Part shown: piece by piece, positions 1 to 64,000 of the stretch
How positions within the stretch are numbered: the first letter of the stretch is position 1
How the letters are laid out: the number at the start of each line of letters is the position of its first letter
Assembly: GCA_029964075.1 (NCBI GenBank)
Contig: CM057150.1
Location: forward strand, 6,109,126 to 6,173,125
Source: Patiria pectinifera
Taxonomy: Eukaryota; Echinodermata; Asteroidea; Valvatida; Asterinidae
Length of the DNA stretch: 64,000 nt
Reading direction: 5' to 3'
The notes under the pieces: model-generated
The model's database searches: none
Seen by the model: the letters and a program-made list of their open reading frames with translations, nothing else
Told to the model about the DNA's origin: nothing
Program-made: the position numbers and the translations under genes

Positions 1-59
1 CACATGTAGACCACGGGTGCCGATGCACAGCGCATTGTGCACGTAAACAGCATTGCGTT

Positions 60-445
60 CGTCACGTTTGATGCGCTTTTTTTGTATCTGTCCTCCAGCA
101 CGTGACCCTCCCCGGTGCCGCTTTCCGTTTCGGTTATGATAGTTTTATTTTCTGCAAACCTATAAACGTGTAAAGCTTTACATTTTGCAGGCCATTTACT
201 CAAGAGCAAATGGTTTTTAGTAGAAGTGTTTGCTTAATTTTCATTCATACAGATGCGAGTAAATGCTTCGAAAGTGGTAGAAAAAGCAAATGCCATGCTT
301 TATTCATACAAACATGGTATCATTTGTTTTTGCTTTATAATTTCTAGGTTGCCCAAACCCAGCCTTGTAAATGACAAGTGCATATTTGAAATCTAAAGCA
401 TTTACTCCTTTTTATTCATACGAAACGAAGTAAACGATTATATGA
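60..445. repeat. Dispersed AT-rich repeat, copy A
   Basis: No gene is visible in the first 480 bases. The stretch near 400-440 (a motif reading roughly TTACTCCTTTTTATTCATAC followed by AAACG...GTAAACG) recurs near 28010-28050, with similar flanking words, so this is likely one copy of a dispersed noncoding repeat. Family unknown; I see no coding capacity or terminal repeats. Confidence 0.4.
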
Positions 446-479
446 GATTGTATATGAATATTTGAATTTTTGGACCGTT

Positions 480-2060
480 TAGCCATATCTCACAACGCAA
501 AACGCAAAGTTAAATATCTTTTAACTTTTGTTCTTCAAAAGTTCACTTTCCGATGACCCAAGTCTATGTCATAGGTCTTCATGCAATGAAAATAACAATC
601 AGAAGCCAAAATTCATATCTGACCTCTGGTGACCTTTGAGAGGTCAATGACCTTTGTAAACCTGTTTATAGCAACATTTGTAAGTTTTATTCTTTAAACC
701 GCATCTTTTTTTCACGATTCATGTCTAAATGAAAGGTGTTCATGCTGTAAAGAGAATGTTCATATATAGGTCATTTCATATTCAACCTCTGGTCACCTTA
801 GGAGAGGTCATGACCTTTGTAAAACAATAGCCTACATATGGGTATTAATACAATTTTCGTAATTGTACATGCCACTTTTTTATGACCCAAGTATAAAGCT
901 TGACTCTTGGTAACATGAAAAGAATTTCCAGATGTGGGGACATCATATTTGACGTATAGATACCCTTGGAGAGGTCAATGAACTTTGTATATCTTAGTTG
1001 CCGTTATTTATCATATTGTACTCCAAAACGCCGGTTTTTTGTGACCCGAGCGCCTATAGTGCAAAGAACGATATTGCACATATTAGTTTACAGCCATGTT
1101 GTAAATTCAGACCCCACAAACAATTTTGAGGTGACCTCTGACCTCGTTTCTCCTCGTTTTATTGCCAGACGCAATATGATGGAGATTGGAGTAGAAATCT
1201 GTGGGTCTGTTTTTTTAATAAAAAATGTATATGTCAAGCAATATTAACTCTTGTGTACTTATGACACCATGATGTATCCACTTGGACGTGGATAGCCACG
1301 TTTTTAACCTTTTTACTAAGACCAATGGTCACTGGCTTGTCCGATGTGTTGCATATTTTCTTTCACGTTTGCGTCTGGCCTTATCAATAGGAAAAATGAG
1401 ATTGGAGGTCATGCAAAAAATTCTTTTGGGGTCTGACTTCATGACACGTTGTAGAATAATTATTAAAATACACTCATTTTGCTCTAATTAGACTTCAGTC
1501 ATGAAAAATGGCATTTTGAAGATTAAACATGATAAATGACGGCAATCAGAGTACACAAAGTTCATAGACCTCGCAAAGGCCATCAGAGGTCAAATATGAA
1601 ATGTCTACATATCTGAAAATTCATATCATGGCCAGAATACTCAAAATTTAGATATGGGTAATAAAAAAGTGGTGTTTTGAATAGTTTATCATCTTAATAC
1701 CTATAAATAGGATACGCAAAATTCACTGATCCCTTGAAGGCCATCAGAGGTCAGATATGTGATTCCCTACATATAAAATTCTTTTCATAGCATGAGCCAC
1801 TTAACTTGGGGCTTGAAAAAAAAATGGGGGTTTAAAGGGTATATTGTATAAATAACTATAAATACAGTGAGTGCAGTAAATACATAGGTCATTGACCTCT
1901 GAAAGGTCATCAACGGTCAATTTTGAATTTTTTTCGCATTTGGTCATGATTTACATTGTATGAAGACTATACAAAGACTTAGGTCATAGTAAAGTGATAT
2001 TTTCAAGAACAATAGGTATAAACAGAGTAATCAAAGGTCACCAGGGGTTAGATATGAAAT
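480..2060. repeat. Foldback/tandem repeat rich in AGGTCA half-sites
   Basis: A diverged repeat unit of roughly 150 bases recurs head-to-tail from 480 to about 1250 and again in the opposite orientation from about 1500 to 2060, giving an imperfect foldback. Each unit contains a phrase like GACCTCTGGTGACCTT followed by AGAGGTCA(A)TGACCTTTG. This yields palindromes of the AGGTCA half-site at 641-653 and 1886-1898 (spacer 1), 805-816 (spacer 0) and a one-mismatch copy at 972-984. Small open frames here are not gene-like. The unit is probably part of a non-autonomous element; superfamily unresolved. Confidence 0.6.
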
Positions 2061-2090
2061 GCTTCCATATCTATAACATTTCGGCATGGC

Positions 2091-2480
2091 ATGAAGAACC
2101 AACATGCAAGGTTGCATGCTTTTATCACAAAATGCATAATTTTGTCCCTATGCCTCACCACCATCATGAATAAAATCATGACAATATTGCATACATTATG
2201 CCGAATTTCAAATGGTAATTTAAGGCCAAATGCACTTTCCTTGCAAACATTTAAATTTGCATTGCACTGCACCTGGTAATTTAAGGCCAAATGTACTGTT
2301 TTGCAAACATTTAAATTGGTAAACAGCTAGGCTCCAGATTGCACTTTCAAGACAAGAACATGTGCATAATATTGCATTACCAACAAATGCACGTAGCCTT
2401 TATTGCATCATCTTATTGCAGTTTCAGTTTGGTTCACAGAACGCAGAGAAATGTCTAATTCCTAGGCATATTCTGACGAA
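2091..2480. repeat. Dispersed repeat R3, copy 1
   Basis: This noncoding stretch shares a recognisable series of words (AATCATGACAATATTGCAT, GGTAAT..AAGGCCAA, ATGTGCATAA, GCATTACCAACA, TTATTGCAGTTTCA) with 29460-29700 in the same orientation and with 24060-24260 and 43460-43640 in the opposite orientation; a shorter piece lies near 6110-6170. It is therefore a moderately old interspersed repeat with at least four copies in the window. No terminal repeats or open frames identify its class. Confidence 0.55.
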
Positions 2481-2917
2481 TCTTAGGTCAGGATTCCTCC
2501 AGTTTGGTTGTACCCCGGCTCTCGATCTCACATAATCACAAATAAAGTCCAAATGTACACAGATCTAGTACTTATTCGCAGTGTTTACCGAATACACAAG
2601 AAGTCATTCAGTGGGAAGGGTGTATAAACGTAATTTTCAGACAGCACAGTCAGCACACGGCAACCGCCAATAGCAAAAAATAGGCTACAACAAATGTGTC
2701 ACAGCTTCAAAATCAAATATTTGGTCTCACAAAGATCATTGTTCCTGTGATCATTTATACAACAGTCAATTTGTGTACAACATTTCACACTTGGATATCT
2801 CAGAACATAAAAACTACAACCCGAGGGTTCACCGTAAAGTTCAATTTGCGAAGAGCTTAATATAGGGTGCACCTTAATCCTTGCACCGTGCAGTGGAGGA
2901 TCGTTACTACCGGCCAG
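2481..2917. other. Intergenic, no feature recognised
   Basis: No gene, RNA or repeat that I can name. The last six bases (2912-2917) form the left target duplication of the next element. Confidence 0.5.
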
Positions 2918-3562
2918 CTGCACCCGATTTCACAAAGCGCTGCGACGCGTCGCAGCTCGAGTTACGACGTTTAACACGTCGCAACTCGCGACGCGTCGTA
3001 TAATCCATTTCACTAAAGTTGCGATGTGTTGAACGCCTAGTAAGTTCCTTGACAACGGCTTAAAACACGCCGCAAGCTACGACGTGTCTAGTGGTCGTCG
3101 CAAAATAAGAAGAGTCCGTTTTAGCCAGTTTTGTGGCATAAACATCACCGTAAAACGAGACTATAATACCGAGGCAATGTGTGTAAAGTTGTGAAAAGAA
3201 AATTCATTGAATAATTATGAATTAGTCTGGAATATTGCAGATGAAATTCCAAAAGAAGCTACACAGTCCACCGAGAGCTCGTTTTTCTTTAAAATTGCAT
3301 CGCACGGCCGTCATTTTGTCCTACGATTTAACAAATTTCGAGTGGAGATCCGACAACTCTTTGTGGAATACCAGACGACTATTTACTGTTTGCTGACTTA
3401 AGACATAAAACAGTCACCGAATTGTGCTATAAATACACATACGACGCGTCGCACTTACGACGTGTTTTGTGAAATGGATCGCAGGACGCGTCGCAGGGTG
3501 CGACGCGTCGTATGGATACGATGCATCGCAAGTTACGATGAGTTTCGTGAAATCGGGTGCAG
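2918..3562. mobile_element. 645-bp foldback MITE with GACGCGTC-rich ends
   Basis: The ends are inverted repeats (CTGCACCCGATTTCAC and its complement), followed on both sides by subterminal blocks full of the palindrome GACGCGTC and the word CGTCGCA. The element is flanked by the direct repeat GGCCAG at 2912-2917 and 3563-3568, a 6-bp target duplication. The middle (about 3120-3400) is ordinary AT-rich sequence with no recognisable transposase, so the element is non-autonomous. A 6-bp duplication does not point to one superfamily. Confidence 0.8.
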
Positions 3563-3568
3563 GGCCAG

Positions 3569-4397
3569 ATGTCCACGGCCTCCTTCTAGACGCCGCGTTT
3601 GGATGACATAAAGGTTGTTTCTTAGCCAGTACGCAGATTAATAATTGGTTTATTTCATAAAAATCATATTGCAGCAAAATGCTGAATTACATGACATTTA
3701 CAGTGTTCAATAAAAAAGCCAGCTAACACAAAAAAATATTTAAAAAAAAAACCAAAAAGGATATTACATTTATTTTGGATAATACAAGTTTTTAAATTGA
3801 AGATAAAACATTTAGTTATATAAAAATACAGTACAACAGACAAATTGATTAACGATTGACGATGGTGGGGCCGTAATTGCACTATTTCTTGTTCAACAAC
3901 TCAGTCATGTAAGGCAGGGGGCTAGTTCTGAATCTGTTGGTGCTGCACCTATATGGTTTGAATTTAGTTTGGGTTCTGAGGGTCATTGATGATTTGTACT
4001 CGGAGGGTACTCAGAGAACTGCGGAGATGTACATGCTTTTGTGGCAAAGTCTCTGCAGATCCGGTAATAAGTGTCGTGAGTGGATTTAGCTCCACAGCCT
4101 TTAAGATTCAATTCAATCCAATTCAATTCGATGCAACATTTATTTCCAAATCATACAAACACTGTATTAATTATATGAAGAAAAAAACACAATAGTTTGA
4201 GGCATTAACACAAAAAGCCGAAGCTTGTAAGGAGAATGCCTTGGAGTTTAATTAACAATACCGGGGCATACATTTGAAGTATGATAGTAAATAAGTACAA
4301 CATATACATGTACAAGTTACAGAACAGAGGAAATGTAACGGACACACAAACGAACAAACAAAAGCAAACAAACAACCCAACTAACCAACAAACAACC
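3569..4397. other. AT-rich intergenic stretch ending in a CAAA-type simple repeat
   Basis: I see no gene here. Bases about 3690-3870 are very AT-rich, and 4335-4397 is a degenerate (ACAA/CAAA)n simple repeat. A similar (GCAA/CAAA)n tract occurs at 23945-24000. Confidence 0.5.
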
Positions 4398-4990
4398 ACA
4401 ATTCGTTAATCCGAAGGTTCTTTAGTCCGAAGGTTCATTTATCCGAAGGTTCGGTGGTCCGAATTTAGAATAAGGTTAATCAGTCCGAAGGTTAAACAGT
4501 CCGAAATGAAAATAAGGTTCAATAGTCCGAAGGTTCATTATTCAGATTTGACAATAATGTTCGATAATCCGAAAAGACTATAAGGTCTGATAGTCCCAAT
4601 CGACCATCAGGTCCGATAGTTCGAATCGATAATAAGGTCCGATAGTCCCGAATCAACAGTAAGGTCCGATAGTCCGAAGTGTCAGAATGACGAACCGTTT
4701 TGCCCATTCGGACTATGGAATTCTCAATTCGGACTATCGAACCTTAATGTCAATCCGGACTATCGAACCCTACCGTATATTCGGACTATCGAACCTTATC
4801 ATCTATTCGATTATCGAACCTTATTGACGATTCGGACTATCGAACCCTATCGTCTATTCGGGCTAGCCAACCTTCGGATTAATTAACCTTTTTTTCTTTT
4901 TCGAACTTATGGGCCCTTTGATCGAACCTTCGGGTTTTCGAACCTTCAGACTATTGAACCGTCAGACTAACGAACCTTCGGACTATCGGG
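4398..4990. repeat. Foldback array of TCCGAAGGTT-type units
   Basis: The left half (about 4398-4700) repeats TAGTCCGAAGGTT-like words every 20-30 bases on the plus strand. The right half (about 4705-4990) carries the complementary series, ATTCGGACTATCGAACCTT-like, so the whole can fold into one long imperfect hairpin. Units differ mainly between the constant words, as in the more regular array at 46308-46941. No protein gene is credible in it. Probably a non-autonomous DNA element; exact ends and target duplication are not resolved. Confidence 0.65.
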
Positions 4991-5628
4991 CTGTAACCAA
5001 TGCGCGCACTCAATTCCTCACCACGCCAACCAAGTTTCTACCACACTGCCTTATAATTCCCAAGTCTCTATAATTCTACGAAACAATACGATCAGCGTGC
5101 ACTATGGTCTGGGCAATGGGGAAACCACGGCGACCAATTCTGCTACAAATGCGCTAATTAAAAGCGGAGTACGACTCCGAAGACTATACCGAAGTACCAC
5201 TCCGAACTAAAGAATTACTCACTTCAGTCCACGTCTCTAGAACACGGGCCTCTGGCTTGACTTGAACTCGACTCAGGCAACTCGGTCGAATTTACCAACA
5301 CAAATTGTCACTGGAATAACTCGTACTGTATCGAACACCAGTTCCAAACAGACTAATTTTTCCGCTCCGCGCAGATCTTTTTTATACAGTGAGCGCGACC
5401 GCAAGGCATGGGTAGAAGCCCCGCCTGGCGACAGCGTACGAACAGCAGATTGGTCACAATCGCGTATATACTCTGAAATAAAACAATGAATTAAGATAAT
5501 CCCCATGAGTGGGGTACCTGTTATTTTATGATAAAGGTAGACAAAATAATTACGTCATCTGCAGACCTGTCAATCAACGAGCCAGACTCGTTCCCAGTCG
5601 CTTCCCCATGTCTCGTCACCCCTTACAG
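4991..5628. other. Intergenic; possible TATA-like motif on the minus strand
   Basis: Open frames of about 75 codons overlap on both strands near 5262-5506 but match no family that I recognise. A TATAAAAAAG motif lies on the minus strand near 5380, followed by GC-richer sequence. This could be a promoter remnant, but nothing else supports a gene or a terminal repeat. Confidence 0.3.
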
Positions 5629-5790
5629 AAATCCCATGTATTTCCGATGGGAATTTTTTTCCATGGGACCCCATGGAAACTGCATGGTGAATCGGACACC
5701 ATGTAGCATGGGATTTTTCCCATGGGAGTTTTCCCATGGGAAATTTTATATGGGGTTTTTCCCATGTATGATTTCCTATCATTTCTCAGA
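5629..5790. repeat. Cluster of CCATGGGA palindromes
   Basis: The words CCATGGGA, TCCCATGGGA and close variants occur repeatedly within about 150 bases, separated by T-rich spacers, producing several short perfect palindromes and an overall foldback. Not coding. It looks like a degenerate short palindromic repeat or a small MITE whose ends I cannot define. Confidence 0.5.
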
Positions 5791-6359
5791 AATTCCATAT
5801 TTCTCCATGGTATTTTTCAATAGCAACTTGCTTAATACATTTTAACCCTGTGTGTTTTGTGCTATTCACCGAATAGGTAAAGCACACCATGGAACTCCGA
5901 TGGGGGGTTGTTCCACGTATTAGGAGTGGCTTATGCACTCTATGACCAATGTCTACGTGATTGCTCCCATACCACTTGTCAAGTTGTACCATATTATCAC
6001 AGTGTACCCAATTTATTTTCTCATTAATGTTTCCAACCAAAATAACAAATGACTACTGTCTGCTTTCTGTTAAGCAAAGTCAATATGATAGGATACCTGA
6101 ACTTGTTGCTTATGCAAATGTACATAATGTATTCTGGCCTGGAAAGAGCAATCTTGACCTGTTTTTCATTCCCAGTTTATACATGGAGGCTCCATGGTTT
6201 ATAGCAGGCAAATGCATTTGACCACGAGTTCTATGAGATAAGCAATGCACATTGAATTTAATAGTTTCATGATTTTTGAAATTATTTACTAGTTCACCAT
6301 CACACCACAACAGAGACTTACCGGTTTTATAATTCTGCTGTCTGCTATCGAAAGCACCA
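5791..6359. other. Intergenic, with a short R3-like fragment
   Basis: No gene recognised. Bases about 6110-6170 resemble the R3 repeat found at 43460 (TGCAAATGTACATAAT...CCTGGAAAGAGCAATCTTGA). Confidence 0.35.
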
Positions 6360-6680
6360 ATTAACAGGGGCGGCGGAACCGGGGGGATCCCCCATTTTTC
6401 CAGGCCAACAAAAGGGCCCCTCTCGCGGTAATAAATGTGCCCCTATCTCGAGATGAAAAAGCACCCTTCAAACGCACACGTATTAAAGCATACGTAGGCC
6501 TACGCTACAAATAAAATTGTCTCCGCTCGTCATTGAAAAAAAGTGCCCCTCTCGCATTTACAAGATTGTGCACCTTCTCGAGATGGAAAACTACCCCTCA
6601 AAAGCACAAATATACCCCTCTCGTATTAAAATTGTGCCCCTCTCGAGATGGAAAACTAGCCGTCAAAAACAATAGTGCAG
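6360..6680. repeat. Tandem-like repeat with GTGCCCCTCTCGAGATGG units
   Basis: Starting with GGGGCGGCGGAACCGGGG, the stretch repeats units of roughly 80 bases containing TGCCCCTCTCGAGATG followed by GAAAA.TA.CC.TCAAAA. At least three units are visible. This is a decayed repeat element, not coding. Confidence 0.5.
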
Positions 6681-7489
6681 TGTCTTCTAATCACTAGTCA
6701 TTTTCTATTTAACATTATTTTCTATTTTCTATTCTCATCACAAGTTGTTTTTTTCTCATATAAACACCACAATTTTCAGCTGTCCACCGCTGATAATTGT
6801 CCGATATGCAGGGATGAAAACCCTTTACATGCAATTGACTAATTCTTCAAAGAAGAGATATCTTTCCACATAATGTTACCCGCAATTTTTGTGTTATCCG
6901 TCATTCAAAGCTTCAAGTCATATATAATTTCTGTTTCAGTAATTTATTATTTTTTATTCAGATAAATCACACAAAGTCCTAAAAGACATTTGATACACGT
7001 TCTTACCGCAAACGTCACATATAATGTAATAACGTATACATTGTCAACATTTGAATAAATTCTTCACTGAATTACAAGGTATAAATTGGTTCAGTTTTCA
7101 ATGAAACTCTTCAAAAGGGAATTCATTATTTTCTGAACTAAAAATCACTCAGAGAGCGCAAACTTTCGCCAATTAGTCTAATCAATTCCCGGCCATTATT
7201 GTGCCATATGTGGAACCCTTCGGTGGGGCGTGAGAAATCCCCGGCTGGGCGGCCAAGCCGCGATGACCAGGAGCGGAGCCCTCTATAGAGAGGGTTGCGA
7301 CAACTTCAGACTGACCGTTCATTATGTGTACAGTGCAGCGGACGATGAGTAATATTATATGCGCCGATGCATGATTAAGCATGTTGTTTCCAAACAAAAT
7401 GTCGCAACTCTATATGACTGACGGCGAGTGTTAAAGCGCCATCTATTGACATGCTTGTCAGAACACCAAAACGAAATACTCGCACAAAA
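6681..7489. other. Intergenic, no feature recognised
   Basis: AT-rich sequence followed from about 7180 by a somewhat GC-richer patch. No convincing gene, RNA or terminal repeats. The phrase GCGCCATCTATTGACAT at 7436 resembles a word dispersed in both duplication arms. Confidence 0.4.
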
Positions 7490-7730
7490 TTAATGGTGAA
7501 GAATCCTTTAAAGAAATCCACCATCTCTTCCTCCAAAAAATTTGGTTGAAGTGGTCAGAAATAGCCTCAGATCGCACCACAGAGCATCTAGAATCCATTG
7601 GTTTTTTCAGGGCCCTTAACCGGGCTCCGAAGCCCACGCCGTCAATTTGGGGGACCAAATTTTGTTTGGCCCCCCAAAACATTTTGTTCTGGATCCGCCC
7701 TTGAATGAAACAGATACGAATTTGTGAACT
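7490..7730. repeat. Repeat fragment related to the hAT-like MITE at 56073
   Basis: The phrase GTGGTCAGAAATAGCCTCAG, followed by CACCACAGAGCATCTAGAATCC and a GGGCCC...CCCACGCC block, matches the roughly 185-base subunit present three times inside the 56073-56901 element. Here it occurs once and without the CAGTGGCG ends, so it is an isolated fragment. Confidence 0.55.
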
Positions 7731-8323
7731 CTTCTGGAGATGTGTTTTTTGACATTGTTGTAGCGCATTAGTTTGAACGCTCCTGCGTATGCTTTTCTGA
7801 ACAATGGCTTTATTTCGGCTTGTCTCCTCTCCACCTCTAACTAGACAATGGAGCCTTTGATCGTAAAGAAAAATGAGCATACCTCGATTCTAAACCCGTG
7901 TCTCCCACGCGGTAGGCCAGGAACTATAATCACAGCCGGAATCAGGGAATTGATTCAGCTGAAGGCTGGTGCTGAAGCCACAGCTGATGACAAAGCCGAG
8001 GCTTGAGAAATTAACCCTCGGTTTATACATACTGTCTCTTTGTTTTTGCAGATGCGAGAATGTTACTGCACTCTGTAGTACACTCGATACCCCACCAACC
8101 ATTTAGGGGTTCATTGCCGGTTCTAGTAACATGATGATTGATTATGCTTGCCCTGCTGGCTCACGGCAGATCTTCCCCTGGAGTTAATACAATAAACAGC
8201 TGGTTCTTGTTACTGGGCTCAGGGCTTGGGAATTCTGTGGAAATTGGCGTCAGCCGCTTCTTTTTAGGCACATGTGCTATTGTACAAGCAGTAGCCAAGT
8301 CATTCGGACACGTACGGCCTAAG
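7731..8323 (-). other. 3' flank, possible 3' UTR of the SLC16-like gene
   Basis: This lies directly downstream (minus strand) of the transporter stop codon at 8324-8326. An AATAAA on the minus strand at 7809-7814 would give a 3' UTR of about 510 bases. No other gene is seen. Confidence 0.3.
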
Positions 8324-8454
8324 CTAAGCGTCCTGCTGCGATTTACATCTTCCTAGGACCCATTCCGCTATTAGCGCCACCAACGGCAGAAATGATATAC
8401 ATCCCAAGATGAGAAAAGCCAAATCGAAACTCCCAGTCTGGTCGTACATCCAAC
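8324..8454 (-). CDS. SLC16-like gene, exon 4 (last)
   Basis: Preceded on the minus strand by a TTGTTGTTGTAG acceptor, this exon continues phase 1 from exon 3. It encodes 43 residues beginning GWMYDQTGSFDLAFLILG, the conserved final-helix region of SLC16 proteins, and ends at a TAG. It lies outside the part of the inverted duplication visible in the right arm, whose counterpart would fall beyond position 64000. Confidence 0.85.
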
Positions 8455-11400
8455 CTACAACAACAAGAGGATTAAATGTATGAGTGATACACTTTTTGGC
8501 AGTGCTGTAGGACTCGAGTCCAGGGACTCGGACTCGAGTCGGACCCGAGTCACATATTTCGTGACTCGGACTCGACTCGAGCCTCGTTGGAAAACGACTC
8601 GGACTCGGACTCGGACGCGACCATGGTGACTCGGACTCGAGCTTGGTGACTCGTGACTCAAAAAAAATATAACGTTACGTGTTTGTGCGACGAACGTAGC
8701 ATTCTTTTTTACTCCATTGACAAAACACGGCCCCGCGGAAAATCGTATCCAGGGACCGCACGCGCACGCCTAGCGCCTGCACGACGAGCACCAGCAGGGC
8801 CCGGTGTCATCGATGATTGACAAATATCTTTAAACAAAATATTGGTTTGGTGAACAACTAAGAAAAGGTGACTCGAGACTCGGACTCGACGCTGGTGACT
8901 CGGGACTCGGACTCGGACTGAACATTAGTGACTCGACTACAACACTGCTTTTTGGAGGGAGGGGCAAGACTCATACAATTCAGTCAAAAAATGAAGGCCC
9001 CTTCACGGCTATGCAATAGCCACATCAATCGTCATGTGATGGAAGAGAACTGCATTATGCATGCAGACAAATGACTGGTAGCATGCTAGCGACAGCTTTG
9101 AGAACATACTGTGGATATAAAAGTACACAATAGCAGCGCTTGGCTATTTTGAATATCATCAACATTTCATTACCGTGTACATGTATGTCTTTTTTTTAAC
9201 AACGTCATATTATAAGACTACGGAAATTGATAGCGCCCGATTCTTCAATCCCCAGGCCCTAATAACCAACCTCATTTCCAACATGAGCCCGTAGGTGGGA
9301 AACTTTCTGTATTTTAATTAGATACCGCAATAGCAAAGCAATTGATTTATTTCGTGTTCTTGATTTTATTTCCAACGTTAATGACGTGTTTTGACGTTAA
9401 GCCCGGTTCATACTTCACGCGAAAGCATGTGCGAAGCGAAATTCATGTCGTTAACAATGGTGGACGCGCCTCGAATGTATTGTTGACGTCACAATGAAGT
9501 TTGAACCGGGCTTTAGAGAGAGAGAGAGAGCAGAAAGTGAGAGATGTACAGCTTGATATCATATAAACTAGACGGACACACTTGGCGTGCGTTAGGTGAC
9601 GAAACTACAAATTTAAGTTTTCAATAAGGGAATACCTATGTGAGTGGGAGGTATTAAACACTCTGTTTAAGACTGGTTGAAGTCTGCATGCTGATAAGTA
9701 CTCGAGGTGAGGATAATTATCAGCATCCAGACTCCAACCGGTCTTAAACAGAGTGTTGAATACCGACCAAGCATATTTATTCCCATTCATAAATACATTT
9801 TCGGTATTCCCATTCATAAATACATTTTCGGTAAAAAAAATATAAAAATCCGATCAACAAGTACAAGAGTAAAAAAATCACAAATTATAAATTCCAACGA
9901 TTGCGTTCAACAAAGCATCCCTCTGGCTATACAATGGTAAAGCCCTCCGGTAAATAACTCCTTATATGGAGATTGGCGCGCGCGTCGCGCGTACTGCTCG
10001 ATACCGCGCAGACCTGCACACGTACCGGTGTAGTGTGAATTTAGGACTGTATAAATACAGCATGGTAATTAGGGGAAGAAGTGGGAATTACTGGTCCCTC
10101 GGTGTAGGTCAGCTTGACTACCTCCCGACGCGAAGCAAAGGGAGGTAGTTGACACTGCCTTGTCAATATCGGTTTCCGTAGATATTGCGTCTTTATTCAG
10201 CACAATTGAAGTTCTTCGTCACAGTACATGAAATAGTCTGGTGCCAACACTCTAATGTGTTTGTACTGCAGTAGTAACAAGGATTACAACAACAGACTGG
10301 TTCCGTAAAGATTACATGCCATAGACTACATGTCTACGAGACGGGTTCCGTAGGGAATGTTTTGGTGCTACCAGAAAAAAACAAACCGCACGGCAGCGAG
10401 CTGGATACTCACCAGGATGACGTAACCTGGGCGTGTGTCATTTTTACTTCCCGTACGCGCGGCGGAATCGGCCAATGACGCGCTCGAATTTGATCAGGAA
10501 CATTTATGAGGTGTAGTAATATGACATACTGACTCACTGGTAGTATGAGCCTCTGTACTGATGACGTCACACTTTGTTTACGTGGGTGCTTTTCTATGGT
10601 GCTCAGTGGACCGTGACTGGCTACATAGGAAAGTGCACATGTAAACAAACTGTGACGTCATCAGTACAGGCTCAATGCTCATGCTTACGAGAGGATTGTG
10701 AAGGTTCAAGCAATAGAACGGAGCCGGCACCGGATTTCATGAGAGTCAAAATTTCATGTGACACTGGAAAAGTGTTTAAGACCTGCCAGCCATGTCTTTA
10801 TCAACCGTTTAAAACCGGCCACATGTTGGGCTCTCGACCAATAGGAATGGTTAAACTTGATGAATGGAGATCATAGACTGACACTCTTCCAATATCCCTC
10901 TCCCCATAAGGCCGGTTCATGCTCAAGTTCAAGCGAGTAATGTTATGTCAATGTGAGTGCGAAGTGAATTTGACGTCGCGGAACGTTCGCAATAAGCCAT
11001 TTTGCGAATTAAATTCTAGTAATATCTGGTGCTCTGACTTACTCGAATGATCGGCACATTTTAACTTTGAATTCTCCAAACCAAAGAGACTGTTGCTATA
11101 TATCACGTGATTTGGGAATAGCCTTACGCTAGCGACCCCCAGCTCCGAAATGGTCTGGTGTCTTTGTGTAATTCTCACCCATTGTAAACAATGTATGATG
11201 TTGAGAGTCTCTTATGTACCTATGCAAGAGCTTGCCCTGAATCATGTGATTAGCAACAATGTCTGTGGTCTGGAGAAGTCGAAGTTAAAACGTGCCAAGA
11301 GTTATGAGCAAGTCAGTATTCCAGATGTTATTCAAATTTAACTCTCAAAGGGTATAGGTTATTCGCAATTGGCTAATTCACCGGAGTAATTCACCGGAGT

Positions 11401-14400
11401 TGAAATGTGTTCAATTTTTCCGAATTTGCTCTGCGAATAACCTAGACTTGCCGAAACGTCACTTATTCGCGTACACTTTTGTGCTGAGCATGTACCGGCC
11501 CTTATAGGCACCAAGTTGTCATGATGACACATTTTTACCTGGAAGGAATCCAAGACTGAAGCTCAACATGGCGGTCACCAGCTCCATCCAAGCGAATGCA
11601 CACGCCAATAGATCAGTACCAAGCAGCTCCCTGGTGTACAGATCGTTCAGTGCGACGAGTACTCCACACCCGCCAAAATAGACAACTGCATCGATCATCA
11701 TGAGCCAGTAGGAGTTCACCCACGGAGTTATCAGTAGAGACAAAGAGCACAATGTGATCATCAGCACCATCGCCGGTCGCACCTCAACAAACCCCGGTCT
11801 ACGACAGGACCAAACACGGCCTTGAATACGTAATACCCACCCCTGCGGCCGTGGTGAAAGCCACAGCCTCGTACGGGAGAAGCCTTTGGCTTCGGCCTGA
11901 GAAACGTAATAGATTAACCAATGGTCGGCCACGAAGCGGCTGCATGTGAATACGACTGTTGTGATCCAAAATGAGACCTGAAAACACACCGAGAATCCGA
12001 AATGTTTCAGTTGGGCGCTGAGGGCGTCTTTGAAGGCGCCAAGCCGCGATGTCTGCTTCGAACTGTCGGTTCCAGGGACGTCTGACGAACTCACCTGTGT
12101 TTCCCCATCAGCGTCCGGGCCCACTGACCTGTAGTTGCCGTTCATCTGAGTTTCCGCTGACGATGGCCGCAAGAGGGCGCCACACACACCAAGATGCAGG
12201 GTCAACACTCCCAGAATGAGAAAGGCGCCTCTCCAGCCGTACGTGTCCAGCAACAGTTGAGTAAATGGCCCAGCGGTGACCATGCCAATGGCAGCCCCTG
12301 AAGTCCCAATTCCAACTGCAGTGGCATAGTTGGTCGTGAAACGGCGTCCGATTTCTGACCTAGTCAGAATGTGGACGACACTTAAACTAGGTCCTGAAGT
12401 AAAGATATGTCATTGAGGCAGGTAGTAAGTAAATTGCACTGGATAACAAAACAATCAATACAATACTTCTTCTTTTACGATTACTTGAATTTGTAAAATA
12501 ACGTTCGCCCTCTTAAGAGTTATTACATTTCTGTTACCCAGATTTGCATTAATTTTTCAGTGAAAAATATGTACATATTTCAATTGGCGGCCCTGTATAC
12601 AAATTCCAATGACCACAAACATGAAACACTGATAAAACGAATAATGGTGGATACATGTAATCCATAAACGAACAAAATAACCTTTAATCAACAAACATAC
12701 GAAGAACACATATCGAAGAGTGAACATTCGAATGTTTTCCGAACATGTATTTTTCCCCTCGAAAATTAAAGCGATTGTTACCCTAATTCGTAAAGTTTCA
12801 CTCTGAGCGTATACAATTATGCAAATCTCTTTTTATTTTTAATGAAAGGTAGGAACAGTATAATAATACGCTTGACATCTTTACCTGCTGCTAGCGCTAG
12901 TGTTACTGTCAATGCAACAATACTTGTAGTGAAGGAAGCAATGATAATTGACACCCCAAGGACGAAACCGCTGACCGTCACTACAGGGCGCGTTCCAAAT
13001 ATGACCTCAAGCGGCCTAGCAAGGAGACCTATATAATGAAAACAAATTGTGAGAAATTAAAGGTTATTAATAATCATCAAACGATCACCAAAATTAACAG
13101 CTGTTGATCGTTGACTCACCCTATCCAAATGTCCGGTCAAAACAGTTACAGAGAAAATGTTGACATACCGTGGTTGTTTACATCCAGCACGGTGTTTCTG
13201 TTTTGTTCTGTTTGTTTTGTTTGTTTTGCTTTTCCTGAACGTCTTTCCAGCAGTGACCAAGCCATCGAGTTTTGAACATTACTGATTGTCGCCGCATAAA
13301 ATGGATATCACGTACAGCGACAGCTCGCTGTCTGGTATAGGGTACCAGGCTACGTGCGTTAACAAACATGGTGATCCTTCCGCGGAAAATCCTTCTGTGG
13401 AATTACGAAACAGATGACCGACCGAACAATTACCAATAAGTAACCTCGAAACCGTCTCAAATATATCACGACCAGCTTGCGTATTTTTTTCTGCAGCATA
13501 CAACATATTTTAACCATTCACATCACGCACCCTAACATGAATATTTATCACGCTGTCTGGATGGAAGACACTAATAGGTTCTCGTAGTGTTTCCCCTTCA
13601 ATTAAACTTATCCCAACCAACCAAAATTGTTTTTGATGAAATGGGCACGGGTACCGGGTACGAACCACTTATCCATTACACATCTTGCGATCCATAGTTC
13701 ATTCCACTATCCACTAGGCCACTATGGCAGGCAGCTAAACGAAAGCCGTTCTTTACGCTTTAATGTACACACATGACTGAGTGATAGCAATGGTGTGACG
13801 TCGTTTTTATTTTCTTATGAATAAACGTCGAACTAGCTGAATAATCATGGCCCATTGACGTGTGCTGCCAAAAAAAACCGCGACCAACTTTCACCAACTC
13901 GTATTTAACGCTATGAGCTCCGTGCGCCAACAAAAGAGGGTGCACTTTGACCTAGCAACGATGCCCCATGGGCGGGACTTATAGCTGGTTGACGCGCACC
14001 GTTCCTTGTGTGAGACGCACGTACACCAGGGGATTTGTACTATGTGCACGCAGTGCATGGTACGGCCAAGCGTCACGGCAAAATTGCAGTCAGGCAAGAT
14101 GACGTCAGTCTGTCACCCCCAACTGTACTTTGTTTGCCGGTGAGGGGATACTTGTGAACGAAGCAGCAATAGCTAATAAATTACTTGACAGAAAACAAAC
14201 AATGGCTTTTAAAAGTTGGTTTGGTTTAAACACGTCTTGAGCTTTTTGGGTTGAGTTGGGTTATACATTGCGCTGGGTTCGGGTTGGGTTGGGGCTAAAT
14301 TGCCGGGTTGAGTTGAGTTGGGTTGGGTTTGGTTGGGTTCGGTTGGTTTGGATTTTGTTGGCTTCGGTTTGATGTTTGCGTAAGGCGCCTATGTTTTACC

Positions 14401-15729
14401 AAACGATTTACTGGTATGTTGACTGTTAACGTGTTTCTTTGAAGTAAATGACGAGCGCATGTAACTTAAAGGTTACCAGCATAACTACCACCCCTTTTTA
14501 TAAGTTGAATCAATAAGACATGCGAACCACAAAATACATGCAATGCCACGTATCCTGGATATTTTGACAACACAAAATACGTATCGATAACACAGAAACG
14601 AATACACTTTCCCACAAAATGAGCTTTGCTGGTCTCAATCCCAAAGCCCAAGCATTAAATGGGTTCATGCTGTAGTTATTTATACATGTGGTTGTTGAAT
14701 CGCATGAATCGTTATTACCAAAAATATTTGCTTTGGCGTTCATCCTGTTTCCTGCTATTTTTTTGTAATTTACACCTCTATTCGCCCATATATTGCAGGT
14801 GACTATTTTATTTCTTTCTTGTAATGGAACCAAGGAATCCTCAAGAGTACCCTATATAAGCACCGTAGCTCGAAGAAACCTGTAGAGACATCCATGCTTT
14901 TCTTAATATGGTCATATGCCACGCTTTGTTCCCCAACCCGATGGAATGACGCATATGGCTTTAAACATTAGGGAATGTTTAATCACAAATTTTAAATTAT
15001 TAATTGAAGCAGACTGGAATTTATTACACATTAACTTGCTTTCATTGCTCTTCGCAAGTTCCAAAATTTAAGATTTTACCTAACTTTCAATTCAGTATGG
15101 CCGACTCATGAATAAGGCCCATACCGCACGCTTTTCTAATGGTCCCTAGTGTCTATGCGTGAATTCATCCTAAATCGTCACCACTGACATTTCACCATTA
15201 TTCACCTACACAGGTACCGGTGCAGAGTACCATTGACGGTGAAGGTTGAACACGTTACTGTTTATATTTTAAATACACTGTTATTTCGGTTGTGTACTAT
15301 ATGAACCTAGCGACCAGTTGTGTAAAAAAATGAACAAGTTGTGTAATATTTTACACAAGTTGAGTAATATTTTACACAAGTTGTGTAAACAACAGTTTAC
15401 ACAACAGGTTGCTAGGTTCATATAGTACCCAACCGTTTGATTTTTACAGAAACGGAAGATTCCAGTGTTCGTCCTGAATCCTCACTGCTCATTTCCTTAC
15501 AATGAATGGAAAATTAAGTTTAAAGATTACCCGTAACACATATGACTGCAGTGATAATGGACACCATCCATCCGACCAGCCAAGTTTGGGCCGCGAACTG
15601 CTCCTGTAGTGTCGGCAACATCACTCCCAGACCCTTGATGAGCAATACCCACAGAAAGTAGCTGACAAACAGGCAGAGAACTGCAAACCAGCCCTGGTGA
15701 GATCGACCACGAACTTCAGTCTCGCCCAT
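8324..15729 (-). CDS. SLC16-like (monocarboxylate transporter family) MFS transporter, left-arm copy, four exons
   Basis: Join of exons 15531-15729, 12885-13028, 11539-12393 and 8324-8454, all on the minus strand. All junctions are GT-AG in phase 1, and the total is 1329 bases, 442 codons plus stop. SLC16 hallmarks: GW near the N terminus, the first-half motif TGLLARPLEVIFG, the YGWRGA.LILG segment and a following CGALLRP. A central hydrophilic loop (about residues 192-242) splits two six-helix halves, and the last exon starts GWMYDQTGSFDLAF. The family carries lactate, pyruvate and other small carboxylates or amino acids across the plasma membrane; the substrate here cannot be inferred. Relative to the right-arm copy, exon 3 has three single-base deletions (near 11782, 11831 and 11876), so about 30 residues are read in another frame before the frame is restored. 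It may be damaged or mis-sequenced. Confidence 0.85.
8500..8947. mobile_element. hAT-like MITE with ACTCGG repeats
   Basis: Ends are CAGTGCTGTAG and CTACAACACTG, flanked by a perfect 8-bp duplication CTTTTTGG at 8492-8499 and 8948-8955, the hallmark of hAT-superfamily insertion. The interior consists largely of GACTCGGACTCGAGTC-type words in both orientations, with no transposase. It sits in intron 3 of the left-arm transporter, only about 45 bases from the exon 4 acceptor. Confidence 0.85.
9080..9323. repeat. Dispersed repeat R2, copy 1
   Basis: The series CAGCGCTTGGCTA, TTCATTACC, CATGTATGTCTTTTT, CCAACCTCAT and ACCGCAA.AGCAA recurs in the same order and orientation at 47757-48030. Intronic for the left transporter. 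It runs into the outer part of the inverted duplication. Confidence 0.45.
9395..9520. mobile_element. Short foldback of the GCCCGGTTCATACTTC family
   Basis: The ends AAGCCCGGTTCATACTTCAC and a diverged complement enclose about 85 bases. It has the same terminal motif as the TTAA-flanked MITE at 20139-20323. The counterpart in the right arm is about 63811-63926, so this insertion predates the inverted duplication. Confidence 0.65.
9635..9770. mobile_element. Foldback with AAACAGAGTGTT termini
   Basis: The plus-strand sequence GGTATTAAACACTCTGTTTA is matched by TAAACAGAGTGTTGAATACC about 70 bases later, so the stretch folds on itself. It is present in both arms (right copy about 63555-63680). 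Related half-elements with ACATAGTGTTTAAAACCGGC occur near 22990 and 23550. Confidence 0.6.
10303..10308 (-). other. Empty target site of the giant foldback element
   Basis: The word CCGTAA here (TTACGG on the other strand) is the uninterrupted equivalent of the duplicated TTACGG at 59727-59732 and 62968-62973 in the right arm. Flanking sequence matches on both sides. Confidence 0.85.
10547..10673. mobile_element. CRE-bearing MITE (TGACGTCA in both ends), copy 1
   Basis: The inverted ends begin GAGCCTCTGTACTGATGACG and continue through GTCACA.TTTGTTTAC. Each end contains the palindrome TGACGTCA. The counterpart in the right arm is about 59381-59507. Related copies lie at 31661-31805 and 38649-38847. 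No open frame; superfamily not determined. Confidence 0.75.
10906..11512. mobile_element. 600-bp foldback with ATAAGGCCGGTTCATGCTCA ends
   Basis: The left end reads ATAAGGCCGGTTCATGCTCA and the right end is its approximate complement, GAGCATGTACCGGCCCTTAT. Subterminal GCGAA/TTCGC words resemble those of the GCCCGGTTCATACTTC family. It lies just 3' of transporter exon 3 and is present in the right arm at about 58558-59146, so it predates the duplication. Confidence 0.6.
11539..12393 (-). CDS. SLC16-like gene, exon 3 (left arm)
   Basis: It opens after a TTTACTTCAG acceptor and closes at a GTAAAAAT donor. Its 855 bases encode helices 4-11, including the GWRGA motif and the central loop. It is three bases shorter than its right-arm twin owing to three separate one-base deletions, which scramble the stretch following KGFS up to VRPAMV but leave the rest in frame. 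Confidence 0.85.
12885..13028 (-). CDS. SLC16-like gene, exon 2 (left arm)
   Basis: 144 bases between a TTATATAG acceptor and a GTAAAG donor, phase 1 at both ends. It encodes the segment starting GLLARPLEVIFGTRPVVT, equivalent to helices 2-3 of the family. The right arm has T where this copy has P in GTRPV. Confidence 0.85.
13170..15060. other. Intron 1 segment absent from the right arm
   Basis: About 1.9 kb between the flanking words CTGTAACTG and TAAAATCTTAA has no counterpart in the right-arm intron. It contains the SINE-like sequence, a degenerate GGGTT simple repeat (14275-14370) and a dispersed repeat (14937-15060). No coding exon is seen. Either this was lost on the right or gained here; no target duplication decides it. 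Confidence 0.5.
13640..13735 (-). repeat. tRNA-derived SINE-like sequence
   Basis: On the minus strand TGGCCTAGTGGATAG resembles a pol III A box, and GGTTCGTACCC (13656-13666) resembles a B box about 45 bases later. The intervening sequence does not fold into a proper tRNA. It lies in the part of intron 1 absent from the right-arm gene. Confidence 0.5.
14937..15115. repeat. Dispersed repeat RX, copy 1
   Basis: The words TTTAAACATTAG.GAATG.TTAAT, GAAGCA.ACTGGAATTTATTA and TTGCTTTCATT.CTCTTCGCAAGT recur at 30165-30310 in the same orientation and at 47480-47720 in the opposite one. Noncoding repeat of unknown class. Confidence 0.55.
15300..15430. mobile_element. Small foldback with ACTATATGAACCTAGC ends
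   Basis: The ends TACTATATGAACCTAGCGAC and a near-complement at about 15400-15426 enclose repeats of ACAAGTTGTGTAA. It is present in both arms (right copy about 55713-55830) inside transporter intron 1, so the insertion is older than the inverted duplication. Confidence 0.6.
15531..15729 (-). CDS. SLC16-like gene, exon 1 (left arm)
   Basis: It starts at ATG 15727-15729 with MGETEVRGRSHQGW and ends at a GTAATC donor, 199 bases. It encodes the first helix and the start of helix 2. It differs from the right-arm exon at two of about 66 codons (V/A at residues 6 and 22). No TATA box is evident upstream. Confidence 0.85.
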
Positions 15730-16025
15730 ACTGAAGCCTTGTCTTCGAGCTGGGTTTCACGAGCGAATCGATGTGACGTGCGTGTACATGTAATCGATCG
15801 AACAAAATGAGAAAAAAAACAGTACTCTCTAAATGTGGAAGATTAAAAATTCGAGTGGTTTTTCACTCTTCGGAGTAAAGTTTAAAGTTTGTTTTGAATT
15901 GGGTTTTCAATATGGCCCAGAGTGAAAAACCCAATTAGACCGCCTAAATCCCCATGTAGATCCGTCACTGAATATAGCGTTGACCTTTGGAATTGGGCTG
16001 GGAATTAGTGACTGTATCAGGCTAA

Positions 16026-17799
16026 GGCCAAACAAAATAAATGGTGTGTTTACGATAACGGCCTGAAAAAAATCCAGGTAGGTAGGTAGGGAAATAATTT
16101 TATTTTGTAATTTTTTTTTTCATTTCAGTTCTGCATGCCCATGCGTGTTCTTTCGCAAAAAATTGTATAAAACCACTATTCAAGCATTGAACATATTCAA
16201 TCGATACATTTCAATCCAAATTAATTTGTTTCGTCGGCCAGGGTTCTCCCCAGGATTTTTTCAAACATGTGGGGGAAGATTTGCTGTGATTCAACAACCC
16301 GAAAATGTTTGAACTTTAGAAGCTCTCTGGTGCATTTTAGAGCAAATCTGGGGGTCTTTATCTTAAGATTTGTCCTTGAAATTCAGAGGAGATCTTGTAG
16401 GTTATTAATATTTTTGTAATTAAAGAAAAAAAATCAAAATTGTTAACTTAAAAAAAATTAACATCTCACAACCTGTGTTTCATTGCTTCCTAACTAGAAA
16501 AGTATGCATTACATTTACATGTAAGTTTCAAATTAAGAAATTAAGGTGGAGAAAAAAAAACTTTTGCTTCCGATTACATGTCTTTCAAAATAGCGTCAGT
16601 AGGTCGAAAAATTATTTCGCCAATTTTTTGGGGTGCTGATTAATGGAGCATCATTCGTACTAATCATGGAAATCATGTCAATGGAATCATAATCAAGGAA
16701 TCATGTTTATTTTGTGCCTGGATTATTTTCATTTGCGCCACGAAAATTATCAAGACTGGCTATCAGAAGTGATTAAAACTTGCATCACCTAATTAAAAAT
16801 ATATATTTGAGGTCGGTGATTCCACTTTATACTTAACATACATCACGGCCGCTGGCACCACCAACATTCCGCCTGGCTGGCCGAACATCGCGCCGTGCTC
16901 ACGGCCCGAAAATCTTGCACTACTGCAGAAACACGCTACGATGTTTCGCCGCAAGTTCGAGCTTTGCAATCTCGTCATTTTAATGGAAAACACATACACA
17001 GAAAGAAAAGATCACGTTCTGTGAATTAATTCGCAGAAATTCTCTTTCTCCAGCGATGTTTGTTTGGTAATATTTTTTACGATCCAACTTCGGCCCACTA
17101 CATCATCATGCTGTATGATACGAAGTATGGACCGGAGAGAGGCAGTAGTCACTGGTTCCGGTCCTTCATCATAGCATTGATTCCGAGCTGGCGAAGGGAA
17201 CCAGTGCATCATGCTGTATGTTAGCTGGGAGCTGCTGATGGTCGATGTGTGCATTTTGATCACACATGCATCGGAAAAACAGGATTTTGGTCAAGATTTT
17301 GAAATAATGGCGTATGTAACGATCAAATTGTGCATTTTAATGACGTGTATGATAATTATATTGTGCGTATCAGGGGCTAAAAAATGTGATCGGCATTTTT
17401 TTGTCGGCGTATCGGGCCGGCCGCAATTCCAGCGTATCGGGCAGATACGCAGTACGCACGTTTGTATGTGGGGAGAACCATGCCGTCCGTCGGCCAGCCA
17501 GGCGTACCCCGATGCGTTTGTGCAAAAATAATCGTACTTCGTAGTTTGAGAGTTCAAGTTTTGAGATCGTCGCGATTTTCGCACGTTTAACACAGGAATG
17601 TTTGTGTCAAATCATGGTCAGATTCAAGTGTGGAAAGTGTTTTTTGTTCGTGGCAAATAATTAAAAGTACTTGAAATGTTTGAAATTTGTCAATTATCAA
17701 CCTTCAAAATGGCAATAAAAAGTTTGAGGTCGGCAATTTGGCCGAAAAAATTCCAGGTCGGTCGGGTTACCGTAAACACACCATTTTTTTTGTTCGGCC
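16026..17799. mobile_element. 1.77-kb Harbinger-like non-autonomous element, left arm only
   Basis: Inverted ends GGCCAAACAAAATAAATGG and CCATTTTTTTTGTTCGGCC are flanked by TAA at 16023-16025 and 17800-17802. The right arm has the uninterrupted site (TTA at 55120-55122 on the plus strand) with matching flanks, proving insertion. A 3-bp TAA duplication with GG-starting ends fits PIF/Harbinger. Open frames of about 100 codons at 17211-17593 overlap on opposite strands and match no transposase that I recognise. Confidence 0.8.
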
Positions 17800-17802
17800 T
17801 AA

Positions 17803-18289
17803 TTGGGTGCCAAGGTCGACAGTGTCTGTGGATTGTGCCTTAACTGTATAATGAATATCCCAGAGTGCAGACTGCTGTTATCCATTCATACTTCACACAA
17901 AGTCCCGGGAATTGTCGGGAGGTCAACCATTCACCATTTAAATGACCAAACAAACTTGCCTGAAGCTAAATATGGGAAAGATAGCCACGTCAGAGGTATA
18001 GCATTGTCCACAGCAGAACTTGATATCAGTACCATACCGTCCGTGCGCTCACACGCACAACCCGCGCGGACATGCAGCAATCCACCTGCCGCATTAATCG
18101 AACACCTTTATATCAAGGTCCTTGGGACTTAACGAATGACCTTGTTATAACAGGTACCTTGTATTAACAGTATTGGAAAACAAAGAAAACAAAGACTTGG
18201 GACCTCAAATTGTGCTTGTTATAAGCAGGACCTTGTATTAACAGTGCTCTTCTTATCAGGGTTCGACTGTATACATTTTCTTGTGTCCG
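17803..18289. repeat. Arm sequence including a pogo/Tc1-like MITE end
   Basis: Bases about 18100-18275 repeat ACCTTGTATTAACAGT and end CAGGGTTCGACTGTATA, matching the CAGTCGAACC-type ends of pogo-like MITEs. The same segment occurs in the right arm at about 53825-53880 and 54700-54830, where another element has split it. No gene seen. Confidence 0.5.
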
Positions 18290-19150
18290 TACGTCGTCCG
18301 CATTCTGACACGCGATACAAACCGTTTACGTCTCGCCGTTGCTAACGTTAATTTATCGATACCGAAATTAAGACTTCCAGACAAAACAAATTATCGAAAG
18401 CTCGGAAGGCCATTCGTGAATGGTTAGACAGAAGTTTCAGTCTAGTTCCCGTACGTGAGATTGCACGCACGAATCGCATGTTTATCGTATCTGCCTCCCC
18501 CGCTCTAGATCGATCGCCAGACTATTCACAAGAATTTTGCACAGAGCTATCGAATCACGCGAAAATTGGTCACATAAAAATTTGCTTTCTCCTGGTTACG
18601 TTTTAGAGTTGGATTTCTGGCACAAACAATCTAGTTGACATTAATGGTCAACCTATGAAGCCGTTCTTTCGCGCAACTTCTGCAGTGTACTCAGACGCTA
18701 GCGAGTCTGGTTATGGCGGTTTTGTAGTACATTTCACCGATTCAACATGCACAGGTTTATGGCCAGAAAGTAAAAGAAAAGAGAGTTCTACACTCCGAGA
18801 ACTCAAAGCCGTGTTGTACGTTTGCGCTCCATAGGCCAGAAATTATCTGGACAAAAACTGAAATGGTTCGCTGAGAGTCAAAGTGCTTGCCGTATTATTT
18901 CGGTGGGAAGCACTAACCCAGAGTTGCATAATTTGAGCATCGATCACTTGTCCACAACATAACGTCATAATCGAACCCGAATGGCTCCCTCACGATCAGA
19001 ATTACGTGCAGACGAATTTAGTAGGAATGATGATTCAGACGATTTGTCATTAAATCACAATGTTTTCATCCTGTTAGATAAGAAACTCTGTCCTCACTCA
19101 ATCGGCAAATTTACATCGTGCTACCCGGCGTACCATTGTACTGTTTCTGC
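18290..19150 (+). mobile_element. DIRS-like retrotransposon relic (left arm)
   Basis: Conceptual pieces resemble the reverse transcriptase/RNase H region of tyrosine-recombinase (DIRS-type) retrotransposons: an ARLFTRIL..AIESR stretch, YSDASESGYGGFVV, ESSTLRELKAV, and a downstream DD.DDLSL...F..LD..LCPHS-like block. Only this part of the element is present and it is broken many times. The same relic lies in the right arm, so it predates the inverted duplication. Confidence 0.65.
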
Positions 19151-19210
19151 CTTTAATTAAAAACAAATGGAAATTTATATAATTGTATATGCTCAGAGTG
19201 AAACTATAGA
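19110..19210. pseudogene. Diverged copy of SLC16-like intron 2 sequence
   Basis: The phrase around 19135-19210 (AAAAACAAATGGAAATT, AATTGTATATGCTCAGAGTGAAAC) resembles transporter intron 2 near 57215-57265 and 12795-12850. Together with the partial exon 3 further in, it suggests an older tandem duplication of the transporter gene. The right-arm twin is at about 52690-52790. Confidence 0.4.
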
Positions 19211-20134
19211 CTTTATGAATCAGAATGCAAATCACTCTGATTTTCAAAACAGAAGAAAATATTTTCGGAAAACAAATCATCCAGCGGAAACAGTCTGAGT
19301 ACCATGTGCACAACGGAGACATCTCCGTAACCAACGTCAGATATAATTATGTGAGCAATGCAAATTTTATGCGGCCCCTTGCGCCAGCCAATCAGAGTCG
19401 ACTTTAACAAATTGTAACGTCATTAAGATCATACTATGAAGCTGTTAGTTCGTGGGAAGATGAGGCCTTTTTTTCGCTAGCCACGCGGTCTGGTTCGCCG
19501 AATTTTATAAAACTTTACAGACATGTACATTATGGTGTGTCCTATCGATAAAACCTAGTTCCTGATCCACAACTTGTTTGAAAAAGAAAAAAATTGGGAT
19601 AAAAACGCCGACAATTCTACATGAAAAAAAAGAAAGAAACAACGCCCTCTATTGACATAGTCAGAAACCTTTTCTCACGCAATGGCCGTCCGAGTTCGGG
19701 CGGTCATCAGTTCTTGACGCGAGTATTTTTTATTGTTCTTGCGCGCGGACGGCGGGAACACCGTCCCACGAACACTGCAGTCCAAGAGCCAGGGTCATTT
19801 ATTTTTTTGGAAATGACCAAGTGTTTAGGTGGGTATTTTTGGAAAGGGTACACCTTGGAGAATTCGAATTGGATAGTCTTATGGTTACCTGGCGGTGGAC
19901 CTGGATACCAAGAGCAGATAAGTGACGTCACATATGCAGTGATTTGGACATGCAACAGCCGTCGAGTCGGAAATGGACTGTGTACGCAGAACGTACGTAC
20001 TACTGACCCAGCGGCTGTTGGATGTCCATGTACAACCAACAGATTGTGCACATACCAACGATGCACAGCACTGAGAAGAATATTTACGGGCCTTGTTTAC
20101 GCTCATAATTTACTGCTTAATGATATTAGCCTTG
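19211..20134. other. Arm sequence without a recognised gene
   Basis: A long open frame at 19621-20316 crosses a repeat boundary and a MITE and resembles no protein. The phrase GCCCTCTATTGACATAG with TCACGCAATG occurs at 19645-19690 and again at 20410-20455, and in the right arm at 49905-49935 and 52205-52250, marking another dispersed repeat. Confidence 0.45.
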
Positions 20135-20138
20135 TTAA

Positions 20139-20323
20139 GCCCGGTTCATACTTCATGCGAAAGCGAAAGCGAAAGCGAACGCGAATCTGTGACGTCATGG
20201 CAAGTATTCGCGCTGCGAATTCGCAAAAGTTGAACACATTTCAACTCGGGCGAATTTCGCAGCGAATGTTTCATGGTGTCAAATTCGCTTCGCATTTGCA
20301 TTCGCATGAAGTATGAACCGGGC
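20139..20323. mobile_element. 185-bp MITE in TTAA, left arm only
   Basis: Near-perfect inverted ends (GCCCGGTTCATACTTCATG and complement) are flanked by TTAA at 20135-20138 and 20324-20327. The right arm has a single TTAA at 50022-50025 in otherwise matching sequence, so the insertion followed the duplication. A TTAA duplication is typical of piggyBac-type and Kolobok-type transposons. The interior carries GCGAA/TTCGC words and one GTGACGTCA. Confidence 0.85.
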
Positions 20324-20327
20324 TTAA

Positions 20328-20993
20328 AACAGGAAAAAACGCAACCAATAGAATTTATAGAGCACTGTTTGCCGAACTAATTTGTTCCAATAAGAAACAT
20401 AAGAAAAACAGCGCCCTCTATTGACATAGCCAGAAACATTTCGCACGCAATGAGTGCAGGCTATGGTACTCCTTTCTTGATATATTCCAGCGTTTTGTCA
20501 ATATTTCTTATCAGGATGCCAAAACCTCTTCATTACAATTTAGTCCAATTAAAAATGTAAAGGTTTTATGCTCGCAGGTTATTTATTAGCTCGATCGGTA
20601 TGTTAAACCCTAGAGCAGAATAGTTTTGTGAACTTTTATCTCGGGGTAATTTCTTAATAACTTTCAGTTCTGCTCCCACAGTTAAAAAAAAAACCCAAAT
20701 GGCCATCTAGTCAGGTTGTTTGCAAAGTTTCCCTCTTTTCAATATCAGAGAAGGGACATTTTAAAAGCGAATATAGCTGAAGTTGAAACGTCTGATATAG
20801 GTGTCGTTTAGAACTAAATGGGTTACACGGGGTCTAAAATCCTATTAAAAGTTCGTGACTCCGGCAGAGAAAAGTACATTGTAAGCACAACACGAAGTTA
20901 CTCAGAGTAAATTCAACTCGATCGAAAGTGCCCAAACAAGTTTGAAAAAAAGTACATCTTGAAAACAAGATTTTTCATGAGAGCCCAAACCTT
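20328..20993. other. Arm sequence without a recognised gene
   Basis: AT-rich, matching the right arm in inverse around 49220-50020. The right arm lacks part of it next to the exon 3 fragment. The site GTTACACG at 20822-20829 is the empty equivalent of the hAT-like insertion at 49257-49537. Confidence 0.5.
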
Positions 20994-21290
20994 ACCCATT
21001 ATCGTTTTCAAGGCCGTGTTTGGTCCTGTCGTAGACCGGGGTTTGGTGAAGCTGCGACCGGCGATGATGCTGATGATCACATTGTGCTCTTCGTCTCTAC
21101 TGATAACTCCGTGGGTGAACTCCTACTGGCTCATGATGATGGATGCATTTGTCTATTTTGGCGGGTGTGGAGTACTCGTCGCACTGAACGATCTGTACAC
21201 CAGGCAGCTGCTTGGTACTGATCTATTGGCGTGTGCATTCGCTTGGATGGAGCTGGTGACCGCCATGTTGAGCTTCAGTCTTGGATTCTT
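20994..21290 (+). pseudogene. Partial SLC16-like exon 3 (inner left copy)
   Basis: This encodes the second half of exon 3, from IVFKAVFGPVVDRG through VALNDLYTRQLLGTDLLACAFAW to MLSFSLGF, followed by a degraded donor region. It begins abruptly in mid-exon, without an acceptor or the first half, so it is a gene fragment left by an earlier duplication. Its orientation is opposite to the full left-arm gene. The right-arm twin (49081-49215) is shorter still. Confidence 0.8.
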
Positions 21291-21342
21291 CCTGGTAAAA
21301 ACGTATCACCATGAAAAGCTTGTGTTTAAAGGCTGGTTTATC

Positions 21343-21510
21343 ATGATCAGTACAAAAGCAAAAACGAACGCGAATTTGTAATATTACGGCAAGTATTAGT
21401 GCGAATTCGCAAAACTTGAACACATTTCAACTCCGGCGAATTTTGCTGCGAACGTTTCGTGACGTTATATTATTCGCTTCGCACTCGCATGGCATGAACG
21501 ATTGAAGCAT
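21343..21510. mobile_element. Degraded foldback of the GCCCGGTTCATACTTC family
   Basis: Internal words (CGAACGCGAATTTGTAAT, GCGAATTCGCAAAACTTGAA, TTCGCTTCGCACTCGCATG) match the interior of the 20139 MITE, but the ends are eroded. The right-arm copy is about 48640-48820. Old, pre-duplication insertion. Confidence 0.5.
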
Positions 21511-21929
21511 GGAGCAGCCTTTATTAGACGAGATCGATATTGGAATAGTATTTACTCTCCATTAAGGTCTTAAATTTGTCCTTTTTTCACCTGAATCATG
21601 CCACATGTTTCACATTGAAGTCGGTAGTATAAACGAATCTGGGCACGTGATCGCTGTACATTCACAAGGCCCCCTTCAATGGAGAAACCATTGTGCACGC
21701 TATTGTACAGAGCAACTGGCCCCTGGTAGATTATCTATTTGAAAGGGACCTTCGTAATAGAATTGATAGCGTACCAGGAATGGTCTAGTAAAACCAACAA
21801 GCGGGCAACCTCGTCGCCACGATGTCGAGCAGTACGCTCCGATCCCATTGCCTGCGCTCTCACCCTGAAGCTGGATCATTTTGCATGTTCAAAAATCTTG
21901 TGTACATGCCGATTAGGTACGGAATAGTC

Positions 21930-24059
21930 TTTTTATTTATTTATTTATTTATTTCTGATCTTTTACATAGCATTTAAGCACATTGTCTAACCGCGGTCTT
22001 GGACAGCTGCAGCCAGATGCTTTATACATAGGTCATCATAGGCCACTTCCTTCACAAGATTCTGTGAAGCTCATCAGAGTATCCCAGCGTCCTGTTTGCA
22101 GGGTGGGGGGTACGAGCGAAGGATGGTTGTTCTAAGAATCTTTATGTTAAAAAATAACATAGAGGGCGCCCTTTTAATTTAGGACGTGTTAATGCCATGT
22201 TTGTGTTCGTCTCCCCCAATAAATATTATCATAATTTGTATGACTATAGCAAAATGCTTCGGCATTCAAGTTATATTCATTTCTCATTGCACTTCCGGTA
22301 AGACAGGAAGTACAGGTCAAGCAGCCTTATGTCCCGGCATCAATAGTATCTACCACGCCACAAAAAGGATCACGGTAACTCCATTCAGTGAAAAAGTTAA
22401 AGTTCAATGTAATTTTGTTCATGTTATTACCTTAAATTGCTTGAAATTCGCTTGCTTGATTACGTCACAAAAATGACATAAAAATGTAACACCTTCGGAC
22501 AAGGGTTCCGGTTCATACCACATTTCATCCTCATCCCTTGTCCTGGGTCGAAGAACTTTGTATTTTTTTTGTGAGGAATATGTCTGTATTTGGATTCACC
22601 TAGTTTTGACCTTTCGGTACCTCCAAAAGGAAAGGTCAAGCGATTTTACTTTCTGAAATCTGCTCACAAATTTTCATCTTCAAATGTATTTTTCATCAAA
22701 CATGATTTTAAGTTGTGTTCATAAGTTATCAATGAATGAAACTAGTTTATTAAAACTAACTCGCTTGTAATTTGATGCATCGGACGTCATCATGACGTCA
22801 CCTCTGTATCGGTTCGATTTTCTGCTGTGAACAGTTTTGAACAAAAGTCGCCGTGATTTTTTTTCCGGAAAAATAAAACAAAGATAGACAGAAACTCGAA
22901 CGATTCCTAAACAGTGAACGGGTGGTGAACGATCAACCACAAATAATTTATACGGGGATAATTTTTTTCACCGAATATGTGATCACCCGTTTTAAACATA
23001 GTGTTTAAAACCGGCCAAGCACACATTTATTCACGTAATAAAACACAACCACCAACGAAAGTAAGCACCTCGAAGTTAATGTAAATTAATCGTGCTCTGC
23101 TAAGACAATACATTTAATAAGCTTCTCCTTCCTATAAATTGTTGTCTAAAGCTTAATATTCACTTAATACACTCTGCAATTTAATTGGTCCTGCAACTTG
23201 ACAGATGTCGGCTGCTATGTACATATAGCGTAGAGATCAGAACTAGCGCGAGAACCAGCTCCGGGTTGTCAAAAGCTCTAGTAGTTCAGCTATTCCAGGC
23301 CTGGGCTATATCGGATAAAGAGAGTTGAACTATGGTAAACGAAAATGCTCAAACTTGCCCTAGGGCAATTCACACTGAACCAGCGATATTTTCGAATAGA
23401 AAAAAATACACACTTTATAAATAACTTCACCATGCATAATGTGCAATACATATTATGTCCACCTGTACATTGCAGCCAATTTTGTCAAGGAGTAAAAATC
23501 ACGTTCGGAATAGTTGATAAAAATCATCATCCATACTCCAAACCGGTCTCAAACATAGTGTTTAAAACCGGCCAAGCACACATTTTTTTTCCATAATACG
23601 GGGCCCTGAACATATAATTAAAAAATTAATAAATACAAAAACTAACAATTTAAAGGATTAAAAGTGTATAAAATTAGCAAAACAGATAGGAAATAAAATC
23701 ATATAAAACTACAACCGTTAAATGATAATCATTTAATAAAAGAGACATGAACGGGTTTAACATAAACAGTATAAATGTGAATATGAAAACGACGGTAGAC
23801 ACAAGTGCAGAATAAGAAATTTAATTTAAGAATAAAATCACAAAATAAGTCCTACATGCAAATACAAACGAAAAACAAGTTAAAAAAAATATTGTAAATA
23901 ATAAAAACAGTAAAAATGAGTACATGCATCCCTAACATGCTAAAAACAAAAACAAAACAAGCAAGCAAGCAAGCCAACAAACAAACAAACAAGCACCCCC
24001 ACCACCCCAACATAACCTCCCTGGCGGAGCTAAGAATGTAATGCAATAAAGGCTGCATG
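21930..24059. other. Spacer sequence, no gene recognised
   Basis: It begins at the inner junction with a (TTTA)n tract at 21931-21952. Two stretches near 22985-23030 and 23540-23585 share ACATAGTGTTTAAAACCGGCC and AAGCACACATTT and may be the ends or solo halves of a foldback element. From 23590 the sequence is very AT-rich and ends in a (GCAA/CAAA)n tract at 23945-24000. Confidence 0.5.
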
Positions 24060-24607
24060 AACTTGTTGCTATGTTACGTAATCGATGCACATGTTCCGGC
24101 CTCGAAAAAAATCTAGATTTGATCCTATCGACTGTTCATTAATTCCGAGTTTTAAGTTACAGAAATGTGCATTTGGCCTTAATTACCGAATTCGACATCA
24201 CGCGTGCAAAATTGTTATGATGTTATTAATAAGCAAAGTAAAGACAATTCATTTCTTCGCGGGATGTGTCGTAAATAGGCAAAAAGATAATTTTTAAAAT
24301 AATTTTAAATATAACGTGACGTAGCAAATCTCTGCCCTCACCCAAACTATGTACATACGCGAGGCCCAACGCCAAAATGGGCTTCAAATCCAAATAGCGA
24401 TTGGCAGTACGCCTAGAAACAAATGCAAGCTGAAAATGTTCAGGGAATTAAAAAATAAAAGTGGAGGCCTTCCGTCAGCAAATACAACACCTTTTTTTTA
24501 CCAGAAAACACCTGAACCAGTCGCTAACATATCCAAATGGCAGCGTAAAAGAACCGGGAGGAATCTTGTTCAGATTAGTCACGTGACCAGTATTTGGTGC
24601 CCAGTCG

Positions 24608-24863
24608 CAGTGGCGTAGCCACGGGGCGCATATTTTGACAGCCCCCATGAAACCTTGTCGCCCCCAGTCGCCCCCACTGAGATTTTGAGTTTCTAAAAAC
24701 GTATCATTGATCCACATGACTCCCCCATGAAATGTTCCAGCCCCATTCACACGCTTTTTTCTCTTTTTTTTTTTCCTTTTTCTTTTTTTTTTTTTTTTTT
24801 TTTAAGTGGGGGTAGGCGCCAACCCCCAACCCCCGCCACTAAAAATTCTTGGCTATGCCACTG
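24608..24863. mobile_element. hAT-like MITE with CAGTGGCGTAGCC ends
   Basis: Ends CAGTGGCGTAGCCA and TGGCTATGCCACTG are flanked by an 8-bp duplication with one mismatch (CCCAGTCG at 24600-24607, CCCAGCCG at 24864-24871). The interior has C-rich and poly-T tracts and no open frame. It is in the same family as 56073-56901. It lies 5' of GPCR copy 1 and is absent from duplicon 2. Confidence 0.8.
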
Positions 24864-25611
24864 CCCAGCCGACCGTAGTTTCGTCAAAATAGGCCTTGGG
24901 ATAAGTTCCGGCCTTAAGGGCCATCTGGTACCCATCGTTACGGCCGTGTGTTAATTCACAATTTAGCATGGACATGCATGTGGTATCAATATTGAACAGT
25001 GCACATTTTTGCAAGATTTTATTAATGGGCAGAGGAAGGAAAAACCATTTGCTCACAGGTGATGTCGTAATAAAGCAAACAAAGAGTTATTCAGAAATTC
25101 CCCTCACACGACCACTGAATCTCACCTTGCAATGTTATCATCCTGCATCGACAACATCAGCTTCGTGATGGTATTCAATAGTAAACGGGGTGCCATACAG
25201 CTAATGTTTAAAATAAATTCCTACACCAAAAGGCCAGCTCTCAGATTGAACGTTCTGGCGTTAGAGGCAAGAAAGCTGTTATGGTTTCCCTTTTAAAATT
25301 AAGTAAAAACAAATTGGCAATTGACAACGAGACAGGAAACGTCGTGGTGCTAAGTTCAACTTGAAGCGAACGGCAAACAAACTGGCAATTGCAGGTGATT
25401 ATACGGTAGTTTTGCATTTTTTGTGTGTTGGCAATGTATTGTGTCGTAGCCGTGTGCTTTTCAATGCTTGAAACTTAATGGACCTATAACCGATGTACCA
25501 ACAAACTTAATGCAACGCTTAATATGTTAGTTACAAAGAACATGAAGTGGATCTGTTTCACAGTGAAGTTATTCATTGGTCGATTTGTTTCAATTTGTTG
25601 TTTACCTACAG

Positions 25612-25665
25612 GCCTTCTACAAAGATCGCAAAGCATCTGAATTCCGCCCTCCATTTATGTACCAG
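25612..25665 (+). other. Putative upstream exon of GPCR copy 1
   Basis: A 54-base segment between a TTTACCTACAG acceptor and a GTAAGA donor has a clear homologue at 44159-44235 with the same splice signals. The next acceptor (TTTCAG, ending 25874) leads into the GPCR exon. The frame does not join to the receptor ATG, so it is probably 5' untranslated. Confidence 0.5.
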
Positions 25666-25894
25666 GTAAGATGTAATACCTAACTTTGTACAGACAGATG
25701 CACAGCAACTGAGTATAGGCTTATGCCTACATGTATGAAAATAAAAGGAACTTTATATCAAGTGGCAATAACTGATGAAGGTCTACTTACTTTCGGATTA
25801 TTAGAAGAAGAAAAAAAAACAATAATCGAAGTGACAACAAACCTTAGTTCGTATTCTGTTATCCTCCATTTCAGAGTGTAGAGTATCTGAAAAA

Positions 25895-26815
25895 ATGGCC
25901 GTAAATCCCCGTACGATGATCGACGTGCTGCAGTATTGTATAAGTGGCGTCTGTTCACTGGCTATGCTCGAAAATCTCCTTGCGATTGCAGTGTTTGCTG
26001 GGACCAAAAAGCTCCGCATCAAGTACTACGCCTTCGTGTTCAACCTGGCGCTGGCTGACTTGATCTTCTCCGTCTTAGCCATATCATATCCTTGGCAGCC
26101 GACAAAAGACGTTTTCAACGGCCTTGTCACCGGAGCTTACATAGTCTCCATTTTGACTATTCTGGCCGTTGCTATCAATCGTTATCTGTCCCTGTCCCTC
26201 ATGCCACCGGCTCGCTACGATTGACTGGTGACTATGTATCGCTTGATTGGGGTTTGTATCATTTTGTGGTGTTCAAGTCTCGTGTATGGCTTGGTGATTT
26301 ATAACGCTGTCCCAAGATGGGTTTTATATGGGGTACACGAATTTGGAGGCTCATTGGCAGGGTGCATCGTGTGGGCTATCACCGCTCTTGTTTATTACTT
26401 GGCTTTCCGTAAGATCAAACATTACACTCCACCTCTTGCATCCGCGGCAGGCATCAGTGCCAACGAGGAGCGAGATCAAACCCGAGTCCAGCAGACTCGT
26501 CGTTTATTGGTCATGTTTGTTCTCATTCTGGTGGTGTCATTTGTTTCTTGGGCTCCTGCTTTCGCGCTGAGGATGTATGTATTTTTTAATCCATCTCTTA
26601 TGCAGGATGGAGTCTTCGTGGCGTGGGTTTGGGGGACTTACTTGCTGTACACTCTCTCTACCTTGATCAATCCGTTGATATACTTGTGGCGATTGGATGG
26701 TTTCAGAGAGGGGTTTTATGCCATGTTATGTCGTTGTGTCATTAAGGCAGAACCTAACCAAATTGAAGCTGATCTGACTACTAATGAGAATACCCTTGCT
26801 GAGACTGGTTTGTAA
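25895..26815 (+). pseudogene. Class A (rhodopsin-like) GPCR, copy 1, one in-frame stop
   Basis: A single coding exon of 307 codons starts at ATG 25895, 20 bases after a TTTCAG acceptor. One TGA at 26222-26224 (codon 110) interrupts it, and the frame continues unchanged. Family marks: E26-N27 in helix 1, N50-LALAD in helix 2, N95-R96-Y97 in place of DRY, W219-A-P in helix 6 and N259-PLIY in helix 7, then FR.GF. The third intracellular loop is basic (RDQTRVQQTRR). The ligand cannot be inferred. The paralogue has TCA at the stop position, so this may be a recent nonsense mutation, an allele or a base error. Without the stop it would be a short but complete seven-helix receptor in the plasma membrane. 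Confidence 0.8.
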
Positions 26816-27340
26816 AAGAAGAGGTGCATTATCATGGGAGAACTTTCAGAATTTTAGTGCAAGACCAACTTTGAGACATCTTTCAGTTACAGCACAGAAG
26901 CAACCTATTTTCTCTTCAAAGCTTTCCATCCGTTAACCTAAAAGTTGCTTTACGCTAAATTTTGAAGAAGACAAAACTAGGACAAAACAGTAGTAACGGG
27001 AATTTTCCGTCAGAAATTCGTGATAACAAATTGTATATTATTACAAAGCGAGTATAATACAATGCTTACTAATCGTGGTTAACATACTGTATTGACATCA
27101 TAGTAACATAATATCTTTTTTTTTAATGCCTAGAACAAACTCGACACAAAATCTGGGTCAGGATTGGCCCGATACTCTTTGGGTCGAAGTAGCATTTTAT
27201 TTCCGCGAAAAAAAAATGGATCACGAAAACGTTTTTTTCTGGTCAAGAAGGAGTTTCGGGAAGAGTTAATTTTAGCCGGAAAGTTTCAGGTCAAATCTGT
27301 CATGGATTTGGATAGCATCCCGACCTGTGACCTGTGACAC

Positions 27341-28629
27341 GATCCAAATATCCTGAACGCATTACTTATACCTGTCCTCATACAAACACTCACACTCTCA
27401 CCTGCACAGTATGTATTGGTCATTTCACATTGAACATTTCTAAGTGCACCAGAACTTACTGGTTCGTTGCTCTAAGATGTTATTTTGTCATCCATAGCCA
27501 TGTTGCTATTTCTGAGAATCAACGAAATCAAGATGCATGACTTTTTTTTATCCTTTCTTAAGTATCTCTTATCCAACTGCACCCTGTTTCCACAGTATAT
27601 AAACACTGCTCCACGAGCAGTTCCGCAGTTCCACTTCATAATTATTCGTTCTATAGTTCACAGTCCGAAAGTCGTTCAACTTCAGTTTTCTCAGTTCACT
27701 AACAGTTTACTTCAAGTAGTTCAGTTAACAAAGTGCACAAAATTAACATGGCAACACTTCGCCTATCGAAATTATTGTTTTTTTTGGTCCAGTAATGATA
27801 TATACAATAAAACAAGTATTTAAATGTCGCATAAATGTGATTGGAAATAAAGTATATGGGTATTATAATAGTTTATGAAGGTTTTTGTATTACTTTTACG
27901 CGATGAACATAAATGAATGAAGCCATTTTTGCGCAGAAGTATTAGCTTTATATTTTCAAGGCCCCAACTTAGCTTTAAAATGTGACGAGTGTAAATACTT
28001 AAAAACTAGGCCATTGACTCCTTTTTATTCACACAAAACGTTGTAAAACGTATAGTCTAGCAAAAGCTAACAGCAAAAAGTAAATACTTTCAGAGGTTAG
28101 TACATTTTACTTTTTACTATAATACTTTGTTTTTACGAAGATCTGAACCGTGAAAGGCCATTAATATTGATGATAAATTCAAAATTAACTGTAACATATA
28201 TAAAGACATGCATGACTGTCTAAATTATTGAAGAAAAGTAGGGACAAAATGTTTGGCCTGAGCGTGAGGTTGCAACGTGATTGGCTGACTGTCGAGAAGA
28301 GAATTCCCGGACCCCCAAATCCCTGCATTGCATCCTTTGGCGCCGACGTACGTGTGCAGACGTGAGCGTACGTTCGTACATGTTAATATGCGACGACCGC
28401 CTTATACTGTATGGTCTACGCTTTAGAAAGACTGGCGTGAACGAGAACAATGGCGGGGGGAGACGAGCCTTTGTTCACTGGAACGGAGTGCCCATCTCTC
28501 TTTCGAAGCGATTGGGCCAGACTCGAGTCCATGAAATGCTGCTTTGGGGGTATGGTCCATGAAATGCTGCTGGGGGGGGGGGGGGTATCGCCAAACCCAG
28601 CAATGAATAATGCCGGTACCCATTTAACA
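27341..28629. other. Intergenic, with a copy of the window-start repeat
   Basis: No gene seen. A TATATAAA lies near 27594, but no coding exon follows. Bases about 27880-28150 share TTACTCC-like phrases with 60-445. A G13 tract lies near 28572-28584. Confidence 0.45.
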
Positions 28630-28765
28630 ACTGGGTTGAGAGGAGTAATTGATGTAAAGCGCCTTACTCAAGGGCACAACACGCATGGCCACGGCGGGGC
28701 TCGAACCCACAATCTCACGACTCATGAATCATGTGCCCTTCCAAGAGACCACACATGCCCACAAT
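28630..28765 (-). repeat. tRNA-derived SINE-like sequence
   Basis: On the minus strand TGGTCTCTTGGAAGG is followed by TGGGTTCGAGCCCC (a good B box) and then TGTGCCCTTGAGTAAGGCG, a phrase typical of the body of invertebrate tRNA-derived SINEs. It has no tRNA fold and no obvious tail. Confidence 0.65.
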
Positions 28766-28849
28766 GACGAATGACGTACGTATGACGTATCTCGGCTTTT
28801 TCGCTCTACTTTTCCCTTATTTGAAACATCAATCAAATATTTATCAATC

Positions 28850-28938
28850 AAATTAGGTTTTTGCCCTTCAACGACGTTTGAACACTGTATACTCAGTGTG
28901 TTACCTCCCGAGTGAAAGTGAAGGGCAAAAACCTAATT
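28850..28938. repeat. Short perfect foldback
   Basis: AAATTAGGTTTTTGCCCTTC at the left is matched by its complement at the right after about 45 bases. Likely a very short MITE or hairpin; no clear target duplication. Confidence 0.55.
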
Positions 28939-31194
28939 TTCTTGATATCACCCGACGCGAAATTCCATCTTATAATTTCAAGTATCGTTAGCATTTTGTA
29001 AATTGAAATGAACAATTACTGTTTAAAAGTTTGTATGTACCGTTCAGTAAAAAGAACCTCGTCAATACAAACTATTTCGAGAAACTATACTCGCTTTACA
29101 CGTTGAGGCTCCTATTCGAAGTGCCTGGAAGATAGGTTTCTCGTAAAATCTCGTACATTCTCGGGGTCAACTTACACGCTCTATAATGGCGAGTAGGGTT
29201 GGTCAGACGCCATTGGATGCAAGGCTTTTGGCGTTATAGGCCTACAGGTTAGGGCAGGCTCAATACTGAGTTCAGTATCAGAAAAGTTGCTGAAGCTCAT
29301 TCAATCAGTTGCTTCATATTGAACGAAATTAAATGTTGTCGAAACAAGACTGCAGGATTACAAGCAAAGCCGTGAGTCTCTGTGTTGACGTGAGGGTGAA
29401 CTTCTAAATAATTCTTGGTTTGCTTTATTACCACACGACCCGAAATAGTTGTTTCTTACGTTGCTCATCAATAAATTCATGACAATATTGCATGCAAGAT
29501 CAGTGCCGAATTTGCATTGCATTATGGTAATCGAAGGCCAATGCTCTTTCTAGGCCGGAATATGTGCATAACATTGCATAAGCAACAGGTGCATGCATTT
29601 ATCGCATCACATTATTGCAGTTTCATGAATTTGGTTAACGGAACGCACACTCAATTCCCAGGCCTATTCTGACCAATATAAGGCCATGTCGCCGTAATTA
29701 ACGAAACCAGACAGGATTCCTCCCGTTTCCGAAAATGTCCGAAGTTTTCCAAACACCAACACCTTTTCCTTGTCACTCGAGTGCTTTTGTTTTAAGTCCT
29801 GATAACTCTTCAGTTCCTTGTTAATTGAAATTGAAACTTGCACTTGCTACATTTTCTGCCAGGGGCAATGTCCATCTGTATTTGGATTTAAAGCCCATCT
29901 AGGCGTTGTGCAAGGACGAACGATCTTCTGCGTTTTGTTTGGGGGTTTTTGCGTGATGATAACTGACCTAAAATGAATAAGAAACGCGAGGTAACCATGC
30001 AGGTTCTATTTGTGCCAAATGTTCGTGGGTGAACGTGTGGGTGTTATTTACGCGAGTTGGCCATTTTTGTCGAGTTCCCTAAATGTATCTTACTAATTGT
30101 TAACTGTTGAATGGGATGGAGCCAGACTATTTATGCAGGCACAATGCAGCCTCATTTTACTGTCTTTTTTTAAATGGCTTTAAACATTAGAGAATGATTA
30201 ATTGCAAATTTTAGATTATGCATTGAAGCACACTGGAATTTATTATAAATTAAGTTGCTTTCATTTCTCTTCGCAAGTACAAAACATTAAGATTTTACCT
30301 AACTTTCATTTCAATATAAAGCCCATGGGTTGTTTGGTGAGCGCATGAGGGCATTTTTATTTTGTTTACTATCTTTTTTGTGTGTATTATTTGAGTATTT
30401 ACTTCCCTTTTTTGGGTGGGGGGTGCGTGGTTATCTTGTAAATCAAGTATCTCTAAAGGGTGGGGAGGAAATGTTTTGATGGTTTTACTTAGCAGGCTCG
30501 CGTCTTCAATGGATACCCCCCACACACACCATTCAAGTTACGGTTACGTTTCATTATGGGTTACCCCGCCTTCGCCAGGGTTGCGATCCGTTCAGATTAC
30601 CCTCCATTAGGTTAATATACCCCGTGAGGGTTAAGGTTGGCCTGAGCCAGTTTCATTGTCTGAATATCATGCACATCAATTACCACATACACTTTGGATG
30701 AGGCTATGCCCTGTACATGCTAATACAAGTGGCATCCTTCCACTGTCTCAGGCAAATAGGACCCATTTTTCAACCGTAACTTTATCAAGCCTGCCCTCAG
30801 ATGGAAGCCCAAAAACCAGGAAGTTGATCTTTGGCTATATTTACTTAATTCCACCGATTTTAAAGCCAAACAGTTTCAGTTTTGAAAAGAAGTCGCGGGG
30901 GTACTTTTTATGCTAATGAGCTCGCGCAAAAATTCTTACTTGAATTAGTGCACTGCACCTTGCTGACTTAGCCAGCCTCGTTTTCAAACGTGGAAGTGCG
31001 CAGATCGATTCTAAACTCGTCGTAGTGGGATTCCCCTATTGCATAAACTTTGACCGGAGTTCCAAAGATCAGAAGTCGCGGATATTATCCAAGTGGGCCC
31101 TGCATTCTGTAAATGTACCACGTACCCTGTCTGTCTGAGTTCATCGTCAGCGAGCTTTTGTCAGCCAGACGTACAGCATCAGGCACCAAATAAA
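28939..31194. other. P450 upstream region, with R3 and RX repeat copies
   Basis: It contains R3 at about 29460-29700 and RX at 30165-30310. No coding exon or convincing TATA box. Immediately upstream of the P450 start, the phrase AGTTCCAAAGATCA near 31052 weakly resembles a DR1 nuclear-receptor site; I give this little weight. Confidence 0.4.
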
Positions 31195-31348
31195 ATGGCT
31201 GTTTTGAGTGGTGATTGGTATCAGAATGTGACCACAGTGTTGGTTGCTTTGGCAATCCTAGGGCTGTATGCTTTGTACAAGAGCTCAAAGCGACCCCCTA
31301 ACTTTCCACCAGGGCCGTTTGCTCTACCTATTGTGGGGAACGTTACAG
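31195..31348 (+). CDS. P450 exon 1
   Basis: It starts at ATG 31195 (MAVLSGDWYQ), chosen because the hydrophobic anchor and PPGP hinge follow at the usual distance. It ends before GTGAGT, phase 1. An upstream in-frame extension exists but lacks an ATG. Confidence 0.9.
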
Positions 31349-34300
31349 GTGAGTCGGCACTTGTTGGACATGCACCGTGGAAGCTACAGCACAGGTGGGG
31401 GCGGGATTGCATTGACTGAGAGAGACAGATGGAAACATTTGTCAAGCTTTATTCGTGCGTTCTGATAACACTGCTTTCCCTGTTGTGCTGTGACTGGCAA
31501 TGTTTGTATCTCCTATCAATAGTCGCCAGGGCTCTATACCATGGCACCTGTCCGGGTAGCCCCGTGAACGTGGCGTTGTAAACACCGCCATCACGCTCCG
31601 TCCTCGCGTAAATACACTCGAGATTCATTGTCACGCGACACGTCCGTTCACATAAGTATAATAAGCCTCTGTACTAACGACGTCACACTTTGTTTACATG
31701 TGCACTTTCCTATGGAGCCAGTGGGGGCCCACGGCCCACTGAGCACCATAGGATCTAGAAAAGCACACACGTAAACAAAGTGTGACGTCATTAGTAGAGG
31801 CTTATTAACCATGTATAATGTTGCCCTATAGGTTAATCATTTACTTGTTAGGCTTCCTGTGAATTGACGCGAGTGTTAATCTGTCATTGCCAAGAAATTT
31901 GATGAAAAATACGGCACAACGAACGTGTTCAAAATGATCAAATTGTATTCTGTGTATTTGTTTGTATGTTCATGTTGTGTTCCTTCGATTTGTATGTCTC
32001 ATCATTTCACTCAGTATTTCTTTAATTAGTTACTATTTTAAGGCACTTTATATAAGCTTCGGATTCCAGAATATACATCCATGTATGTGCCGGCAATTGT
32101 ATTATATTGTTATTCCTTGTTCAATTGTCATGTGCAGAATGGAAATAAATGTGAACTGAACTGAATTGTCATGCATGACCTCTTGCTACACTGCTAGAGC
32201 TTTTTGTGCACTCGCATTTGGTGTTGGTTTAAACATAGAGCTTCTTTGCTCTATGGTTTAACCCCTTAAGGACGGGTTGTAATTCCTCCACACATACAAC
32301 AAGTGGCCCGCATGACTGCACAGCTTTTGTGTGGTAGCGGGACTGCACAAAAGCAGCAGCTGTGGAACCACCCACTAGCCGAGTGCCGCGGCATACCACA
32401 GCTGGCAACTGCATTCCAATGAGGATTAGCGGCCGCGGCCATGACCTCTTCCCGAGCGCACGGGGTTTTAAAGGGATAATGTGTCCTGTAACAGCCCAAT
32501 TGGGCTTCAAAACAACCTTTGAACGAAATGATGTTAATCGGAAAGAACATTTAAAAGAAGAATATAAACATTCCTCCATGATCCACCCAACTATCCTTTC
32601 AAAACTGGGCTTTTTTGTGTTATTCCTATATTATGCGTGCGAGAACGACTTTCGGGGTCCACTTTTGCGACCCCCAAAAGTCGAGCTGTTTTGGGTGCTA
32701 GTTGTGATTTCAATCATTTCATCCGTAAAGTGTTCGCCTCTTGCGGACTTGTAAGAAACCACGGTGCTGTATACGTACGTTATAATAGACACACAGAACG
32801 TGTATATCGTACATTGAAATAATACGACAGGAATAACGTATTTGTACTCCGTCGTGTCCGATGTAAACAACCGGGTTTTTTTTTTGTTTCGTCTCGGAAA
32901 CGGTAAGACATGCATTAGGTTGGTTTCCTTTCAACCAGATGTTTGAAATAGAATACGTAAACAATCCAAAACAAGACATTTTCGGGGATTTCAGGACCTA
33001 GTGCCCCTTTAAATACCTGCGGAACAGCCATCATAGAGGGCAATGCCCTTTTTCAGTTTTGCTAGGATATGCAGGAGTGGACCTTTTGTGCATTTATATA
33101 TACAGTTGACTCTCGTTAGTACAAACTCTGTTAATACAACATTCTGGTTATAACAAACATAAATCCTTGGTCCCGACTGTGCATTTATATGCACAATGAA
33201 TGGGACTGATGTTCCTCTTAATACAAAATTCTGATATAACAAACAATTAGGCTAGGTCTGAACGAGTTTGATATAATGAGACTCGACTGTAGTTACTGAA
33301 TTAAAATAACAAAACATGCGCTCTAAGAAGGTCACTACCTATACAGTTTATGGTCGGGAGAGTCAAAAACGTAAAACTAAATTGGGTTTTCCTTCTCCAA
33401 CAGAAACGGGGACCGTAACTACACAATCGTCTTCAGAATACTGCAAGAATTGTACTATTATATAACTTCGTGCGCCTTTTTTTCTTTTCGGACCAGCATT
33501 TATGTCCAAAACTGCGATGGAGGTCATGGGCGATTTGCATAAAAAATACGGAGATGTCTTCTCACTAAGATTTGGTAATGGGAACGTGATTGTACTGAAC
33601 AACATTCAGATCGTCCGAGAAGCACTGGTGAAGAAGGCCGTGGAGTTTGCGGGTCGACCACAGTCATACACAGGTACATGTACGCGGAACCTCACGTTTT
33701 GATTGGACAGTGGAACTTCCACAGACGTGATTATCTACTGCGGTTAATAAATTAGGAATCTCCAAACAATTGTCATTGGGACCTTTGGCATCTGGTCCCA
33801 AACATGCACCCTGTGAAATTATTCTGCCAGAAATTGTTTTGAAAGTAACTGTCAAGTATTTTCTCAAGACCTTAGATAAATGGGATAGTTCTGTCTTCAA
33901 CTCAGTAAATAAGGCAAACAGAAACGGATTTGATTTTAACTTCAAGAGCAAAAGCACAAATCATTGAAGGTGGTTTAAAAAAAACTGTGTACCTGGACAC
34001 TTTTTTAAAAGTGTGTTAACAGCGTAATCCAGTTATGAGGCCTCAGAAGTTGCATGTATGTACTGTATGTCTTCTCCTTTTTGTCATAGGTCAAAATTTG
34101 AACAGGATATTACTGTATGCACTCAACTTGTGATTATGAGCAATTGTGTTGCTTCAAATGAAAAACAAAGAGATGCACGGAATTCGTTGTAGTAATATTT
34201 ATATTCAACATTAAAATTGTTTCCTTCCTATACTCAGTTGAGATCTTCTCTGAAGGATACAAAGATATAATCTTTTCGAACTACGGCCCGCAGTGGAGGT

Positions 34301-37300
34301 ATCAGCGCAAGCTTGGCCACACTGCAATTAGGTTAGTGTATATTGCCATCTATAAATCAAAAAGTTGATATTATCTGTAACCAAATATATATTGAAGTTC
34401 TCAACAATCAAATTCACAATCTAATACCATTTTTTTTATTGCAGGCATTTTGCGCAGAAGGAACCACTGCAGAAGCTCGTCTTCAGCGTCACTCCGCAAA
34501 TTGCCAAAGTTCTGGATGACCTTGGGGACAAGCCGTTTGCACCAAAGTACACCATTGGCCTGATTGTATATAATATCCTAGCAACCTTGTGCTTCAGTAA
34601 ACAGTAAGTAGCATTGAAGTTATAGGTACAGATCGCCTCAGTGTTATGGGTTTATTTGTTTAGATCATTCACTTAAACCACTTCAAAAAGCTGTGGCAAA
34701 GGAAATATTATTTACATGTGACTCGGAATTGTTTATTGTTGCCTTTCCTAAACTTGTGGTTTTGGGGTTTTTTTTGCAGCGAATAGAGCCTTCAAATCAT
34801 AATTCGAGCCATTTGTAGGCAAAAGCTGCCATCATTTCAATAAACGTTGAGAGTTTTGAATGTAAAGACCTCACATTTATTCAGCAAAGACCTCAAAATA
34901 TTGATAGTGTAGGCTTTCTAAGTCTAGTGTCTAACTGGAAATCTAATCAGCCCCTCAGTGCTCAATTTTGAGAATCTCAATACAATGATAGCACCGAACT
35001 TCCTTGTCGCGTTGATTATAGCATTTTCAAATGTTCAAGTTGTTAGAACCATTTTTTTTTCAAGTCGCGTCTGCATTGGGGCAACACGCCTTAATTAATT
35101 TGGAAATTTCTGTTTGTATTGTGTTTGTAATTGGGCAAATCCGTGAATGGGTGCAAGAGTTGACACGGCGCTCACGCGCGGCTGCAAGCCAGCTACAATC
35201 GGCTGGATGAGAATCATCTCGCGGAATGCTGATTTCGGGATTATGTCATGCGAGGGCGCAATTCAAACTATGACATGGCGATATTTTGTATTCTCGAAAT
35301 GTACAACATTCACAGAACTAAAACTTCATCGAGTTAGTTGGTAAGCATCCATCTTTACATTTTGAGCACTTTTCTTGCAAAAAAAATTGCGCAAATGACA
35401 AATGATGCAAATAGGGCCTACTAAAGATTGAGGGTGTTGAAACGCCACCTGAAAAGCAAACAAGAGTTCGAAGGTACGTGTGACTCTGTGTACGTTGTTC
35501 TTGTTTCAGATACGAGTTCAACCAGCCGGAACTATTGAAGTGGGTTGCATTGAATGTCGATGTACAGAAAGCCTTCGGTAATGGTCTGATTGCTGACTAC
35601 TTCCCTGCCTTGAGTTTCATTCCAACACCAAGCGAAAAGAAGATTCGGAAACTCCTTGCAGAGATGCTTGGGATCTTCCACACGGAGTTGAAGATACACA
35701 AGGAGAATTTCGATCCAGGTGAGTCAAAACCAAATTTTTCATTATCATCTCCCCGATGAAGATTCCATCCTGCTTAATAGATGAGGTGCAGTACTCGCTG
35801 CTATATCAGACTCAATTCAGCCAGCCATCCCTGGCAATCTCCGGTGGTCAAGTGGTAAGATGTCTGCACCCGGAAGTAGGAGAATGGGAGTTCGAGCCCC
35901 AATCCCACCGGATTAAAGACCAGTTCCTACTTGGCGCAAATGCTAATGTAATGCAAATTTGACGTCAGGAGATATGATTGCATACAAAACTCACCAGAGA
36001 TAAAATGTCTTCAACTTTTTGAAATTCGCAAAAGCGAAAGCTTGCCTTGACGTCTCAAATTTGTGTTAGCGTGCATTTTCGTGCCAAGTATAAACTGGCC
36101 TTAAGGCCAAAAAAAAAAAAGTCTCCGGTTTCTGGTATGCGCGCGCGTCGCCGTAGCCATGCGCGTCGGCAAAATGAAAAAGTTTTTTTTTCAATACAAG
36201 ATGATGTTTCAAAACCGCCAAACTCACTGGTTTGACTGGAATTCTGCTGCTGCACAATTTTAACGTGTTTTTAGAAGGGGTTATGATCGAGAATAAGATT
36301 TATGTGGCCTCTCTGGACTCCCATATATTTGCACTAAGTTTAGTCGGGCACCATTTGCAGTCATCAGCCGACATTTGAAGCCCCAAAAAAAAAAAAAAAC
36401 AGGTAAAAAAAAAAAAAAAAGCCGCGTCGCCGCACCACTTTTGGGGCAAGCTCCATACCAGAAACCGGAGACTTTTTTTTTGGCCTAAGCTTGTTTATTT
36501 TTCTCTGATAACTAATGTACCACAGTTATAAGGTAGCGATACAAATAGGTGACCGCCGACATAGGACTGAATATCTCAGTTGGTGGAACAGTGAAATGGC
36601 AAACTGGAGATCGAAGGCTCAAACCCCGCTCCAGTCAATTTCTTTGTTCAACTTTAAAATTACTTCTCTTTTTCAACAGAAAATGTGCGTGACTTCTTTG
36701 ATTCGTTGCTGTTGGCCCAGAAGGAGGCAATAGAAGCTGGGGAGGAGGGAGCCGATCAACTCACCGATACTCACATTTGTCAGACAGTCCTTGACATTTT
36801 TGGAGGTAACACAAACTGATGTTTGATGCCAGATCTGCTCAACGTCTGTTGTTCGGGGGAGACAAAGGAAATTGTGTTATCCCGTCCAAGCAAGCGCGTG
36901 GGCTTCACAATTGGATTTAGCGTTTTATAACAGTATTTATAAATGAAAACAAGTAAGACTGCTGCAAACTGCTTACTGACTGGATGGACCTGAACTATAT
37001 AAATCTAAAAATTAATGTGGCCTGACGTTGCGAACTTAGCAAGTTCTTGTTCAGAGGCTAAAACAGAAATGACAGAGGTACATACATTAACATGGGGGTG
37101 CACACAAACATGCAGGGCTAAAAGAAGAAACACAAAAGGAGGATTAGGTGGGAAAGGTGTGAAAAGATGCAGGGAGGGTGGATGAGAGAACAAAGAAACA
37201 AAGGGAGATGGCAAACCACAAGGGGTCTGGTATAAACTGGGGAGGGACCAGAAAGGGGAAGGATCAAAGGTCACAGGGAGTGGGAGCGACGATGCGGGGG

Positions 37301-40300
37301 GGGGGGGAACAGTATGGAGGTGGAAAGGGATGAAAGATGGGGGAAGATGGGTAAACACAAACAAGGAAGACCAGGTGGATTATCTGTAACAGAAGACAAT
37401 GGAGGAAGAAAAAGATTAATCATTTCCAAGTTGGATGTTGAGACCATGTGGTTGAATAGTTCGAAGACGATTCATCCACACTTTCTCTCTGCTGAGGCGA
37501 ACTGAGTCCTTGCGATGGCCAAGAGATTCAATGCCCTGCAAGATCATATCAGAAATGGAGTGGTTAGGCAGGTTGAAGTGATGACCAACAGGGGTGTCTA
37601 GTTTCTTGGTGTTGACCGTTGACCGGTGGGCATAGAAACGCTTCTTGAGCGTATTCTTAGTCTCACCTACATACTGCACTCCACAGACCCTGTAAGAAAT
37701 GAGATATATGACATTAGAGGTGTTACTAGTGATGTTACCAATGCATGATTGTATAAGGTTTTACTGTTTCAACACAGCTGGAACTGAGACTACCATTCTC
37801 ACGCTCCACTGGGCAGTCGGTCTCATGGCCGAGAATCCACACGTGCAGGAGAAGGTTGCCAAGGAGATCGATGACGTCCTGGGTCACGATACGCTCCCCT
37901 CGTTGGACGACCGTGGCTCGTTGCCGTACACCGAGGCCGCCGTCCTGGAGGTTTTCCGCTACGGATCAGTTGCGCCTATGGGCGTTCCCCATGAGGTCAT
38001 GACCGACACCACACTTGGTGAGTGTTCGGTCCAGTTGTCTTAGTCCCATCACAATTCCATCACAGTTTCGTTAAAGAGCAAGTCACAAGTCTTTAAGAGT
38101 AGGTCACAAGTCATAATAACTTGAGACAAGCATACTTCGCGCCATATGCACATGAACCAGTAGTCACAAACACTGCCAGCACACAAATCTAGGAGGCGCT
38201 ATAGTTTTTGTAGACACATAACATGAACCACCCTCTTGTGACCACCTTATCTCAAAAAAGCTAATAATTTCTTTTAGCCAGTTATAGCCGGGATTATTTT
38301 TGGCCAAAAAAAAACACACGATCTTTGAAAAAAAAATATATCGGCCAAATTTTAAAATTAAGTCAAACACCAAAAATACTGGCCCTTGAGAGTCATTGTA
38401 CAATATTTTGTTGGATACTTTTCACTGTGACTTCATATTTTGCAACACCCCGAGACACCACCATGACCGATATTTCTGTGTCAGTTGAGTTATCCTTTTT
38501 AAATGTATTTCTACAGCTGGGTATGATATCCCCAAAGACACCACGGTGATGATTAACCATTTGGCTCTACACAACGACCCCAAAGAGTGGTCCGAACCGG
38601 AGACTTTTAAGCCGGGTATGTTTGCAGAAAACAGTGCTTGGCTATACTGGACACAGGGAACATGACCGAAATGGTGGCAGAATGATAAAGGCTATGACGT
38701 CATGCTTTGTTTACTTGTGCGTTTTCATATGAGAGCGCGTCCCACCTAGGTGGAACACGCTCTCATAGGAAAGCGCACATGTTAACAAAACGTGACGTCA
38801 TAGACCTCTATCATGATGCCACCATTTCAGTCATGTTCCCTGTATCCAATAACAGAACTGAATGATAATGTTTGTTTGTTTTTTTCCAAAAGGGAACCAG
38901 ACTATTTTGCCTTCCAACCTCGCTTTGGTTACGTTGATTTGAATAGAAAAAATCCAAATGGCCGCAACATGATAATGGTCTGTTAGGTCTTAGGACTTTT
39001 AGAAGCCGTAATCCGGTTCATTAAGGTGACGTCATCTCATTTCAACCATGCGTACTTCACACGGTGTAGCATAACGCGAATGGAACTGGAAGTTAACGCA
39101 ACTCGAGCGTTTATCCAATGGGCGCTAGTTATCAGTGGTGCGCATGCTGCACTCGTTCTTAAATACAAGGCGCGCACGCAGCTTGGCTACTTTATTGGTG
39201 TAAGGAGCCCGACATACGCGAACCTGCTGCAATGGGCTAAAAACCATTTAATTATAAGAGGAGGACACATTGATCTCAATGTATATGGAGATCGATGGGT
39301 GGAACCGCTTACGATCTTGTCCTGTTTAATTGGGGCAGAGCTTGATTTCAAAATAAAAGGGGAGCACAAAATAAATACTGACAACAACTTATTTTACTTT
39401 CATTTTGGCATAAGATACTTTCATTTTCACTGAGGCATAAGATAAAACATGCAAGCGTTCTAACACTTGCCCAGGTTTGACTCCGTTGTGAACACGCAAC
39501 GGAGTCCAGGGTATGAATCTCTCCTGACATAGCGAAAACAATTATAACACATTTTTTGGCATATTTTTACCTGATGGAAGAAGCTGAAATTTCGCTCACA
39601 TATTCCTTGCGTCCAGAATTGTGCCTGCAATCGGCACGCGCGTGTACGTCTTCACGCGGGGAGTTCGTACTGAAAATGTTTTCAACGAACGCGTAGAACT
39701 TGCGGTTTATTTTCGGTAAGCACGCCGCCAGCAGGCATATTTGCCTTTTCTAAACCCAGCACAGGCACAGTTCTGGACACAAGGAATATGTAAGCGAAAT
39801 GTCAGCTTCCTCCGTCAGGTAAAAATATGAAAAAAATGTGGGGTTTTTTTCGCTATGGTGGTAAAATTTATACCCTGGACGTCAGTGCAGTCGTGATGCA
39901 ATGAAGAAGTCGTCCAACCTGGGCTACTGAGGCATAAGATAAAACATGCAAGCGTTCTAACACTTGTTATTTTCCACACAACTTGTGGGCGTGGCCGAAA
40001 TGTGTGAAAGAGGTGGTATATATGAGAATTCGATTAAATTGCGGCAACAAAATCGTGCATTTTGTTGGTAAAAGCATATAACTTGGCATGCAGGGGAAAT
40101 CATATTAAGAGGTGAACCCTGCCCGTTTTGGGGAGGAGCTTGATTTTTAAAAAGGGGTACACTATTTTTCGCTTAGCAGCGCCACTGTATTTGATTCAAA
40201 ACTGGTGACATGTCTGCAGATGTATTTACAACTGTCTGATATTTCGACAGTTAGTAACAATTTCGCTTTCTCAGAACTTTTTCAAATATTACTCGCACAA

Positions 40301-40600
40301 AAAGTAACTGAACATTTCTGACCACTTTCTTCAACAGAGCGTTTCTTGGACGACAACGGTCAACTGCTCAAAAAGCTCCCAGAGAGCTTTCTTCCCTTCA
40401 GCGCCGGACGTCGCGTCTGCCTCGGCGAAGACTTCGCCAAGAAGGAAATCTTCCTACTCTTCACTTGGCTGTTTGGCAGGTACACCTTCTACAAGGTACC
40501 AGGGAAAGAATCCGAGTCTCTCTTGATTCTCAACAAGGTGGTGTCCTTGTCTCATCAGCCTATCGATGAAATGGAGGTATGCGTCAAGAAGCGTTATTAG
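31195..40600 (+). CDS. Cytochrome P450, clan 2 (CYP1/CYP2/CYP17-like), nine exons, complete
   Basis: Join of 31195-31348, 33497-33673, 34238-34331, 34445-34603, 35510-35718, 36680-36805, 37778-38017, 38517-38615 and 40338-40600. All introns are GT-AG and the frame is unbroken: 1521 bases, 506 residues. The protein has an N-terminal membrane anchor (about 13-28), a proline hinge PPNFPPGP (34-41), helix-C W130-R134, helix-I AGTETT (307-312), ExxR at E364-R367, PERF after exon 8, and the haem loop FSAGRRVCLGE with ligand C447. Such enzymes are ER-anchored monooxygenases fed by P450 reductase. The LPYTEA...APMGVPHE region resembles the CYP1/CYP17 group, so steroid or xenobiotic oxidation is possible but not shown. 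Several introns carry MITEs and SINE-like copies and one a Penelope-like fragment. It is the only gene here with every part intact. Confidence 0.95.
31661..31805. mobile_element. CRE-bearing MITE, copy in P450 intron 1
   Basis: The ends AATAAGCCTCTGTACTAACG and complement (AGTAGAGGCTTATT side) share CGTCACACTTTGTTTAC with the elements at 10547 and 59381. The right end has an intact TGACGTCA; the left reads CGACGTCA. Confidence 0.75.
33103..33290. mobile_element. Pogo/Tc1-like MITE in P450 intron 1
   Basis: The ends CAGTTGACTCTCGTTAGTAC and an approximate complement ending GAGACTCGACTG are flanked by TA at 33101-33102 and 33291-33292. CAGT-starting ends with a TA duplication fit the Tc1/mariner-pogo group. 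No open frame. Confidence 0.7.
33497..33673 (+). CDS. P450 exon 2
   Basis: 177 bases after a TTTCGGACCAG acceptor, beginning AFMSKTAMEVMGDLHKKYGD and covering helix A and the first beta strands; phase 1 at both ends. Confidence 0.9.
34238..34331 (+). CDS. P450 exon 3
   Basis: 94 bases encoding VEIFSEGYKDIIFSNYGPQW and then RYQRK, with the helix-C WxxxR that contacts haem propionate. Ends in phase 2. Confidence 0.9.
34445..34603 (+). CDS. P450 exon 4
   Basis: 159 bases after a TTTTTTATTGCAG acceptor, encoding RHFAQKEPLQKLVFSVTP and on to LCFSK; the donor is GTAAGT. Confidence 0.9.
35510..35718 (+). CDS. P450 exon 5
   Basis: 209 bases after a TTGTTTCAG acceptor, encoding QYEFNQPELLKWVALN through the helix F-G region to KENFDP; donor GTGAGT. 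Confidence 0.9.
35835..35930 (+). repeat. tRNA-derived SINE-like sequence in P450 intron 5
   Basis: GGTGGTCAAGTGGTAAGATG fits an A box and GGGAGTTCGAGCCCC fits a B box. The outer TCCGGTG and CACCGGA could pair as an acceptor stem, but the D arm and T-arm spacing are wrong for a working tRNA. Confidence 0.6.
36105..36485. mobile_element. Harbinger-like MITE in P450 intron 5
   Basis: GGCC-A(n)-GTCTCCGGTTTCTGGTATG at the left and its complement at the right are flanked by TAA at 36102-36104 and 36486-36488. The GGCC ends and TAA duplication are shared with the 1.77-kb element at 16026. The interior has GCG-rich patches and poly-A but no open frame. Confidence 0.75.
36560..36660 (+). repeat. tRNA-derived SINE-like sequence in P450 intron 5
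   Basis: TATCTCAGTTGGTGGAACAG (A-box-like) and AAGGCTCAAACCCCG (B-box-like) are followed by CTCCAGTCAATTTCTTTG. It stops about 20 bases before exon 6, so its tail contributes the pyrimidine-rich tract of the acceptor. Confidence 0.55.
36680..36805 (+). CDS. P450 exon 6
   Basis: 126 bases encoding ENVRDFFDSLLLAQKEA and on to HICQTVLDIFG, the start of helix I. Phase 1 at both ends. Confidence 0.9.
37005..37412. repeat. Purine-rich low-complexity stretch
   Basis: Mostly G and A on the plus strand, with a G12-13 tract near 37296. It lies directly 3' (minus strand) of the Penelope-like coding fragment and may be its untranslated tail. Confidence 0.4.
37413..37760 (-). mobile_element. Penelope-like retroelement fragment (GIY-YIG endonuclease end)
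   Basis: The minus strand reads NVIYLISYRVCGVQYVGETK, then a TLKKRFYAHRS block, LDTPVGHHFNLPNHS, and ends RLRTIQPHGLN plus a short tail. This order (IYLI...QYVGET...PV..HF...H...PHGLN) is the C-terminal endonuclease of Penelope-like elements. The reverse transcriptase part is absent, so it is a short 3' fragment in P450 intron 6. Confidence 0.8.
37778..38017 (+). CDS. P450 exon 7
   Basis: 240 bases from AGTETTILTLHW (helix I, oxygen activation) through EKVAKEIDDVLG to the K-helix E364-VF-R367 and VAPMGVPHEVMTDTTL; donor GTGAGT. Confidence 0.95.
38517..38615 (+). CDS. P450 exon 8
   Basis: 99 bases encoding AGYDIPKDTTVMINHLALHN and then DPKEWSEPETFKP; the split codon completes the PERF motif in exon 9. 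Confidence 0.9.
38649..38847. mobile_element. CRE-bearing foldback in P450 intron 8
   Basis: Long inverted ends (ACACAGGGAACATGACCGAA and complement) lead inward to TATGACGTCATG and GTGACGTCATAG. The central GAGAGCGCGTCCCACCTAGG also folds back. Each arm has a TGACGTCA palindrome. Confidence 0.7.
39026..39433 (+). other. Open frame of 135 codons in P450 intron 8, probably not a gene
   Basis: The translation matches no family I recognise and contains no motif. It lies wholly in an intron beside foldbacks. Recorded for completeness. Confidence 0.2.
39508..39890. mobile_element. 380-bp foldback in P450 intron 8
   Basis: The arms CAGGGTATGAATCTCTCC... and ...GGTAAAATTTATACCCTG pair at the ends. 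Inner segments (CACATATTCCTTGCGTCCAG and complement) pair closely around about 39600 and 39785. Non-autonomous element; target duplication not resolved. Confidence 0.6.
40338..40600 (+). CDS. P450 exon 9 (last)
   Basis: 263 bases encoding ERFLDDNGQLLKKLPE, the haem-binding FSAGRRVCLGE and the tail, ending MEVCVKKRY and TAG 40598-40600. Confidence 0.95.
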
Positions 40601-41905
40601 GCTCATCAAAGGCACTGACGTACACAGAGGCATGAGAAGTTTTAGCAAAGATTGCACCCTCAACTGCCAGAGCTAGTTCCTGTATTTCGCATACAAGATC
40701 ACAGTTGTAAGCTTTAGTTACTTAGCGCCAGAGCTCAAAACAAGAGCGTATGCATGAAGTCTTTTAATTTGCTTACGCTTACGAATGCGATTTTTAGTGA
40801 TGTCAAATCACAAGTCAATTACAAGTTTAAATCATGGTTCAATAATTACTAAGATCACAAGTCAATCACAAATCAGTAGTAAGCCAGTCACAAGTCAAAG
40901 TATAAGTAAATAGTAAGTCTATTTTCCCCCAGAAAGTCATCATACGCCACATTAAATTTATTTGGAAGTCAGCATCTCAACATTGAAAACAACCAAAATT
41001 CTTAGGTACTTCAGTGCTCTTGGTTTTGAAGTTTACTAGCATAAAAAATGGACTTGGATTTTTGTAGATATCCTCAAATTTATGATATGCATATACATTA
41101 GCATTTCAATCGCAGCTTGTAGGGCGTACACAAGAGCATAAACAATAGGTGTTGCTTATTAATAAAATATTTCTTGAATTGGATTTGTTGTTAAAATATT
41201 TTCATCAGATTGATTTGGTGAGGGTAACGAATGATGTTCCTATTTTAGATATTGATCTTATGGTTGTTGCTTTTGTTTTTGTTTCATGGTTTTATTTAAA
41301 AGATTTTGTGATTTTATTGATAATTATACATGTATGTTTGTATTAATCATTAGGGCTGTCCCAAATATATAGCAACTGAAAATTCAGTTTCGTAAAATCG
41401 AAAGCTAATTAATTCGTGAATGGACTCTCCTAATAATTGTAATTAAATACGAGAAATGTATGCAAATGTTTCTTACGACCGCATTCAAGATGTACTCAAA
41501 TTGTAATAAGAGTAAGTTATTATATTCAGTTCTTGCCATGCAATTTAGGAAATGTAAACCACTGCATAAGTTGCTACTTTAGAAAATAATTCATGAAAAG
41601 ATAGTAGTCATGCTAATTAAAACGAAGGAGGCAATTGTTTTAGAAAGTGACCAACAGGGCCTATATACAATTTCTACGAGTTATGGGCAAATAATGACTT
41701 CGATATCCCTGATGTACAATATTTACTTTTTTACATTTGATTTCTGAACATGAATAATGAATGTTTATCTTTGTCGTACGCAGGGTGTATAGTGAGAACA
41801 AGTAAAAAAAAAAACGACCGCAAAACAAAGACATATATTTCACATAAAATAAAACTATGCAGCATCAAAATTAATTATGACGTGGAAGCCCAGTTATTTT
41901 ACTAT
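40601..41905 (+). other. P450 3' flank with candidate poly(A) signal
   Basis: An AATAAA at 41161-41166 would give a 3' UTR of about 560 bases. The rest is AT-rich without a recognised gene. Confidence 0.3.
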
Positions 41906-42316
41906 AGGTTTTCCCGGCTATTTTAAAACGTTTATCATTCGAATTCACCGTTTCTAACATTCAAATACGTCGGTCAACATCGATTTAGTGCACTTCCAAT
42001 GTTTAATTTCGTCTTTTGTCAGGCAATTTCAAATTCAGTTCAAGCAACTTCAAACAATGAGCACATGTTTTATTGATTTATGTAAAACGAATTCGATCTC
42101 TGAACGCTGCCATTCGGCAACAGCTTAGACGAATTTGGTCTGCAATGACGAATATTCTCGACTCAGTGACTAAAAGAGGGTGACCATACTTTGAAATTGA
42201 ATGGTAAATGACAAAATTGATTTTGTTAAAAACATGTGAAGTGTTTCTCGGACGAACTTGAATGTTAGAGTTAGTGAATTTGAATGAAAAATGTTTTAAA
42301 ATAGCCGGGAAAACCT
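41906..42316. mobile_element. 410-bp foldback MITE
   Basis: The ends AGGTTTTCCCGGCTATTTTA and complement, continuing through AAACG/CATTC, are matched over about 35 bases. No open frame; target duplication unclear. Confidence 0.65.
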
Positions 42317-42612
42317 TTACTTATTAGTGAGAAAATTATTTCAATTGCTCTTCCCGCTAAAATGCTATCACTATTTAAACGAAGTAACCCTAAAATCAGT
42401 TTCTTCAAAAAAATGTATATGTTGTGTTCTGACTGCTTAGAACAACACATAAAATGACGCCGAATACCTGTTTCAACAGCTGTGGTACACAATATCTTTA
42501 TTCACAACCCTGCTTTGGCTAACAATAGGAATTATAGAATCCACTTTTATTAAGACAGACCTTCAAAAAGATTTCTTTGAATATTTTTTAATTTTTAAAC
42601 TGAGGGTTTTTT

Positions 42613-42628
42613 TTGGGGGGGGGGGGGG
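42613..42628 (+). repeat. Poly-G tract
   Basis: A run of T followed by about 14 G; simple sequence prone to length error. Confidence 0.8.
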
Positions 42629-42869
42629 TTGGTGATGTATGAAGACAATGTTAACGACGATTCTTAAAATCGCACTTCTGGACATAACACATGTTAGGTC
42701 CCATGTCGTTTAAATGGTGACAAAATTTGAACGGATTGAGCAATTGTTTGCCACAAAATGACGAGGAAAGGGACCACTGGATGACTTTTGACCTAAACAT
42801 GCAATATTTGACTCTCAACAGGATTGCAATTGACCATGTTTTCACGAAAAAGACCACTGCTGCCCAAGA

Positions 42870-43310
42870 GTGAGCAAAGGTGGCCTCAAAATTGGTTTCA
42901 GTGGGCATACCTTTTGGTTTTACATGAGAGCGCTCTATTTTGCAATGGAGTGTAGGCATCGTTTTTCAAAATGGCGATGGTCTTCAGGACTATTTTCAGG
43001 GGTGATCATCTTTGGATGGAAATTTCTCCTAAAGTCATTAGTTGACCCCCAAAAAATTGAAAAGAAAATGGAAGATGATGAAATAAGCTTTAATTTGATG
43101 TGTGTCTCGAACACCTTGGAGAGTTGTGAGTATTTTTCTCGAATATCTGAAGTGCTAGTGGGAGCATTTACCATTTGGGTCTATGGAAGTTTATTTACTG
43201 GTCTGCAACCCTGTGCAATTCAGAAGATTCACAATGCTGTGCGCCACCAAGAGTTTGCAATGGAGAGTCAATTTTTCAAGTTTATGGTCTACAAACCATG
43301 GCCCATTTGA
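42870..43310 (+). other. Open frame of 146 codons, unrecognised
   Basis: The longest frame in the 3' flank of the P450. Composition is mixed, with no motif, signal or splice context that I can identify. A 102-codon frame overlaps it on the other strand. It could be noncoding repeat sequence or an unknown small gene; there is no initiation evidence. Confidence 0.2.
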
Positions 43311-44158
43311 ATGATTAATTTGATATAGATCGGGTTATGGGAATTGAACTACTGCCTGTATTCTGTTATGCCAACTCAAATGCGATAATGCGATCTCTGC
43401 ATTCTGTTCACCCATAGCGGCTATATCCCGAGTCGATATCGTGCCCTAGTTGGAAATGCAATTTTATGCACATATTCCGGCCTTGATAGAGCAATCTGGA
43501 GCCCATCGCAATGGCTATTTGGTTATTCAAGTTAAGCAGGGAAATGCATGTTGGCCTTAATTATTTGTATAAAACATTGCTAAATCGGCATTACGAATCA
43601 TGATGCATATTTATTGATGAGTAAGGAGGAACCATTTTCTAACGGGTTGTTTTAAAATCAACTTTAAAAACAAATCATTTAGAAGTTCCCCTCACACCAC
43701 CACTGAGTCTCACCGGTTTTGTAGTTCTGTCGTCCTATATCGAAAACACTAATTAATTAGTATAAGAGTCACCATACGGCTAATGTATGATCCCAACAAG
43801 GACGACCAACTCTCAAATTGAACCTTCTGTCGCTAGATGCAAGAAAGCTCCTCGTGTATTTTTGGATGTAAGTCAAAACAAACTGCAATTTACACCCAAC
43901 GAGAAAGGAAATTCCATTGTGTTTTTAAACCTGCACTTGTAAGTATGTACGTTTTGCATTCCTTGTTTGACTGATGCAACAGGATCCATTGCAACTGAGC
44001 GATATTTCATTAAAAAAAAAGGATTCTTTCAAACTCTAAAGAACTGACCACAGAACAACCGGTGCATCATGTAAATGCCTAAAAGACTAGGATTGATCTG
44101 TTATGCACCACAAAGCTATTCATTGGTAAATGTGTTGAATTGTTGTTTTCATATATAG

Positions 44159-44235
44159 GTCTACCACAAGACTGCAAGGGATCCGGAATTCGACCCACCA
44201 TACATCTCAATTCGACCCACCATACATCTCAATTG
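44159..44235 (+). other. Putative upstream exon of GPCR copy 2
   Basis: It is bounded by ATATATAG and GTAAGC and homologous to 25612-25665. It contains a 22-base tandem duplication (AATTCGACCCACCATACATC plus two bases, twice), which copy 1 lacks. Confidence 0.5.
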
Positions 44236-44954
44236 GTAAGCTGTAAAATCTAACTCGTGCACAGACATGTAAACAACCTCTGTACATGTACACCTAACGA
44301 AAATGTCAAAAGCAGTTTAAATAAACAAGCAAGTGACGGTTTTCTTTTGTTGCTTTGGTACACCTATCTTGCTTTATATTGTTAGCAGTGAGCGTAGCAA
44401 GGTCAGTGTTATCGGGAAAGGGTAATTATTTATTGAAAAGGGGACCTGCCCATCCGTGCTGAAATGTAGACTCGTTTTTTTCTCCGGGCCCTTGGTCTCC
44501 ATACAATCAAATAGTAGGGGGCTGGTACCATCTGCCATTGAGGGAGTTGTTCAAAACAGACGATATGCACACTAACGGACCATATATGGCGCTTTTCAGG
44601 GCAAAACATGCGCGAGATTAGCCAAAAAGCCACTCGTAATGGTCGCTGGTATATATACAATTAAAGGGCACGCCTTTTTTTCAAAAGGGCATTGATTTGA
44701 GAAAAGAGCACTTGTTAACAAAAGAAGGGCACTCTTTGCAAATGCTGGCGGTGGGGGATTATTGCGCTGGTGAAATAAGAATATCAAAGGGAAAAGGCAG
44801 TTTTTACAAAATCTCCCCTCACAGCCCCCTCCCCCGCCCCCGATGCTCTGCTACATCTATCATTAGACAACAAAAATATGTAATCAAAGTGACACCAAAC
44901 CTTATCTTCTTTCTGTTATCTTCCATTTTAGAGCGTATATAGTATCAGAGCGAA

Positions 44955-45836
44955 ATGGCTGTCAGTGTCGAAGATGCGGCATCTGTACCTTGGCTGTGAT
45001 CGAAAATCTCATTGCGATTGCAGTGTTTGCTGGGACCAAAAAGCTCCGCATCAAGTACTACACTTTTGTGGTCAACCTGGCTGACTTGATCTTCGCCCTT
45101 TTTACAATACCATATCCCTGGCGCCCAAAGCCAAAACAATTCTTCAAAGGTTTTTTCACCGGAGTGTACACCGTCTCCTTACTGACTTTTCCGGCCGTTG
45201 CTATCAATCGTTATCTGGCCCTGTCCCGTATGCCACCAGCTCGCTACGATTCACTGGTGACTGGGCGTCGTATGTAAGGTCGGAGTTTGTATCCTTTTTT
45301 GGTGTTTGAGTCTCGTGTATGGCTTTGTGATTTATAATGCTGTCCCAAAAGACGTTTATTACCTGGTCAATTTCCTTGGATACTCACTGGCAGGGTGTGT
45401 CGTGTTGGCTATCACCGCTCTTGTTTACTACTTGGTTTTCCGTAAGATCAAACAGTATACTCCACCCCTTGCATCCGCGGCGGGCATCAGTGCTAACGCG
45501 GAGCGAGATCAAACCCGAGTCAAGCAGACTCGTCGTTTACTGGTCATGTTGGTTCTCATTCTGGTGGTGGCATTCATTACTTGGTTTCTCTGTTTCGTGC
45601 TAAGGATGATTGCAACCTTAAATCCATCTCTTGGGCTTGATGAGATCTTCCAGATGTGGATTTGGGTGTCTTACTTGCTGTACACCCTTTCTCCAGTGAT
45701 CAATCCGTGGATATACTGGTGGCAACTGGATGGTTTCAGAGAGGGGTTTTATGCCATGTGCTGTCGTTGTGTCATTAAGGCTGAACCTAGCGAAATTGAA
45801 GCTGACCTGAAAACAGTTGCTGAGACTGGTTTGTAA
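44955..45836 (+). pseudogene. Class A GPCR, copy 2, frameshifted
   Basis: This is a paralogue of the receptor at 25895. After the shared start (MAVSVEDA) it lacks 28 bases relative to copy 1, which breaks the frame before helix 1. It also lacks two residues in the helix 2 LALAD (reading NLADL) and has a net 4-base gain near 45270 that breaks the frame before helix 4. The remainder keeps AINRYLALS, a basic third loop, and NPWIYWW for NPxxY. At copy 1's stop position it has TCA (serine). At least two disruptions make this a pseudogene unless unusual splicing repairs it. An AG acceptor precedes the start as in copy 1. Confidence 0.8.
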
Positions 45837-46307
45837 AAGTAGAGGTTCATTATCTCGGGAGGGATTTCCATATTTTAGAGCAAGTCGAAATTCGAGACAA
45901 TTTCCAGTGACAGCAAAAGAGCAACCTCTTTCTATTATGATTTTTTCGTCCGTAAATCTACAACTTTTGTTTTTCACTAAATTTCGAAAAGGTCAAAACT
46001 AAATTATTTCCCACGAAATTAAAGTATAATAATGGTAATGTTCCTCAAAATCTGCGCTAGAAACCAGAGTTGTTTGTTATTTTGTATCGAAGTGTAAAAC
46101 ACAATTTTCTTGATAATGGACGTCTTTTTATAAACAAACTCTGTTAATATCATTTTAATTGTCAATAATAAACTCTTTAAACTTCCGGCACAGATTCGAC
46201 CGAAACAGCGTCCTGAGACTCTTTTGAGGTCAAACGGCTTTTTTCCCCGTCAAAAACAAATTTGGGTCAAATTATTTTATTTTCGAGTCAATTCAAGTGG
46301 CCTGTTA

Positions 46308-46941
46308 TGAAGCCCGGGAAGGGACAGGGTGGAATTTTTTTTTGGAGTTTGCTAATTCGTTCGCACGAATTACTAATTCGTGGGAACGAATTACTAATTC
46401 GTTCGCACGAATTAGCAATTCGTGCGAACGAATTACTAATTCGTGCGAACGAATTACTAATTCGTGGGAACGAATTAACAAACTCCAGTAATTCGTTCGC
46501 ACGAATTAGTAATTCGTTCGCACGAATTAGTAATTCGTTCGCACGAATTACTAATTCGTGGGAACGAATTAGTAATTCGTTCGCACGAATTACTAGGCCT
46601 AATTCGTTCCCACGAATTACTAATTCGTGCGCACGAATTACTAATTCGTTCCCACGAATTGCTAATTCGTTCGCACGAATTAGTAATTCGTGCGCACGAA
46701 TTACTAATTCGTTCCCACGAATCAAAGTGCTAATTCGTTCGCACGAATTAGTAATTCGTGCGAACGAATTAGGAATTCGTGCGAACGAAATAGCAATTCG
46801 TGCGAACGAATTAGGAATTCGTGGGAACGAAATAGGAATTCGTGGGAACGAATTAGCAATTCGTGCGAACGAATTAGTAATTCGTGCAAACGAATTAGCA
46901 AACTCCAAAAAAAAATCCACCCTGTCCCTTCCCGGGCTTCA
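46308..46941. mobile_element. TA-flanked foldback filled with 21-bp palindromic units
   Basis: Near-perfect inverted ends of about 51 bases (TGAAGCCCGGGAAGGGACAG and onward) are flanked by TA at 46306-46307 and 46942-46943, fitting Tc1/mariner-type insertion. Between them are about 25 units AATTCGT-N4-ACGAATT, each followed by a 3-base spacer, giving a 21-bp period. N4 is mostly TCGC, GCGA, GGGA, TCCC or GCGC. Because the period is a multiple of three, long open frames of about 210-230 codons run on both strands; they need not be genes. It lies 3' of GPCR copy 2; the equivalent position in duplicon 1 is empty. Confidence 0.85.
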
Positions 46942-47050
46942 TAGCCTGTAGTAAACCGTGACCAAGTGCACGAAAGGTCATTTTGAACCGGAACAGGTCC
47001 AGGTCAAATCTGACCCGGATTTGGATCTAATCCTGTCCAGTGTGCTTTCA

Positions 47051-48218
47051 ATTGTGTAGGCTGTATTTTTATGGCAATAAGTTAGTACATTATGTTAATT
47101 ATATGGAGTCGATTTATAGGGTAGATAGGTGCATTAATTTGTGGTGGTTAATGTTAAGCAATATTGGCTGAACCTTATATCAGGTTCTGGGTATTTTGGA
47201 TCTTCTCAGGACCAGAGTACACACTGTGCCTCCCACCACCATGGTCCTGATTTGGGAAGATTTTCGTCCGGAATGCGCCCCTTTGGGCACTACAACTTTT
47301 TTTTTACGAAGTGGTAATATTTCAAATTATATATATCATAAGCTTTGATTAACATACCAAATGGTAACATTTTATTTGATTCGTTTACACAAAACAAGTA
47401 CATTGTAGCGTTCTTTCAGACAATCAGTTTTTAATTACCAACTGATCTTAAAGGGACACTGCGTCATGGAATGAGACCAAGACTCGCCATATTGAATTGA
47501 AACTGAGGTAACATGTAATTTTTTTTAACTTGCGAAGAGAAATTAAAGCAAGTTAATTTCTAATTAACTCGAGTTTGCTTCAATGAATAATTTACATTTT
47601 GTAATTAAACATTTCCTAATGTTTTAAGCCAGATTAAAAAAACAAATGACAGTAAAATAAGGCTGAATTAGGCCTGCATCAATAGTCTTGCGCCATCCCA
47701 TTGAACAGTTAACAATTAATGAAATACAACTCATCCATAAGGCCCATTAACACAGATATAAAAATACAGAATAACAGCGCTTGGCTAATTTGAATGTCCC
47801 CAATAATTCATTACCATGCATGTCTTTTTATATTGTGAGACAACAAAAAAATGACATCGTCCGATTGGTCAACCTCATCCCAAGGGCCTACTTTATTTTC
47901 AATGCTCGGTCATAATAGTAGCCCCTGGGTGTGAAAATAGCTGTCTGCATCTTAATTCGACACCGCAACAGCAAGTAATGGATTTATATCATGTAGGTGG
48001 TGATTTTATCTCCAATGTGTATCACGAGTGTTGAGGTTCATTGTGAATTATTACGTCCGATCCTCCTAGATGTAGCATAATACTACATATCGGAACAGTA
48101 TATCGTTTGGGGAAAAAAGTGTTTTCCGATCGCACCCCGGAACGATTTGATTCCGTCTGTACCCCAGACACCGCACACAATAACAAGCACCGATTTAATG
48201 CATGGTGGCCAGGCACAA
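47051..48218. repeat. Spacer end with RX and R2 repeat copies
   Basis: RX lies at about 47480-47720 on the minus strand and R2 at about 47757-48030, matching 9080-9370. No gene is seen before the inner junction of the right arm. Confidence 0.5.
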
Positions 48219-48824
48219 GACTATTCCGTACCTAATCTGCATGTACACAAGATTTTTGAACATGCAAAATGATCCAGCTTCAGGGTGAGAGCGCAGGCAG
48301 TGGGATCGGAGCGCACTGCTCGACATCGTGGCGACGAGGTTGCCCGCTTGTTGGTTTTACTAGACCATTCCTGGTACGCTATCAATTCTATTACGAAGAT
48401 CCCTTTCAAACAGATAATCTACCAGGGGCCAGTTGCTTTGTACAATAGCGTGCACAATGGTTTCTCCATTGAAGGGGGCCGCGTGAGTGTACAGTGATCA
48501 CGTGCCCAGATTCGTTTATACTACCGACTCCAATGTGAAACATGTGGCATGATTCAGGTTTAAAAAACCCACAAATTTAAGATTTTAATGGAGAGTAAAC
48601 ACTAACACTATCCCAATATCGATCTCGTCTAATAAAGGCCACTCCATGCTTCAATCGTTCATGCCATGCGAGTGCGAAGCGAATAATATAACGTCACGAA
48701 ACGATCGCAATTCCCCGGAGTTGAAATGTGTTCAAGTTTTGCGAATTCGCACTAATACTTGCCGTAATATTACAAATTCGCGTTCGTGTTTGCTTTTGTA
48801 CTGAGCATGATGAACCAGCCTTAA

Positions 48825-49057
48825 CTCTCTAAATTCCAAAGAGTGAAATTAGGGACTAGACGTATTAGAGTGAAAATCACTCTCATTTTTGATTGACATA
48901 GTCTGAAAAATGAACCACTTCAGTCGAAGCTCGAGTGAAAACTCGATCTTTACGATTGAAGACATTTCAGTCTAAAACGTCTAGTCCCTAGTTTCCGACT
49001 GTGGGAGTGAATCTTCACTCGATTGGAGTGAATTTTCACTCTTTGGAATTTAGAGAG
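48825..49057. mobile_element. 233-bp palindromic MITE in TAA, right arm only
   Basis: Ends CTCTCTAAATTCCAAAGAGT and complement, flanked by TAA at 48822-48824 and 49058-49060. Inner GGGACTAGACGT and complement also pair. The left arm lacks it near 21330. Confidence 0.75.
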
Positions 49058-49080
49058 TAAGCACAAGCTTTTCATGGTGA

Positions 49081-49215
49081 TACGTTTTTACCTGGAAGGA
49101 ATCCAAGACTGAAGCTCAACATGGCGGTCACCAGCTCCATCCAAGCGAATGCACACGCCAATAGATCAGTACCAAGCAGCTCCCTGGTGTACAGATCGTT
49201 CAATGCGACGAGTAC
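49081..49215 (-). pseudogene. Partial SLC16-like exon 3 (inner right copy)
   Basis: It encodes VLVALNDLYTRELLGTDLLA, then CAFAWMELVTAMLSFSLGFL, followed by a GTAAAAAC donor-like end. The upstream part seen in the left-arm twin is deleted, with the junction at GTGACTCC|GTACTCG. Confidence 0.8.
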
Positions 49216-49256
49216 GGAGTCACGCACTTTTAATAGGATTTTAGACCCCGTGTAAC

Positions 49257-49537
49257 CATGGGCGTCGCCAGGATTTTTTCTAGAGGGGGGCAAAAAAAAA
49301 TTTTGCCAAAAATGCTTGCATTTCTCAACATATTCTCGATTTATCAATTTTAGAGGGGGGCAGGGACATGATCCCCCCAAACTCATTAAATTTACACCAC
49401 TTTGTCTTCGCGCCTCTTTTCTTTTCTTTTTTCTCTTTTTTTTTTTCTTCTTCTTCTTCTTCTTCTTTGTTTTTTTTTACTTTTCCAGGGGGGGGGGCAA
49501 GTGCCCTGCCCCTTTCCCCCTCCTCGCTACACCCATG
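49257..49537. mobile_element. hAT-like MITE, right arm only
   Basis: The ends CATGGGCGTCGCCAGG and a diverged complement ending CTACACCCATG are flanked by a perfect 8-bp duplication CGTGTAAC (49249-49256, 49538-49545). The empty site is GTTACACG at 20822-20829. The interior has T-rich and CTT tracts. Confidence 0.8.
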
Positions 49538-49545
49538 CGTGTAAC

Positions 49546-52500
49546 CCATTTAGTTCTAAACGACACCTATATCAGACGTTTCAATTTAAGCTATATTCCC
49601 TTTTAAAATTTCTCTTCTCCGATATTGAAAAGAGGGAAACTTTGTAAACAACCTGACTAGAAGGCCAATTTTTTTCCAACTATTTATTTTTTTTTAACTG
49701 TGGGAGCAGAACTGACAGTTATTAAAATTTACCCCGAGATAAGAGTTCACAAAACTATTCTGCTCTAGGGTTTAACAATAATAAATAACCTGCGAACATA
49801 AAACCTGTTCATTTTTAATTGGACAAAATTTTGGCATCCTGATGAGAAATATTGACAAAACGCTGGCATCATGAAAGAAGTACCATAGCCTGCACTCATT
49901 GGGTGTGAAATGTTTCTGGCTCTGTCAATAGAGGGCGCTGTCTTTCTTATGTTTCTTATTGGAACAAATTAGTTCGGCAAACAGTGCTCTATAAGTTCTA
50001 TGGGTTGCGTTTTTTTCCTGTTTAACATGGCTAATATCATTAAGCAATAAATTACGAATCCTCCATATAGGTGAAGTTAAGAACTAAAGGGGTTACACGG
50101 GGCCTAACATTCCATGGTTCTAATACAAATTCCATTGACCACATACATCAAACAATGATAAAACTGATAATGGTGAATACATTTAATTCATAAGGGAACA
50201 AAACGAAATTTGGCCATAAAACATACATTCGAACGAATACGTACCGCATAGTAAAAATTCGCTCGTTTCGAGTGAATTCACTCCAAACTAGAGCCGAGGC
50301 GATTTGGGGTGAACTTCATTCAATCCATGCAGTTTCCATTGTTATAAAGTAGTCTATGGAATATCCCCTTGCTCTGCAAGGGTCTATGATAATGCGAGCA
50401 GATTCGGCGATTTATTATGCAAAAAAAAATGCATCTGCACCACGAGATGCAGACAATTCAGCGCGCCTTCTATCGGGACTTCTAGAACCCGTGGTTGTAT
50501 CACAAAAATATGACAGTCAAATTGACCAAGCAACATATAGTCTGTGGGATGGGACGAAAGGCCGAAAACGCTTTAGTTTTCGCGATCTTGACACGGACCC
50601 TCTATTGACACAGAAACCTTTTCGCATGCAATGAGCGCTTCCCAGATGATACTTCTTTCAAGTTTCATATTACATGCATATTCTAGATTTTTGTTTTTAT
50701 TTTCTCATCAGGATGCCAAACCCTTTTCATTATAGTTGTCCAACTTGAAATGGTGTAGTTTTAAGATCGAATGTTATGCATTAGCTGCATAAAAATCGAT
50801 TGGTGTAGTTACACCGCATCTTTCAGTTCTACTCCTTCATTTTTTTTTTGGGGGGGGGCGGGTTGGGAGTTTTGTCGAAAAGAAAAATGACCATAAATTA
50901 GGGGTTTTTTTATTCAGACTCCCCCCCCCCCCTCCAAAAGAAGTAACGCAGAATTTTAAAAAGGGATTATATACATGTATCAGATAAGTTGAAGCATCTT
51001 ATTACAAAACAACTATAAGACGACACTTAAGTTCGCATACATGTACTTGGGTTGATTTTATTTTTGATTACACTTTTATAAAAAAAAAGACTCAAAAATA
51101 AAGACGGCAATAACTGCAAATACTGTTTTGGTATTTTTTTTATATTCCAGGCGCAATGTGGTTTAAGTAATCACCAAAAGAAATACAAATAGCGATTTAT
51201 TTAATATAATCTAATTGTATTTCATTATTTATTTATATATTTTTTGTGGGGAGGGGGGCAATTTAAGCCTGTACAACTTTTACCCACTCAAGAAGAATGG
51301 TATTTAGATGACATAAGCTTGTTCAGTCTGTACTGAATGAGCATTACTCGTTTATTTTCAACTGACAAAACGAGCTATATGAGCACCTGTATACATCACA
51401 AGCCGATTACATAATTGTTGTAACATGCATCAAAAGTCTCATCAACTTGAAGGACCCGCTTTCTGTTTGCAAAGTTTTTAAGAAGAGAAAATTAATTTGT
51501 ATTCCCCTATTTGGAAGCTTTGAGTGGCAGTATTGCAACTGCAATTTGTTTCAGCTGAAATCGCCTTACCGTATTTATTGTTTTGAATATTGTTTTAATG
51601 ACCGATTCATGTTTTGTTGTTGCTCCATCAATTCCGTGAAAACCACCAATAAACACCAACGGCGCACCCGCTTCCTTGTTTGAGGCTGCATCAAACTTAT
51701 ATTACTTTTTTTTTAATTTCAGGCATAACATTTTTTAAAAGATGTTTCAAAGTTCAGATGCTCCACCAGATGGCACGCACTTTTATTATTGTTAAAGACA
51801 TGTTATCCTGAGATAAGAGTTCACAAAATTATTCCGATCTGGGGTTTAACCATACCAATCGATGTTTATGTAGCTAACACATAACATTCTATTAAATTTA
51901 AAACTTGATCATTTCACGTTGGACATAGCTGTAACGTAGTTTTTTTTTTTTTTTTGTGGCAATCCGATGAGAAATAACAAAAATCGAGAATATAATATGA
52001 AAGAAGTATCATCTAGCAAGCACTCATTGGCCGAGTTCGGGCGGGTCTTGTTCTTGACACGGGTACATCATTCTTTCAAACTCCGACGGATATGGTGTGA
52101 GATCCTGTTCCGAGTGCAGTGTTCGTGGGACGGTGTTCCCGCCGTCCGCGCTCAAGAATAATAAAAAAATACTCGCGTCAAGAACTGATGACTGCCCGAA
52201 CTCGGACGGCCATTGCGTGAGAAAAGGTTTCTGACTATGTCAATAGAGGGCGCTGTTTCTTTTCTTCTTCTTTTTCTCATGTAGAATTTTCGGCGTTTTT
52301 ATCCCAGAGTTTTTTCTTTCCCAAACAAACTGTAGATCGGGGAACAAAGTTTTATCGATAGGGCACACCATAATGTACATGTCTGTAAAGTTTTATAAAA
52401 TTCGGCGAACCAGACCGTGCAGCGAGCGAGAAAAAAAAAGGCCTCGTCCCACGGACTAACAGCTTTATAGTCTGATCTAAATGACGTTACAATTTGTTAA

Positions 52501-52680
52501 AGTCGACTCCGATTGGCTGGCGCAAGGGGTTGCATAAAATTTGCATTGCTCACATATAATTATATCTGACGTTGGTTACGGAGATGTCTCCGTTGTGCAC
52601 ATGGTACTCAGACTGTTTCCGCTGTATGATTTGTTTTCCGAAAATATTTTCTTCTGTTTTGAAATTCAGAGTGATTTGCA
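49546..52680. other. Right-arm sequence without a recognised gene
   Basis: It matches the left arm in patches (49680-50050 and 52040-52680). About 50080-52030 has little left-arm counterpart. Bases 50110-50290 resemble transporter intron 2 (12590-12780), another trace of an older partial transporter duplication. A 92-codon frame at 50356-50634 is unrecognised. Several poly-T, poly-G and poly-C tracts occur (50840, 50920, 51940). Confidence 0.45.
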
Positions 52681-52689
52681 TTCTGATTC

Positions 52690-53790
52690 GTAAAGTCTAT
52701 AGTTTCACTCTGAGCATATACAATTATATAAATTTCCATTTGTTTTTAATGAAAGGCAGAAACAGTACAATAATACGCCGGGTAGCACGATGTAAATTTG
52801 CCGATTGAGTGAGGACAGAGTTTCTTATCTAACAGGATGAAAACATTGTGATTTAATAACAAATCGTCTGAATCATTCCTACTTGACTCGTTTGCGCTGC
52901 ACGCTTATTCTGATCACGAGGGAGCCATTCGGGGTCCTGACGTTATGTTGTGAACAAGTGTTCTACAGATCAATGCTCAAATTATGCAACTCTGGGTTAG
53001 TGCTTCCCACCGAAATAATGGACCGATCCAGTGAGCTCCGCCCAGGCGCACGTGGGCAAATTAACACGTGCTCCTCTCCATTGCCACGCTGCATTTTCCT
53101 TCCGCGCGCATCATACACGCGTGCACGCATGTCGGACTTTAGTGCACGCACGTCGGACATAAATCACGGCTGTGATTGGTCAGAACACCATACTGGATCG
53201 GTCCATACGGCAAGCATTCTGACTCTCTGCGAACCATTTCAGTTTTTGTCCAGATAATTTCTGGCCTATGGAGCGCAAACTTACAACACGGTTTTGAGTT
53301 CTCGGAGTGTAGAACTCTCTTTTCTTTTACTTTCTGGCCATAAACCTGTGCATGTTGAATCGGTGAAATCTACTACAAAACCGCCATAACCAGACTCGCT
53401 AGCGTCTGAGTACACTGCAGAAGTTGCTTGAAAGAACGGCTTCATAGGTTGACCGTTAATGTCAACTAGATTTTTTTGTGCCAGAAATCCAACTCTAAAA
53501 GGTAACTAGGAGAAAGCAAATTTTTATGTGACCAATTTTTGCGTGATTCGATAGCTCTGTGCACTGTGAAATTCTTGTGAATAGTCTGGCGATCGATCTA
53601 GAGCGGGGGAGGCAGATACGATAAACCTGCGATTCGTGCAATCTCACGTACGGGAACTAGACTCAAACTTCTGTCTAACCATTCACGAATGGCCGTCCGA
53701 GTTATCGATAATTTGTTTTGTCTCGAAGTCTTAATTTTGGCATCGATAAATTAACATTAGCGAGACGTAAACGGTTTGTATCGCGTGTCA
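52690..53790 (-). mobile_element. DIRS-like retrotransposon relic (right arm)
   Basis: Inverted twin of 18290-19150, with the same RNase H-region pieces and similarly broken. A 187-bp MITE (53019-53205) is inserted in it. The outermost bases (52690-52790) are the intron-2-like sequence shared with the left arm. Confidence 0.6.
53019..53205. mobile_element. 187-bp MITE inside the DIRS-like relic, right arm only
   Basis: Ends TGGACCGATCCAGT and complement. The left arm is uninterrupted at about 18890 (CCGTATTATTTCGG). The flank suggests a TA or TTA duplication. The interior contains GTCGGAC/GCACGCA repeats. Confidence 0.75.
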
Positions 53791-53881
53791 GAATGCGGAC
53801 GACGTACGGACACAAGAAAATGTATACAGTCGAACCCTGATAAGAAGAGCACTGTTAATACAAGGTCCTGCTTAGTATGAG

Positions 53882-54694
53882 CATAGAGCAAGGACCCAAG
53901 GAGTTCGTACTCCACGACTTCAAAAGTAAAATGATGGTCGCCGCGCTCGAAAGCTACAATAGAAAGCACCTGGCGCCAGCTGTTCAGTTGCTCACTACGC
54001 TAATCTCGACACAATAGAGATCCGCGCTCACTTATGCCAAAAAAAGGAGTTTGCATGGCTTCGTAGACAGTACCATGGTAAATACGCAGGCGCAGTTGTC
54101 ATACATCGCTAAAAATGAATGATTTTGAAGTGTTTGTTCGGAGTTGGCTAATACTGGCTTACAATGTGGTCAACATCACTGAAACAATCATTTCGTGAAG
54201 AACAAAATGCTATGTACCTTTAGTGTGAAAACTTGTGAAATTTTCAAAAAAAAAACACATTTCATCAATGATATATTGCCAATTAAAATGTCTGAAAATA
54301 CATGATAACTTATCTGAAAGAAATCCAATTTATCTCCAAATTACAGGGACGGATAACGCTTTTAAGCACCAACAACTGCGCATTGCTAACTTGAGTTCAT
54401 AACTCACATCTAACAACTGCGCAGTTGTAAAAACCTTTCTTGTCGTAAAATATATTTTTCAAAAAAGAGCAGCGACGTGACATGACTTATTATGCAGCAT
54501 ATAGGGAGGTTGTTGGTTACCAACTAAAAGGCGGCGATGATCATCGTGTTCAAAGCCCGCTGGCATTCACGCTTTGAATGGTCGAGGCTTGCGGTCACAG
54601 TGCTGTAGCTATAGACATTCCCGAGGGATTGGTATGTTAATGGTCAAAATGTAAATCGCCCAAGAGTTCTGACTCCTTAGGTCCTTGCTCTATG
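53882..54694. mobile_element. 813-bp non-autonomous DNA element, right arm only
   Basis: Ends CATAGAGCAAGGACC and complement are flanked by GTATGAG (53875-53881, 54695-54701). Left-arm sequence near 18215-18225 is uninterrupted. A 7-8 bp duplication suggests hAT or a relative. No open frame of note. It splits the pogo-like MITE of the arm. Confidence 0.75.
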
Positions 54695-55412
54695 GTATGA
54701 GCACAATTTGAGGTCCCAAGTCTTTTCTTTTCTTTGTTTTCCAATACTGTTAATACAAGGTACCTGTTATAACAAGGTCATTCGTTAAGTCCCAAGAACC
54801 TTGATATATAAAGGTGTTCGATTAATGCGGCAGGTGGATTGCTGCATTTCCGCGCGGGTTGTGCGTGTGAGCGCACGGACGGTATGGTACTGATATCAAG
54901 TTCTGCTGTGGACAATGCTATACCGCTGACGTGGCTATTTTTCCCTTAGCACACACCCATATTTAGCTTCAGGCAAGTTTGTTTGGTCATTTAAATGGTG
55001 AATGGTTGACCTCCCGACAATTCCCGGGACTTTGTGTGAAGTATGAATGGATAACAGCAGTCTGCACTCTGGGATCAGTTAAGGCACAATCCACAGACAC
55101 TGTCGACCTTGGCACCATATTAGCCTGATACAGTCATTAATTCCCAGCCCAATTCCAAAGGTCAACGCTATATTCAGTGACGGATCTACATGGGGATTTA
55201 GGCGGTCTAATTGGGTTTTTCACTCTGGGCCATATTGAAAACCCAATTCAAAACAAACTTTAAACTTTACTCCGAAGAGTGAAAAACCACTCGAATTTTT
55301 AATCTTCCACATTTAGAGAGTACTGTTTTTCTCATTTTGTTCGATCGATTACATGTACACGCACGTCACATCGATTCGCTCGTGAAACCTAGCTCGAACA
55401 CAAGGCTTCAGT

Positions 55413-55611
55413 ATGGGCGAGACTGAAGCTCGTGGTCGATCTCACCAGGGCTGGTTTGCAGTTCTCTGCCTGTTTGCCAGCTACTTTCTGTGGGTATTGC
55501 TCATCAAGGGTCTGGGCGTGATGTTGCCGACACTACAGGAGCAGTTCGCGGCCCAAACTTGGCTGGTCGGATGGATGGTGTCCATTATCACTGCAGTCAT
55601 ATGTGTTACGG
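55413..55611 (+). CDS. SLC16-like gene, exon 1 (right arm)
   Basis: Starts at ATG 55413 (MGETEARGRSHQGW), ends before GTAATC, 199 bases, same length as the left exon. Confidence 0.85.
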
Positions 55612-58525
55612 GTAATCTTTAAACTTAATTTTCCATTCATTGTAAAGAAATGAGCAGTGAGGATTCAGGACGAACACTGGAATCTTCCGTTTCTGTAAAA
55701 ATCAAACGGTTGAGTACTATATGAACCTAGCAACCTGTTGTGTAAACTGTTGTTTACACAACTTGTGTAAAATATTACACAACTTGTTCATGTTTTTACA
55801 CAACTGGTCGCTAGATTCATATAGTACACAACCGAAATAACAGTGTATTTAAAATATAAACATTAACGTGTTCAACCTTCACCGTCAATGGTACTCTGCA
55901 CCCGTACCTGTGTAGGTGAATAATGGTGAAATGTCAGTGGTGACGATTAAGGACACTAGGGACCATTAGAAAAGCGTGCGGTATGGGCCTTATTCATGAG
56001 TCGGCCATACTGAATTGAAAGTTAGGTAAAATCTTAAGTGTAAGTGTATTCTGTAACTGAATGACATGATGTCAGTGGCGTAGCCACCGGGGGGCGTGGG
56101 GGGGGCGACCGCCCCCCATGAAACCTCGTCGCCCCCCAGTCGCCCCCCACTGAGATTTTGAGTTTTTTAAAAAAAAATATCATTGATCTACATGACGCCA
56201 TGGGCCCTATTATGTACTACAATGTATCTTTTGCTTCGAAAATATTGGTTAAAGTGGTCAGAAATTGCCTCAGATAGCACCACAGAGCATTTAGAATCCA
56301 AAATTTTTAGGGGCCGTTAAGCGGGCCCCGAACCCCACGCCTATAGTTCAGAATTCTGGTAGCTGATTCAATGACTCCAACCTCGAAAACAATGTTCACA
56401 ATATGCCTTTAGCTGAAAAACCCTCGAAAATTATGTTTAAATTATTGGTTAAAGTGGTAAGAAATTGCCTCAGATCACACCACAGAGCATCGAAAATCCA
56501 TTTTTTTTCCGGGGCCCTTAAGCGGGCCCCGAACCCCACGCCAATAGCTCAGAATACCGATAGCTGATTCAATGTCTCCAACCTCGAAAACGATGTTCAA
56601 ATAATTATCTTTTGCCAAGAAAATGTTAGTTAAAGCATGGAGGAAAGTCGTAAGAAATTGCTTCAAATCACACCACAGAACATCTAGAATCCATTTTTTC
56701 CCGGGGCCCTTCAGCGGGCCCCGAACCCCACGCCGTTAGGGCATCGCGCTTCGCGCTTGCATCAGTAATGATCAAGGTATTCCCCCCCCCCCCACACTTT
56801 TGAGAAGCGATTGACGCCCCTGCTTGACGCCCCCCCCCATGAAATGTTCCAGCCCCCCCGCACCCCCCCCCCCCACTGAAAAATTCATGGCTACGCCACT
56901 GCATGGTGTGCATTGTTTTGACCGGACATTTGGATTGTGGTGAGTCAACAATCAACAGCTGTTAATTTTGGTGATCCTTTGAGGATTATTCAATAACCTT
57001 TAATTTCTCACAATTTGTTTTCATTATATAGGTCTCCTTGCTAGGCCACTTGAGGTCATATTTGGAACGCGCACTGTAGTGACGGTCAGCGGTTTCGTCC
57101 TTGGGGTGTCAATTATCATTGCTTCCTTCACTACAAGTATTGTTGCATTGACAGTAACACTAGCGCTAGCAGCAGGTAAAGATGTCAAGCGTATTATTAT
57201 ACTGTTCCTACTTTTCATTAAAAATAAAAAGAGATCTGCATAATTGTATACGCTCAGAATGAAACTTTACGAATTAGGGTGAAAATCGCTGTAATTTTCG
57301 AGGGGAAAAATACATGTTCGGAAAACATTCGAATGTTCACTCTTCGATATGTGTTCTTCGTATGTTTGTTGATTAAAGTTTATTTTGTTGGTTTATGGAT
57401 TACATGTATCCACCATTATTCGTTTTATCACTGTTTCATGTTTGTGGTCATTGGAATTTGTATACAGGGCCGCCAATTGAAATATGTACATATTTTTTTA
57501 ATGAAAAATTAATGCAAATCAGGGTAACAGAAATGTAATAACTCTTAAGAGGGCAAACGTTATTTTACAAATTCAAGTAATCGTCAAAGAAGAAGTATTG
57601 ATTTGATTGTTTTGTTATCCAGTGCAATTTACTTACTACCTGCCTCAACGACATATCTTTACTTCAGGACCTAGTTTAAGTGTCGTCCACATTCTGACTA
57701 GGTCAGAAATCGGACGCCGTTTCACAACCAACTATGTCACTGCAGTTGGAATTGGGACTTCAGGGGCTGCTATTGGCATGGTCACCGCTGGGCCACTTAC
57801 TCAACTGTTGCTGGACACGTACGGCTGGAGAGGCGCCTTGCTCATTCTGGGAGGGTTGACCCTGCATCTTGGGGTGTGTGGCGCCCTCTTGCGGCCATCG
57901 TCAACGGAAACACAGACGAACGGCAACTACAGGTCAGTGAGCCCGGACGCTGATGGGGAAACACAGGCGAGTTCGTCAGACGTCCTTGGAACCGACAGTT
58001 CGAAGCAGACATCGCGGCTTTGCGCCTTCAAAGAAGCCCTCAGCGCCCAACTGAAACATTTCGGATTCTCGGTGTGTTTTCAAGTCTCATTTTGGATCAC
58101 AACAGTCGTATTCACATGCAGCCGCTTCGTGGCCGACCATTGGCTAATCTATTACGTTTCTCAGGCCGAAGCCAAAGGCTTCTCCCCGTACGAGGCTGTG
58201 ACTTTCACCACGGCCGCAGGGGTGGGTAATATCGTATTCAAGGCCGTGTTTGGTCCTGTCGTAGACCGGGGTTTGTTGAGGGTGCGACCGGCGATGGTGC
58301 TGATGATCACATTGTGCTCTTTGTCTCTACTGATAACTCCGTGGGTGAACTCCTACTGGCTCATGATGATGGATGCAGTTGTCTATTTTGGCGGGTGTGG
58401 AGTACTCGTCGCACTGAACGATCTGTACACCAGGGAGCTGCTTGGTACTGATCTATTGGCGTGTGCATTCGCTTGGATGGAGCTGGTGACCGCCATGTTG
58501 AGCTTCAGTCTTGGATTCCTTCCAG
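55413..58525 (+). CDS. SLC16-like MFS transporter, right-arm copy, exons 1-3 (3' end beyond window)
   Basis: Join of 55413-55611, 57032-57175 and 57668-58525, all in phase 1 with GT-AG junctions, giving 400 codons before a last exon that must lie past 64000. The frame is clean throughout, including the KGFSPYEAV...VGNIVFKAVFGPVVDRG stretch scrambled in the left copy. It has the family signature GLLARPLEVIFGTR and YGWRGALLILGG (166-177), and a hydrophilic central loop rich in S, T and E (about 192-242). The second half has FAWMELVTAMLSFSLGF. It is probably a plasma-membrane carrier of small organic acids; substrate unknown. Intron 1 carries a hAT-like MITE not found in the left copy. Confidence 0.85.
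56073..56901. mobile_element. 829-bp hAT-like MITE with internal triplicate, right arm only
   Basis: Ends CAGTGGCGTAGCC and GGCTACGCCACTG, flanked by CATGATGT (56065-56072) and CATGGTGT (56902-56909), an 8-bp duplication with one mismatch. A subunit of about 185 bases starting near TTGGTTAAAGTGGTCAGAAA occurs three times. Lies in transporter intron 1; the left intron has no such element. Confidence 0.85.
57032..57175 (+). CDS. SLC16-like gene, exon 2 (right arm)
   Basis: 144 bases, acceptor TTATATAG, donor GTAAAG, encoding GLLARPLEVIFGTRTVVT and on to TVTLALAA. Confidence 0.85.
57668..58525 (+). CDS. SLC16-like gene, exon 3 (right arm)
   Basis: 858 bases from GPSLSVVHILTRSEIGRRF to LSFSLGFLP; acceptor TTTACTTCAG, donor GTAAAAAT. 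The fullest reference for the other three copies in the window. Confidence 0.9.
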
Positions 58526-58557
58526 GTAAAAATGTGTCATCATGACAACTTGGTGCC

Positions 58558-59146
58558 TATAAGGGCCGGTACATGCTCAGCACAAAAGTGAACGCGAATT
58601 AGTGACGTTTCGGCAAGTCTAGGTTATTCGCAGAGCAAATTCGGAAAAACTTGAACACATTTCAACTCCGGTGAATTAGCCAATTGCGAATAACCTATAC
58701 CCTTTGAGAGTTAAATTTAAATAACATCTGGTACACTGACTTGCTCATAATTCCTGGCACGTTTAAACTTCGACTTCTCCAGACCAAAGACACTGTTGCT
58801 AATCACATGATTCAGGGCAAGCTCTTGCATAGGTACATAAGAGACTCTCAACATCATACATTGTTTACAATGGGTGAGAATTACACAAAGACACCAGACC
58901 ATTTCGGAGCTGGGGGTCGCTAGCGTAAGGCTATCCCCAAATCACGTGATATATAGCAACAGTCTCTTTGGTTTGGAGAATTCAAAGTTAAAATGTGCCG
59001 ATCATTCGAGCAAGTCAGAGCACCAGATATTACTCGAATTTAATTCGCAAAATGGCTTTTTGCGAACGTTCCGCGACGTCAAATTCGCTTCGCACTCACA
59101 TTGACATAACATTACTTGCTTGAACTTGAGCATGAACCGGCCTTAT
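58558..59146. mobile_element. 600-bp foldback, right-arm twin of 10906-11512
   Basis: Ends ATAAGGGCCGGTACATGCTC and GAGCATGAACCGGCCTTAT. Same position relative to exon 3 as on the left. Confidence 0.6.
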
Positions 59147-59380
59147 GGGGAGAGGGATATTGGAAGAGTGTCAGTCTTTGATCTCCATTCATCAAGTTCA
59201 ACCATTCCTATTGGTCGAGAGCCCGTCACGTGGCCGGTTTTAAACGGTTGATAAAGACATGGCTGGCAGGTCTTAAACACTTTTCCAGTGTCACATGAAA
59301 TTTTGACTCTCATGAAATCCGGTGCCGGCTCCGTTCTATTGCTTGAACCTTCACAATCCTCTCGTAAGCATGAGCATTCA

Positions 59381-59507
59381 GCCTTTGTACTGATGACGTC
59401 ACAGTTTGTTTACATGTGCACTTTCCTATGTAGCCAGTCACGTTCCACTGAGCACCATAGAAAAGCACCCACGTAAACAAAGTGTGACGTCATCAGTACA
59501 GAGGCTC
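59381..59507. mobile_element. CRE-bearing MITE, right-arm twin of 10547-10673
   Basis: Ends with TGTACTGATGACGTCACA and complement; both arms contain TGACGTCA. Confidence 0.75.
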
Positions 59508-59732
59508 ATACTACCAGTGAGTCAGTATGCCATATTACTGATCAAATTCGAGCGCGTCATTGGCCGATTCCGCTGCGCGTACGGGAAGTAAAAATGACAC
59601 ACGCCCAGGTTACGTCATCCTGGTGAGTATCCAGCTCGCTGCCGTGCGGTGTTTTTTTTTCTGGTAGCACCAAAACATTCCCTACGGAACCCGTCTCGTA
59701 GACATGTAGTCTATGGCATGTAATCTTTACGG

Positions 59733-62700
59733 TATGGGCGGCCATTAGGGCAAAAAAGACAATCACAAAATTAAAGTTTAGCAAAAATAAAATAAATAAA
59801 ATGCAAAAAAAAATAAACAATAACGTACAATTAACAATGAAAATGTAGGACAACAAAACAAAATTGAAACGTAAAAAAATTAAAAAAAAAATAAACATAA
59901 AAAATAAAACATTCGTGTTAAATGTACAATAAAACACAAATTAAACTAAACCCAAAATTACTGTAAGCCCCGCGACGAATGTATACCCCAAAATTACTGT
60001 AAGTCCCGCGTCGAATGTATGCCCCAAAATTACTGTAAGTCCAGGCAGCAATGAATGTAAACCCCAAAATTACTGTAAGCCCCGCGACGAATGTATACCC
60101 CAAAATTACTGTAAGTCCCGCGTCGAATGTATGCCCCAAAATTACTGTAAGTCCAGGCAGCAATGAATGTATACCCCAAAATTACTGTAAGGTCCGCGAC
60201 GAATGTATATATCCCAAAATTACTGTAAGTCCCGCGTCGAATGTATACCCCAATATTACTGTAAGCCCCGGCCGCGACGAATGTATACCCCAAAATTAGT
60301 GTATTAGTCCCGCGACGAATGTAAACCCCCAAATTACTGCAAGTCCCGCGACAAAATTGTAAACCCCAAAATTACTTAAAGCGGGGTACCAGTCTACATG
60401 GACTGGTATACAACATCCCATCACTGCAGCGTGGCCGCGCTACATAGACTGTACACGTGCAACTTTTGCGTTTATTTGGAGGGGGCGTAATCATACACGA
60501 AGCCACTATGTTACATGTCAAGTCGGATTGGAGGGGACATTTTTGGAGGGGGGGGGAGCCACCATGATCAATTAATATTGTCAGATTGGGCATTTTTTTC
60601 TTTTTTGAGAAGTGATTTATAGCTGAGAACATAGCAAGGATGGACCGATATGTGCAGGCTAAGTTCAGCTTCAGGGAATAATTTTCATTGTTGGAAAATT
60701 CCAAGAAAACTTTCCAATTTGCCGCCGTGAAGTAAAGTTGATTTAACGCGGAATAAAATTTGGTTTTGTTATCAGCATCAGCAGGAGCGGTCCTCTTTCT
60801 TTTTACTTTCTGGGAAAGGAGTCAAATGATCTGAGGACCGAAGGCTCTGCGAACTGATGAACATTTTTGACTTTATCTTGCGACCAGCATGGCTATAAGT
60901 CTTGTAAGTTGTAGGGGAAAATTCTGTTGATTTACACTGGTATGCCATCGGTACCAGTGTAGGTACATAATGCCTAGAGCGTATTTCAGAGACAAATTTT
61001 AAAAAACGCGAATGCAACAAAGAAGATTTAACCCTTCTTCCTCAGTCAAAAAGGCGAGATCTCGTGAACGTTAAGAGAAATTAACCGATAAAAAGATGCC
61101 ACTTGTCTATTTGTAATACCCACAAAAAAAGCATCCGGCAAACGGGCCCTTCTCGAAACAAACTGGCAGTGGCGGAAATCTGTTCTGGGGACTGGGGATG
61201 ACTAAACTAATAAAAAATTGCACGGCCCTGAAAATTCAAAGGGGGAGGGGGGGGGGGACTCTTGCTGGACACCACACACCATAGAGTTGAACAGAATGAT
61301 GTACATCATGTATACCTACGCCCCTTGACCTTACATCAAAAGGCGCATTTAAAGCTGTTGTACTTTTTCTTCCTTTTTCAGTACTCTATTGAATACATTT
61401 TGGTTGTAGGGAAGTTTAAAATATCTCAAAATCTGCCCTTTTTTGTCTTCTCACCACGTGGGCAAGGGGTGTGGGGATGTGATCCAATAGTCCATCCCCC
61501 TTGGTCAAAAATGGGGGGAGGGGTATATACCCCCATCCCTCCAAGGGCGGATTTTTTTTAGGGGGGGGGCAACGGAGGCCCGCCCCTCCCCCCCCCCCTA
61601 AAAATAGAACCCATTTTTTATGTGTCGTCGCAATAAAGGGCACTCTTGGTAGCTCATTAAACAACAGTATCCATACCAATGTAAATCAACAGAAATATTC
61701 TCTATCAAAAATGTTCGCAGAGCCTTCGGTCCTCTGATCATTTGACTCCTAGCCCAAAAAGTACAAAATAATGAGCAACAGTCCTGCTGATGATTATAAC
61801 AAAACCCAAAACCCAATTTTATTCCCCTTTAAATAATACTTCACGGCGGCAAATTGGCAAATTCAACAATAAAAATTATACCCTGAACTTAGCCTGCACA
61901 TATCGGTCCATCTTTGCTATGTTCTCAGCTATAAATCACTTCTCAAAAAAGAAAAAAATGCCCAATCTGACAAAATTAATTGATCACGGTGGCTGCCCCC
62001 CCCCCCAAAAAAATTTCCCTCCATCCGACTTGACCTGTAACATAGTGGCTTCGTGTATGATTACGCCCCCTCCAAATAAACGCAAAAGTTGCACGTGTAC
62101 AGTCTATGTAGCGCGGCCGCGCAGCAGTGATGGGTTGTTGTGTACCAGTCCATGTAGCTGGTACCCCGCTTTAAGTAATTTTGGGGTTTACAATTTTGTC
62201 GCGGGACTTGCAGTAATTTGGGGGTTTACATTCGTCGCGGGACTAATACAGTAATTTTGGGGTATACATTCGACGCGGGACTTACAGTAATTTTGGGGTA
62301 TACATTCATTGCTATGCTGCCTGGACTTACAGTAATTTGGGGGCATACATTCGACGCGGGACTTACAGTAATTTTGGGATATATACATTCGTCGCGGACC
62401 TTACAGTAATTTTGGGGTATACATTCGACGCGGGGCTTGCAGTAATTTTGGGGTATACATTCATTGCTGCCTGGACTTACAGTAATTTTGGGGCATACAT
62501 TCGACGCGGGACTTACAGTAATTTTGGGGTATACATTCGTCGCGGGGCTTACAGTAATTTTGGGGTATACATTCATTGCTGCCTGGACTTACAGTAATTT
62601 TGGGGCATACATTCGACGCGGGACTTACAGTAATTTTGGGGTATACATTCGTCGCGGGGCTTACAGTAATTTGGGGGTTTACATTCGTGGCGATACTTAC

Positions 62701-62967
62701 AGTAATTTTGGGGTTTACATTCTTCGCGGGGCTTACAGTAATGTTGGGTTTAGTTTAATTTGTGTTTTATTGTACATTTAACACGAATGTTTTATTTTTT
62801 ATGTTTGTTTTTTTTTTAATTTTTTTTACGTTTCAATTTTGTTTTGTTGTCCTACATTTTCATTGTTAATTGTACGTTATTGTTTATTTTTTTTTGCATT
62901 TTATTTATTTTATTTTTGCTAAACTTTAATTTTGTGATTGTCTTTTTTGCCCTAATGGCCGCCCATA
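59733..62967. mobile_element. 3.2-kb giant foldback element with tandem-repeat arms, right arm only
   Basis: Inverted arms of roughly 1.1-1.3 kb surround a loop of about 0.8 kb (60890-61690). The ends read TATGGGCGGCCATTAGGGC and complement, flanked by TTACGG at 59727-59732 and 62968-62973; the left arm has the single site at 10303-10308. Each arm runs: an AT-rich terminal 200 bases, about 12 (left) or 16 (right) tandem units of 35-40 bases containing CCCCAAAATTACTGTAAG, then about 350-500 bases of unique inverted sequence. Units come in three types (GACGAATG, GTCGAATG, GGCAGCAATGAATG), forming a higher-order triplet of about 112 bases. No transposase or other gene is recognised. Confidence 0.85.
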
Positions 62968-63133
62968 TTACGGAACCAGTCTGTTGTTGTAATCCATTTT
63001 ACTACTGCAGTAAAAACACATTAGAGTGTTGGCACCAGACTATTCCATGTACTGTGACGAAGAACTTCAATTGTGCTGAATAAAGACGCAATATCTACGG
63101 AAACCGATATTGACAAGGCAATGAGGCTACTAA

Positions 63134-63242
63134 GAATATTTGGAATTACTGGTCCCTCGGTTTAGGTCAGCTTGACTACCTCCCTTTGCTTCGCGTCGGG
63201 AGGTAGTCAAACTGACCTACACCGAGGGACCAGTAATTCCTA
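63134..63242. repeat. Near-perfect hairpin of about 105 bases
   Basis: GGAATTACTGGTCCCTCGGT continuing through CTTGACTACCTCCC is mirrored after a short loop (TTTGCTTCGCGTC). The left arm keeps only half of it (10084-10160). Confidence 0.7.
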
Positions 63243-63554
63243 CTTCTTCCCCTAATTACCATGCTGTATTTATACAGTCCTAAATTCACACTACACCGGT
63301 ACGCGTGCAGGTCTGCGCGGTATCGAGCAGTACGCGCGACGCGCGCCAATCTCCATATAACGAGTTATTTACCGGAGGGCTTTATCATTGTATAGCCAGA
63401 GGGATTCTTCGTTGAACGCAATCGTTGGAATTTATAAATTGTGATTTTTTTACTCTTGTACTTGTGGATCGGATTTTTATATTTTTTTTACCGGAAATGT
63501 ATTTATGAATGGGAATACCGAAAATGTATTTGAAATGGGAATAAATACGTGCTT

Positions 63555-63930
63555 GGTCGGTATTCAACATTCTGTTTAAGACCGGTTGGAGTCTGGATGC
63601 TGATAATTATCCTCAATTCGAGTACTTATCAGCATGCAGACTTCAACCAGTCTTAAAACAGAGTGTTTAATACCTCCCACTCACATAGGTATTCCCTTAT
63701 TGAAAACTTAAATGTGTAGTTTCGTCACCTAACGCACGCCAAGTGTGTCCGTCTAGTTTACATGGTATCAAGCTGTACATCTCTCACTTTATGCTCTCTT
63801 TCTCTCTCTAAAGCCCGGTTCATACTTCAGTGTGACGTCAACAATACATTCGAAGCGCGTCCACCATTGTTGACGACATGAATTTCGCTTCGCACATGCT
63901 TTCGCGTGAAGTATGAACCGGGCTCAACGT
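63555..63930. mobile_element. Two small foldbacks, right-arm twins of 9395-9520 and 9635-9770
   Basis: The 63555-63680 hairpin (AAACAGAGTGTT ends) and the 63811-63926 hairpin (GCCCGGTTCATACTTC ends) appear in mirror order to the left arm. Nothing else is recognised up to the window end. Confidence 0.6.
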
Positions 63931-64000
63931 CAAAACACGTAATTCACGTTGGAAATAAAATCAAGAACACGAAATAAATCAATTGCTTTGCTATTGCGGT

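Follow-up and report, generated by a model that had tools for sequence, protein, structure and literature searches.

A 638-bp inverted-repeat element at positions 46306-46943 of the window (the 64,000-nucleotide stretch of Patiria pectinifera DNA analyzed here) contains, at 46354-46896, 25 copies of the palindrome AATTCGT-N4-ACGAATT, 22 of which are exact. From its sequence, this element is probably a non-autonomous, MITE-like transposon of the IS3EU type, whose interior is a minisatellite that grew from the center of a smaller ancestor. It is short, non-coding, and bounded by inverted ends and a target duplication, as a MITE is, and it seems to be an atypical form of a familiar type of element rather than a new system. 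Its parts are as follows.

46300-46305: left target-site duplication, GCCTGT, adjoining the start of the end at 46306
46306-46352 (+): left terminal inverted repeat, TATGAAGCCCGGG...GGAGTTTGC, 47 bp, matching the right end with one 1-bp indel
46354-46476: block 1, six palindromic units at 21-bp steps
46477-46489 (+): 13-bp gap, AACAAACTCCAGT, an apparent relic of the inner edge of the inverted end (ACGAATTAACAAACTCCA versus ACGAATTAGCAAACTCCA)
46490-46591: block 2, five palindromic units
46592-46600: gap, ACTAGGCCT, with an inverted AGG/CCT joint (AGG, then CCT)
46601-46723: block 3, six palindromic units, the last with one arm mismatch
46724-46731: gap, AAAGTGCT
46732-46896: block 4, eight palindromic units, two with one arm mismatch
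46898-46943 (-): right terminal inverted repeat, 46 bp, ending in ...GGGCTTCATA
46944-46949: right target-site duplication, GCCTGT

The ends of the element read TATGAAGCCC...GGGCTTCATA (TATGAAG...CTTCATA), and GCCTGT lies directly outside both. Within the window, the end motifs GAAGCCCGGG and GACAGGGTGG occur at this element only. A preliminary description had placed the element at 46308-46941, with near-perfect inverted ends and a TA duplication. The ends are indeed near perfect, differing by the single indel, but the limits are 46306-46943, and the TA appears to belong to the TATG...CATA ends, with the 6-bp GCCTGT outside it. Comparison with a second element in the window favors taking the TA as the final two bases of each end, flanked by a 6-bp target duplication.

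59733-62967: sister foldback element, TATGG...CCATA, with target-site duplication TTACGG and 36-bp tandem arrays in its arms

This sister element is 3,235 bp long, and its ends (TATGGGCGG...CCGCCCATA) are identical over their first 100 bp. It lies within a long inverted duplication that the window holds in pieces (about 9324-21931 and 48217-64000, the main ones 86 to 97% identical) but is present on one side only, and the other side retains an empty site at about 10303-10308. The joined flanks of the sister element align to the duplicate without gaps, 339 of 348 bases being identical and TTACGG occurring once; neither the TATG..CATA ends nor their TA are present at the empty site. A 6-bp duplication was therefore made by an element with such ends, which brought its own TA. 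The window contains no empty site for the 638-bp element, whose own 6-bp duplication is read from its flanks and by analogy with the sister element. A Tc1/mariner-like or other TA-target MITE, with ends TGAAG...CTTCA and TA duplicated, would account for the TA at both outer edges of the 638-bp element; that reading is very unlikely, since TA is self-complementary and can equally be the last two bases of the ends, since a 6-bp repeat lies exactly outside them, and since the empty site of the sister element is without the TA. The long inverted duplication also contains MFS transporter-like frames, and it supplies empty sites for insertions.

A scan for 9-bp inverted pairs that start with TA and lie within 4 kb of each other, made after both elements had been noticed, returned 448 pairs (581 minus 133 inside the array), exactly 2 of which are flanked by a 6-bp direct repeat, as opposed to 0.13 expected from base composition. 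These two are the elements at 46306-46943 and 59733-62967. None of the 448 pairs has a flanking repeat of 5 or of 7 to 10 bp, and 170, 3, and 12 have repeats of 2, 3, and 4 bp, respectively. Among all 12-bp inverted pairs, 38 of 3,236 have a 6-bp flanking repeat; the eight of these 38 that were listed comprise four in the array, the element itself, CCCGGG inside its ends, and two elsewhere. Neither of the latter, at 2918-3562 and 31685-31783 among the matches listed, starts with TA.

Several other readings of the element were rejected. One frame per strand runs through the array with no stops, as opposed to 16 or 17 in the others, a consequence of a palindromic unit whose 21-bp period is divisible by 3; a Pfam search of these two open frames returned no match at the cutoff, the only hit being a subthreshold COG6_N on the minus strand (21.3 versus a cutoff of 27.4 bits). 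For an RNA gene, there was no Rfam match at the gathering score and no tRNA (ARAGORN, bacterial code). The DNA fold of the whole element has an energy of -323.0 kcal/mol; a palindrome array of any kind should fold in this way, and the value is not used as evidence. Exact scans of IMG/VR found no match for the end of the element, for two adjacent units, or for the end of the sister element, and an exact scan of GTDB genomes found none for two adjacent units; these are collections of viruses and prokaryotes, so zero matches there say little. In the middle of the sister element, 8 of 14 open reading frames were searched against Pfam (E of 0.1) with no match.

The window matches AATTCGTNNNNACGAATT exactly at 22 places, all within the array, and 100 dinucleotide-preserving shuffles of the window contain no such match. 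When one mismatch is allowed, there are 26 matches, consisting of the 25 array units and an isolated site at 27015. The 638-bp element accounts for 84 of the window's 197 starts of dyads with seven-base arms, and its dyad density is exceptional within the window. The preliminary description of about 25 units at an exact 21-bp period is correct as to number, but the period is exact in only 21 of 24 steps. The remaining three steps, of 31, 27, and 26 bp, separate four blocks, of 6, 5, 6, and 8 units, and exceed the regular step by 10, 6, and 5 bp, 21 bp in all.

The arms of the unit are nearly invariant, with mismatches at 3 of 350 positions, each confined to one arm of its unit. The cores, as read, are TCGC (8 units), GCGA (6), GGGA (5), TCCC (3), GCGC (2), and GCAA (1), which when folded for strand reduce to GCGA (14), GGGA (8), GCGC (2), and GCAA (1), bearing out the earlier claim of constant arms around a four-base core drawn from a few alternatives. 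The 21 regular joints are ACT/AGT in 14 cases, AGC/GCT in 4, and AGG in 3. The fuller unit is a 20-base palindrome, TAATTCGT-N4-ACGAATTA, plus one joint base, and the 21-bp period corresponds to two helical turns but equally to 20 + 1.

Long arrays of near-identical units are prone to misassembly, and the number of units may be inexact. That the array is an assembly artifact, at least in its unit number, is nevertheless scarcely credible given its three unique gaps, its mixed cores, and its intact flanks with a matching 6-bp duplication.

Orientations of the units had been said to alternate; they are in fact mixed, with 13 adjacent pairs in the same orientation versus 9.7 in shuffled arrays (P = 0.10). 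Beyond the ends and the unit palindromes, the array resembles a long inverted repeat no more than chance allows (best five-unit inverted match of cores among all registers, P = 0.99). Units 2 to 6 aligned against units 7 to 11 have 5 mismatches in 107 positions, a register with a nominal P of 0.005 that is uncorrected for the registers tried. We do not claim a higher-order inverted duplication of blocks (best register, P = 0.99; registers of blocks 3 and 4, P = 0.12 to 0.14; blocks 1 and 3, P = 0.24). Direct higher-order repeats of cores are likewise not above chance in the array (P = 0.76), and homogenization of neighboring cores is unsupported (6 identical neighbors versus 4.6 expected, P = 0.29). 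Cores and joints agree in orientation in 28 of 44 usable pairs and are opposite in 16 (joints being counted for both neighbors); the two are only loosely tied and have therefore been reshuffled relative to each other.

The contrast between arms and cores could be taken as a sign of selection. When counted copy by copy, mismatches affect 3 of 350 arm positions and 11 of 100 core positions, with the best orientation chosen for each core (Fisher exact test, P = 8e-6), and variants common to at least two units occur in 6 of 7 non-arm columns as opposed to 1 of 14 arm columns (hypergeometric test, P = 8.5e-4). Both figures would favor selection of the array for clustered binding sites: each dyad would bind a dimer, either of the transposase or of a host protein, its half-sites spaced 10.5 bp apart along one face of the helix, and would thereby raise transposition or recruit the machinery of the element. 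The accessible text of one report considers extra transposase sites in tandem repeats of the terminal inverted repeats with regard to Galileo and proposes them for Tetris (PMC4079207). When events are counted instead, by a parsimony estimate in which flips cost nothing, there are about 5 changes outside the arms and 2 or 3 inside, and the departure from an even spread is slight (binomial test, P = 0.045 to 0.088). Moreover, the units are not all in phase, the blocks being offset by the +10-, +6-, and +5-bp gaps so that block 3 lies about half a turn out of phase, and the sister element, which is of the same type, is not rich in dyads (3 of the 197). We consider a selected binding-site cluster unlikely. 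A more specific form, in which the dyad array is the working part of an IS3EU-type element, its transposase-dimer sites (half-sites one helical turn apart) amplifying themselves such that longer arrays outcompete shorter ones and grow through transposon-level selection, appears more doubtful still; if the array does bind transposase, it would offer a direct test of selection on repeats borne by an element.

The constancy of the arms might instead result from hairpin-templated repair, in which one arm corrects the other during replication while the loops (cores) and joints (spacers) drift. A single 20-base unit folds to a hairpin of 8 bp closed by a 4-base loop (-5.3 kcal/mol under DNA parameters), the GCGC cores (2 of 25) are those expected from self-copying of a GCGA or TCGC unit, and template switching in yeast extends identity between the arms of imperfect inverted repeats, according to the available sections of a published study (PMC3820800). 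Yet all three arm mismatches are one-armed and uncorrected, a single A-to-C change explains GCGC equally well, and if units were repaired internally, each could settle on its own pair of symmetric arms, whereas all share one arm sequence. This mechanism, too, seems improbable as the cause of the pattern.

The inversion of units offers another source of the contrast. Because an inverted palindrome changes only in its core and joints, flips supply a variety of cores without mutation: TCGC and GCGA are one core on two strands, as are TCCC and GGGA. The variable cores beside constant arms thus stem in good part from units lying both ways, and some constraint on the arms may remain. The array illustrates a trap, in that constant arms with variable cores mimic selection when, in palindromic repeats, flips alone explain a good part of the pattern.

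Growth of the array from within the element is suggested by its junctions. Both ends enter the array in the same phase, through a TTTGC-TAATTCGT junction, and the gap that separates unit 6 from unit 7 has the sequence ACGAATTAACAAACTCCA, which differs by one base from the inner edge of the end (ACGAATTAGCAAACTCCA). On both strands of the window, CAAACTCCA occurs four times, at the two ends, in the gap between units 6 and 7, and at 33641 (-). The preliminary description had offered three readings of the array: a multivalent protein-binding site, a cruciform former, or a terminal motif amplified locally. The third agrees best with the sequence, since the unit continues both ends inward and a relic of the junction lies inside the array; the array might also bind protein or form cruciforms. 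The retention of one unit-to-end junction at both ends and in the relic makes it most likely that the array expanded from a short central palindrome in a smaller ancestor.

The ancestor would have been a small element with a single unit at its center (end - TTTGC - TAATTCGT-N4-ACGAATTA - GCAAA - end). The present element would depend for its movement on a transposase supplied in trans from another locus, presumably an IS3EU transposase. The 20-base palindrome could fold into a hairpin favoring slippage or template switching during replication, and units would then multiply at 20 + 1 = 21 bp, with joins between copies leaving gaps and a relic of an end. Exchange between identical arms in opposite orientations may invert cores and spacers, with no effect on the palindromic arms, and the array would have no function other than as a passenger of the element. 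Models in which MITE arrays grow through stem-loops appear in the accessible parts of two reports (PMC8268682 and PMC12628747), and unequal crossing-over is named as the first candidate for Tetris in the portion available of a third (PMC4079207). The element may clearly exemplify the conversion of a small palindromic transposon's own center into a minisatellite, with the apparent ancestral junction still readable inside the array.

A much shorter array occurs elsewhere in the window.

15298-15424: small inverted-repeat element with three 21-bp, largely palindromic units, ACAAGTTG...

A duplicate of this element, at about 55707-55834, has two 21-bp units as opposed to three, and the stretches holding the two are identical at 905 of 958 positions. 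The statement in the preliminary description that ordinary MITEs do not carry phased dyads holds insofar as the 46-kb element stands out: a tandem array at 4402-4988 has none of the 197 seven-base-arm dyads and the sister element has few, but the small 15-kb element, with 7 of the 197, does have a short array. The low dyad content of the sister arrays indicates that a palindromic array is no general trait of the type.

The array at 4402-4988, composed of 16-, 26-, and 42-bp units with its halves in opposite orientations, was rejected as a palindromic array (no seven-base-arm dyads, five with five-base arms, and no enrichment), and no clear ends or target duplication were seen. Another insertion with inverted ends (CATAGAGCAAGGACC...GGTCCTTGCTCTATG), at 53882-54694, has a 7-bp flanking repeat, GTATGAG, and lies in a gap of the alignment to its duplicate near 18216-18222. 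A 201-bp tandem repeat occupies 56239-56734 in 2.5 copies and has relatives at 7523-7642. P450, 7TM, and MFS domains are present in the window (Pfam), and a rhodopsin-type receptor gene occurs in two copies, 25823-26979 and 44881-46001, that are 78% identical; the 638-bp element begins about 0.3 kb past the end of the match in the second copy. A frame with a GIY-YIG domain, at 37416-37760 (-), may be the tail of a retroelement. Penelope-like elements carry a GIY-YIG domain.

Among known elements with internal repeats, Tetris and Galileo are close in general plan, being inverted-repeat elements with tandem repeats inside their ends (PMC4079207 and PMC4168063, as far as the accessible text extends). 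Tetris is also non-autonomous, and its alleles differ by one repeat, but its repeats are about 220 bp and its target-site duplications 8 to 10 bp, as opposed to 6 bp here, in the available description (PMC4079207). Galileo, in the corresponding sections of its own report, has repeats of about 140 bp in one copy and duplications of 7 to 8 bp, again unlike the 6 bp here (PMC4168063). A 21-bp dyad construction is absent from these descriptions within the text available (PMC4079207 and PMC4168063). Foldback elements of the Mutator or P type make target duplications of 7 to 11 bp; the duplication here is 6 bp, and none of the 448 TA-starting pairs has a repeat of 7 to 10 bp. Classical foldback elements (FB, Galileo, and Tetris) have long inverted arms of tandem repeats; the ends proper of this element span 47 bp, and the inverted symmetry of its array beyond single units does not exceed that of shuffles overall.

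Tandem repeats inside MITEs are described for Xstir and miDNA4 of Xenopus, and there is an amplification model for Angel of zebrafish (PMC12628747 and, in part, PMC8268682, in their accessible sections). These elements resemble the present one in having tandem repeats inside a MITE, derived in Xstir from its own interior, and in the stem-loop or microhomology models proposed for their growth. They differ in that the available passages do not describe the unit as a short palindrome in mixed orientation (PMC12628747 and PMC8268682). The "mirage" minisatellites of amphioxus were set aside as different in kind, being tandem duplications over exon-intron borders with units of 10 to 160 bp in the text consulted (PMC3087553).

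The ends and target-site duplication, from which the superfamily is assigned, lead us to file the element as a candidate non-autonomous member of IS3EU. Complete IS3EU families always have TA..TA termini and usually have 6-bp target-site duplications, and GingerRoot elements mostly have TA..TA ends with 6-bp duplications, in the accessible portion of one survey (PMC10045372); IS3EU families of Pucciniales have terminal inverted repeats of over 30 bp ending in TAYGG..CCRTA and 6-bp duplications, in the available text of another (PMC12730594). The 638-bp element shares with these the TA..TA inverted ends, the 6-bp GCCTGT duplication, and ends longer than 30 bp (47 and 46 bp). The sister element (TATGG) fits the TAYGG..CCRTA consensus fully, whereas the 638-bp element (TATGA) has A and not G as its fifth base. 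Unlike IS3EU and GingerRoot elements, the 638-bp element is too short for an IS3-like DDE transposase, and none was found in either element; a further difference is its palindromic minisatellite interior. Among the open-access reports surveyed, none describes such an interior for an IS3EU element. The element ties IS3EU-type ends to the growth of tandem repeats, and a parallel in an animal is provided by the oyster satellites CgiSat35 (690 bp) and CgiSat47 (129 bp), which are entered beside DNA/IS3EU in a table of their report (PMC8268682) and are likewise tandem repeats tied to IS3EU, with far longer units.
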